Assembly: GCA_947172415.1 (NCBI GenBank)
Contig: OX359194.1
Span: 6,826,401-6,890,400 of the forward strand
Length of the DNA: 64,000 nucleotides
Direction of reading: 5' to 3'
DNA from: Chondrosia reniformis
Taxonomy: Eukaryota; Porifera; Demospongiae; Chondrillida; Chondrillidae
Below are positions 1-64,000 of the stretch, piece by piece. Each line of letters begins with the position of its first letter. Position 1 is the first letter of the stretch. The position numbers and the translations under genes were made by a program. Below the pieces are notes generated by a model. That model saw only the letters and a program-made list of their open reading frames with translations. It was not told the origin of the DNA and searched no databases.

Positions 1-3000
1 AAAGACTTTGAGGAGTACCTCAAGAAAGAAGCAGTAAGTTCCTTCAATATCCCTCGGCATTTCTATTGACAGTCCATTGAGGCATGCATAACTGTATTAC
101 CACTTACGTACCTATGTAAGTACATACATACAGTGTATCAAGTACGTATATATGTAGTACGATGCACATATGTACGTATGTAAATACACAAAATATTAGG
201 AACTCATAAAATGTGAAAATGAAGAGAAGAGAGCTCAACTGGCCCGGGAGAGGGAATACCACAAGAGGCTTCTGGAGGAGAAAGCTTTAGCCAAGCATGC
301 CAAGATCCAGTGCATAGCTGAAGACACTCTAGATCGAGTCCTAGAACTAGCATTCAAAGTAGTGTGCTACAAGAGAGAGACAGAAGGGTGGGTTTGTGGG
401 GCTTGTTATCCACCAATCCAGAAACTCATTGTACAAATATACGTACATACATATTTACTTATTTATGTACGTACGTATGTAGGCTATGTCCAGCTAACCT
501 CGTGAGAGATTGGAAGGCCAAGTTTATTCAGGGACAGCCCCTCCTCAATCAAGAGACTCCAGTAAATGACACTGATGTGAACCTATACAAGCTCTACATA
601 CATACATTACGTATATGCACTATACGAAAAGACCATGTAGAATTGTATGAGGCTAAGAAAACATATAATAAATGTACTTAATACATAGATAAAGCCTATA
701 GAACTACGTACATTGAAATAGAACACATATTACACATTGTTCTCTTGATTGAAGTGTTATATACACACACTAGACAGCCTATCCACCTATCCAGGGTATC
801 TTCTTGTAGGAATCTCAAACTAGTTTGGTGAGCTCCTCAGGCCAAGGAAGCGAAGTTCAAATGTTACTGGATAACAACGACTACTTTGAATATCATGTAA
901 GCAATAGCTATATATGTACATTTACATTTTATGTAAAATGATATGGTGTGATCATAGTCAGTTAACAAAGTTAATGGAGCAACAGCTGCAAAAATCTTTG
1001 AAATGGAACATTTTAACTTGTAGGTCCTATTGCTGATGAATACTTTGGGTTGAAATGTTTTGTTTCAAAAATGCTGTTGCTCAATAACTTGTTTTTACGT
1101 ACGATGTATGTATGTGTATGTCATGTGTATGTCACACGTATGTCATGTGTATGTCATGTGTATGTCATGTGTACATTGTTTATTTTGTGTATTAGGAATG
1201 TAGTGGGTACTGGATACCATCTGATGACCTCAGGGGGAGGCTGCCTCCCTCTATCAATTCCATCCTCACCCATCTTGTACACAAACTGGCTTTGCAAGTA
1301 GAACCACCAAAAGTATGTACGTACATATGTATGTATACGTATGTTAGTAGTTCAGTCCCCCAGCCAAGATAAGACTTCAGTCACTTGGCTGGTTGGCGTA
1401 TTATTCCCCAATTAAAAACTCCCTTAATGAATTGTTAGTAGTAGTACGTAATATACGTATGTATGTACGTACATGTACAGATACGTATCAGGTAGTACGT
1501 ATGTATTGTAGAGGAAATAGAACATACATTCGTACATGTGTTTGACTGCTCCATTCGTAGCCTCCCTCAGATCCACCAGTGTTTCCGGTCTTTCCTTTGA
1601 GAGCATGCTGTCTTGGTAGACCACACTCAGGAGGCACCAAGCTATTGCAGAAACTTGTGAAAGGTAAACACTTCCCACTTGTGTATAAAGGTTGAGTAAA
1701 TTTTTCATGTTTCCATTACAGACTATAGTATTGAACTGATATTGGTTGAAAGTTTGGTTGAGAAGGCTGTCTCTGCTTATGAGCAGACCCAGAAGGACCA
1801 CACTCCCACCCCTGCTGCAAGTCACTCCACGCTAGTGCAATCTCAGAGCGACCTATCTGTAGGAGCTAGCCTATCCAACATGACAAGGGAAGAGAGGATG
1901 CCCAAGGGAGACAATCCATCTGATAATGACCCTACCTCACCACCACAAGAAGCAAGTCAACAGGGCACCACAGCTACACATACAACAGATGTTGATAAGC
2001 CAGGAGCACTAAAGGCAGCCAACGAGTCTATTCCTCCAATCCCCGCTGCAGGGGAACCCCCTAAGATAGAGATAGAAGCTCCCATTAAGCCTGATGAGAT
2101 GACATGGGTCAGCCTGGGTAAGCATGCTGCTGATTGCTTAGTGTCAGGCCTACCCATTCCTGATGAGACCCTTGTGCAGCTACTAACACTTCACTTGAGG
2201 GAGCTCCCGGACGGCACTAGATGGATACTCTCCGATTTCCCTACGACATCACAACAAGCTGTCCTCTTGGAGATGAGCTTGTCAGGATACGTCACTCCTC
2301 CCCAGCCACCAAAGTATAAGATACAGATGGCAGGAGACACTTACCTGCTGATAGACTGCCTTCCTGTCAGTCTCTCCCGGCACGAGCGTGGGTTGGATGC
2401 AGTTCTGGTGTTGGATGCTGAGAGTGATTTGTGTCTGGAAAGAGGGGCTGAGCAGGCAAGTGGACCACGCCCCCTACAGACTCAGCTGGCGGCTTTTGAT
2501 GAAGCCTGGCTGGGCATTGAAGAATTTTACAAGCAGTTCAACAATATTGTCATTTTGGATGGCAATATGAGTGAAGGTGAGACTGATTTGTTAGTGGTGT
2601 GTTTGTTTATTTACTGTTTCCTTGTGCTTACTGTCAACAGATGAGCTGTATTGTACTGCTAAAACCACACTCTCTGCCTACCTGCCCAAGCAATCAAAGA
2701 GAGGCCCTTCTGTGCCATTCTCTGATACCCTTAATCAACCGTCTAACGCCTCTCTGAAGCAATCCTCTCAGACATCCTTGAAGCAGGTGTCCCACTCCTC
2801 ACTGAAACAAGCATCCAGTACTTCACTTAAAGAAAGGTCTGCTAGTTCACTGAAGGACCCCTCCTTGTCTTCCCTGAAGCAAGCCTCTAGGACTAGTATA
2901 AAGCAAAAGAAATCAGAGACAGTATCAGATCAGGACCAACCGCCTACAGCTACTGATGGGATCAACCAGGTATGCTTGGTATAGAGTATTGCTACGTACA

Positions 3001-6000
3001 TACGTACGTACATATGTGTAGATATTACATTGATATTGTATTACATCTACGTACGTACGTACTTACAAAATGTGGATAATGGAAACTACGTATTATACCG
3101 AATGAGTGATTATCCACATTACATCACAGGTTTTGTTAATTCTCTTATCATTGTATGCATGTAGGGTGAATCTCTAACCACTGTACCCACTCCCAAACCA
3201 GATCCAGAACCAGAACCAGGATCTGAGAAATGGGAATATGTTGAAAAGCCAATACCAGAGGTAGGTACATACATACACACATACCTAAGTACATATAAAC
3301 TTATTACTATAGCAATTCAATTACATATCTGTCCTACTTCCATCCCTCACCCCTCAATCACTCTCCTCCCTCATTCCCTGCAGAATGTTGCTAAAGTTCT
3401 TCATCCAAAATGGTTAAATATTGAAAAGCTTTATGTAACCACTTGTGTTCAACTGTTTAGCTTATTAAGAGAAGGACGAGAAGACATATACAAACACTTT
3501 ACTTATAGAAAGTAAGTACAATCATTATATACGTATGAAAAATCTAAGATACCATTTTCCTACATGCTATGCCTATTCTGTAAAAGAGCCTATAGGGGAA
3601 CTAAACCTGAAAAGAGCTTTGGATGAAGATACAGGAGTCTTTTCTTCCTTCCTTAATCTTCTTCTCCACTGGGTCATACGTACATCCGTCCGGCCTACAC
3701 AAAAATGTATCATGTAATGTACCAATGTATCCTTTTATAGTACATGTGGATATGTTTAGGTACGTATCTATTATGTGTAGACAAAGATACGTACATACGT
3801 ACGTACGTACATGTGTTTTTTTTCTAATTTAGGAAAGAATTTTTGATGTACCTAAAGAGACCTGATACCAAACAGCAGTTTGTTGAACAGTACCAGCAAG
3901 ACTACAACGCCCTACAAGACCATCTGAGAAGGGAGGACTTGATGAAGGCGGAACTGCATTGTAAAGTTGATGTAAGCATGTATGCGTGTACGTAGATTGC
4001 AGTATTTTTGTTGTCTGTGGAAAGATGGGAGCAGAGGTGTACGTATGAAAGTGTGTGTTATAAGTCACCTTTTGTTGTGTAGGAGTTGTGTGACAAGTTA
4101 TGGGACATCTGTGACCATCGCAAACAAGAGGCTGAACAAGAGAGAGAAAGGGTTATGGCAGAGAGATGGTTGGAAGACAAGCTGGGAACTGTCTCCAATT
4201 TCTATTTTCTCCTTATTCAGGTCAGTCCACCTTTTGAGCTAAGAAGTGTGTGTGTGTGTGTGTCTTAGAGTATACTGTATAGCCAGAAGTATTAGAGGAA
4301 TGATATAGAAGAATGCTTCAATTTTAGAATTTGATAGATTTAATTTAACTTTTCATAACATTGACGTGATTAGATACCTCAAAATGATTTAGTAGTTCAT
4401 AAATTTGAAGTTTTCTCTTTAAGCAGTCACAGACTGAAAAATATATTCTCTACCATTATTCCTGGTTATTATTTATTACCTGTGTACATGTTGTTATTGG
4501 GTACATTGAATTGAATTGAAATATTTTATTATAGGCTGAACTTACCAGATTCACTGAGACAGTTCAACTACAGAGGGACTACTACAGCTCTCTTGAAGGT
4601 TATTGTACTCTTGTAGTGTGCACTGTGGTACATCTCACAGGCCTCCATGCTATTCATCTTTACCTGCTCTCTCACAGGATTGACACCACCAGAACTACTA
4701 GCTTACATTCAAGTCCCTCTCATTGAGGTATGTATGTGTATATACGTATAGTCCTCTGGTTAGACTAATGTGTGAACCAGTCTGGTGTACATACATACCT
4801 ACATACGTACGTATTTACGTTGATGTGAGGGAGGTAATTGCACTAAAGATTGTGCAAAGGTTATGATGCAGAAATGAATAATCATTGGAAGATATTATGC
4901 TGGCCAAAGTCTTATCTTGGCTCCAAGGACCAAAATCCTATTATGTATAATGGCAGCCAGTGTTTGCTTTCCTGTTATCAAAGATGTACCAATCATTAAA
5001 GAATCACAGACAACTGTTTGCTCTCCTTTTAGCTCATCAGTTTGGCACACAGCCAAGATAGGACCTCAGTGCTTGGCTGGTTGGCGTAATATCTTCCAGT
5101 GACAATTTATTACTTTGTACATGATATAGTAAAATTAGTATACGTACGTACATACGTAGTTATAGAGTGTCAGCAACTTAAAATTAAAGAGCGCTTGGCT
5201 GTAACTTCATTTCCTGGACTGTACTGCTGTTCAGCTCTTCAGAGTCTGCCTGTCTGTTGTGTAGATGCCGACAAGTGAGTATCCAGAGACGACCTCCATG
5301 CAGAGCCTGATCGGTAGACCACAGTCAGCAGAGGAGCAGCCGGTGGAAGAAGATGGAACTGAAGAAGTTGAAGGGCCTGGTGAGGAAGAACAGGCAAACA
5401 AGAAGAAAACTTCAAAATTAGATTTTTCTAAAAGTACAACTACAGTTAATAAAAAGTGAGCTATTACGTACGTATTTCATACAGTAGGTATTATAATGTA
5501 CGTACGTACATACTATATGTCTCCTGTTCCTTTTTCCTGAAGGATCATTCTGATTCCAGAGAAGATACCTGCTCCTGAGATTGTAGAGGAGAAGGGAAGC
5601 AAAAAGAAAGTGCCAGCTGTTATAGAATCTCCTCCTCCTGTTGATGAACCTGGAGAAGACATCAATGAAGCAGTAAGTCACCCAGCAATAAGTTGATGAT
5701 GCGTATCACTTGACATGCATTTGGCTCAGTGGAGCATAAGAATAAAGTAAAGACTCTCGTATCCTCATACAAAGCTTCCACTAGGTTTAACTTCCTATAA
5801 TATAAGCCTTTTGCTGTAGACTCCATGTACGTAGGAAGATGGTGTTTTATAGCACTCATTTGACTTGTCCCTTAGATTGTGAAGCATGTGACCGACAAAG
5901 CAGTGTCCTTTGCAACCACAACTGTTGACAGGTTGGTGCGGGAGCTAACGCTGCCTGAGCTACCATCCCCAGACACACCACAACCTGAACAGGCCAAACC

Positions 6001-9000
6001 TGAAGAGAAAGGGAAAGGGAAAGGAGACAAGAAAGGAAAGAAGGTAAGATAATCACATTATTGTGTTAAGAGGTTGTGAGTGTTAATACAGTTAGAAGCT
6101 ACGTACATATGTTGTGTTATGTTGTATTGTGTACGTAGACGCCTGTGAAGAAGGAGAAAGGAGGAAAGACTTCCAAAGTTCCTGAAGATGGGCCTTCTAT
6201 AGCACCCATCATGTCAGCAGATGATTTAAAGAAGAGGGCAGAGTTGGAGAAAATGAGAAAAGAGGAATTTGCCTCTCTCAAGCACGAGGGTAAGTACACT
6301 AGTATACGTACATTGCTTAACACTGTATCATGTGAATACTAAAGTGAACATTAAGGGGGCTTGACTACTTACTATAGTGTATAAAACCATAGTATGTACA
6401 AACGTACGTATATGATTGAGTCATTAATGGGTAGATGTATGTACTACAGTATATACGTACATACACCCCTTTGTGTTTCCATATAAGGAATGATGTACGT
6501 ATGTATATAGTACTGCATACGTACTTATATGTATATCTTTGTAATGTATACTGTAGTGGAGCGGGTTAAATGTCGTATTGAGCTAATCAAAGATAAGCTG
6601 ATTTCAACTATCACAGATTTTAAGGTTCGTACCTTTTACATCTCTGTTTACATGTACATACGTATAACTCCTTATAAGTAAAGTACATACTTATACATGT
6701 GTGCGTGGAATTCCCAGAAATAGCTGTCTGGCCCAGTGGAGAAAAAGAAAAGGTGAAGGAGAAGGAGAAGACTCTTGTATCCTCATCCATTAGGTTTAGT
6801 TCCCTATAGACCTTTACTCTAAAGTACGTAGGTGTAGGATGTAAGAAAATGGTGTATTAGATAATTCATGTGTATGCATTACTTTTGCATCATCTGACAA
6901 CTGTAGAATAAATCTGAAGAGGTGTACACCAAGTTGGAAGAGTGGAATGGACAGCAGTTTAAAGCTGAAGTTGATAGTGTCAGCAAACTCATAGAGACAC
7001 TCAGAGAAGCCATTGAGGATGAGAAGAAGTTGCAGTGCGAATTAACACTGCCAAAATCAGAGTTTTATGTTGAAGAGGCAAGATGTAGTATTAAGTGATA
7101 GACATTCATATATATGTATGCCTAATTGCTTAACCATTCATCGATTTTTCCCCTCCCACTCTTCCTATAGAACGCACTCTTGTTTGATAACCCGCCCACT
7201 CCGCCATCCCTGGACCCCATTGAAGAGAAGAACGCTGACTACTTTACAGTGTCTGAGTTGTGGTCTATGTTAAAGGAATTCAAAGTAATAGCTCCTTCCG
7301 GCATGATGCCTTTAAGATCATTTGTGGAGCTCCTGAAAGCTATGACCAATAGATCTGTGAGTCTATGCCACAAAATACGTAGGTTGAGATTTCTAATTGA
7401 ATTAGGATCATCTTTGCTCTTTACATATCTAGTTATGATCAAAGATTTTTCATACAAGCTGGATCCTTGCATTACGTGCTACACACGTATATACAACCAT
7501 TGGTTTTAGCACACTTGTATAGGGTAATATGTGGGGACATACAGTACATACTTACATATGTGGGTACATGGCATTTTGTTTTGTAATTTTCTGGCTCTCT
7601 TAGACCGGATTTGTCCTTCGGCCATCTTTTTGGGTAACAGTGCAGGCAAGCCATGGACAAGAGCTGGTAAGCTGGAGCCCCTGTTACCTAGCAACTGGGC
7701 ACTTCTCTGATATGCACATGACATGTCATGTACGTACATACATACATACATACAAGTACAATATTGTTATCCATACAATGTCATAATGTACTGTATATGT
7801 ACTGAACCTAGGGAGAGCATATCCAGTCCATGTTGAGTTGTGTGGGTAGCAAGAACATTGATTGGAGGAGGTTCCTCATGGTCATATCCCAGCCCTGGCC
7901 CATCCCAACACCTGCAGACATTGCAGTAGCTGCAGAGAAGCTGAACATGGTGGCCTCTAGAGGAGGTCTCATTGCAAAGGAACACTTTATGCAGGCAGGC
8001 CTCTATATGAATATCTGATACACCATTTTTCTCACATGCTACACCTACTTAAGATTAAAGGCTAAGTTAGTATAGCTTTGGATGATGATACAAAAGTTTT
8101 CTCCTTCATCGTCTTCTTCTCTTCTCTTCTCCACTGGGCCAGACAGCTGTTTCTGGGAATTCCACCCTTCATCAGTGAATCTGGGAACCTTTGTCTTCTT
8201 CTTGATCTTTTGTGAGTACATGAAAGCAATGGTTAAAATGAAAAACCTCAACACCCAATAGAAATTTTAGAGCACTTCCCCCATATGGTGGCATAAAAAT
8301 ATGTTCCTTTAATATAGTATACGTATATAGATATCATACATATACAAATATGTATTAAATGTGTAGGTGCCCATATGGTTGGATGAGGAGTCTGATCTCG
8401 AGAGCCCGTTCAACAGACCTTTGGCTCTCAAAGAATTCTTTTTTGAACTGTTTATCCAATCAATTTCAAAGAACAACAAAGTTCAAGTTATACAGTTTGT
8501 AAGTTTCACTTTCCATACCAATTACCCAAATTACCCAACAACATCATCCTTTTCTCTATTTCTCTCTCTCTCTCTCTTTCTTTCCTGTAGCTACTTCACT
8601 TCTCTGCAGATCCACTCTTGGAAATGGGTATACTTAAGGCTTTCTCTGTCGATGGGGAGGCTATCAGTGATGAGCTCTTTCAGTCCTCATCTTCAAATGA
8701 AAGTAGACCTGTTCCCTGTGTCCATGTGGATACATTTGTCAAGCTGCACCAGTTCGCCTTTGTGGCTCCCCAAAAGTCAGGATCAGAAGACCTGAGCATT
8801 GTTAGTGCAACAATAATGTTTAAACTGGTTCACACTTGTTGATGTGGTTGAGCACTAAAGGACATAGGTATCCAAAAATGAAGTGGAACCCATTCCATTC
8901 ATTTTTTCTTCATTCTCTTCGTGACATTTGACTGGGATTATGTGCTTGACGTCTGATTGTACTTCAATTAAGCATGAGTAATTTTTGAAAGCTTGTTAGG

Positions 9001-9666
9001 TTAAGGAGTGACCATATATAACATACGTATATATATCAATGTTTGCTTTTAATGTATCCTTGTGTAGTCATCAGTACGTGAAATGTTTCTAAACATTTCT
9101 GGTTTAAATGAAATGAGTATTGTGGATGTCCTACAGAATCCGGTCCTCCAGACTGTAATGCAGTGTTGGACTAAGCTATATCTCATGGTAAGGTTTCAAA
9201 CCAGATACATAAGTACAGTATACATTTACATAAGCTGTGTAGTTGAAGTTCAGTGATGGAGGTGGAATGTGTAATATTGGTTAGATGGTGTAACCTGAAG
9301 TTCAATTCTTTCCTTATTGCTTTCCTCCATTCTATAATGCTGTGGATAAGATGAAACGGTTGTGGTTAGATTATCACTTTGATTACACATGTATATGACA
9401 TTACAGTGCATGTGGTAATATGTAACTAAGGAGACTAAATGTTTTGTATATTAATTTGTGTAATCAAAGTGATAATCTAACCACAACCGTTTCATCTTAT
9501 CCACAGCATATTAGGTATAATATTAATTTCAGGATGCCCTCCTTCTTGAGATTACAAAAACAGTTAATTTTTGGGTACAACAGGATTCACTTTATTTATT
9601 TTGTGTCTGCAGCCATTTCCCGAAAGAGACATCATCCCTGAAACAGTGGACCTGCCAAAGCAATGA
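1..9666 (+). CDS. SPEF2: SPEF2-like sperm flagellar protein 2, 5'-partial (27 exons)
   Basis: Central-apparatus/intraflagellar-transport-associated axonemal protein needed for flagella. Exons that join in frame: 1-33, 200-387, 483-561, 810-896, 1196-1312, 1561-1663, 1722-2576, 2641-2969, 3165-3260, 3384-3511, 3833-3971, 4083-4220, 4535-4598, 4678-4727, 5265-5455, 5543-5672, 5876-6043, 6139-6289, 6557-6624, 6907-7077, 7171-7356, 7604-7666, 7812-7994, 8367-8498, 8591-8800, 9068-9187, 9613-9666 (about 1410 codons; the human protein is about 1820 aa). The first exons are coiled coil (REREYHKRLLEEK). Then comes an adenylate-kinase-like domain with a degenerate P-loop (LGRPHSGGTK) and a LID/NMP-like stretch (GTRWILSDFPTT), followed by acidic and Lys-rich linkers. 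The C-terminal part carries the family signature IDWRRFLMVISQPWPIPTP and a LALKEFFFELF segment. The N-terminal CH domain lies upstream of the window. Recognised by family resemblance from memory. Confidence 0.85.
2740..2915 (+). repeat. Coding minisatellite in SPEF2: SLKQ-type repeats
   Basis: About eight degenerate 8-residue repeats (SLKQSSQT, SLKQVSHS, SLKQASST, SLKERSAS, SLKDPSLS, SLKQASRT) from a roughly 24-bp unit inside one exon, just after the kinase-like domain. Length is a multiple of three, so copy-number change keeps the frame. Many Ser residues sit next to Lys, a candidate phosphorylation or microtubule-binding linker (inference). Confidence 0.8.
3535..3690 (+). repeat. Interspersed MITE-like repeat, family R1 (SPEF2 intron)
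   Basis: Shares blocks with copies at about 5690-5870 (inverted), 6712-6880 (inverted), 8010-8200, 10165-10265 (inverted), 46155-46310 and 56110-56275. Landmarks: an 'ACACCATTTTCCTACATGC'-like head, 'AAAGAGCTTTGGATGAAGA', and 'CTTCTCCACTGGG' near the tail. Non-coding, no ORF conserved between copies; probably a short non-autonomous element. Confidence 0.65.
5690..5870 (-). repeat. R1 repeat copy in SPEF2 intron
   Basis: Inverted relative to the 3535 copy. Shows 'AAGACTCTCGTATCCTCAT', the AGGTTTAACTTCCTATA block and the 'GAAGATGGTGTTTTA' end in reverse orientation. Confidence 0.6.
6712..6880 (-). repeat. R1 repeat copy in SPEF2 intron
   Basis: Longest copy on this strand: 'GGAATTCCCAGAAATAGCTG' head, 'GGCCCAGTGGAG', 'GACTCTTGTATCCTCAT', 'AGGTTTAGTTCCCTATAG' and 'AAAATGGTGTATTAGATAA'. 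It lies wholly within an intron and leaves the flanking exons intact. Confidence 0.6.
8010..8200 (+). repeat. R1 repeat copy in SPEF2 intron
   Basis: Starts with 'TGATACACCATTTTTCTCAC' and ends with 'TTCTGGGAATTCCACCC', the mirror of the 6712 copy. It begins just after a GC-type donor, so the intron may have grown by this insertion. Confidence 0.6.
9337..9509. repeat. Perfect-arm hairpin (53-bp arms) before the last SPEF2 exon
   Basis: Left arm 9337-9389 and right arm 9457-9509 are reverse complements (core AAGATGAAACGGTTGTGG / CCACAACCGTTTCATCTT). Palindromic MITE-like element in the final SPEF2 intron. A decayed relative ('GATAATCAAGCCACAATCAT') is seen near 19570 and 32070. Confidence 0.8.
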
Positions 9667-10428
9667 TATCACACAATGCATTCTGCATAATGTAGCATTC
9701 TCATTGTATACAGAAATACTTTATTATGTATTTCAATTAACAAATGCAATACATTATATTAGTATGTATATTGTTTATTACAGCAGTTGCTTGTGTATGT
9801 GACTGTTTGGGAAGTGAGGCCTGGTAGCCTTAAGTGGCGATGGTTTATATGTGTCCAGGTATAGCCCTGTGCCCCTTAACCAGAACTGGTTGGCATTTAT
9901 CAACACCTTAATGTATGTACATGTATGGACAATTTAATAATAATAATAATAATAATATATAATATATATAAAGTGAAACTTGGTACATACAGTTCTAACA
10001 TGTACGTACATATGTATATATATGGGAGGTGCATACACATATAATTACACTACTAAGAGTCTGTCTTTTTATATTATAATTGAGTTCTATATTTTAAAGG
10101 TATACATGTATATAGCCTCTGCAATGATTACACCACATGTACCCTCCCAGGTCACTAATTAATAAAGGGTGGAATTCCCATGGCCAGAAAGAGCTGTATG
10201 GCCCAGTGGAGCAGAGACTGTTTAATTATAGGTCAAATGGTGCATGTTTTAGATAATTCATGTGCAACTATTATATTGGATATCTTTTTACAAAAGTATT
10301 AATTCACACATGTACGTAATGCAAAGTTGAATTATAATTATATTGGAGCACAAAGCAAGTGTTATGTACATACGCATATAATTAAATCGTGTTTATTGTG
10401 AAAAAGCCTATAAATTCCTTTAAATTAG
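9667..10428. other. Convergent intergenic region between SPEF2 and SYK
   Basis: Holds a TAA microsatellite (about 9936-9955), an inverted R1 repeat fragment at 10165-10265 and AT-rich sequence. No coding exon seen. SPEF2 (+) and the kinase (-) converge here. Confidence 0.6.
10392..10397 (-). terminator. Poly(A) signal of the SYK-family kinase
   Basis: AATAAA on the minus strand about 32 nt past the kinase stop codon (10429-10431). Confidence 0.55.
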
Positions 10429-15491
<5,063 letters not shown>

Positions 15492-15600
15492 GTTACGATT
15501 GAGCAGACATTGTAAGGCGTGGTCCGAGTTGATTTATTAGAAGGTCTTACCCCGCTTAAGAGGAGGCGTGGCGTGTAGCAACGTGCGGCAAGTCATTGCG
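15492..15600. promoter_or_regulatory. Putative bidirectional promoter SYK / TECR
   Basis: 109 bp between two divergent start codons, GC-richer than its surroundings, with no TATA box. Copied intact to 28133-28242. Both transcripts must start in or near this gap (inference from geometry). Confidence 0.5.
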
Positions 15601-18600
15601 ATGAAGGTGATCAAATTGCAGATTAAAAGAGTATAGTCTAAGCACATTTGGGTTTCCTATATCTCAGGTTTCCATAGTATCAAGAAGTGGGCGGGAGATA
15701 GCGGTTCTTGATGATGTACGTATAGTGTACGAACGAATAAAATGTACATTTTGATATCGAGTTTTATTTTTCAGTTAGCAAACTCCAGCTCTATTCTACA
15801 AGTTAAAGAGGCCTTTGAAAGGAAGAGTAAGTTTAACCAGTTAAGCTATAACACGGAACCTGACACTCTTTATATGCTACCTAATACAAAAGCTATAGTC
15901 GAAATACATAGCAAATATATCATATACTGATTACAGGTTTGATGTATAGGTATATCACTGAATACACATTGTCTATATATAGTCACTATATTGAAAGACA
16001 TTGGCCGTATTGCAAAATAAAAACACCTCCTGCAATAATTATATTTCAATTTTTTTAATTCTCAATTACGATTCATTACAATTCTCAATTACAATTCTCA
16101 ATTACAATTCAATTACAATTCTCAATTACAATTCAATTACAATTCTCAATTACAATTTTAAGCTGCAAAGAGATGAAAGAGAAAGTGCTTTATAGGACTG
16201 CAAAGTGCTTTATAATGAAACGTACGTACATCTGTTAATAGCATATTTACACCAATCCACAATGATGGATCCACATCGTTTTGTGATGTCCTGTTACTTT
16301 GTGGTACCATCATTCCTTCACATCTTGGCATCATGGTACTCTGTGAAGTACCATTACTCCTTCACATCTTGACATCATGGTACTTTGTGGTACCATCACT
16401 CCTTCACATCTTGGCATCATGGTACTTTGTGAAGTACCATCACTCCTTCACATCTTGACATCATGGTACTTTGTGGTACCATCACTCCTTCACATCTTGG
16501 AATCATGTTATTTGTGGCACTAGTATCAATCTTGATACCTCTTCACTTTATGACATTTTATACTATGCATTTATGACAAGTGCCACTTATGGCATGTATA
16601 TTATGTATCAATTGTAAGGCTATGCAACCTATAAGGGACATGTATATTTATATACGGGCCATACTGTATGTACTTGTGTGTTTCTATCTGTTTGCACTTG
16701 TGGTAGATCCAAAGTATTATGTTTCTCGTCAACAACTGAAATTGGGAACTGATAAAAGTAGGTCCATATCGAATTGCCTCTGAACCAGTTACTGCAAGCT
16801 GTGTTTCTGTTACACCTTGTAGAAGACAAGGCTTTGAAAGATGAAGACACTCTTCAATTGCTTGGTGTAGAGGATGGAGGGAAACTGTACTTTAAAGATC
16901 TTGGTCCTCAGATTGGCTGGAAGACGGTCTTCCTTACAGAGTACGCTGGTCCACTGGTCTGCTATTTGATGTTTTACCAGGGACTGCTAGGGTATTTGAC
17001 AACATCAGATCTAGCATATGGTGAAGAGGTCAATAAGACAAAGAGACACTTGGTAGTCCAGTAAGCACCTCGATGGTCTTGTATGTTGCTATTGGTAACC
17101 TACTTGTGTGTGATCTCGCTCCTATTTAGGGTGGCTGCTCTTTGTTGGTCCTTCCATTATATCAAGCGCTTGCTGGAGACACTCTTGGTTCATCGATTCT
17201 CACACGCTACTATGCCTGTCTTTAACATATTCAAGGTAATAATATCTCATTTGTAGTACCCTTGAGTCTTCTAGCTAGAACTGAATGGCCAATGATTAGT
17301 AGTGGACCTAGAGCGGCAGCTAAAGGTGGTCAATAAGTATAGGATATGGAACCCTTTAACCTAGTTGCCTTAGCAACCTTCACCTAGTTGCCTTAGCAAC
17401 CTTCAATTCCAAAATTGTTTTTTACTTTCAATCCTTATCCAATCTCTCTCTCCATCTCTCCGTCTCTCTCACTCCCTCTCTCTCTTTCACTCTCTCCCTC
17501 TCTCTCTCTCCGTCTCCCTCTCTCTCTCTCTGTCTGTCTCTCTCTCTCTCTCTCGTACTTTCACAGAACTCAAGTTACTACTGGTAAGTCAGTATGCATG
17601 CTAATTGTAATATGATATAATGTGATGGATGTATCCAGTGATTCACATTTCTTATGTTTGTATGTGATAGGGGGTTTGCAGCTTATGTTGGGTATTATGT
17701 AAACCATCCCCTCTTCACACCACCAAGTGAGGACTCGCACTCCACCTCCAAGTTATCCCTTGAAACTGTTGAATTGTACAAATTCTTTCACATCTCACTA
17801 TAGAGTATGGAGACATACAAGTGGGAGTAGGATTAATGCTGTTTATTGTAAGTAAATTGAGAATTTCTACTACCGTATGGCGCCAAAGTTTCAAGGAGCA
17901 CAATTTTTGCAGTTGAAAATTCATCCGCAAAAAACGCAAAAATTGTGCTCCTCGAAACTTTGACCCCATATGGTATCGTATGCTCCATCATGACACTTTA
18001 AGTGGCCAATTAAACACATGTAGATTTGTGAGCTCGGAAACCTTTCTATCCATGTTGCTCTGAGAAACCTCAGACCACCAGGTTGGTTCCCATGGAAACT
18101 GTCAGATGTGCATTCATCCTCACTTAAGACAACTCATATGCTGGAACATAGATCCTTATGTGTGTATACATACACATGTTTCTTACTTGCATTAGTAGCG
18201 CATGCATTATCCATTACCTACTTTAGTATCATGATGCAACAGGTCTCAAATAGCCACTTTAAAGTGGAAATGTACTATTCAACCTAGTATACTTTATACT
18301 TACATACTATATGGTTTCACCCCAGGTACTAAAGTGAGGAAAATCCCCCAGCCTACTGCCAACCCCATGACTTGGTTATTCTATTATGTCAGCTGTCCCA
18401 ACTACACTTATGAAGTTAGTTCCTCTAGTGTAACCTTTGAAACAATTTTGCAGCTGCATGCTCATTCCATGCACCTGTAATGCTACACTGAATTGTAGAT
18501 AAGCATTGCTCTGTTCATCTAGTCCACTAGTGCAGTCTGTTCATCTAGTCCACTAGTGCAGTCTGTTCATCTAGTCCACTAGTACAGTCTGTTCATCTAG

Positions 18601-19475
18601 TCCACTAGTGCAGTCTGTTCATCTAGTCCACTAGTGCAGTCTGTTCATCTAGTCCACTAGTGCAGTCTGTTCATCTAGTCCACTAGTGCAGTCTGTTCAT
18701 CTAGTCCACTAGTGCAGTCTGTTCATCTAGTCCACTAGTGCAGTCTGTTCATCTAGTCCACTAGTGCAGTCTGTTCATCTAGTCCACTAGTGCAGTCTGT
18801 TCATCTAGTCCACTAGTGCAGTCTGTTCATCTAGTCCACTAGTGCAGTCTGTTCATCTAGTCCACTAGTGCAGTCTGTTCATCTAGTCCACTAGTGCAGT
18901 CTGTTCATCTAGTCCACTAGTGCAGTCTGTTCATCTAGTCCACTAGTGCAGTCTGTTCATCTAGTCCACTAGTGCAGTCTGTTCATCTAGTCCACTAGTA
19001 CAGTCTATTCATCTAGTCCACTAGTGCAGTCTGTTCATCTAGTCCACTAGTGCAGTCTGTTCATCTAGTCCACTACTAAAATGTTCATCATTGTGCATAT
19101 ATGGACTTCAGTCAGTACCTTTTTCTCTAATTTGGTTTATGTAGTTTGGAGCTTGGATTGGTTTCACCATAATGACACAGAGTATTCCTTGTGAGTGTGC
19201 TATTCCATTACCTTCTCCTCACCACTCTGTTATCAAATTCCTATATCTCTCTCATAAGCTACGCCCATCCATTTCTCCAAACCATATTCTTCTTTCCACT
19301 TAAATCCATCTCTCACTTCTCTCTCTCTATCTCCTCACTACCAGCTCTCCTTTTTGCTCTTGCTGGCTTTTACCAAATGGCGGTGTGGGCAATGGGCAAG
19401 CACAGAAACTACATTAAAGAATTTCCAAATTATCCTAAGAAACAGAGAAAGGCAATCATTCCTTTTCTTTTCTAA
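15601..19475 (+). CDS. TECR: Trans-2,3-enoyl-CoA reductase, copy 1 (13 exons, 313 aa)
   Basis: ER membrane enzyme that catalyses the last step of very-long-chain fatty acid elongation (trans-2-enoyl-CoA + NADPH to acyl-CoA). Exons: 15601-15606, 15668-15715, 15775-15826, 16707-16757, 16823-17060, 17130-17235, 17567-17583, 17671-17726, 17804-17847, 18024-18081, 18326-18414, 19145-19190, 19345-19475. All phases agree; the human enzyme is 308 aa. An N-terminal ubiquitin-like part ([16 protein letters not shown]) is followed by [67 protein letters not shown] and a C-terminal IIPFLF. The first exon (ATGAAG with a GTGATC donor) is the weakest part of the model. Confidence 0.9.
16060..16510. repeat. 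Two variable short tandem repeats in TECR intron 3
   Basis: 16066-16160 repeats CAATTCTCAATTA. 16275-16500 repeats a roughly 60-bp unit (CATCATGGTACTTTGTG GTACCATCACTCC) that contains GGTAC...GTACC dyads. Block 2 has fewer copies of both (28700-28760 and 28885-29030), so they are variable-number repeats. Confidence 0.75.
17871..17975. repeat. 105-bp foldback MITE in TECR intron (block 1)
   Basis: Terminal inverted repeats TACCGTATGGCGCCAAAG / CTTTGACCCCATATGGTA extend into the body (AGGAGCACAATTTTTGC / GCAAAAATTGTGCTCCT). Possible TA target duplication. Present at 30373-30477 in block 2, so it was inserted before the duplication. Confidence 0.75.
18534..19072. repeat. 26-bp satellite in TECR intron 11, block 1
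   Basis: About 21 near-identical copies of TCTGTTCATCTAGTCCACTA+GTGCAG between the YTYE and GAWIGF exons. Two copies are variant (GTACAG near 18592 and 19001). Confidence 0.95.
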
Positions 19476-20012
19476 CTAGAGTTATGATTTCTGATTGTCC
19501 TCCATCAATCAAGAGACAACTGATTGGTATTAATATATAGTGCTATATTAGCATGAATAATTGAAGTGATAATCAAGCCACAATCATTATCAAACATCAT
19601 AAAGAGGAGAAACATTGAAAGAAACAATTGTTGGTAATTGAAGGACAGCTGGTTATAGGGAATTTAAAGCGTAATTGTCATATTTACTAATCCAGTAAAA
19701 CAGACATAAGACTGTCATTTATTGTTATTAATTTGCCACATGCTCACCAGCACTAGGGCCAAACTGCCCTATGAGGCACAAAACAACAACAACAACAAAC
19801 ATATGTCCTAGTGATGATACGTAAACTAAATAGTCAATTCAGCAACAACAAAAATATATATATAGACAACTGTATTTTCATACAAAAAGATTGGTGCCTT
19901 ATAAGGAAATTAAGTCACCTATAAAACACACTCAAATAGTGTAGCTTGAAGAACTTTCCGTATATCAAAATCTTCCCAATTCTTGTGGTGTGGTTCATAT
20001 TTTAAAAGGCAA
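19476..20012. other. Intergenic region TECR to VHL-beta-like 1a, with TATA box
   Basis: No exon seen. Contains a decayed copy of the 9337 hairpin family near 19570, a CAA-rich tract (about 19784-19800) and a TATA-like CCTATAAAAC at 19919-19928, about 90 bp before the ATG at 20013. Confidence 0.5.
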
Positions 20013-20661
20013 ATGAAGAAGATAATTATTGTCTTTCTGGTGGTACTGCTTGCAGCTCACGGGAGATCGCACCCGTTTACTTGCGTGAAGTCCTCTTATG
20101 TATTTGCTCCTGGAGGTACTGATATAAGGTTTCTTAATAAAGGGGCAGTTCCACTTAATATTTACTGGATTAATAGCTCAGGGGGTACGGTCTTGTATAG
20201 TACTCTATCTACAGGACAAAGTTCCTGTCAAGCTTCCCTTGCAGGCCACCCGTGGCTTATTAAAACAGTGGATAACGAAGAAGTGGCCATCTATATTCCT
20301 CTTAGCAATAAGATCGTTTACATTGACATTCGTAAGTTTAATACATGCTATGTGTAAAAATGACTATTCTATAGCTACGTGTATACGTATATATTAATAG
20401 ATTAAAATTTAAAATATGTCATCACTATAGCCATATTTTACATGAAAATATTTACAAAGAAATACAGGAGTACGCAATACAGACAAGCGTATATATAAGA
20501 ATAGTGTATATGTGACTCTAAAGGCACAAAATTGTTTTACTGGTTCAGGGTAGATATGCAATTTACTATTATTTATGGTAAATATATGCATGGGACATTT
20601 CAATATAAATATATTCTGCTGAAATATAAAATTGATTTTCTTTTCTTTTACAACAGATTAA
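20013..20661 (+). CDS. Secreted VHL beta-domain-like protein 1a (two exons)
   Basis: Small secreted protein of about 107 aa. Start chosen at 20013 because MKKIIIVFLVVLLAAHGRS is a clean signal peptide; the longer upstream frame would bury it. The mature part resembles the beta sandwich of the von Hippel-Lindau tumour suppressor: RFLNKGAVPLNIYW, a short turn, VLYSTLSTGQ, HPWLIKT, then EVAIYIPL. Two Cys (FTC and SSCQ) could form a disulfide. Exon 1 ends at a GACATTC|GTAAGT donor (20331). Exon 2 starts at CAACAG|ATTAA (20657) and supplies only His plus the stop. AATAAA follows at 20718. If unspliced, the ORF would end at 20357 instead. The VHL assignment is by pattern and not proven. Confidence 0.65.
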
Positions 20662-20717
20662 TAATGACAATTTCAGCCCTACATGGCCAGTCAGCTAATT
20701 AATTCAGAACTATTAAC

Positions 20718-20723
20718 AATAAA
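20718..20723 (+). terminator. Poly(A) signal of VHL-beta-like 1a
   Basis: AATAAA 57 nt after the exon-2 stop; conserved at 33256-33261 in block 2. Supports the two-exon model over the unspliced ORF. Confidence 0.5.
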
Positions 20724-21310
20724 TCAATTAAGTTTCTTATACTCTTATATTGTTATATGACTGCTATAGTATACGTATATATACATATATTACGTATATT
20801 AGTACTGTAACCACAAATATGTATATATTTGCATGGGTCTTTAAGTATATACATATTGCATGAAGCTATATATGTACTTTACTTGCCAGTATAGCAAAGA
20901 GATCAATGTATATGGTGTAAGTAATAGGAAAATATATATTCATTCATAAGGAGATTGCAATTGACTGTAGTAATTTATAAAGTGAGATGATTGCTGCACT
21001 CTTGTTGAGGGTTTAATTTTTATATAAAGTGGCAGGTTTTACACAATATATATGACAATATAGATGCATATTATACAGTTATTGTGCATATATATATACA
21101 CAAACTGCATTTTCATGTAAAATATATATAGTATACACATTCTAATCACATGAATTTAGGGCATCAGAGGTGTCTGACCCTTTATATAAGGAAAAAAGTT
21201 TACCCATATATTAGTAATTGTATGAAACCTGAGTTCAATTTAACGTTCTCCGCAAAATCTTCGAATTCGCGATTTCTTGTGGGGTGATTCATTTACAATT
21301 GTCAAGGCAA
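20724..21310. other. AT-rich spacer with TATA box of VHL-beta-like 1b
   Basis: Dominated by TATA/TACG dinucleotide-rich sequence with no exon. TTTATATAAGG at 21181-21191 lies 120 bp before the ATG at 21311 and is conserved at about 33673 in block 2. Confidence 0.45.
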
Positions 21311-22138
21311 ATGAAGAAGATAATTATTGTCTTTCTGGTGGTATTGCTGGCAGCTAATGGGAGATCAGCAAACCCGTTTACTTGCCTGAGGTCCTACGAC
21401 CCACTTGTCCCCGAAGGTGGAGACACACAAATAAGGTTTATTAATAAAGGAGCAACTCCGCTTAATTTGTACTGGATCAATGACTTAGGGGATACGGTCT
21501 TGTATAGCACTCTATCTACAGGGCAACGTTACTGTCAACCTTCCAGTACAACCCACCCATGGCTTTTTAAAACATTGGATAACGAAGACGTGGCCATCTA
21601 TATTCCTCTTAACAATAAGGTCGCTTATGTTGAAATTCGTAAGTGTGAATGCAAGCATGGGTTAATTTGAGAAACATAACCCTTTGCGCGCGGGCTATAT
21701 GCAGCTAGGATCGGTGAAAGTATGTGTATGTAGACCACCTTCCAGTATTACATGCAGATCAGAGAAGTATATAAAGTATAAACTATATGATTCCCGATTA
21801 TCATTTCTGTAGTATATAGAATTAATCATATTACTATAGGATTGTCCCTTTCATGAGATACATAGGCTATATGCATACATGCATCTCCGTCCAGTGAATC
21901 CTTACTCCTGACCATTAAAATTCATAATATTATTTAAAGTCTGTTGATATAGAAATGAACTTTGAGTTATTCCAACATATATGTTATTATTATTGTTATG
22001 TACATAGCATGCACATGCACATCCCATCCTATATAATCTGACACTAAATGTCCCACAACATGCTATGTATCTAGTGACATGCAATTTTATGTCATTTTAA
22101 CCATATTAATTGATTTCTTTTCTTTCAAAATAGATTAA
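21311..22138 (+). CDS. Secreted VHL beta-domain-like protein 1b (two exons)
   Basis: Paralogue of 1a with the same signal peptide start (MKKIIIVFLVVLLAANGRS) and an insertion after the first Cys (LVPEGGDTQ). Conserved core: IRFINKGATPLNLYW, VLYSTLSTGQRYCQ, HPWLFKT, VAIYIPL. Exon 1 is 21311-21638 with donor AATTC|GTAAGT. Exon 2 starts after AAAATAG at 22134 and again adds only His-stop. About 110 aa. The adjacent 1a and 1b genes look like an older local duplication, repeated again in block 2. Confidence 0.65.
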
Positions 22139-22556
22139 AGTTGCACTATTAACCACACAGACCATTGCAGTCCTGGCCAATCATGCAGCTATTTAATTCA
22201 GAACTATTAAACAATCTTATACTCTTATTATATATAATTTGTTAGACCTGTTAAGTTTCTTAATTACATGCATGCATGAGTGTACATACGTATTATCCAT
22301 AATAATTACAGGAAATAACTATGCATGTGCATGGTTTCGTTGTCCACTCTATTCTTATATAGGACACACACACATATATATATGTATTGTCAAATATAAA
22401 TGATCTTATGAGTATGAATGTCAGCATAATATACTGATTTAATTTGGTGAAGTGATAGATTGCAATTGTATAAGGACTAAAATGTGCGTATGCCTTCAAT
22501 TAGGTGTCCTCTGTATATATTATAGTTATATACCAATCATGCATCATATATATATA
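22139..22556. other. Non-coding spacer downstream of VHL-beta-like 1b
   Basis: No ORF with coding character. Alignable to 34497-34870 in block 2 and ends at the transposon insertion point. Confidence 0.5.
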
Positions 22557-23806
22557 CAGTGCAAGTTACAATATACTAAGGTAATCTAATATAATATAAA
22601 TAAATAAATAAATAAATAATATAATATAATTAATTAATTCATATGGCTCCAAGAAAGAACCTAAAAACAAAATGGGCATATCATCATAAAGTTTAGGGTA
22701 TAAAACTCATTTTAAATTAAGGGATTTTTGATTTAGGCCTCCGTTTGTTAGAAAACAGAGGACAAAGTCTGCATATAAAAGGCCATAGGACTATAGAAAA
22801 CATATGGGAAATTTATATTGAAACAATGTGTTATATTAATAAAAATTATCAATTTGTCATATAACTGTGAAATCAACATATATCATGGTACATGTGTATA
22901 AGAAATGTCTGGCGAAGTTTTGCTTAATTAAATGAGCAAAATAATCAAGATATAATGAAGAATTCAAAGTTACGATTGCGCAAGCTGGTGATGTATTGTG
23001 ATGTTCTTCTATTGCGTCACCAACACCTTCGTATGTCGCTCGGTACACACATTTTGAGAATCTTGTGACGTTGCGAAAACGTCACCGCCTCGTTGCTAAA
23101 GAAGATCATCCTTTCGAGAACGGCTATGACAAGTCGACGCCCTCCTACGAGAAGGAGCTACCGAATAAGAGAGTTGTAGCGAAGGTTAGATAAAGCGTAT
23201 TTGTATACGTTCATGCTAAGTTTAAGCCAAAAGTGTTTTGTAACTTGTACACAAGGGACATACATACGTATATAAAGGCCTTGGCCTTTTTTGTCCTTGT
23301 GTACAAGTTACAAAATGGTTTCTAACCCTGTTGATTATGTGAATGCATGCAACCAACCGTCGGTGTTCTTAGCTCCCTCACAAGGCAAATCAAATCTGCT
23401 GTGGTTATTAGCTGAGACCCCTTTAATACTGGAACCTTTGTTGATATATGGCATGCAGATGCATCATCTTCAGTCTATACTAAGGTGTGAAAAGGTAATT
23501 GGTAGGCCATGTGTTCTACCTTGCAATTGGATGATCTGTATCAACTACGTATATACTACTCTCTATGCAGTAGTTGAGGATTTCAAAGCCTGCAACAGTA
23601 CTAGTGTGACTAAAGTCTTGTACTGTTTAAAATACTGATTATCCTATGGGTCACTTGGATCTCTTTAAATTTGTAACTTGCACTGCATGTGTAGCTAGTA
23701 CTTGATTGTAATTTTAATATTGTACAGTCATTTGGCCCTCTTAAATTTGTAACTTGTACTGTGTAGTACTTGATTCTAATTTTAATATTGCCAGTAACTT
23801 TCACTG
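22557..23806. mobile_element. 1.25-kb non-autonomous DNA transposon, block 1 only
   Basis: Interrupts sequence that is contiguous in block 2 (34870-34880). It begins CAGTGCAAGTTAC and ends GTAACTTTCACTG, an imperfect 13-bp terminal inverted repeat inside a TATATA flank. CAGTG ends next to TA resemble Tc1/mariner elements. The right terminus is tripled: GTAACTTGCACTG at 23673-23685 (an exact complement of the left end) and GTAACTTGTACTG near 23751. An inner palindrome (23236-23259 / 23293-23315, TTGTAACTTGTACACAAG) is present. No transposase seen. Confidence 0.7.
23002..23193 (+). other. Exon-like open stretch inside the transposon
   Basis: GC-rich, stop-free frame of 63 codons with no ATG, reading through PSYVARYTHFENLV and KRHRLVAKEDHPFENG to a TAA. 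Base composition differs sharply from the AT-rich surroundings. Could be a captured exon or promoter fragment. Not recognised. Confidence 0.3.
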
Positions 23807-25008
23807 TGTAATATATATATATATATCAGGTATGTCATACATTGCAATTGGTTTTAGAAATTAGTGCAAAACTGATTTTGCATGAGACATTGTGCATGGT
23901 AACATATCCCCTTGACAGTGCATATACTTTCTTAATATATATATTAATCTTTTCAACCAGCATGCAAGCCATACAGCATGCAGGCATCATGCTCGATGGC
24001 TTGAGAGGTTAAAGGAAACACGTTGGAAGGAAAACCGACATACAATAGTGCCTGGCATAAGTTTAAAATGCATTTTCAATTAATAATGAAAGCTAGTTAC
24101 GCTATAGGTATAAGCTTGCAACATATTAATCGGATAATCGTGCGTATATCCAGAATATACCCCACCATTAACCATGCAGTCCATTGCCATGGAAATGGGG
24201 TATTAAATGCATGTATGAAACTCCAGGGCCATGAGGACATTCAAAATTGAAGATTTTCATTTAAGCTAATTATTATAATTCCAGCTCCTCTGCTACCTGC
24301 TGGTAAATTACTCTCCTCTCAAACTAACTTATATTATTCAATCAAATCAGTTTTTTAACTTCTCAAATTTTCAAGCACATAATTTATGATGCATATACAG
24401 CATAATTTGATTGCGAGCCAGGTGTGTGAGTACGCGTACAGGATCTCCGACAGATTAAATTAAGGGCTAGGGGGAACTGCTGGGCTGGTCATTTTGTGTT
24501 GATAATCAATTGATTTCTACATGCTGTGCTATATACATGGGGCAAAGGCTGTAGTGTACTATGCACATGATGCACTTTAATAAATTATATGTATTATGTG
24601 TATCAATCCATCATATAGTCCCAAGCATCAGCTGCACATGTACATGCATGTAAACTAGAGCTCCATAACACATAATGTCTATATTGTATCTATTATCTAT
24701 TGTATTTATTAGAATCATTATATATTAGGTATATGTTATGGTGCCTGCATGCATGTCTATATATAACAATAGAGATACATGTATTATTATTATAATATTA
24801 CATATACGCATGAATTAGCAGATAGATATTAAGCGAAAATGCGAACTATATATAGAACTGAATGATATCTGCATGTTAGCTAATTATAATTGTAGCGAAC
24901 ACTCATTATAAGCACATGTGCGCGTACACGAGCTCTCCATTTTATCGCTATAAAAGAAACGCGCGAACTGACTATGCATGCAGTGCTGTACCGAAATCCT
25001 AAACAGAA
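23807..25008. promoter_or_regulatory. Upstream region of carbonic anhydrase 1 with TATA box
   Basis: No exon. The block is conserved in block 2 (34880-36050), including a CATGCA-rich stretch. CTATAAAAG at 24948-24956 lies about 53 bp before the ATG at 25009 and is identical in block 2 (35999-36007), so a TATA promoter with a very short leader is likely. Confidence 0.55.
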
Positions 25009-25854
25009 ATGTTCATTTCAAAATTGGCTGTGGTTATAGTTCTATATATATGGAAAGGTACTTATATAGAAGGCAATGGTTGGACGTACGGCGACCAGGA
25101 GGCCTGGAAAACTGATCCTATGTATACTTGCGCAGGGGATAGACAATCGCCAATTGCTATCCTTGATTGCGTTGGAAATGTCCAAGAAGGCGAGTCTTTG
25201 GTGAAGATTGAACTTGATCGTAGTCAAATAGAAGTGCCCATAAGTGGAACTATAAAGAATGATGGACATACAGTCGAGTTTACGCCGGATCAACAAGATA
25301 TCGTATGGAGGAACCATCGAGGAACTTACGCCATTCAGCGGTTTCACTTTCACTGGGGCAGAGACAATTACGAAGGATCCGAGCACACAGTAGATCGTAG
25401 AAAGTACCCAATGGAAATTCACTTTGTAAGCGCGAAGCAAGAACTTCCTGTTCATTCAACTATCACCGAAGGAGATGCATACAGTGTACTAGGCGTGATG
25501 TGCGAAGCAGACAGTTTAATCTCAGGAGGCGTATGGGATGAATTACGTATTCCAGGAACCTACCGTGATACTTTCACTTTCACACTGACGGGTGGATATG
25601 CGGAACTTATACCATCTAACTTAGACTACTATCACTATGAAGGATCTCTGACTACTCCTCCCTGCAGTGAAGTAGTGCAATGGTTTGTGGTACAGACACC
25701 TATAAGGTGTCCAAAAAGTTTCGTGGAAAGCCTTCGACTTGTAGACGATAGCCACGGACATAATATTGAGTTTAATTTCCGCGATATTCAACCTATTGGA
25801 TCACGCACTGTGGCTGCGTATACAGATGAGAAGAGAGTTAATAGTAGAGTTTAA
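25009..25854 (+). CDS. Secreted alpha-carbonic anhydrase, copy 1 (single exon, 281 aa)
   Basis: Zn enzyme that interconverts CO2 and bicarbonate. Hydrophobic N-terminus (MFISKLAVVIVLYIW) is a signal peptide. Zn ligands are visible as FHFHWG (His94 and His96 equivalents) and MEIHFV (His119). The proton-shuttle His is in NDGHTVEF, and the substrate Thr199 in SLTTPPCSE. Cys in YTCAGDRQSP and PPCSE match the disulfide of extracellular alpha-CAs. There is no GPI-like hydrophobic tail, so it is probably soluble and secreted. Single exon while neighbours are split. Copy 2 has about 95% identity by eye. Confidence 0.92.
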   Translation: MFISKLAVVIVLYIWKGTYIEGNGWTYGDQEAWKTDPMYTCAGDRQSPIAILDCVGNVQEGESLVKIELDRSQIEVPISGTIKNDGHTVEFTPDQQDIVWRNHRGTYAIQRFHFHWGRDNYEGSEHTVDRRKYPMEIHFVSAKQELPVHSTITEGDAYSVLGVMCEADSLISGGVWDELRIPGTYRDTFTFTLTGGYAELIPSNLDYYHYEGSLTTPPCSEVVQWFVVQTPIRCPKSFVESLRLVDDSHGHNIEFNFRDIQPIGSRTVAAYTDEKRVNSRV

Positions 25855-26371
25855 AGGCCTATTAGTGTCAATGCATGCAGACTAGCTGTACTTGTGCAGT
25901 TGCTACATATATAACATTCTTTACTTATAGTCTATAGAACTGCATCATGCACCTTATAGGCCATGCATGCAAATAAGCAGGAGTATATTAATCTAATTTA
26001 TAGTTAACTCTTAATTTCAAGCTCTTGATAATGGTACAATTATATAATTGTGCATGACAGCTATATATATATGTATAGCTAGCGCTGCATGAGTTTATAA
26101 TATGTGACACATGCATGTGTATGCACTAGGCCAAGCTGGACCCATGAGTCACTATAGTCTATAGGAGTCACAGGAGTTATATATGAATTGAGCTCTTCTT
26201 GCTACTTCCTTCATGCACTTTGATCTTTGTCTTTAGTCCTTTGTATATTCAAACTCCTCCTATCTTAAAATGTACATGTATATATATAAGGAATTCTAAC
26301 CCAGTACATAAAGGCATATACACATGATAAGTAGCAGGTCTGATGAGGATACAGGTGTGCCATGCATATAT
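25855..26371. other. 3' flank of carbonic anhydrase 1
   Basis: AT-rich, no coding exon. Alignable to 36897-37459 in block 2 with small indels (block 2 carries an extra TAATAT-rich stretch near 37130-37190). Confidence 0.5.
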
Positions 26372-26770
26372 ATACAAGTAAATAAAAACATTTAAAAAAT
26401 GAAATGAGAAGTAAGGATGGCAGTCCCTGCAACAGTACCTATCACATCTAGAAAAAGCAGTGAAACAAGACAATGATACACAAATGGAATATATACTGCC
26501 TCAAATTTCAGTGACTTAACAATACACATCACTTCCATGTTTGGGCGCACCATGATGGCTGAAGTAGGGATAGTGCGCCCAAACATGGAAGTGATGTGTA
26601 TTGTAAGTCACTGAAATTTGAGGCAGTATATATTCCATTTGTGTATTGTTAGCCTTATTATATGATCATTGTCTTGTTTCACTGCTTTTTCTAGATGTGA
26701 TAGGTACTGTTGCAGGGACTGCCATCCCTACTTCTCATTTCATTTTTTAAATGTTTTTATTTACTTGTAT
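26372..26770. mobile_element. 399-bp near-perfect palindrome (foldback element)
   Basis: Arms run from 26372 (ATACAAGTAAATAAAAACA) to 26550 and from 26573 to 26770, with a 22-bp loop. Arms are almost perfect complements, except that the right arm has about 18 bp (AGCCTTATTATATGATC region) missing from the left. It sits exactly where block 1 homology ends, and is absent from block 2. Confidence 0.85.
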
Positions 26771-27147
26771 TCCTTCTTTTTTGTAATGTTATATACTTAT
26801 TAAAATTAGTTTTGTAAAGTTTTTGGCGATAACTCGAAATATAACGTCGTAGTCGAAGGCAATCAGGAGATGACCAAGAACTCCTAATTAGAAAATGGCG
26901 ACAAAAAGGTTCCAATTTTCCTACGCGCCATAGAAAACCGTCTTTGCACAAATCGTTTGAAGACAGAAAGGTGCCTATTCCCTAGTTGCTAAAACGTTTA
27001 GACGATATGCCCCTAAAATGTAATTATCTACAAGTGCGCTTATGCACTAACGTGAAATAAAAGGAAGAAGAAGAAGAAGAAAATGAGGAAAACCGGAAGT
27101 AGGCCTGAAACCGTTTTACAAACTTGGAGCCTTTATGCGCACAATAC
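26771..27147. other. Unique spacer between duplication blocks
   Basis: No exon recognised; includes a GAA-rich tract at 27061-27082. Ends at the second copy of SYK intron 2 with shared ACTTAC...AGATAAGC sequence at the junction. Confidence 0.5.
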
Positions 27148-27371
27148 TTACAAGATAAGCAATATCATGGAGCTACGTATGTAAATACTTTTAGTTTTGG
27201 TTGTAGCTATTAGATTATTTGCCATCTTCAATTTTCAGTTATCCCAACTTATCAGGTGTACCTAATAGCAGTTTCTCAGTAAGCATATCCATTACTGATT
27301 AGACCAGTCCATTAGGACAATTTAAGAAATGATGACATATTGACGCTCTTGTCATATAGCAATAGTCTTAC

Positions 27372-28132
27372 CTCATAGCCAAGTTGTATAGCGGCATCTT
27401 TCATGGCTTTCTGCATTTCATCGTGACTAATAAACCTGTAACCAGTAGGGTGAACACCTGGCCGCCTGTTACACGGTTTCAACAACATTGTTAATAGTCC
27501 TTCGCATCTAGTACGATGAAACTCAACCAACTCAATAGGACCATCAAATCTCTTTCCATCTTCAATGGCTACTTTATCTTTGTGGCGACTAATCTACGGA
27601 TTGGAGTCATAGCATGCGGAAGCCATCACAATCACGTTCATTTTATAACAAAAAAGGCTTCACACAACACAAAATGAGGAAGACCCGAATGATTTACTAA
27701 TTAGCTAATCATTCGAGCAAGCACAAACTCTGTTACACGACTTCAGCTATCTCACAACTAAATACTTTATATAACGTGTATTCGCATACTTTATTGGAAA
27801 TGTCTTACAAAAAGAGACACGCGATCAGACAATATCAGTAATTAGGTAATTTGTATTTTAATGTGTTACATGTCTGGCACTCCACTTAGTTTATAGACGT
27901 AATAAACTGAACATTACGACAACTCTCAGACTGTGCGCAGTCGTAATTGTAAACCAACCTGATAGTGGTACGGTTTGCCCTTGTGACAAACGGACAACGC
28001 GTATTCACCAGTCATGGATAGGCTGTCACGCAAAAGAAAGAGACCATCTACGTAGCCTTCAATCTCCAGAAGCGCTTCAGCTTCTTGGCGAGATACCCTC
28101 CCGTGATACCAAGGTTGCTGGTACGGATCCAT
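27372..28132 (-). pseudogene. SYK 5' fragment: exons 1-2 only (solo N-SH2)
   Basis: Exons 28132-27959 and 27593-27372 are protein-identical to SYK exons 1-2 and keep start codon, splice sites and promoter. The duplication breaks in intron 2, so the C-SH2 and kinase exons are absent. Read through the intron-2 donor, the frame ends after about 19 extra residues (VRLLLYDKS...), giving an intact single SH2 domain of about 150 aa. It is either a dead fragment or an expressed solo SH2 protein. Confidence 0.8.
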
Positions 28133-28242
28133 GTTACGATTGAGCAGACATTGTAAGGCGTGGTCCGAGTTGATTTATTAGAAGGTCTTACCCCGCTTTA
28201 AGAGGAGGCGTGGCGTGTAGCAACGTGCGGCAAGTCATTGCG
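28133..28242. promoter_or_regulatory. Duplicated SYK/TECR bidirectional promoter
   Basis: Copy of 15492-15600 with one extra T, between the solo SH2 fragment and TECR copy 2. Confidence 0.45.
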
Positions 28243-31200
28243 ATGAAGGTGATCAAATTGCAGATTAAAAGAGTATAGTCTAAGCACATTTGGGTTTCCT
28301 ATATCTCAGGTTTCCATAGTATCAAGAAGTGGGCGGGAGATAGCGGTTCTTGATGATGTACGTATAGTGTACGAACGAATAAAATGTACATTTTGATATC
28401 GAGTTTTATTTTTCAGTTAGCAAACTCCAGCTCTATTCTACAAGTTAAAGAGGCCTTTGAAAGGAAGAGTAAGTTTAACCAGTTAAGCTATAACACGGAA
28501 CCTGACACTCTTTATATGCTACCTAATACAAAAGCTATAGTCGAAATACATAGCAAATATATCATATACTCTTTACAGGATTGATGTATAGGTATATCAC
28601 TGAATACACATTGTCTATATATAGTCACTATATTGAAAGACATTGGCTGTATTGCAAAATAAAAACACCTCCAGCAATAATTATATTTCAATTTTTTTAA
28701 TTCTCAATTATGATTCAATTACAATTCTCAATTACAATTCAATTACAATTCTCAATTACAATTTTAAGCTGCAAAGAGATGAAAGAGAAAGTGCTTTATA
28801 GGACTGCAAAGTGCTTTATAATGAAACGTACGTACATCTGTTAATAGCATTTTTACACCAATCCACAATGATGGATCCACATCGTTTTGTGATGTCCTGT
28901 TACTTTGTGGTACCATCATTCCTTCACATCTTGGCATCATGGTACTCTGTGAAGTACCATTACTCCTTCACATCTTGACATCATGGTACTTTGTGGTACC
29001 ATCACTCCTTCACATCTTGGAATCATGTTATTTGTGGCACTAGTATCAATCTTGATACCTCTTCACTTTATGACATTTTATACTATGCATTTATGACAAG
29101 TGCCACTTATGGCATGTATATTATGTATCAATTGTAAGGCTATGCAACCTATAAGGGACATGTATATTTATATACGGGCCATACTGTATGTACTTGTGTG
29201 TTTCTATCTGTTTGCACTTGTGGTAGATCCAAAGTATTATGTTTCTCGTCAACAACTGAAATTGGGAACTGATAAAAGTAGGTCCATATCGAATTGCCTC
29301 TGAACCAGTTACTGCAAGCTGTGTTTCTGTTACACCTTGTAGAAGACAAGGCTTTGAAAGATGAAGACACTCTTCAATTGCTTGGTGTAGAGGATGGAGG
29401 GAAACTGTACTTTAAAGATCTTGGTCCTCAGATTGGCTGGAAGACGGTCTTCCTTACAGAGTACGCTGGTCCACTGGTCTGCTATTTGATGTTTTACCAG
29501 GGACTGCTAGGGTATTTGAGAACATCAGATCTAGCATATGGTGAAGAGGTCAATAAGACAAAGAGACACTTGGTAGTCCAGTAAGCACCTCGATGGTCTT
29601 GTATGTTGCTATTGGTAACCTACTTGTGTGTGATCTCGCTCCTATTTAGGGTGGCTGCTCTTTGTTGGTCCTTCCATTATATCAAGCGCTTGCTGGAGAC
29701 ACTCTTGGTTCATCGATTCTCACACGCTACTATGCCTGTCTTTAACATATTCAAGGTAATAACATCTCATTTGTAGTACCCTTGAGTCTTCTAGCTAGAA
29801 CTGAATGGCCAATGATTAGTAGTGGACCTAGAGCGGCAGCTAAAGGTGGTCAATAAGTATAGGATTTGGAACCCTTTAACCTAGTTGCCTTAGCAACCTT
29901 CACCTAGTTGCCTTAGCAACCTTCAATTCCAAAATTGTTTTTTACTTTCAATCCTTATCCAATCTCTCTCTCCATCTCTCCGTCTCTCTCACTCCCTCTC
30001 TCTCTTTCACTCTCTCCCTCTCTCTCTCTCTGTCTGTCTCTCTCTCTCTCTCTCTCGTACTTTCACAGAACTCAAGTTACTACTGGTAAGTCAGTATGCA
30101 TGCTAATTGTAATATGATATAATGTGATGGATGTATCCAGTGATTCACATTTCTTATGTTTGTATGTGATAGGGGGTTTGCAGCTTATGTTGGGTATTAT
30201 GTAAACCATCCCCTCTTCACACCACCAAGTGAGGACTCGCACTCCACCTCCAAGTTATCCCTTGAAACTGTTGAATTGTACAAATTCTTTCACATCTCAC
30301 TATAGAGTATGGAGACATACAAGTGGGAGTAGGATTAATGCTGTTTATTGTAAGTAAATTGAGAATTTCTACTACCGTATGGCGCCAAAGTTTCAAGGAG
30401 CACAATTTTTGCAGTTGAAAATTCATCCGCAAAAAACGCAAAAATTGTGCTCCTCGAAACTTTGACCCCATATGGTATCGTATGCTCCATCATGACACTT
30501 TAAGTGGCCAATTAAACACATGTAGATTTGTGAGCTTGGAAACCTTTCTATCCATGTTGCTCTGAGAAACCTCAGACCACCAGGTTGGTTCCCATGGAAA
30601 CTGTCAGATGTGCATCCATCCTCACTTAAGACAACTCATATGCTGGAACATAGATCCTTATGTGTGTATACATACACATGTTTCTTACTTGCATTAGTAG
30701 CGCATGCATTATCCATTACCTACTTTGGTATCATGATGCAACAGGTCTCAAATAGCCACTTTAAAGTGGAAATGTACTATTCAACCTAGTATACTTTATA
30801 CTTACATACTATATGGTTTCACCCCAGGTACTAAAGTGAGGAAAATCCCCCAGCCTACTGCCAACCCCATGACTTGGTTATTCTATTATGTCAGCTGTCC
30901 CAACTACACTTATGAAGTTAGTTCCTCTAGTGTAACCTTTGAAACAATTTTGCAGCTGCATGCTCATTCCATGCACCTGTAATGCTACACTGAATTGTAG
31001 ATAGGCATTGCTCTGTTCATCTAGTCCACTAGTGCAGTCTGTTCATCTAGTCCACTAGTGCAGTCTGTTCATCTAGTCCACTAGTGCAGTCTGTTCATCT
31101 AGTCCACTAGTGCAGTCTGTTCATCTAGTCCACTAGTGCAGTCTGTTCATCTAGTCCACTAGTGCAGTCTGTTCATCTAGTCCACTAGTGCAGTCTGTTC

Positions 31201-31977
31201 ATCTAGTCCACTAGTGCAGTCTGTTCATCTAGTCCACTAGTGCAGTCTGTTCATCTAGTCCACTAGTGCAGTCTGTTCATCTAGTCCACTAGTGCAGTCT
31301 GTTCATCTAGTCCACTAGTGCAGTCTGTTCATCTAGTCCACTAGTGCAGTCTGTTCATCTAGTCCACTAGTGCAGTCTGTTCATCTAGTCCACTAGTGCA
31401 GTCTGTTCATCTAGTCCACTAGTGCAGTCTGTTCATCTAGTCCACTAGTGCAGTCTGTTCATCTAGTCCACTAGTGCAGTCTGTTCATCTAGTCCACTAG
31501 TGCAGTCTGTTCATCTAGTCCACTAGTGCAGTCTGTTCATCTAGTCCACTAGTGCAGTCTGTTCATCTAGTCCACTACTAAAATGTTCATCATTGTGCAT
31601 ATATGGACTTCAGTCAGTACCTTTTTCTCTAATTTGGTTTATGTAGTTTGGAGCTTGGATTGGTTTCACCATAATGACACAGAGTATTCCTTGTGAGTGT
31701 GCTATTCCATTACCTTCTCCTCACCACTCTGTTATCAAATTCCTATATCTCTCTCATAAGCTACGCCCATCCATTTCTCCAAACCATATTCTTCTTTCCA
31801 CTTAAATCCATCTCTCACTTCTCTCTCTCTATCTCCTCACTACCAGCTCTCCTTTTTGCTCTTGCTGGCTTTTACCAAATGGCGGTGTGGGCAATGGGCA
31901 AGCACAGAAACTACATTAAAGAATTTCCAAATTATCCTAAGAAACAGAGAAAGGCAATCATTCCTTTTCTTTTCTAA
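28243..31977 (+). CDS. TECR: Trans-2,3-enoyl-CoA reductase, copy 2
   Basis: Same 13-exon structure as copy 1 with intact splice sites. The visible protein difference is T to R ([11 protein letters not shown]) in the exon after the ubiquitin-like part. The first exon is ATGAAG at 28243 and the last ends at the TAA at 31975-31977. Introns differ mainly in repeat copy number: shorter CAATT and GTACC arrays, shorter TC tract, longer 26-bp array. Probably a functional recent paralogue, or an allelic assembly duplicate. Confidence 0.88.
30373..30477. repeat. 105-bp foldback MITE in TECR intron (block 2)
   Basis: Same element and site as 17871-17975. Confidence 0.75.
31014..31575. repeat. 26-bp satellite in TECR intron 11, block 2
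   Basis: About 22 copies, more homogeneous than block 1 (the GTACAG variants are missing), which suggests homogenisation after duplication. Confidence 0.95.
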
Positions 31978-32515
31978 CTAGAGTTATGATTTCTGATTGT
32001 CCTCCATCAATCAAGAGACAACTGATTGGTATTAATATATAGTGCTATATTAGCATGAATAATTGAAGTGATAATCAAGCCACAATCATTATCAAACATC
32101 ATAAAGAGGAGAAACATTGAAAGAAACAATTGTTGGTAATTGAAGGACAGCTGGTTATAGGGAATTTAAAGCGTAATTGTCATATTTACTAATCCAGTAA
32201 AACAGACATAAGACTGTCATTTATTGTTATTAATTTGCCACATGCTCACCAGCACTAGGGCCAAACTGCGCTATGAGGCACAAAACAACAATAACAACAA
32301 ACATATGTCCTAATGATGATACATAAACTAAATAGTCAATTCAGCAACAACAAATATATATATATAGACAACTGTATTTTCATACAGAAAGATTGGTGCC
32401 TTATAAGGAAATTAAATCACCTATAAAACACACTCATATAGTGTTGCTTGAAGAACTTTCCGTATATCAAAATCTTCGCAATTTCTTGTGGTGTGGTTCA
32501 TATTTTACAAGGCAA
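31978..32515. other. Intergenic region TECR copy 2 to VHL-beta-like 2a
   Basis: Copy of 19476-20012 including the CCTATAAAAC box at about 32420. No exon seen. Confidence 0.5.
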
Positions 32516-33199
32516 ATGAAGATAATTATTGTCTTTCTGGTGGTACTGCTTGTAGCTCACGGGAGATCGCACCCGTTTACTTGCGTGAAATCCTCTAATG
32601 TATTTGCTCCTGGAGGTACTGAAATGAGGTTTCTTAATAAAGGGGCAGTTCCACTTAGTATTTACTGGATTGATAGCTCAGGGGGTAACGTCTTGTATAG
32701 CACTCTAGCTACAGGACAAAGTTACTGTCAAAGTACCCTTGCAGGCCACCCGTGGCTAATTAAAACAGTGGATAACGAAGAAGTGGCCATCTATATTCCT
32801 CTTAGCAATAAGGTCGCTTACCTTGACATTCGTAAGTTTAATGCATGCTATAGCTATATGTGCCACTGTATATTAAAAATGACTATTCTATAGCTACGTA
32901 TACGTATATATTAATAGGATTAAAATTTAAAATATGTCGTCACTATAGCCATATTTTACATGAAAATATTTACAAAGAAATACAGGAGTACGCTATACAG
33001 ACAAGCGTATATATATATATATAAGAATAGTGTATATGTTACTCTAGTATAAAGGCTCAAAATTGTTTTACTGGTTCAGGGTAGATATGCAATTTCTATT
33101 ATTTATGGTAAATATATAGTATAACATGCAAATTTAGGACATTTCTATATATTCTGCTGAAATATAAAATTGATTTTCTTTTCTTTTACAATAGATTAA
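32516..33199 (+). CDS. Secreted VHL beta-domain-like protein 2a (two exons)
   Basis: Block-2 counterpart of 1a. Start at 32516 (MKIIIVFLVVLLVAHGRS, one Lys fewer). Core conserved: MRFLNKGAVPLSIYW, VLYSTLATGQSYCQ, HPWLIKT, VAIYIPL. Several substitutions versus 1a leave the frame, both Cys and the TGGxHPW-like core intact. Exon 1 ends at 32831; exon 2 at 33195-33199 is His-stop; AATAAA at 33256. Confidence 0.65.
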
Positions 33200-33825
33200 A
33201 AATGACAATTTCAGCCCTGCATGGCCAATCAGCTAATTAATTCAGAACTATTAACAATAAATCAATTAAGTTTCTTGTACTCTTATATTGTTATATGGCT
33301 GCTATAGTATACGTATACATATATTAGTAGTGTAACCACAAATATGCATTGGGTCTTTAAGCATATACATATTGCTTGCCAGTATAGCAAAGAGATCAAT
33401 AGGAAAATATATATTCATTCATAAGGAGATTGCAATTGACTGTAGACTGAGACGATTGCTGCATATTTAAGACTCTTATTGAGGGTTTAATTTTTAAATA
33501 AAGTGGCAGGTTTTACACAATATATATGACAATATATAGATGCATATTATACAGTTATTGTGCATATATATACACAGTCATAATATGAATAGACAAACTG
33601 CATTTTCATGCAAAATGTATATAGTATACACATTCTAATCACATGAATTTAGGGCATCAGAGGTGTCTGACCCTTTATATAAGGAAAAAGTTTACCCATA
33701 TATTATATAGAGAGTACTGCTGTACTCTTTGATTGCATGAAACCTGAGTTCAATTTAACGTTCTCGGCAAAATCTTCGAATTCGCGATTTCTTGTGGTGT
33801 GATTCATTTACAATTGTCAAGGCAA
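33200..33825. other. AT-rich spacer between VHL-beta-like 2a and 2b
   Basis: No exon. Carries the conserved TTTATATAAGG box near 33673 and the TTCGAATTCGCGATTTCTTG leader block seen also before 1b. Confidence 0.45.
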
Positions 33826-34496
33826 ATGAAGAAGATAATTATTGTCTTTCTGGTGGTACTGCTGGCAGCTAATGGGAGATCAGTAAACCCGTTTACTTGC
33901 CTGAAGTCCTACGACCCACTTGTTCCCGAAGGTGGAGACACACAAATAAGGTTTATTAATAAAGGAGCAACTCCGCTTAATTTGTACTGGATCAATGACT
34001 CGGGGGGTACGGTCTTGTATAGCACTCTATCTACAGGGCAACGTTACTGTCAACCTTCCAGTACAACCCACCCATGGCTTTTTAAAACAGTGGATAACGA
34101 AGACGTGGCCATCTATATTCCTCTTAACAATAAGGTCGCTTATGTTGAAATTCGTAAGTGTGAATGCAATGCATGTGCCCTTTGCTAATCTAATATCATG
34201 CAGCTAGGGTCGGTGAAAGTATGTGTATACAGGCTTGTATCGTCCCTTTCATGAGATACATAGTGCATGCATGCATCTCCATCCATTGAATCCTTCAATG
34301 AACTTGCTCCTGACCATTAACAGTTATTCCAACATACGTTATATATTATTGTTACATAGCATACACATCCCATCCTATAATCTAATATTAAATGTCCCAC
34401 AACATGCTATGTTAATTATGGCAAGTATATAGTGACATGCAATTTTATGTCATTTTAACCATATTAATTGATTTCGTTTCTTTCACAACAGATTAA
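33826..34496 (+). CDS. Secreted VHL beta-domain-like protein 2b (two exons)
   Basis: Block-2 counterpart of 1b. Start at 33826 (MKKIIIVFLVVLLAANGRS). The core is almost identical to 1b: IRFINKGATPLNLYW, SGGTVLYSTLSTGQ, HPWLFKT. Exon 1 ends at 34153 (AATTC|GTAAGT); exon 2 at 34492-34496 adds His-stop. The four paralogues keep this odd terminal exon, which argues that it is real. Confidence 0.65.
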
Positions 34497-36050
34497 AGTT
34501 TCAATATTAATCACACAGACCATTGCAGTCCTGTATTAATTCAGAATTATTAAACTCTTATTATTATATAATTTGTTAGACCTGTTAAAAAGTTTCTTAA
34601 TTACATGCATTCATGAGTGTACATACGTATGCAGGAAACAACTATTCACGTGCATGTGGTTTCGTTACCCACTCTATTCTTATATAGGACACACACACAC
34701 ATATATATACGCATTGTCAATATAAATGATTTTGTGAGTATGAAGGTCAGCATAATACTGATTTAATTTGGTGAAGTGATAAATGCAATTATATAAGGAC
34801 TAAAATGTACGTACGCCTTCAATTAGGTGTCCTCTGTATAAATATAGTTATATACCAATCATGCATCATATATATCAGGTACGTCATGCATTGCAATCGG
34901 TTCTATAAATTAGTGCCCAACTGATTTTGCATGAGACATTGTGCATGGTATCATATCCCCTTGACAGTGCATGTACTTCTTATTATAAATATGAATCTTT
35001 TCAACCAGCATGCAAGCCATACAGCATGCAGGCATCATGCTTGATGGCTCGAGAGGTTAAAGGAAACAAGTTGGAAGGAAAACCGACATACAATAGTGCC
35101 TGGCATAAGTTTAAAATACATTTTCAAATAATAATGAAAGCTAGTTACGCTACAGGCATAAGCTTGCAACATATTAATTGGATAATCGTGCATATATCCA
35201 AAATATACTCCACCATTAACCATGCAGTCCATTGCCATGGAAACGGGGTATTAAATGCATGTATGAAACTCTAGGGCCATGAAGACATGCAAAATTGAAG
35301 ATTTTTATTTAAGCTAATTATTATAATTCCAACTCCTCTGCTACCTTAAATTTGGCTGGTAAATTACTCTCCTCTTAAAATTAACAATACTAACTTATAT
35401 TATTCAATCAAATCAGTTTTTTAACTTCTCAAATTTCAAGCACATAATTTATGATGCATATACAGCATATATATATAATTTGACTGCAAGCAAGGTGTGT
35501 GAGTACACGTACAGGATCTCCGGCAGATTAAATTAAGGGCTAGGGGGAACTGCTGGGCTGGTAATTTTGTGTTGATAATCAATTTATTTCTACATGTTGT
35601 GCTACATGGGGCAAAGGCCATAGTGTACTATGCACATGATGCACTTTAATAATATATATATATATATGTATTATGTTTATCATTCCATTAATAGTCCCAA
35701 GCATCAGCTGCACATGTACATGCATGTAAACTAGAGCTCCATAATGTCTATATTGTATCTATATGTTTATTAGAATCATTAGGTATATTATGGTGCCTGC
35801 ATGCATGTCCATATAGCAATAGAGATACATGTATTATTATTATAATACTACATATACACATAAATTAGCAGATAGATATTACGAACTATATATAGAACTG
35901 AATGATATCTATATAAAAAATTACATATAGCTAATTATAATTGTATCGAACACTCATTATAAGCACATGTGCGCGTACACGCGCTCTCCATTTTATCGCT
36001 ATAAAAGAAACGCGCGCACTGACTATGCAGCGCTGGTACCTAAGCAGAAA
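34497..36050. other. Spacer and TATA promoter of carbonic anhydrase 2
   Basis: Copy of 22139-25008 without the 1.25-kb transposon. No exon. CTATAAAAG at 35999-36007 is followed by the ATG at 36051. Confidence 0.5.
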
Positions 36051-36896
36051 ATGTTCATTTCAAAATTGGCTGTGGTTATTGTTCTATATGTATGGAAAGG
36101 TACTTATATAGAAGGCAATGGTTGGACGTACGGCGACCAGGAGGCCTGGAAAACTGATCCTATGTATACTTGCGCAGGGGATAGACAATCGCCAATTACT
36201 ATCAGTGCTTGCCCTGGAAATGCCCAAGAAGGCGAGTCTTTGGTGAAGATTGAACTTGATCGTAGTCAAATAGAAGTGCCCATAAGTGGAACTATAAAGA
36301 ATGATGGACATACAGTCGAGTTTACGCCGGATCAAAAAGATATCGTATGGAGGAACCATCTAGGAACTTACGCCATTCACCGGTTTCACTTTCACTGGGG
36401 CAAAGATAATTACGAAGGATCCGAGCACACAATAGATGGTAGAAAGTACCCAATGGAAATTCACTTTGTAAGCGCGAAGCAAGAACTTCCTGTTCATTCA
36501 ACTACCACCGAAGGAGATGCATACAGTGTACTAGGCGTGATGTGCGAAACAGACAGTTTAATCTCAGGAGGCGTATGGGATGATTTACGTATTCCAGGAA
36601 CCTACCGTGAAACTTTCACTGTCACACTGACGGGTGGATATGCGCAACTTATACCATCTAACTTAGACTACTATCACTATGAAGGATCTCTGACTACTCC
36701 TCCCTGCAGTGAAGTAGTGCAATGGTTTGTGGTACAGACACCTATAAGGTGTCCAAAAAGTTTCGTGGAAAGCCTTCGACTTGTAGACGATCGTCACGGA
36801 CATAATATTGAGTATAATTTCCGCGATATTCAACCTATTGGATCACGCACTGTGGCTGCGTATACAGATGAGAAGAGAGTTAATAGTAGAGTTTAA
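36051..36896 (+). CDS. Secreted alpha-carbonic anhydrase, copy 2 (single exon, 281 aa)
   Basis: Start set at 36051 (MFISKLAVVIVLYVW), the position equivalent to copy 1; an upstream in-frame ATG at 35967 lies before the TATA box and is not used here. All catalytic elements are present: FHFHWG, MEIHFV, NDGHTVEF, SLTTPPCSE. Substitutions cluster on the surface: ISACPGN replaces ILDCVGN, and QRF becomes HRF just before FHFHWG. Frame intact, so probably functional. Confidence 0.92.
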   Translation: MFISKLAVVIVLYVWKGTYIEGNGWTYGDQEAWKTDPMYTCAGDRQSPITISACPGNAQEGESLVKIELDRSQIEVPISGTIKNDGHTVEFTPDQKDIVWRNHLGTYAIHRFHFHWGKDNYEGSEHTIDGRKYPMEIHFVSAKQELPVHSTTTEGDAYSVLGVMCETDSLISGGVWDDLRIPGTYRETFTVTLTGGYAQLIPSNLDYYHYEGSLTTPPCSEVVQWFVVQTPIRCPKSFVESLRLVDDRHGHNIEYNFRDIQPIGSRTVAAYTDEKRVNSRV

Positions 36897-37640
36897 AGTC
36901 CTATTAGTGTCAATGCATGCAGGCTAGCTGTACTTGTGCAGTTGCTACATATATAACATTCTTTACTTATAGTCTATAGAACTGCATCATGCACCTTATA
37001 GACCATGCAAATATTAATCTAATTTATAGTTAACTCTTAATTTCAAGCTCTTGATAATGGTACAATTATATAATTGTGCATGACATGCAGCTATATATAA
37101 TGTATAGCTAGCGCTGCATGAGTTTTATAATAATATATAATAACATATAACATTCTTTACTATTAATTATAATTATTATTATAATAAAAAAGAGTGACAC
37201 ATGCATGTGTATGCACTAGGCCAAGCTGGACCCATGAGTCATTAGTCTATAGGAGTCACAGGAGTTATATATGAATTGAGCTCTTCTTGCTACTTCCTTC
37301 ATGCACTTTGATCTTTGTCTTCAGTCCTTTGTATATTCAAACTCCTCCTATCTTAAAATGTACATATATATATAAGGAATTCTAACCCAGTACATATAAA
37401 GGCATATGATAAGCAGTATATAGGTCTGATGAGGATAGGAGTGTGCCATGCTTTATATGCATGCCAGATCATGGATGTTAGCTATATATATATTAGACCA
37501 TGTTGCTTACCAATTACTTTTTCACACTTAATGGACCGTTACCATTTGGTCATACATATATTATTATTCTTTCTCCATGCACATCTTCTGAATAGCCTTC
37601 CCCAGTCTCCATGCAGTCCTCACTTGCCATGTCCACTGCC
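36897..37640. other. 3' flank of carbonic anhydrase 2 and end of duplication block
   Basis: AT-rich, no gene. Homology to block 1 fades at about 37459. Confidence 0.5.
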
Positions 37641-37815
37641 ATATCTCTTCATCCTATAGTCCTGGGAAATCAAGTACTTGATCCTCCATTAGCTTCAGTA
37701 GTATTCTCTTTCATCTGACAGAGCTTCACATCACCACAGAAAGTGATCCTCCTCTCCCAAACTACATTGTTGACAAATTCTGTCAGTTCTCTGCAGCCCC
37801 TTCCTGCCTGTCTCT
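37640..37815 (-). pseudogene. Degenerate retroelement-like C-terminal fragment
   Basis: On the minus strand a broken frame reads RTDRICQQCSLGEEDHFL followed, after a frameshift, by a further Cys. This resembles the R-x-C-x2-C...ED-x-HFL...C tail found after reverse transcriptases of non-LTR elements. The motif is short and the frame interrupted. Its left part (CTGCAGCCCCTTCCTGCCTG) recurs at about 42502, beyond the satellite. Confidence 0.35.
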
Positions 37816-37828
37816 ATATATATACATA

Positions 37829-38640
37829 AATTTGCCTTATCTCTCCCCATACATTAACTTAACAAATGTAAATTTAGTGCTGTAACTCTGTCAAATGGCT
37901 AAATATGAAGCTTAAACTTGGTGTCTACATTCACACACATGTATGAAACATTTCCAAACAGTTTTAGAAATTTTGATTTCTAAATAAATTTGCCCTATCT
38001 CTCCCCATACATTAACTTAACAATTTTACATTTAGTGCTGTAACTCTGTCAAATGGCTAAATATGAAGCTTAAACTTGGTGTCTACATTCACAGACATGT
38101 ATGAAACATTTCCAAACAGTTTTAGAAATTTTGATTTCTACAAATATTTGCCCTATCTCTCCCCATACATTAACTTAACAATTTTACATTTAGTGCTGTA
38201 ACTCTGTCAAATGGCTAAATATGAAGCTTCAACTTGGTGTCTACATTCACACACATGTATGAAACATTTCCAAACAGTTTTAGAAATTTTGATTTCTACA
38301 TAAATTTGCCCCATCTCTCCCCATACATTAACTTAACAATTTTACATTTAGTGCTGTAACTCTGTCAAATGGCTAAATATGAAGCTTAAACTTGGTGTCT
38401 ACATTCACAGACATGTATGAAACATTTCCAAATAGTTTTAGAAATTTTAATTTCTACAAATATTTGCCCTATCTCTCCCCATACATTAACTTAACAATTT
38501 TACATTTAGTGCTGTAACTCTGTCAACTGGCTAAATATGAAGCTTCAACTTGGTGTCTACATTCACAGACATGTATGAAACATTTCCAAACAGTTTTAGA
38601 AATTTTGATTTCTACATAAATTTGCCTTATATCTCTCATC
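37829..38640. repeat. 158-bp satellite array, segment 1
   Basis: About five copies of a unit of roughly 158 bp: GTGCTGTAACTCTGTCAAAT, GGCTAAATATGAAGCTT, ACATGTATGAAACATTTCC, TTTGCCCTATCTCTCCCC. Alternating variants (AAACTTGG or CAACTTGG; CAGACATG or CACACATG) suggest a dimeric higher-order form. Confidence 0.9.
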
Positions 38641-39721
38641 ATACATTAACTAACCCTAATTGCGTAATACTATATATGGCCGACCTTGAGTAGGTGTAAG
38701 AGTGAAAATGCGGTACTGTATATATTTCTTTAAAAAATAGAACTCTTTGAAAGATTTCTTATACACATGGATATGCACTGTGTAGTACTTGATTGTTGTT
38801 GAAGCAGTATCTATCCACATATATTATATGGATGTCGTAAAAGTGAAATTTTGCCGATCGACGGCCAACGAAACTCCAAAGAAAAAAAGTTGGACCATAC
38901 CGAACGCTACCATCCACGACGCTCAGAGGCCGGGATCGGTGGTAACGCTCTGCCGAGTTGAGCTTTGGGTGTCACTTGCGTGAGAAGAACCAGTTCTTCT
39001 CGATATGGCCGACTCATACGAATCCTTAAAGATATCAGATGCCAATCCCACATTACGTGGAACCCCCCCGAAATCCGGATTATTGGTGAGCACGTCTCTA
39101 TGGCACCAACCGATTAGGAGACAGCTTCAGAGTCTAAGCGCTACCAACCCCTATGGGAACCGCTACCACCATAGAGATGTGTCCAGGTAGGCCTACTTTA
39201 TAAGGTTTTGCGCTTCTATTTAAACAAGAAAATTTCAAAAGGAAACGATTGTGGTTGGCGCAATTCCATACTTAAGAATAGGGTATTTGCGAGAAAAATG
39301 TAGTCAAATTATATCAAGGTAATTCGGGATGAGTGCATCGTTCCAAGCCATTTTAAAGGTATATCCAGTATTCGTGGTTCATCTAGAAACTGGGAAAAAT
39401 GGATAGAATCCTGTAAGTGTCTTGATTGGCGGAGGAGACCAACTTTTCTGGTCCCATGTAGAAACGATTTTAACGAGAGGTGTTCCGATATGAACGTAAA
39501 CAGGTATAACCAGCCACACTCAATCTCAATTGCAGTAATAGCATAATGGCTACCTGCTTCTATGTAAAGACCTTCTGACAGCTGCGTTCTGCACTGCCCT
39601 TGCGTGTTTTTAGTTGCCCCATTCATGTCAAAACATTTTAACTTGGTATGCCGATAATTTGCATAATAGTATCGCACGATATATATACCATTTAAGATCA
39701 TAGAGTAGAAATTTAATGTCA
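38641..39721. repeat. Exon-like unit of composite satellite, copy 1
   Basis: About 1.08 kb, richer in GC and CpG than the flanking repeat. Plus strand: an open frame with a conserved TGA (38981) then ATG at 39005 (MADSYESLKISDANPTL...) ending at a CAG|GTAGGC donor-like site. Minus strand: an ORF of about 137 codons (39722-39309) with LYIEAGSHYAITAIEIECGW. The next copy is 2016 bp downstream. Not recognised; it may be captured host exons amplified with the satellite. Confidence 0.6.
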
Positions 39722-40656
39722 TTAGAGTGCTGTAACTCTGTCAAATGGCTAAATATGAAGCTTAAACTTGGTGTCTACATTCACAGACATGTATGAAACA
39801 TTTCCAAACAGTTTTAGAAATTTTGATTTCTACATAAATTTGCCCTATCTCTCCCCATACATTAACTTAACAATTTTACATTTAGTGCTGTAACTCTGTC
39901 AAATGGCTAAATATGAAGTTTAAACTTGGTGTCTACATTCACACACATGTATGAAACATTTCCAAACAGTTTTAGAAATTTTAATTTCTACATAAATTTG
40001 CCCTATCTCTCCCCATACATTAACTTAATACACAATACAATGTACATTTAGTGCTGTAACTCTGTCAAATGGCTAAATATGAAGCTTAAACTTGGTGTCT
40101 ACATTCACAGACATGTATGAAACATTTCCAAACAGTTTTAGAAATTTTGATTTCTACAAATATTTGCCCTATCTCTCCCCATACATTAACTTAACAATTT
40201 TACATTTAGTGCTGTAACTCTGTCAAATGGCTAAATATGAAGCTTCAACTTGGTGTCTACATTCACACACATGTATGAAACATTTCCAAACAGTTTTAGA
40301 AATTTTGATTTCTACATAAATTTGCCCCATCTCTCCCCATACATTAACTTAACAATTTTACATTTAGTGCTGTAACTCTGTCAAATGGCTAAATATGAAG
40401 CTTAAACTTGGTGTCTACATTCACAGACATGTATGAAACATTTCCAAATAGTTTTAGAAATTTTAATTTCTACAAATATTTGCCCTATCTCTCCCCATAC
40501 ATTAACTTAACAATTTTACATTTAGTGCTGTAACTCTGTCAACTGGCTAAATATGAAGCTTCAACTTGGTGTCTACATTCACAGACATGTATGAAACATT
40601 TCCAAACAGTTTTAGAAATTTTGATTTCTACATAAATTTGCCTTATATCTCTCATC
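39722..40656. repeat. 158-bp satellite array, segment 2
   Basis: About six copies. The last four match segment 1 almost base for base, so the array and unit were duplicated together as a 2016-bp block. Confidence 0.9.
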
Positions 40657-41711
40657 ATACATTAACTAACCCTAATTGCGTAATACTATATATGGCCGAC
40701 CTTGAGTAGGTGTAAGAGTGAAAATGCGGTACTGTATATATTTCTTTAAAAAATAGAACTCTTTGAAAGATTTCTTATACACATGGATATGCACTGTGTA
40801 GTACTTGATTGTTGTTGAAGCAGTATCTATCCACATATATTATATGGATGTCGTAAAAGTGAAATTTTGCCGATCGACGGCCAACGAAACTCCAAAGAAA
40901 AAAAGTTGGACCATACCGAACGCTACCATCCACGACGCTCAGAGGCCGGGATCGGTGGTAACGCTCTGCCGAGTTGAGCTTTGGGTGTCACTTTCGTGAG
41001 AAGAACCAGTTCTTCTCGATATGGCCGACTCATACGAATCCTTAAAGATATCAGATGCCAATCCCACATTACGTGGAACCCCCCCGAAATCCGGATTATT
41101 GGTGAGCACGTCTCTATGGCACCAACCGATTAGGAGACAGCTTCAGAGTCTAAGCGCTACCAACCCCTATGGGAACCGCTACCACCATAGAGATGTGTCC
41201 AGGTAGGCCTACTTTATAAGGTTTTGCGCTTCTATTTAAACAAGAAAATTTCAAAAGGAAACGATTGTGGTTGGCGCAATTCCATACTTAAGAATAGGGT
41301 ATTTGCGAGAAAAATGTAGTCAAATTATATCAAGGTAATTCGGGATGAGTGCATCGTTCCAAGCCATTTTAAAGGTATATCCAGTATTCGTGGTTCATCT
41401 AGAAACTGGGAAAAATGATGGATAGAATCCTGTAAGTGTCTTGATTGGCGGAGGAGACCAACTTTTCTGGTCCCATGTAGAAACGATTTTAACGAGAGGT
41501 GTTCCGATATGAACGTAAACAGGTATAACCAGCCACACTCAATCTCAATTGCAGTAATAGCATAATGGCTACCTGCTTCTATGTAAAGACCTTCTGACAG
41601 CTGCGTTCTGCACTGTCCTTGCGTGTTTTTAGTTGCCCCATTCATGTCAAAACATTTTAACTTGGTATGCCGATAATTTGCATAATAGTATCGCACGATA
41701 ATTTAATGTAC
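40657..41711. repeat. Exon-like unit of composite satellite, copy 2
   Basis: Nearly identical to copy 1, with the same ATG frame at 41021 and minus ORF at 41696-41325; small differences include an extra GAT near 41418. Confidence 0.6.
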
Positions 41712-42049
41712 ATTAGAGTGCTGTAACTCTGTCAAATGGCTAAATATGAAGCTTAAACTTGGTGTCTACATTCACAGACATGTATGAAACATTTCCAAAC
41801 AGTTTTAGAAATTTTGATTTCTACATAAATTTGCCCTATCTCTCCCCATACATTAACTTAATACACAATACAATGTACATTTAGTGCTGTAACTCTGTCA
41901 ACTGGCTAAATATGAAGCTTAAACTTGGTGTCTACATTCACACACATGTATGAAACATTTCCAAACAGTTTTAGAAATTTTGATGGTCCTCCGGAGTGCA
42001 CTCCAACACATCCTATACAGGGAAGGGCAGATATGTAACTAAGACATAC
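41712..42049. repeat. 158-bp satellite end and junction sequence
   Basis: Two repeat copies, then the arms stop in the palindromic GGAGTGCACTCC (41993-42004) and pass into a linker that is identical at 50448-50515. Confidence 0.75.
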
Positions 42050-42450
42050 CCCTATTACCACACCCTCCCTTATATTGCCACACCCTCCCTTATATTGCCA
42101 CACCCTCCCTTATATTGCCACACCTCTCCCTTATATTGCCACACCCTCCCTTATATTGCCACACCCTCCCTTATATCACCACACCCTCCCTTATATTGCC
42201 ACACTCTCCCTTATATCGCCACACCCTCCCTTATATTGCCACACCCTCCCTTATATTGCCACACCTTCCCTTATATTGCCCCACTCTCCCTTATATTGCC
42301 CCACTCTCCCTTATATTGCCACACTCTCCCTTATATTGCCACACCCTCCCTTATATTGCCCCACTCTCCCTTATATTGCCACACCCTCCCTTATATTGCC
42401 ACACCTCTCCCTTATATTGCCACACCCTCCCTTATATTGCCACACCCTCC
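42050..42450. repeat. 20-bp minisatellite, copy A
   Basis: About 20 copies of CCCTCCCTTATATTGCCACA with CTCTCC and CCCCAC variants. Long ORFs in it (LPYIATPSL repeats) are artefacts of the period. Confidence 0.95.
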
Positions 42451-42974
42451 CAGGAACCCTTCCAGTGTTCTTGGGAGTGCAGCAGTAGTCTTGACCATCT
42501 CTGCAGCCCCTTCCTGCCTGTCTCTATATACCCTCAGTTCTGAATTAGTTGTATTAACATCTGCAGTTTTGTAGGTCAGCCTCCTATAACCCTGCTTCAC
42601 CTTTCTCCATGCAATCTAAGAGCATAGCCTCCATGCAGGTCTATTATTGTTATATAGCCTTTTATATGTCCATGCAGGTGCAAGTTACAAAAGTGTATAT
42701 ATGTATGCAAGTTATATACAAAATGGTCACCCATGCAGTAGCCATGCAGACAGTCAAACTTCATGTATTGTAATAAAAATTCTGTGAATACATTTGGATT
42801 TCCCACCTAAGAAAGGCAATCGCGCTTTCGTACGGTATAATTTCGATAATCGAATAATTCGGTTAAACAATTATTTTTAATCGGTCCCAAAGTGTTATTC
42901 TATTAAGCGGGCGACCTGTATCAAGTTTCCACATAAGGTCTAGGACATTGTCTTGTAAAACCTCAAGGAGGATA
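42451..42974. other. Spacer upstream of Fringe A
   Basis: 42451-42600 carries the CTGCAGCCCCTTCCTGCCTG block shared with 37790. From about 42682 on it matches 52590 onward (Fringe duplication). TATCAAGTTTCCACATAAGG and neighbours form a conserved putative promoter/5'UTR before the ATG. Confidence 0.5.
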
Positions 42975-45900
42975 ATGTGGCGTTTAATGAAGAGTACTGT
43001 ACGACCTGTCTTTATAGTCACAGCGTTTGTTTTTGTCGTCCTAGTCTTGGGTAAGTGTCGGCAACTTCAATAACACTGTAAATTGCCATGTGACTTACCA
43101 TAGCTAAATCATTGTACTTGAGAACTAAAATATTACATCTCTGCATGCACTTTATTATAACTACAGCTATCTCAGTGACACTTAGTCACGACGAACGTTT
43201 AAGGAGAAAGAGTGAAGGGACATTTGTTTCAAGGGAGCTAAACTCCGTCATTTCCCAACTAAAAAATGCAAATAAATCAGGAGGAGAAACTCAAAAAGAT
43301 AAGGGAGAGATGAGCCTGAAGGTGTTCCAGCAAGCTAGCGACATGATAGCGTCTTCATCCGAGAATGCTAAAGTTGGTGTTCTTTTTACTATTCGAACGT
43401 TGGGTAAATATCATAAAGAGAGAATGCCAATTCTTTTGGACACATGGGTCAAGAAAACGAACCCCTCGCAGGTGAAATGTTCTTAGAAAAGCTATACAAG
43501 TGCCATATAGTAATTAAATTAACACTAATCTGGTTTGGGCATATAGGCAACCATTTGTGTTCTAAATACATGTATGCACCCAAACTTATTATAGAGGTCA
43601 TGATTCGTTCAATTGACATGCATACTAATGTATAAATATCAGTTGTTTGCATTGGCATGTGTAAATGTGTACCAAATCTATCGTTTTTACAGGTACGTGT
43701 GTTTACTGAAAATCCTAATGATAAAGGTTTAGCTGAATCACTTCGTGCTAGAGGAATCAAAATGTACTCTACAGCTCACTGTCAGGCACCTTATGTTAGG
43801 TGAATATATTACCACAAGACATGACAAGTATATGTATTGTATACTTGAAAATATATATGAAATGTAGTTTTGCCCTATCAGTCTAAATATATAGAAAGTA
43901 AAGCCACATGTGTATGGTATGTCATTGAGTTACAGATATAATCAATAGTTTCTTTTCAATCTACATTGCTACCTACAGGAAGATCCCTTAACTAGCCTTT
44001 AACACCCTCACCTTCACCCTCAACCTCATCATCCTTCATCCTCAACCTCATCATCCTTCATCCTCACCATCCTTCACCATCATAATCAGGCCCCATGCTC
44101 TGTCTATAACGGTGGCACTGGAATCAGGTATTATATACCTTACTAAACCTACTAATTTGTTCCTATGCATGCATAGGAGGCTAGAGGCACAGTTATGCTG
44201 TAAGAGTGGTGCTGAACACAAACTCTACACATCAGAGGAGACAAAGCACTTCAGATGGTTTTGCCATGTTGACGATGACATGTACATCAATACTAAAATG
44301 CTGTACAAGGAGTTGTCACCTTATGCTCCGTTGAGTCAGAAGATATACTACGGAAGGAAAGCTGGACAGCATGTTAGTTACAAACAATCACCATCACTCA
44401 GTATTTAAACCCAATCTCTGTACATATGTATGTTTAATAATCCTCAGAAGGGTGGAATGTTGTATTGCATGATTGCAAGTGAAATAAAGTGTCTTTAAAA
44501 ATCCTAATAAATTATCGTAGAACGGCATGTATAATGCATTACACAATTAAGGGTCTATGTTACACAATCTAGTCTGCTTGTATTTCACTGCAGCTTCCAA
44601 AGACCTCAACCTTGTTTGAAAAAGTAAGATGACTTGTAAAAAAGACATTCATCCTAACTACTTTGCAGTTCTGTACTATTTGAAGACCTTGAAGAACTTG
44701 TAATGCATATGTCATCTCCATTTTACCATTGTGTAGGGAAATGTTGCACTGAACAGTACATTTAAATTGATGTATGGAGGGTTTTACTGTCTAAGTAGGA
44801 AATTAGTTGAAGAGACAAAACCTTACTTTGGGTGAGCTTAGGATTAGTGCACTGTAGACACTTTTGCATGACTGTCTGTACATATCCGTCTATACAAGTC
44901 CGTCTGTACAAGTCCATCTGTACAAGTCCATCTGTACAAGTCCGTCTGTACAAGTCCGTCTGTACAAGTCCGTCTGTACAAGTCCGTCTGTACAAGTCCA
45001 TCTGTACAAGTCCATCTGTACATGTCCGTCTGTACATGTCCGTCTGTACAAGTCCGTCTGTACAAGTCCATCTGTACATGTCCGTCTGTACATGTCCGTC
45101 TGTACATGTCCGTCTGTCTGTCTAAACAATACTCTCTGTATATACTGTACAGGGGCAGTCTTGTCTGTCTAACCAATACTCTCTGTATCATAAAGTACGG
45201 TAGTACTCTATAAGTAGGGATGACCGAAAAAAAACATGGCCGCCCTATTCAATGTATTATCAATTAACACCTAATAAATCAACAGCGATAGTTTTTTTGC
45301 TTGTATATACTGTACAGGGGCAGTCTTGCTTACATGAGGACTTGTAAGGATGGTGGTCATCATGACGATACCTTACTAGGAGCTGTCATAAGTAAGACCA
45401 TGTAGACTACATGTAGTATTATGGTTTATGGTTTATATTATAGAAGCAGCATAGGCTCTTATAGTATTAATAAGAGCAGGGTGGGCTCTTATATATGTAT
45501 ATTTTGGTGGGCTCTTGTAGTGCACTATATCAGATCATCATTATTAATATAAGTCTTCCACATGCTTTATGTCAACCTTTAGAAGCCAACTAATATGTTA
45601 TGTTCAATGGACAATTCAATGTTGTATGGTTACAATGGCTTAATAGCTGTTATATATCTCTATTTTCAATGCTATTTAAAAGCTTTTACTAACTAGATGA
45701 TTGCATTTAGAATTTGACCTGATGAAGATTGTTTTAATTAGGTGTACTCCTAATTTTGAAATAGATGCCATGATTGGGAAGTTGCTAATTTTTGTTTGTT
45801 GGAGCATCTATATAAATCTTTCACTACTTGCTAGAATGGTTTAGTGCACTGTATATACCCATTTGCATATGCATGTCTGTCTTTAGCAATATATTATAAA

Positions 45901-46684
45901 GTATTGGTAAAGATCCTTGAAGTAAAGTTGCTGAGATTTTCTGAATTTTCTGAACTATCCAGCCTTTCTTGTACGAGATGCCAAAATGGTATTCAGCAGT
46001 CGAGTGCATCACCATGTTTACCGAGATCCTCTTAATGCAATCCCTTTGGCTGAGCTGAAATATTTGGTAATTCCTATTTATATATTATACTGTATATATA
46101 CGGCACCCTTCCTTACACATATGTAGCAGGCTAAGGGTGCTATATATCTATTACATGAATGATCTAATACACCATTTCCTACATGCTATGCCTAATAAAT
46201 TAAAGGCCTATAGGAAACTAAACCTGGTGAGAGCTTTAGATGAGGATACAGGAGTTCTGGGCCATCTTTGAATATATACCACCCTTCATCAGTGACCCTG
46301 GGAATCTTTCTTCAGAATCTTTCAGTCTTCGTTATACGTATGTATATAATATGTTGACACTGATTGCATGTAAAATCTGCTGTCTACATATATTTACAGT
46401 CACATTGTTAATGAATTAATGTAACTTTTTCAGTTGTAATTAACATTTTTCTTTGTTTTTAACAGGCTTAAACAAACATATGCAAATAAATATTCCTTAA
46501 TCATGTTTGTCTTCTATTACGTTTCTAGGTAACTATATCATATGGACATGGAAGGGCACGCAACTTTCAGGGTGCGCCTAATGTTGTTAACATCACAAAT
46601 GCTAGATTTGACATCAAAGAAGATCCCACAAGATTTAAATCATTTCACTGTTTCTTGAACCCTGAAGATGCAGTTTGTCATTAG
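42975..46684 (+). CDS. fng: Fringe-like beta-1,3-N-acetylglucosaminyltransferase A (9 exons, 380 aa)
   Basis: GT31-family Golgi enzyme; Fringe proteins extend O-fucose on EGF repeats of Notch. Exons: 42975-43050, 43167-43471, 43693-43799, 44177-44372, 44594-44623, 44737-44831, 45318-45391, 45963-46066, 46529-46684; phases agree throughout (1143 nt). MWRLMKST then a hydrophobic stretch (VFIVTAFVFVVLVLG) forms a type II signal anchor. Next come the stem, FTIRTLGKYHKERMPILLDTW, the metal-binding DDD in FCHVDDDMYIN (about 195-197), YGGFYCLSRKLV, GGHHDDTLLGAVI (equivalent of the PDDCTIGYI catalytic region), then VTISYGHGRARN and SFHCFLNPEDAVCH at the C-terminus, typical of Fringe. AATAAA at 46754. 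Confidence 0.9.
44876..45175. repeat. 14-bp minisatellite in Fringe A intron 6
   Basis: About 17 copies of TCTGTACAAGTCCG/TCCA/ATGTCCG variants, followed by one copy (about 45136-45175) of the 46-bp acceptor-derived repeat that is expanded in Fringe B. Overlapping ORFs on both strands are artefacts. Confidence 0.9.
46155..46320 (+). repeat. R1 repeat copy in last Fringe A intron
   Basis: ATACACCATTTCCTACATGC to CCACCCTTCATCAGTGACCC. Same family as in the SPEF2 introns; duplicated at 56110-56275. Confidence 0.6.
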
Positions 46685-46779
46685 CAGAATTATGACAAAA
46701 CTATCATAATAGTCATTATTCAAGAATTCAACTCTCAAAAATTGTATATGTTTAATAAATGGTTGTAACTATGTACGTA

Positions 46780-47955
46780 TATGTACTACATATACAGACA
46801 TCAAAATTTCTAAAATTCTTTTGGAAATGTGTCGTACATGTCGGTGAATGCAGACACTAAGTTTAAACTTCATATTAACCCATTTGACAGAGTTACGGCA
46901 CTAAATGTACTGTAATACTGTGTATTGTGTATATATTGTGCGATACTATCGTACAAAAATAGGAATACCTCAAGTTAAAGCATTTTTCTTGCATGTGGCC
47001 GACTAGAGACAGTCCAGAATACAGCTTTCTGAAGATATAGCTATATAGAAGAGGCAGCCATTATCCTTTTACAGCTTGAGATTGAATGTGGCTGGTTATA
47101 GTATTAAACGTTGAAATCAGAACACCTATCGCTAAAATTGTTTCTACATGGGACCAGAAAAGCTGCTCTCCCAGGCCTATGAAGAAACATACAGGATTTT
47201 ATCCATTATTCCCAGTTTCGAGATGGACCACAAATGCTGAGTATACTTGCAAAATTGCTTGAAGCAATACGCTGATCTGTAAGTAACTTGAAATAAATTG
47301 ACTATATTTTTCTCACAAATACCCTATTCTTAAGTATGGAAAAGTGCCAACCACAATTGTTTTCTTTTTAAATTTTGTTATTTAAATAGAAACACAAAAC
47401 CTTATACATATATGTTAAAATTTCTAAAACTGTTGGAAATGTTTCATACATGTCTGTGAATGTAGACACCAAGTTTAAGCTTCATATTTACCCATTTGAC
47501 AAAGTTACTGCACTAAATGTACATTGTATAAGTTAATGTATGGGAAGAGATAGGGCAAATATGAGTTAAGTCAAACTTTCCAAAACTCATTGATCCTGTT
47601 TAATAGATGTCTGTGAATGTTGACACCAAGTCAGAGCTTCATATCTCTCCATTTGATAGAGTTACGGAACTAAATATACAAAAATCCTAGTATACAAACT
47701 TAATGCATGAGGAGAGATAGGGCAAATTTATGTAGAAATCAAAATTTCCAAAACGTATTGATCATGGATTGATAGATGTTTATGTAGAAATATCTATCAC
47801 CATAAAAGTTGGTATGCTTGTAGCTAATGTACATTTAGAAATTTTGATTGCCCCAGCAACAGAGTGTATTATATGAATTAACGTATGTATGGTGGGAGGC
47901 AGGGCAATTCACATCAAGGTAAATTATATTCCACAACTGATGTATCCTACCAAAA
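46780..47955 (-). repeat. Old, inverted copy of the composite satellite unit
   Basis: Reverse-orientation, diverged: 158-bp-type segments (46800-46915, 47415-47760) around a decayed exon-like core (46935-47350, ORF broken by stops). Present only in Fringe copy A, absent between 56715 and 56720 of copy B. Confidence 0.75.
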
Positions 47956-48157
47956 ACTCAGTAAACACCGATAAACTTGTGTAATCCCGCAAAATGCAAG
48001 AAATGCCTAAGGGCAGAGTATATAACTATTACTTAATGTACATTTATATGGTGCTGCAGATTAATTTATCCTCCACTTTGTTGGGAATTTGTTCAACTCA
48101 TTTCTTTATAGCTGTTATACGTGCATGCATGAAATAAAAATAAAAAAGTTCATAATT

Positions 48158-49131
48158 TCAAATTAACTGTTTTAACTCCAATACAAGCTTTTCGGCTTTC
48201 TCATAACTCCATCCAAGGCCTTTCAATGGACCCTTAGCTATGGCTGTGTATCGTGATAAGCACAGAATCCCCAAAGATGCAATATCATGATCAGATGGTT
48301 TAAGCTTCCTTTCAACTTCATCTCTCCCATGCAGCGTCTCCATCAGCTGATAAAGTACCATACAATCTCCTTCAATGCAGTTTGCTATAGGGCTTCTTTG
48401 AACACCCTCTCTGTTGATATCAGAACTGCTTGCCTGGTGTAGTACCTTCTCTTGTTTGGTGTACCAGTAGCACAGATCACCACAATACATTAGACTGAGC
48501 ATATGGGTATCACTAAACACACCTGGGGGAGGGGTGGGGAGGAGAATGCAATCTTGCTACTGCAAGTCAACAAACCAAGTCAAATTACCTATAAAATTGA
48601 AATGATTAACTTGATAATGGTTCATCATAAGTTTCTTGAACGTCTAAAGAGGCAGTTTGCCATCCTTAGTATCTAGACACGCAAAAGACTAAAGATGAAC
48701 CATCTCAAAGGTAAGTTTGGCGCAGTTAAAAGAAATCCTGTCATCTAACTTGATAATCTTTGAGATGGTTCATCATACGTAAGTTTCTCAAGCGTCTAAA
48801 GAGGCAGGTTGCCATCCTTAGTATCTAGACACGCAAAAGACTAAAGATGAACCATCTCAAAGATAAGTTTGGCGCAGTTAAAAGAAATCCTGTCATCTAA
48901 CTTGATAACGTATATAAATATTACAGAGGAGGAAACTAGCCAGTATCAGTGAAGGATACCACCAAAATTTAAGTCCGTTTTTATAAATCTTCATCATACA
49001 AAATACAAATGACCACAGGTATTTGATGTACATATATAATATGGGTTCATCTATAAGTTTTCCCTCACTTGCAATTAACTTAAAAGAATTAATTACCTTC
49101 TCTTAGCAGTTGCGCAACTTGTCCCTGATCA
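48158..49131 (-). pseudogene. RIMOC1 3' remnant (last exon plus part of exon 7)
   Basis: Last exon 48522-48158 is protein-identical to the intact copy (GVFSDTHMLSLMYCGDLCYW ...). Upstream, exon 7 (from 49097) is cut near 49131, where sequence switches from GTCCCTGATCACT into the satellite (CATTTCCAAACAG). The first six exons and promoter are missing, so it is a truncated copy. Confidence 0.85.
48595..48910. repeat. Tandem pair of foldback repeats in RIMOC1 intron 7 (remnant)
   Basis: Two units of about 150 bp, each with GATGGTTCATCAT at one end and ATGATGAACCATC-like complement (AGATGAACCATCTCAAAG) further on. Duplicated at 57370-57680. Confidence 0.7.
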
Positions 49132-49346
49132 CTCATTTCCAAACAGTTTTAGAAATTTTGATTTCTACATAAATTTGCCCTATCTCTCCCCATACATTAA
49201 CTTAATACACAATACAATGTACATTTAGTGCTGTAACTCTGTCAAATGGCTAAATATGAAGCTTCAACTTGGTGTTTGCATTCACAGACATGTATGAAAC
49301 ATTTCCAAACAGTTTTAGAAATTTTGATTTCTACATAAATTTGCCT
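49132..49346. repeat. 158-bp satellite, segment next to RIMOC1 remnant
   Basis: About 1.4 units, continuing directly from the broken RIMOC1 exon. Confidence 0.85.
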
Positions 49347-50343
49347 TATCTCTCATCATACATTAACTAACCCTAATTGCGTAATACTATATATGGCCGA
49401 CCTTGAGTAGGTGTAAGAGTGAAAATGCGGTACTGTATATATTTCTTAAAAAAATAGAACTCTTTGAAAGATTTCTTATACACATGGATATGCACTGTGT
49501 AGTACTTGATTGTTGTTGAAGCAGTATCTATCCACATATATTATATGGATGTCGTTAAAGTGAAATTTTGCCGATCGACGGCCAACGAAACTCCAAAGAA
49601 AAAAAGTTGGACCATACCGAACGCTACCATCCACGACGCTCAGAGGCCGGGATCGGTGGTAACGCTCTGCCGAGTTGAGCTTTGGGTGTCACTTGCGTGA
49701 GAAGAACCAGTTCTTCTCGATATGGCCGACTCATACGAATCCTTAAAGATATCAGATGCCAATCCCACATTACGTGGAACCCCCCCGAAATCCGGATTAT
49801 TGGTGAGCACGTCTCTATGGCACCAACCGATTAGGAGACAGCTTCAGAGTCTAAGCGCTACCAACCCCTATGGGAACCGCTACCACCATAGAGATGTGTC
49901 CAGGTAGGCCTACTTTATAAGGTTTTGCGCTTCTATTTAAACAAGAAAATTTCAAAAGGAAACGATTGTGGTTGGCGCAATTCCATACTTAAGAATAGGG
50001 TATTTGCGAGAAAAATGGATAGAATCCTGTAAGTGTCTTGATTGGCGGAGGAGACCAACTTTTCTGGTCCCATGTAGAAACGATTTTAGCGAGAGGTGTT
50101 CCGAAATGAACGTAAACAGGTATAACCAGCCACACTCAATCTCAATTACAGTAATAGCATAATGGCTACCTGCTTCTATGTAAAGACCTTCTGACAGCTG
50201 CGTTCTGCACTGTCCTTGCGTGTTTTTAGTTACCCCATTCATGTCAAAACATTTTAACTTGGTATGCCGATAATTTGCATAATAGTATCGCACGATATAT
50301 ATGCTACACCATTTAAGATCATAGAGTAGAAATTTAATGTACA
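49347..50343. repeat. Exon-like unit of composite satellite, copy 3
   Basis: Third near-identical copy (ATG frame at 49722; minus ORF 50344-49952), lacking about 80 bp present in the other two (GTAGTCAAATTATATC... near 39300). Confidence 0.6.
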
Positions 50344-50515
50344 TTAGAGTGCTGTAACTCTGTCAAATGGCTAAATATGAAGCTTCAACTTGGTGTCTAC
50401 ATTCACAGACATGTATGAAACATTTCCAAACAGTTTTAGAAATTTTGATGGTCCTCCGGAGTGCACTCCAACACATCCTATACAGGGAAGGGCAGATATG
50501 TAACTAAGACATACC
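50344..50515. repeat. 158-bp satellite fragment and GGAGTGCACTCC junction
   Basis: Same ending as 41983-42049, so unit plus linker plus 20-bp array moved as one block. Confidence 0.75.
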
Positions 50516-50936
50516 CCTATTGCCACACCCTCCCTTATATTGCCACACCCTCCCTTATATTGCCACACCCTCCCTTATATTGCCACACCCTCCCTTATAT
50601 TGCCACACCCTCCCTTATATTGCCACACCTCTCCCTTATATTGCTACACCCTCCCTTATATTGCCACACCCTCCCTTATATTGCCCCACTCTCCCTTATA
50701 TTGTCACACCTCTCCCTTATATTGTCACACCTCTCCCTTATATTGCCACACCCTCCCTTATATTGCCACACCTCCCTTATATCGCCACACCTCCCTTATA
50801 TCGCCACACCCTCCCCTATATTGCCACACCCTCCCCTATATTGCCACACCTACCCTTATATCGCCACACCCTCCCCTATATTGCCACACCCTCCCCTATA
50901 TTGCCACACCTACCCTTATATTGCCACACCTTCCCT
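50516..50936. repeat. 20-bp minisatellite, copy B
   Basis: About 21 copies with CCCTCCCCTATATTGCCACA and CCTACCCTTATATTGCCACA variants towards the 3' end. Directly abuts the RhoGEF exon donor at 50951. Confidence 0.95.
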
Positions 50937-50950
50937 AGGACCCCACCCAC

Positions 50951-51638
50951 CTTAAGTAGCAGTATGTATCTGCGTATTCTCTGTACAGGAGTGATGAGGT
51001 AGGAAGTGAGTGTTAGACCTGGAGTGACTTTGGGGCTGGCCAGACACTGTTGGATGAGAGAGTCAAACTCCTTCTTACGTTTCATTTTCTGAAGGACAAT
51101 CTGGAACGGGAATAGGAATGGGAATAGGAATGGGAATTAAAATGGGTTTCATTAGAGATGTTTAATTTATTATATGAGTAGTAACACAATGTTAGCAAGG
51201 CTCTTCAGTCTTGGAAGTATTATCTTTGAGTTGTTTATCCATTAGGATACACTTGATACATTTAGAGATACTGAACATTCAGTGAAACACAATGACATCT
51301 TTAGACATATAAAAAAAGTCTTATAAGTCATACTAACCATGTCTATAGGAAAATGGTGCATTAGATTATTCTTGTATACAGTAACCATTAGCAAATTATA
51401 CGTACGTAACCAATAGCAACCCATTTGTTCTGCAGAGTCGTAATTGTTACAGTAAACTGCATATATACTCTTGTGTTGGTGGTCAAACTGAAGTAACAGA
51501 CACAATATATTACTATATATTTATAAGAGCCCACGGGCTACAATCTTAATGAATATATCTCCAATGCACTCCTCATCACTCCAACTGGACAGCCTCTGAT
51601 GGAGAGATGAGAGCACCTCGAGGTTGAAGGAGAGGATC
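50951..51638 (-). pseudogene. Orphan RhoGEF (DBL-homology domain) exons
   Basis: Three stretches match the DH domain of Rho guanine nucleotide exchange factors. Exon 51638-51542: LEVLSSLHQRLSSW and CIGDIFIKI. A probable exon 51487-51421: SIYAVYCNNYDSAEQM. Exon 51100-50951: KKEFDSLIQQC and LTLTSYLITPVQRIRRY, the DH helix-8 signature. Splice consensus flanks the first and third; the phase between the second and third does not agree with the donor I see. No upstream exons, PH domain or downstream exons are in the window, because the 20-bp array follows directly. Likely a fragment of a gene broken by rearrangement. Confidence 0.72.
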
Positions 51639-52028
51639 CTGGGAAAAGGAAATAGTTACAGAGCAACTATTAGCAGGTTGGTATTAAAATCATGTGCCTA
51701 AATTGTCATGTGCCTAAATTGTCATGTGCCTAAATTACAGAGCAACTGAGCAACTGAGTATGTAAGTATGTACATACCAGATATCGGGATATGAATGCAA
51801 GAGTAAAAGATTGGGAATTATAACATATACCATTTCACATTCAATTCAAAAACATCGAAAATGTGATCTTATAATTTAATTTAATATGTGACCTTATAAT
51901 TTAATTCATAGGTTGCTAAAGATATTCATGAATATGTGCTACCTAAAGTTGTCCAAAAGTTGTTATACTTTCAGCTATCCTACTATATAATATGTACTAC
52001 AGTATATAGTAGTCTACTAATCTAAATA
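51639..52028. other. Non-coding spacer
   Basis: AT-rich, with a short triple repeat (CATGTGCCTAAATTG at about 51690-51730). No exon seen. Confidence 0.45.
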
Positions 52029-52433
52029 ATGTATCTCCTTGTTGTCCTACTAGTACTATTGTGGCTAATATCAGTTGGAAGGTGGTTAGTAGAACTAGTA
52101 GTTTTAATCATTGAACTAGTGGAAGCTCCAGTGAGGATGGAGACTGAAAGTGTGGACCCTACAGGTGGAGGAGGTGAGGAGGGAGCTCCTGTGAGAGGTA
52201 GAGGAGGTTAGAAGGGAGCTCTTGTTGAAGAAAACAACCAGGCTGGTCCCTCAGAGTTAGAAACAGGCACTACACTAAGAGCCATACCTCCAGTGCTATA
52301 CAGAGAAGTGTATATCAACAGTTGGTTAGTGGAGGAGCCATATGCTGTATTATGCCTACCAGTTGCAGTGCCAGTTAGAAGGTTCAGAGAAGAGGAGAAG
52401 GCAGAATTAGTTACTGGCAGAGAGACAAGATAA
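52029..52433 (+). pseudogene. Membrane-anchored ORF interrupted by one in-frame TAG
   Basis: Frame open from 52029 to the TAA at 52431-52433 except for TAG at 52209. It begins MYLLVVLLVLLWLISVGRW, a signal-anchor/TM helix, and has a Gly/Glu-rich linker. After the stop comes a good-looking coding stretch (PSELETGTTLRAIPPVLYRE ... YAVLCLPVAVPVRRF). The region around the TAG contains an internal GAGGAGGGAGCTCCTG-type duplication. Not recognised; either a decayed gene, or two parts of a gene with a mis-placed exon. Confidence 0.4.
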
Positions 52434-52891
52434 GACTAATATATAACTCCGCTTCATTGCACAATATATAATCAATTATAATATGTGTGTACTTAGGTAC
52501 GTGTTAACATTGGCAAATATTGATTCCACTTCAGATTGTGAGAGAAGATTTAACATTGGCTTCTTAAATACCTACAAATAGTACACAGTATAAGTTACAA
52601 AGTGTATATATGTATGCAAGTTATATACAAAATAGTCACCCATGCAGTAGCCATGCATGTGTTTAAAGACAGTCAAACTTCATGATATTGGAATAAAAAT
52701 TCTGGAAAATTTGGATTTCCCACCTAAGAAAGGCAATCGCGCTTTCGTACGGTATAATTTCGATAATCGAATAATTTGGTTAAACAATTATTTTTAATCG
52801 GTCCCAAAGTGTTATTCTATTAAGCGGGCGACCTGTATCAAGTTTCCACATAAGGTCTAGGACATTGTCTTGTAAAACCTCAAGGAGGATA
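52434..52891. other. Spacer and putative promoter of Fringe B
   Basis: From about 52590 it is the copy of the Fringe A upstream region, including TATCAAGTTTCCACATAAGG. No exon. Confidence 0.5.
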
Positions 52892-55800
52892 ATGTGGCGT
52901 TTAATGAAGAGTACTGTACGACCTGTCTTTATAGTCACAGCGTTTGTTTTTGTCGTCCTAGTCTTGGGTAAGTGTCGGCAACTTCAATAACACTGTAAAT
53001 TGCCATGTGACTTACCATAGCTAAATCATTGTACTTGAGAGCTAAAATATTACATCTCTGCATGCACTTTATTATAACTACAGCTATCTCAGTGACACTT
53101 AGTCACGACGAACGTTTAAGGAGAAAGAGTGAAGGGACATTTGTTTCAAGGGAGCTAAACTCCGTCATTTCCCAACTAAAAAATGCAAATAAATCAGGAG
53201 GAGAAACTCAAAACGATAAGGGAGAGATGAGCCTGAAGTTGTTCCAGCAAGCTAGCGACATGATAGCGTCTTCATCCGAGAATGCTAAAGTTGGTGTTCT
53301 TTTTACTATTCGAACTTTGGGTAAATATCATAAAGAGAGAATGCCAGTTCTTTTGGACACATGGGTCAAGAAAACGAACCCCTCGCAGGTGAAATGTTCT
53401 TAGAAAAGCTATACAAGTGCCATATAGTAATTAAATTAACACTAATCTGGTTTGGGCATATAGGCAACCATTTGTGTTCTATATACATGTATGCACCCAA
53501 ACTTATTATAGAGGTCATGATTCGTTCAATTGACATGCATACTAATGTATAAATATCAGTTGTTTGCATTGACATGTGTAAATGTGTACCAAATCTATTG
53601 TTTTTACAGGTACGTGTGTTTACTGAAAATCCTAATGATAAAGGTTTAGCTGAATCACTTCGTGCTAGAGGAATCAAAATGTACTCTACAGCTCACTGTC
53701 AGGCACCTTATGTTAGGTGAATATATTACCACAAGACATGACAAGTATATGTATTGTATACTTGAAAATATATATGAAATGTAGTTTTGCCCTATCAGTC
53801 TAAATATATAGAAAGTAAAGCCACATGTGTATGGTATGTCATTGAGTTACAGATATAATCAATAGTTTCTTTTCAATCTACATTGCTACCTACAGGAAGA
53901 TCCCTTAACTAGCCTTTAACACCCTCACCCTCACCCTCAACCTCATCATCCTTCATCCTCACCCTCACCATCCTTCACCCTCACCCTCACCAACCTTCAT
54001 CCTCACCTTCACCCTCAACCTCATCATCCTTCATCCTCACCATCCTTCACCATCACAATCAGGCCCCATGCTCTGTCTATAACGGTGGCACTGGAATCAG
54101 GTATTATATACCTTACTAAACCTACTAATTTGTTCCCATGCATGCACAGGAGGCTAGAGGCACAGTTATGCTGTAAGAGTGGTGCTGAACACAAACTCTA
54201 CACATCAGAGGAGACAAAGCACTTCAGATGGTTCTGCCATGTTGACGATGACATGTACATCAATACTAAAATGCTGTACAAGGAGTTGTCACCCTATGCT
54301 CCGTTGAGTCAGAAGATATACTACGGAAGGAAAGCTGGACAGCATGTTAGTTACAAACAATCACCATCACTCAGTATTTAAACCCAATCTCTGTACATAT
54401 GTATGTTTAATAATCCTCAGAAGGGTGGAGTGTTGTATTGCATGATTGCAAGTGAAATAAAGTGTCTTTAAAAATCCTAATAAATTATCGTAGAACGGCA
54501 TGTATAATGCATTACACAATTAAGGGTCTATGTTACACAATCTAGTCTGCTTGTATTTCACTGCAGCTTCCAAAGACCTCAACCTTGTTTGAAAAAGTAA
54601 GATGACTTGTAAAAAAGATATTCATCCTAACTACTTTGCAGTTCTGTACTATTTGAAGACCTTGAAGAACTTGTAATGTCATCTCCATTTTACCATTGTG
54701 TAGGGAAATGTTGCACTGAACAGTACATTTAAATTGATGTATGGAGGGTTTTACTGTCTAAGTAGGAAATTAGTTGAAGAGACAAAACCTTACTTTGGGT
54801 GAGCCATACATACGTTAGGATTAGTGCACTGTAGACACATTTGCATGACTGTCTGTACATGTCCGTCTGTACATGTCCGTCTGTCTGTCTAACCAATACT
54901 GTCTGTATATACTGTACAGGGGCAGTCTTGTCTGTCTAACCAATACTGTCTGTATATACTGTACAGGGGCAGTCTTGTCTGTCTAACCAATACTGTCTGT
55001 ATATACTGTACAGGGGCAGTCTTGTCTGTCTAACCAATACTGTCTGTATATACTGTACAGGGGCAGTCTTGTCTGTCTAACCAATACTCTCTGTATATAC
55101 TGTACAGGGGCAGTCTTGTCTGTCTAACCAATACTCTCTGTATCATAAAGTACGGTAGTACTCTATAAGTAGGGATGACCGAAAAAAAAACATGGCCGCC
55201 CTATTCAATGTATTATCAATTAACACCTAATAAATCAACAGCGATAGTTTTTTTGCTTGTATATACTGTACAGGGGCAGTCTTGCTTACATGAGGACTTG
55301 TAAGGATGGTGGTCATCATGACGATACCTTACTAGGAGCTGTCATAAGTAAGACCATGTAGACTACATGTAGTATTATGGTTTATGGTTTATATTATAGA
55401 AGCAGCATAGGCTCTTATAGTATTAATAAGAGCAGGGTGGGCTCTTATATACGTATATTTTGGTGGGCTCTTGTAGTGCACTATATCAGATCATCATTAT
55501 TAATATAAGTCTTCCACATGCTTTATGTCAACCTTTAGAAGCCAACTAATATGTTATGTTCAATGGACAATTCAATGTTGTATGGTTACAATGGCTTAAT
55601 AGCTGTTATATATCTCTATTTTCAATGCTATTTAAAAGCTTTTACTAACTAGATGATTGCATTTAGAATTTGACCTGATGAAGATTGTTTTAATTAGGTG
55701 TACTCCTAATTTTGAAATAGATGCCATGATTGGGAAGTTGCTAATTTTTGTTTGTTGGAGCATCTATATAAATCTTTCACTACTTGCTAGAATGGTTTAG

Positions 55801-56652
55801 TGCACTGTATATACCCATTTGCATATGCATGTCTGTCTTTAGCAATATATTATAAAGTATTGGTAAAGATCCTTGAAGTAAAGTTGCTGAGATTTTCTGA
55901 ATTTTCTGAACTATCCAGCCTTTCTTGTACGAGATGCCAAAATGGTATTCAGCAGTCGAGTGCATCACCATGTTTACCGAGATCCTCTTAATGCAATCCC
56001 TTTGGCTGAGCTGAAATATTTGGTAATTCCTATTTATATATTATACTGTATATATACGGCACCCTTCCTTACACATATGTAGCAGGCTAAGGGTGCTATA
56101 TATCTATTACATGAATGATCTAATACACCATTTCCTACATGCTATGCCTAATAAATTAAAGGCCTATAGGAAACTAAACCTGGTGAGAGCTTTAGATGAG
56201 GATACAGGAGTTCTGGGCCATCTTTGAATATATACCACCCTTCATCAGTGACCCTGGGAATCTTTCTTCAGAATCTTTCAGTCTTCGTTATACGTATGTA
56301 TATAATATGTTGACACTGATTGCATGTAAAATCTGCTGTCTACATATATTTACAGTCACATTGTTAATGAATTAATGTAACTTTTTTCAGTTGTAATTAA
56401 CATTTTTCTTTGTTTTTAATAGAGTAAATTCAGGCTTAAACAAACATATGCAAATAAATATTCCTTAATCATGTTTGTCTTCTATTACGTTTCTAGGTAA
56501 CTATATCATATGGACATGGAAGGGCACGCAACTTTCAGGGTGCGCCTAATGTTGTTAACATCACAAATGCTAGATTTGACATCAAAGAAGATCCCACAAG
56601 ATTTAAATCATTTCACTGTTTCTTGAACCCTGAAGATGCAGTTTGTCATTAG
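52892..56652 (+). CDS. fng: Fringe-like beta-1,3-N-acetylglucosaminyltransferase B (9 exons, 380 aa)
   Basis: Exons: 52892-52967, 53084-53388, 53610-53716, 54150-54345, 54567-54596, 54704-54798, 55274-55347, 55919-56022, 56497-56652; all exon lengths equal copy A. Only a few substitutions are visible (K to N in ETQNDKGE, V to L in LKLFQQ, I to V in RMPVLLDT). The DDD motif, GGHHDD and C-terminal SFHCFLNPED are unchanged. Intron 6 carries five extra copies of its own acceptor region. The poly(A) signal differs from copy A: AATAAA at 56736, beyond the point where copy A holds its insertion. Confidence 0.9.
54886..55140. repeat. 46-bp minisatellite built from the Fringe exon-7 acceptor
   Basis: Five tandem copies of TATACTGTACAGGGGCAGTC+TTGTCTGTCTAACCAATACT upstream of the real exon 7. 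The real site is TATACTGTACAG|GGGCAGTCTTG at 55262-55284, so each repeat includes a full-looking 3' splice site and 11 nt of exon. Fringe A has one such copy (about 45136). Confidence 0.9.
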
Positions 56653-56923
56653 CAGAATTATGACAAAACTATCATAATAGTCATTATTCAAGAATTCAAC
56701 TCTCAAAAATTGTATATGTATACTCAGTAAACGCCAATAAACTTGTGTAATCCCGCAAAATGCAAGAAATGCCTAAGGGCAGAGTATATAACTATTACTT
56801 AATGTACATTTATATGGTGCTGCAGATTAATTTATCCTCCACTTTGTTGGGAATTTGTTCAACTCATTTCTTTATAGCTGTTATACGTGCATGCATGAAA
56901 TAAAAAAAAAAAAGTTCATAATT

Positions 56924-59900
56924 TCAAATTAACTGTTTTAACTCCAATACAAGCTTTTCGGCTTTCTCATAACTCCATCCAAGGCCTTTCAATGGACCCT
57001 TAGCTATGGCTGTGTATCGTGATAAGCACAGAATCCCCAAAGATGCAATATCATGATCAGATGGTTTAAGCTTCCTTTCAACTTCATCTCTCCCATGCAG
57101 CGTCTCCATCAGCTGATAAAGTACCATACAATCTCCTTCAATGCAGTTTGCTATAGGGCTTCTTTGAACACCCTCTCTGTTGATATCAGAACTGCTTGCC
57201 TGGTGTAGTACCTTCTCTTGTTTGGTGTACCAGTAGCACAGATCACCACAATACATTAGACTGAGCATATGGGTATCACTAAACACACCTGGGGGAGGGG
57301 TGGGGAGGAGAATGCAATCTTGCTACTGCAAGTCAACAAACCAAGTCAAATTACCCATAAAATTGAAATGATTAGCTTGATAATGGTTCATCATAAGTTT
57401 CTTGAACGTCTAAAGAGGCAGTTTGCCATCCTTAGTATCTAGACACGCAAAAGACTAAAGATGAACCATCTCAAAGGTAAGTTTGGCGCAGTTAAAAGAA
57501 ATCCTGTCATCTAACTTGATAATCTTTGAGATGGTTCATCATACGTAAGTTTCTCAAGCGTCTAAAGAGGCAGGTTGCCATCCTTAGTATCTAGACACGC
57601 AAAAGACTAAAGATGAACCATCTCAAAGATAAGTTTGGCGCAGTTAAAAGAAATCCTGTCATCTAACTTGATAACGTATATAAATATTACAGAGGAGGAA
57701 ACTAGCCAGTATCAGTGAAGGATACCACCAAAATTTAAGTCCGTTTTTATAAATCTTCATCATACAAAATACAAATGACCACAGGTATTTGATGTACATA
57801 TATAATATGGGTTCATCTATAAGTTTTCCCTCACTTGCAATTAACTTAAAAGAATTAATTACCTTCTCTTAGCAGTTGCGCAACTTGTCCCTCATCACTC
57901 TCATTGTATTCCTCTTTGGAGAGTGGCGTTCTCACATTTAGCATGAGCTGCAAGTACCCAATTCCAGCCAAAGAACACTATAAGTGTGTAGGCATGTATT
58001 TTGTTAAACAACTTTTTTATTGGTTCAGTAATCACTCTGTATTACTAAGCAATCTCCAACAAATTGGTTAGTCTTATAGTGTTTCTCCTTTATCTTTAAG
58101 TATACAAAGCAACAAAGAGTACGGCTAACCTGACGAGCAACAGAATCCCACTGTCCTCCATCTTGTTTACCATCAGTCACAGTGTGACAGTACATATAGC
58201 ACAATGCACCTGCTCTCCACAACAAACACTCCAAGTAATCCTTTCCCAATAGCTCCATCACCTTGAGTTTCATAGCAACAGAGAGATTACATTTAAAAGT
58301 AGCCCCAATTGAAGTGAGAAATCATATGGAATACCTTGTTTTTTGGATCATCAGTAATCTGGTAGCACACTTTTACAGGAAGTACTAATTGGTCTAGAAT
58401 TAAAGACAGTTCACATGCAAGAAACCACTTTGAAGTTTTGTATGAATAACAGCCATATTCACAGCCACTTACCAAATAATGAAATAAACTGCTTTTTATC
58501 TTTAAAATCTTCATCAACAATTTTAAGTTCAATCTTATATGTCTGATCTAATATAGACTACAAGAAATATCTTTATGAACACAGAGGACATACATCATTG
58601 AACATAGCACTCACCTTTGTGTATTTCTGTAGAGATTTTTGCAAGTTGTAATTTGATGGCTCATTACTTCTAAAAGCACGTATGCATACACATGCACGCA
58701 TTCCTTCAACGTAGCTTTATTCAACCTCACATTTACGAAAGAATTGCTTAAACTTACTGAATTATTCTAACTGCTGATTTAGCATATTCAGTAGCATTCA
58801 TTAATAAATCATCTACAGTAATGGAGGATACTCTATTGCTGTGTTGCTACACACTGATTATAAAAATAAAGACAAACTAGCCTTATAAGATATTGCAAAT
58901 GTGGGCAATTACTGAAGATTGATTTCATGATAACCTTTGAACCTTTGAGCAAAGGTAATAGAAACAAAAGTCCCTCTTTGAAACCCAATACTGTCACTAT
59001 GATCACATACATTCAACAGATACCAATTTAAAACATGAGAATATGTACCCTGTACAATTTCCCTGGGTAACCACTGTATGTACATTAGAAAGATGTACAA
59101 TTTCCTTGGGTAACCACTGTATGTACATTAGAAAGTTGTACAATTTCCTTGGGTAACCACTGTATGTACATTAGAAAGATGTACAATTTCCCTGGGTAAC
59201 CACTGTATGTACATTAGAAAGATGTACAATTTCCCTGGGTAACCACTGTATGTACATTAGAAAGTTGTACAATTTCCCTGGGTAACCACTGTATGTACAT
59301 TAGAAAGATGTACAATTTCCCTGGGTGACCACTGTATGTACATTAGAAAGATGTACAATTTCCCTGGGTAACCACTGTATGTACATTAGAAAGATGTACA
59401 ATTTCCTTGGGTAACCACTGTATGTACATTAGAAAGATGTACAATTTCCCTGGGTAACCACTGTATGTACATTAGAAAGATGTACAATTTCCCTGGGTAA
59501 CCACTGTATGTACATTAGAAAGATGTACAATTTCCCTGGGTAACCACTGTATGTACATTAGAAAGATGTACAATTTCCCTGGGTAACCACTGTATGTACA
59601 TTAGAAAGATGTACAATTTCCCTGGGTAACCACTGTATGTACATTAGAAAGATGTACAATTTCCCTGGGTAACCACTGTATGTACATTAGAAAGATGTAC
59701 AATTTCCTTGGGTAACCACTGTATGTACATTAGAAAGATGTACAATTTCCCTGGGTAACCACTGTATGTACATTAGAAAGATGTACAATTTCCCTGGGTA
59801 ACCACTGTATGTACATTAGAAAGATGTACAATTTCCCTGGGTAACCACTGTATGTACATTAGAAAGATGTACAATTTCCTTGGGTAACCACTGTATGTAC

Positions 59901-60350
59901 ATTAGAAAGATGTACAATTTCCCTGGGTAACCACTGTATGTACATTAGAAAGATGTACAATTTCCCTGGGTAACCCAATTAAATGCATACCTAAAGTGGT
60001 CTCTATATATGTAACAGCCCAGAAATCACTTGGCAGCATGCTGACTTAAAATATACAATGCTGTATTTACATTATATTGATTGGTAAAGTAGTTTAAAAA
60101 TCTATGTGATCCTAAAGTTCCATTCAAAGGAATTGACATAATTCACAGTTTTGCATATAAATACTACTACACTTATAGCCGTTGTATATCTACCTTATGA
60201 ACAGCATTCCCTAAGTTACAATGATACCATATATGAATAACCTCTAAAACGCATCTTACCGTCTGGAAACTGTCGCAAAAGGTTCTGACAGTGTTTAACT
60301 TGCTTCTCGTATTCTCCTTTCAATACGGTCCCGGGAGAAGGTGCAGCCAT
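56924..60350 (-). CDS. RIMOC1: RIMOC1 (C5orf51) orthologue, complete (8 exons, 324 aa)
   Basis: RAB7A-interacting subunit of the MON1-CCZ1 complex, which activates RAB7 in mitophagy and endosome maturation. Exons: 60350-60260, 58830-58758, 58669-58615, 58557-58473, 58393-58335, 58261-58130, 57977-57863, 57288-56924; phases agree (975 nt; human 294 aa). Conserved blocks: VMELLGKDYLECLLWRAGAL then CYMYCHTV; LAGIGYLQLMLNVRTPL; GVFSDTHMLSLMYCGDLCYW; AKGPLKGLGW near the C-terminus. The acceptor of exon 2 (ATAGAG|TATCC) is weak. Start ATG 60350 gives MAAPSPGTVLKGEYE. Recognised from remembered human blocks, no search run. Confidence 0.85.
57370..57680. repeat. Tandem foldback repeats in RIMOC1 intron 7
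   Basis: Same two-unit structure as 48595-48910, with TTTGAGATGGTTCATCAT and AGATGAACCATCTCAAAG as inverted partners. Confidence 0.7.
59048..59975. repeat. 43-bp satellite in RIMOC1 intron 1
   Basis: About 21 copies of CCCTGGGTAACCACTGTATG+TACATTAGAAAGATGTACAATTT. Variants: CCTTGGG and AAAGTTG. The palindromic GTACATTAG...TGTAC part could fold. Confidence 0.95.
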
Positions 60351-60446
60351 TTTTCTAGTTGGTCACGTACAGCAAGCCTGTGATCACATGTGATCCTCCA
60401 TCTTTATTACTTCCTTTATTTCTTCAGAGGCAGATTTGGAGGAGAA
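60351..60446. promoter_or_regulatory. Putative bidirectional promoter RIMOC1 / ITAM adaptor
   Basis: 96 bp between divergent start codons, TATA-less, with TGATCACATGTGATC dyad (about 60379-60393). Same geometry as SYK/TECR. Confidence 0.5.
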
Positions 60447-63327
60447 ATGGTAGGTCTAACGGCCTGCAACCGCTCCATCGAGCAGTTTTAGTCCTTTGAT
60501 CATTGCGCAAATGTAATTTGATAGCGTTCCCCGTTTCTTTGTCCCCGGTACAGCCTAGTCCCTGTTATTCATTTGTATACAAACTGTACAAGGTAAATGC
60601 GTACTTCATGTTTTTATCGTTATTCTGATAGGAGCTATACGAAGAGCTTCCCGAAGCGGAAGGGCTGGAGTTGTACGAGGAACTGCCATGCGAGAAAGAA
60701 CTAGGGTACGACTCCGGCGCCCCTCCACCTCCTCCCAGCCTCTCTAGTATTCCATCCCTGCCGCCGAGGAACGCTACTACCCTTCCCCCACCAGGGAAGC
60801 AAGCCCCGCCCCCGCCTCCCCCCGTCAGAGATGAAGGCACAAAGCTTACCAAGGAGAGATCTAATACCTTGGTTAAAAGACCATCCCCGGCCCCTCAGTC
60901 CTCTGGGGGAGGAATAGACATTCGAGATATTGCTAAAAAGGCCACAGCAATGCAGAAGGTTAACATTGACGAGTTGTTAGAGAAGAAAAAGGAAAAAAAG
61001 GAAGAAGATGTTCCTGAATGGATGTTAAAGAGGAGAAAGCGAGTTGAGAGCATTGCCAGCAATGAAGGAATTGATGCAGTTAGTGAAAAATCAGGCAGTG
61101 ATGACTCCATGCCTGAGTGGGTAAGAAAGAGAAGAGAAGACTTTAAAGGGCCCGATGATGGTAAGCCTGCTGTGACTGCCAAGAAGCCACCACCTGCAGC
61201 TCCAAAGCCAAAAAATGTCGACTCAGGTGACAATATCCGAGCAAAATCTCCCTTGATGGGAAGGAAAGGAGAATTAACCCCTCAACTGGCCCCTAAACCT
61301 GCTCCTCCCAAACCTGGCCCCAAACCCATGCCACGATCTCCATCCACAGGAAGTGAGGAGTTCTCCAAACCACCTCCTGTAGCTCCCAAGAAGCCCTCAG
61401 CGTCACCTGTTTTGGAACGGAAGCCTGCGCCTCCTGAAAAGCCAGTCAAGGGTGACTCTAGTCCTGTGCTGATGGGAAAACCAGCACCTCCAGTCAAGAA
61501 ACAGCCACCACCCCCACCTGTACGTACTACCAACATCACTCCCATCACACCTCCTCAAGAACGGCCAACAACTACAGCTTCTCCGACCAGCTCAGAACCC
61601 GTATACTATCGGCGGATACCTCTGCCAACCTTTGACATGAGCAATCAGCCGAGAGTTCCAGGCCGGGACTCCAAGCCACCTCCTCCTCAAGGCATGGCTA
61701 ACGGAGGACCGCCCACATTCAAGCCTCCAGCGCTGGAAGTTGAAGAAGATGTTGGTGAAGATTTCTATGATGATGTTTCAGTAGCTCAACAACAGCAACA
61801 GTGGGGATCACATAGTTATATACCAGAAGAGAGGTATGTAGTACAGTAGAGCTATAGTGTTCATATACCAGAAGAGAGGTATGTAGTTCAGTAGAGCTAT
61901 AGTGTTCATATTCCAGAAGAGAGGTATGTAGTTCAGTAGAGCTATAGTGTTCATATTCCAGAAGAGAGGTATGTAGTTCAGTAGAGCTATAGTGTTCATA
62001 TTCCAGAAGAGAGGTATGTAGTACAGTAGAGCTATAGTGTTCATATACCAGAAGAGAGGTATGTAGTTCAGTAGAGCTATAGTGTTCATATTCCAGAAGA
62101 GAGGTATGTAGTACAGTAGAGCTGTAGTGTTCATATACCAGAAGAGAGGTATGTAGTTCAGTAGAGCTATAGTGTTCATATACCAGAAGAGAGGTATGTA
62201 GTACAGTAGAGCTATAGTGTTCATATACCAGAAGAGAGGTATGTAGTTCAGTAGAGCTATAGTGTTCATATACCAGAAGAGAGGTATGTAGTACAGTAGA
62301 ATTATGTTTGGTTACAAAAGTTGTTTACTGTATTGAAATAGAAAATATTATTTAAATGGATGTCTTTATTGAAAATTTAATACTTAGTGGATGTGTCTAT
62401 TGTTTCTCAATATGATAGAAGTGAAGGTAACTTTTGAATCATATTTTACTTTCTAGTCGCATGTAATGTCAAATATCGTGATGTCTTGGGTAAAAATATT
62501 ACTCACAAATGAAAACAGCTATTGCATCATAGACGTTGTTTAAGGTTTTCTAATTGCCCTCGTATATGTTGTATGTATTCATTGGTATACTCAGGTATGT
62601 CCTCTGTTCTCACCAGGCTTACTTAGTTCCCCAAGGCTTTTTAATTTATTACCAATTAGGCATAAAATGTATTAATTATTCATAGAAATAATATAGTACT
62701 ACTTAACTGTACTGTTAGTAGAGATGATGCTGGGAATGCTCCTATGGGTACTTGAGTTTAGTCTTTAGAGATATGTCATGTGTTGAACTGCTATAATCAT
62801 CTGAGCCCCCTGAGTGTATACGTATGTACATGTACTTTCGTTTTCATGCCGGATTTCCAGTCAAATGTTTAGGGTGCTGAAGTTCTCCTTTGATGTGTCA
62901 GTATTGACCACATTGAAAGTGCTAATTTATAGTGTTTTACTAATTACATTTTCCTCAAATACAACGGACAATCAGTTGACATAGTGTAACAGTATTTATG
63001 GTGCCAACTTATATAGGAAATACCAAATACCTTCTCATTATTGATCACTACCTCTGTAGTATGGACAACGGCCCTGATGATGTATATGATGATGTTTCTG
63101 GTGGTCCTCCGCCATTGCCTCCGTCTTCTGCTGGTCCTCCTCCATCCTTCAAACCTCCAGGCATCCCTGAAGGACCGCCCACTTTCAAGCCTCCACCAGT
63201 CCCTCCAGCAGCCAGAGCTCCGTCACCATTTAATCCATCTGATGGCCCTAATGAGACTTATGAACCATTTGAAGAACCTGGAGGACCCACCGAGGAGTAT
63301 GAAGCTTTTGAAGTCAGTCATAAATAA
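60447..63327 (+). CDS. Proline-rich multi-tyrosine adaptor with N-terminal ITAM (3 exons, 490 aa)
   Basis: Exons: 60447-60449 (ATG only, then GTAGGT donor), 60632-61833, 63060-63327; phases agree. The N-terminus reads MELYEELPEAEGLELYEEL, i.e. YxxL-x8-YxxL, the ITAM consensus. Then come many PPPP runs (SH3/WW/EVH1 ligands), two PEW(M/V)xKRR repeats around 115-165, FYDDVS and VYDDVS motifs, paired GPPTFKPP segments, and a C-terminal YEPFEEPGGPTEEYEAF pair. No TM segment or folded domain seen. YDDV motifs and Pro-rich layout recall FYB/ADAP-type adaptors, but no helical-SH3 domain is visible. The gene ends with VSHK-stop, or may splice on at GAA|GTCAGT (63312). Identity otherwise unknown. Confidence 0.75.
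61812..62297. repeat. 45-bp minisatellite built from the exon-2 donor of the ITAM gene
   Basis: About 11 copies of TTCATATACCAGAAGAGAGG+TATGTAGTTCAGTAGAGCTATAGTG. The first copy is the exon end itself (IPEER|GTATGT), so each copy repeats a candidate 5' splice site AGAG|GTATGT. Period is 15 codons; the minus-strand ORF (MNTIALLNYIPLFWY repeats) is an artefact. Confidence 0.9.
62298..63059. other. Remaining intron 2 of the ITAM adaptor gene
   Basis: AT-rich, no further exon recognised between the 45-bp array and the CCTCTGTAG acceptor at 63051-63059. Confidence 0.5.
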
Positions 63328-63489
63328 ACTTGTCTCTAAATCTTTATCTACTATTTCTTATTCTCTGATATTGATCTCCTTTTTATCTTTCTTCCTTGTC
63401 AACTTCTGACTTTTTGTTTACTGGGGACATATTTAGAAGTGAGTATTGTCTGATTATTACTCAAATTAACATCAGTTGTATTCTCTGTC

Positions 63490-64000
63490 CATCCCATTCT
63501 AACCCCTCCCATCCACTGTAAACCCCTCCCATCCACTCTAACCCCTCCCATCCACTCTAACCCCTCCCATCCACTTTAACCCCTCCCATCCATCACAAGC
63601 CCTCCCATCCACTCTAACCCCTCCCATCCATCACAAGCCCTCCCATCCACTTTAACCCCTCCCATCCATCACAAGCCCTCCCATCCACTCTAACCCCTCC
63701 CATCCATCACAAGCCCTCCCATCCACTCTAACCCCTCCCATCCATCACAAGCCCTCCCACCCACTACTGTAACCCTCCCATCCACTCTAATCCCTCCCAT
63801 CCATCACAAGCCCTCCCACCCACTACTGTAACCCTCCCATCCACTCTAATCCCTCCCATCCATCACAAGCCCTCCCACCCACTACTGTAACCCTCCCATC
63901 CACTCTAATCCCTCCCATCCATCACAAGCCCTCCCACCCACTACTGTAACCCTCCCATCCACTCTAATCCCTCCCATCCATCACAAGCCCTCCCACCCAC
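63490..64000. repeat. CCCTCCCATCCA minisatellite with emerging higher-order repeat
   Basis: Begins as 19-20 bp units (CCCTCCCATCCACTCTAAC and CCCTCCCATCCATCACAAG). From about 63740 a 59-bp trimer including CCCTCCCACCCACTACTGTA repeats at least four times to the window end. Confidence 0.95.

Follow-up and report, generated by a model that had tools for sequence, protein, structure and literature searches.

A conserved ITAM-like tyrosine pair at the N-terminus of a predicted soluble proline-rich scaffold in the sponge Chondrosia reniformis

Introduction

Receptor ITAMs include those of CD3, FcR gamma and DAP12, and their classical spacing is six to eight residues (x6-8) between two YxxL-type motifs. 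Syk with tandem SH2 domains has been reported from sponges and other invertebrates (PMC9486129, PMC9601881), and invertebrate ITAM proteins upstream of Syk have been inferred from co-occurrence (PMC5978004). A soluble ITAM has also been described in moesin: located in the FERM domain and with a spacer of 10 residues, it functions through Syk in phagocytosis, independently of a receptor (PMC6189171). Phosphorylated YDDV motifs of the adaptor ADAP bind SLP-76, Nck, PLC-gamma and others (PMC2908683).

The locus described here lies in a stretch of 64,000 nucleotides of the C. reniformis genome, referred to below as the window, and is predicted to encode a proline-rich protein (the scaffold) with an ITAM-like pair at its N-terminus. 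The first-pass annotation of the window took ITAMs to sit in membrane receptors or their partners, a generalization that does not hold in view of moesin (PMC6189171); given this precedent, a soluble ITAM is not new in kind. Both proteins are soluble and have a YxxL/I pair. However, in moesin the motif is part of a folded FERM domain and its first Tyr is followed by Lys (PMC6189171), whereas in the scaffold it occupies the free, acidic N-terminal end of a protein predicted to be disordered and without a FERM domain. In comparison with receptor ITAMs, the YxxL-x8-YxxL of the window falls within the classical consensus, but the scaffold has no membrane segment, is very acidic, and belongs to a family with spacing from x6 to x12. 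ADAP, like the scaffold, is a proline-rich adaptor with two YDDV motifs (PMC2908683). It differs in that no SH3-like domain was found in the scaffold exons (exons 2 and 3 gave no Pfam match to the helically extended SH3 domain of ADAP/PRAM), and homology to ADAP is not seen in the sequence. To our knowledge, ADAP has no N-terminal ITAM.

What appears to be new, as read from the sequence, is the setting of the ITAM-like pair: it stands on a free and acidic N-terminal end, in a disordered, proline-rich scaffold that also has adaptor-type tyrosines, and it is conserved in a family for which no domain is known. No earlier account of this scaffold family or of a sponge ITAM was found in the part of the open-access literature that was covered, including searches on the species, ERM proteins and ADAP.

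Gene model of the scaffold

Exon 1 (60447..60449, plus strand) consists of the start codon only, and inspection of the sequence places the splice donor directly against it (ATG|GTAGGT, GT at 60450-60451). The acceptor, TTCTGATAG, has its last base at 60631, and exon 2 opens with GAG CTA TAC at 60632 in phase 0. An in-frame TAG stands immediately upstream, and thus exon 2 cannot simply run further in that direction. Use of an alternative acceptor three bases on (ending at 60634) would give an MLYEEL start and retain both tyrosines. Exon 2 (60632..61833, plus strand) encodes residues 2-401 and two bases of codon 402; it ends in phase 2 and is predicted to join in frame to exon 3 (63060..63327, plus strand), which supplies the C-terminus and a TAA ending at 63327. 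The product of this predicted splicing has 490 amino acids and the N-terminal sequence MELYEELPEAEGLELYEEL. A Met occupies the equivalent place in relatives such as P0003, and the MELYEEL start of some of them (P0003; P0012 after read-through sequence) supports an intron behind the start codon. The proposed joining of the ATG at 60447-60449 to 60632 is thereby supported, with the splice itself predicted. Exon 2 was found once in the genome searched (117,379,552 bases, 15 contigs), with no paralogue at E 0.001.

A 45-bp minisatellite of 10.7 copies at 61818-62300 repeats the donor of exon 2 (GAGAG|GTATGT), and the in-frame reading of its units contains TAG. On the minus strand, a head-to-head neighbour (60200-60350) opens with MAAPSPGTVLKGEYEKQ... 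at an ATG at 60350, only 97 bases from the scaffold ATG, which suggests a shared promoter.

Motifs and character of the scaffold

The ITAM-like core, YEEL-x8-YEEL, runs from Y4 to L19 (60638..60685, plus strand), its paired tyrosines being Y4 and Y16, and is followed by Y27 (YDSG). All further features are on the same strand. A stretch at 60752..60829 holds, by motif count, two PxxPxR sequences (residues 42-47 and 62-67), which we take to be of the class of SH3 ligands and therefore candidate SH3 sites. A conserved GGGID block and two PEW..KRR motifs (residues 93-169; 60905..61135) emerge from the alignment, with helices predicted by AlphaFold. Towards the C-terminus are two YDDV motifs, Y380 (61766..61777) and Y411 (63085..63096), and the stretch from YEPF (Y469) to YEAF (Y482) at 63259..63309; the extra YDDV and YExF tyrosines of the first-pass annotation are therefore present. 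YDDV near the C-terminus also occurs in P0002, P0004 and P0027. Beyond the N-terminus, no YDDV was found in the remaining 23 relatives, many of them with models that end sooner.

Proline makes up 21.6% of the protein, and residues 1-25 have a net charge of -9. The most hydrophobic 19-residue Kyte-Doolittle window averages -0.09, so that no membrane span is predicted, in agreement with the soluble, proline-rich character claimed earlier. AlphaFold, run on exon 2 with a 12-sequence alignment, gave a mean pLDDT of 54.7 and a pTM of 0.19, with no residue at 90 or above and four short helices at 97-108, 112-125, 129-142 and 162-171 (exon 2 numbering). The scaffold is thus predicted to be mostly disordered. 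Exon 2 matched no Pfam family (E up to 1) and no PDB chain. A sub-threshold Pfam match of exon 3 to AraC_binding (E 0.064) was disregarded, as was the one PDB match of the family profile (E 2.6). A known domain family was likewise rejected, since 12 family members searched against Pfam gave seven families with one member each (best E 0.043). The Pfam ITAM model PF02189 found two sub-threshold places in the genome, neither at the scaffold locus.

Relatives and conservation of the pair

Apart from the exon of the gene itself, a first search returned P0002 at E 9.4e-44 and P0003 at E 0.54. An X-masked three-sequence alignment found 12 proteins, own exon included, and a five-sequence search found 24, with E no higher than 3.9e-14 for 23 of them and an E of 2.8 for P0027; the counting of P0027 as a relative rests on its motif order. 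The 98 pattern matches in viral contigs included no relative. In total there are 26 relatives (P0002-P0027), likely sponge proteins. Fifteen reach the N-terminus; the other 11 (P0004, P0013, P0014, P0015, P0017, P0019-P0024) start downstream and are uninformative on it. The counts below therefore refer to 16 sequences, the window included.

All 16 N-termini have the first YxxL, and 15 have the second tyrosine. A YxxL-x(6-12)-Yxx[L/I/V] pair occurs in 13, or in 11 under strict L/I, as V closes the second motif in two (P0003, P0005). The forms are YEEL-x8-YEEL (window, P0002), YEEL-x7-YEDL (P0007), YEEL-x8-YEDL (P0009, P0010, P0018), YEEL-x9-YEDL (P0016, P0025), YDEL-x9-YEDL (P0006), YEEL-x11-YEDL (P0011), YEEL-x12-YEDL (P0008), YEEL-x9-YEDV (P0003) and YDEL-x6-YDDV (P0005). 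The second motif is broken in P0012 (KEDL), P0026 (YEHP) and P0027 (YVDT). Spacing among the 13 is thus x6 (1), x7 (1), x8 (5), x9 (4), x11 (1) and x12 (1), with the classical x6-8 in 7/13, window included, and x9-12 in 6/13; the x12 of P0008 and x11 of P0011 were read from the alignment, the regular expression having taken YPED in the linker. The claim of paired YxxL at the extreme N-terminus is borne out by Y4 and Y16 of the 490-residue product. 'Textbook' describes the window (x8) and does not extend to the family, with its x6 to x12 spacing, V in 2/16 and second motif lost in 3/16. Orthologues without both YxxL motifs had been named beforehand as refuting evidence; the relatives instead keep the pair at the frequencies given above.

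The consensus of the 13 paired sequences is [E/D]-[L/F]-Y-[E/D]-E-L, then L-Y-[E/D]-[E/D]-[L/V]. Leu stands at -1 of the first tyrosine in 14/16 and of the second in 15/16, with Leu/Val at +3. The -2 position of the first tyrosine is acidic in 16/16, which does not fit the ITIM consensus as generally known. The alignment of 16 has 285 window columns with no more than 3 gaps; eight of these never vary, including Y4, E6 and L7. PxxPxR occurs within the first 100 residues in 13/16 and is missing from the three with a broken second motif, a post hoc observation; as P0012 and P0026 are sisters (100/100), the joint loss represents at most two events. In a tree of 26 rows (without P0017), P0002 and P0004 form a group with the window (100/100), set on a branch 1.44 changes per column long, and the pair has thus survived deep divergence. 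Support was under 80% on 8 of 23 inner branches, and the P0027 branch is very long.

Most relatives came from queries that kept the N-terminal motif and masked the proline-rich parts. As a control, a profile of the window, P0002 and P0003 minus the first 40 residues was run against N-terminally trimmed members (E for 5.77 billion sequences). Seven members (P0004, P0005, P0006, P0007, P0008, P0009, P0011) had E values of 8.6e-5 or lower, three (P0020, P0018, P0010) had 0.0036-0.028, and four (P0017, P0014, P0026, P0016) had 1.2-500; P0012, P0013, P0015, P0019, P0021-P0025 and P0027 were not among the matches listed, nor were any of 135 shuffled bodies. HMMER bias terms were large in many rows, as expected with proline-rich sequence. 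The N-terminus-free profile recovers the family core and not the distant members, whose inclusion thus rests on the motif-keeping masked-alignment searches. The source name of P0017 is that of a snail, Gigantopelta aegis. A long block in its middle is identical to P0006 at every letter, other parts look frame-shifted, and its contig has 54,850 bases. One of the two assemblies is likely contaminated, and occurrence in molluscs is not concluded.

A strict Yxx[LI] pair arose in 0.64% (x6-12) or 0.27% (x6-8) of 200,000 shuffles of the 490-residue protein, and in 1.4% (x6-8) when residues 2-30 alone were shuffled. The same loose ITAM pattern has 1085 matches in mouse (PMC6189171). The paired pattern by itself is thus weak evidence, and the weight is carried by conservation in relatives, on account of which a chance origin was set aside.

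Syk and Src-type kinases

The SYK gene (10429..15491, minus strand; ATG at 15491, stop at 10429) encodes an N-SH2 domain, interdomain A, a C-SH2 domain and a kinase, the kinase exons having been read by eye. Over residues 6-255, the joined tandem SH2 could be aligned along its full length with solved SYK (E 3.7e-45), as against 1.4e-40 for ZAP-70 and 6.2e-16 for the best tandem or single SH2 of another family. No ankyrin repeats were seen between the SH2 domains. Judged by these features, the gene annotated as SYK is a real Syk/ZAP-70-type kinase, with two SH2 domains, an interdomain without ankyrin repeats and a tyrosine kinase. It shares tandem SH2 and tyrosine kinase with Syk/ZAP-70 and shows nothing unusual, tandem-SH2 Syk being already known from sponges (PMC9486129, PMC9601881). 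Its presence in the same window had been offered as a hint of joint function; the two genes are about 45 kb apart, such closeness is no evidence of common function, and the argument was dropped. A Src-type kinase is encoded elsewhere (L005:189-2998, genome C9, around 7352441), with an MGCASSK start and SH3 in one open frame and SH2 and kinase in another; its best PDB match is Src (E 4.6e-97). Thus, both partners needed by an ITAM are encoded in the genome.

Segmental duplication in pieces links 14497-26102 and 27140-37132, with identities of 98.9%, 97.1% and down to 82-91%. At 27315-28174 the copy contains the two coding exons with which SYK begins (N-SH2), and further SYK exons were not seen there. 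A second large duplication, also in pieces, links 41872-49134 and 50336-57900 at 94-99% identity.

Proposed mechanism and alternatives

We give roughly even chances to a one-piece soluble ITAM scaffold, which would first recruit Syk and afterwards present its YDDV/YExF and SH3 sites. The first 19 residues of a mostly disordered cytosolic protein would act as the ITAM. Y4 and Y16 would be phosphorylated by the Src-type kinase, its SH3 docked on the nearby PxxPxR, or by Syk, and the doubly phosphorylated pair would recruit and activate Syk through the tandem SH2. Scaffold-held Syk would then phosphorylate the C-terminal YDDV/YExF tyrosines; adaptors with one SH2 domain, for example Nck, may bind to these, and SH3 proteins to the proline-rich body. 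A single polypeptide would in this way unite the roles that vertebrates divide between an ITAM-bearing subunit and an ADAP/SLP-76-like adaptor. Src-family kinases prefer I/L/V at -1 and, moderately, a bulky hydrophobic residue at +3, and c-Src and ZAP-70 accept acidic peptides better than Lck does (PMC5889215). Leu at -1 and Leu/Val at +3 of the scaffold tyrosines fit this preference, and from it, together with PxxPxR, we infer the steps from SH3 docking to adaptor binding. Against an ITAM stand the spacing, looser than x6-8, the three second-motif losses, and the lack of a Pfam ITAM match at the locus.

The main rival, unlikely on balance, is that the tyrosines are two independent docking sites for single SH2 domains (Src-type, Nck-like or similar) on a Src-substrate scaffold, with no tandem SH2 involved. 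The Src substrate and SH2 optimum is pYEEI-like, and the likeness to an ITAM could arise because each site follows it; Leu at -1 and the acidic flanks also suit Src. Separate sites stay the main rival because the spacing drifts and the second motif is lost in three of the 16, the first in none. Further, the second site is YDDV in P0005 and YEDV in P0003, comparable to the ADAP motifs that bind single-SH2 proteins (PMC2908683). However, the sites are kept together in 13/16, always 6-12 residues apart, the range of ITAM searches (PMC6189171).

Binding of the pair to a tandem-SH2 protein other than Syk is improbable, even though an SH2 model matched 82 places in the genome. Proteins of the SHP-2, p85 and PLC-gamma types have tandem SH2 domains and would be the candidates, but the acidic -2 is unlike ITIMs, and YEEL/YEDL with x6-12 fits the known ligands of Syk best. 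It is very improbable that unphosphorylated YxxL serves as a tyrosine-based sorting signal for an AP complex: all first motifs match YxxPhi, but such signals are normally in membrane tails and need neither the conserved acidic residues nor Leu at -1.

Significance

If the pair does recruit Syk, the retention of this N-terminal signal in relatives means that the scaffold may show a use of Syk predating immune receptors. It is possible, though doubtful, that a one-piece cytosolic ITAM-plus-adaptor scaffold is a main Syk partner in sponges, and that early animals ran tandem-SH2/ITAM signalling on soluble scaffolds, earlier than the ITAMs of immune receptors or independently of them. A conserved soluble ITAM candidate and a complete Syk in one genome provide a defined peptide and a defined tandem SH2 for testing the role of Syk before immune receptors.
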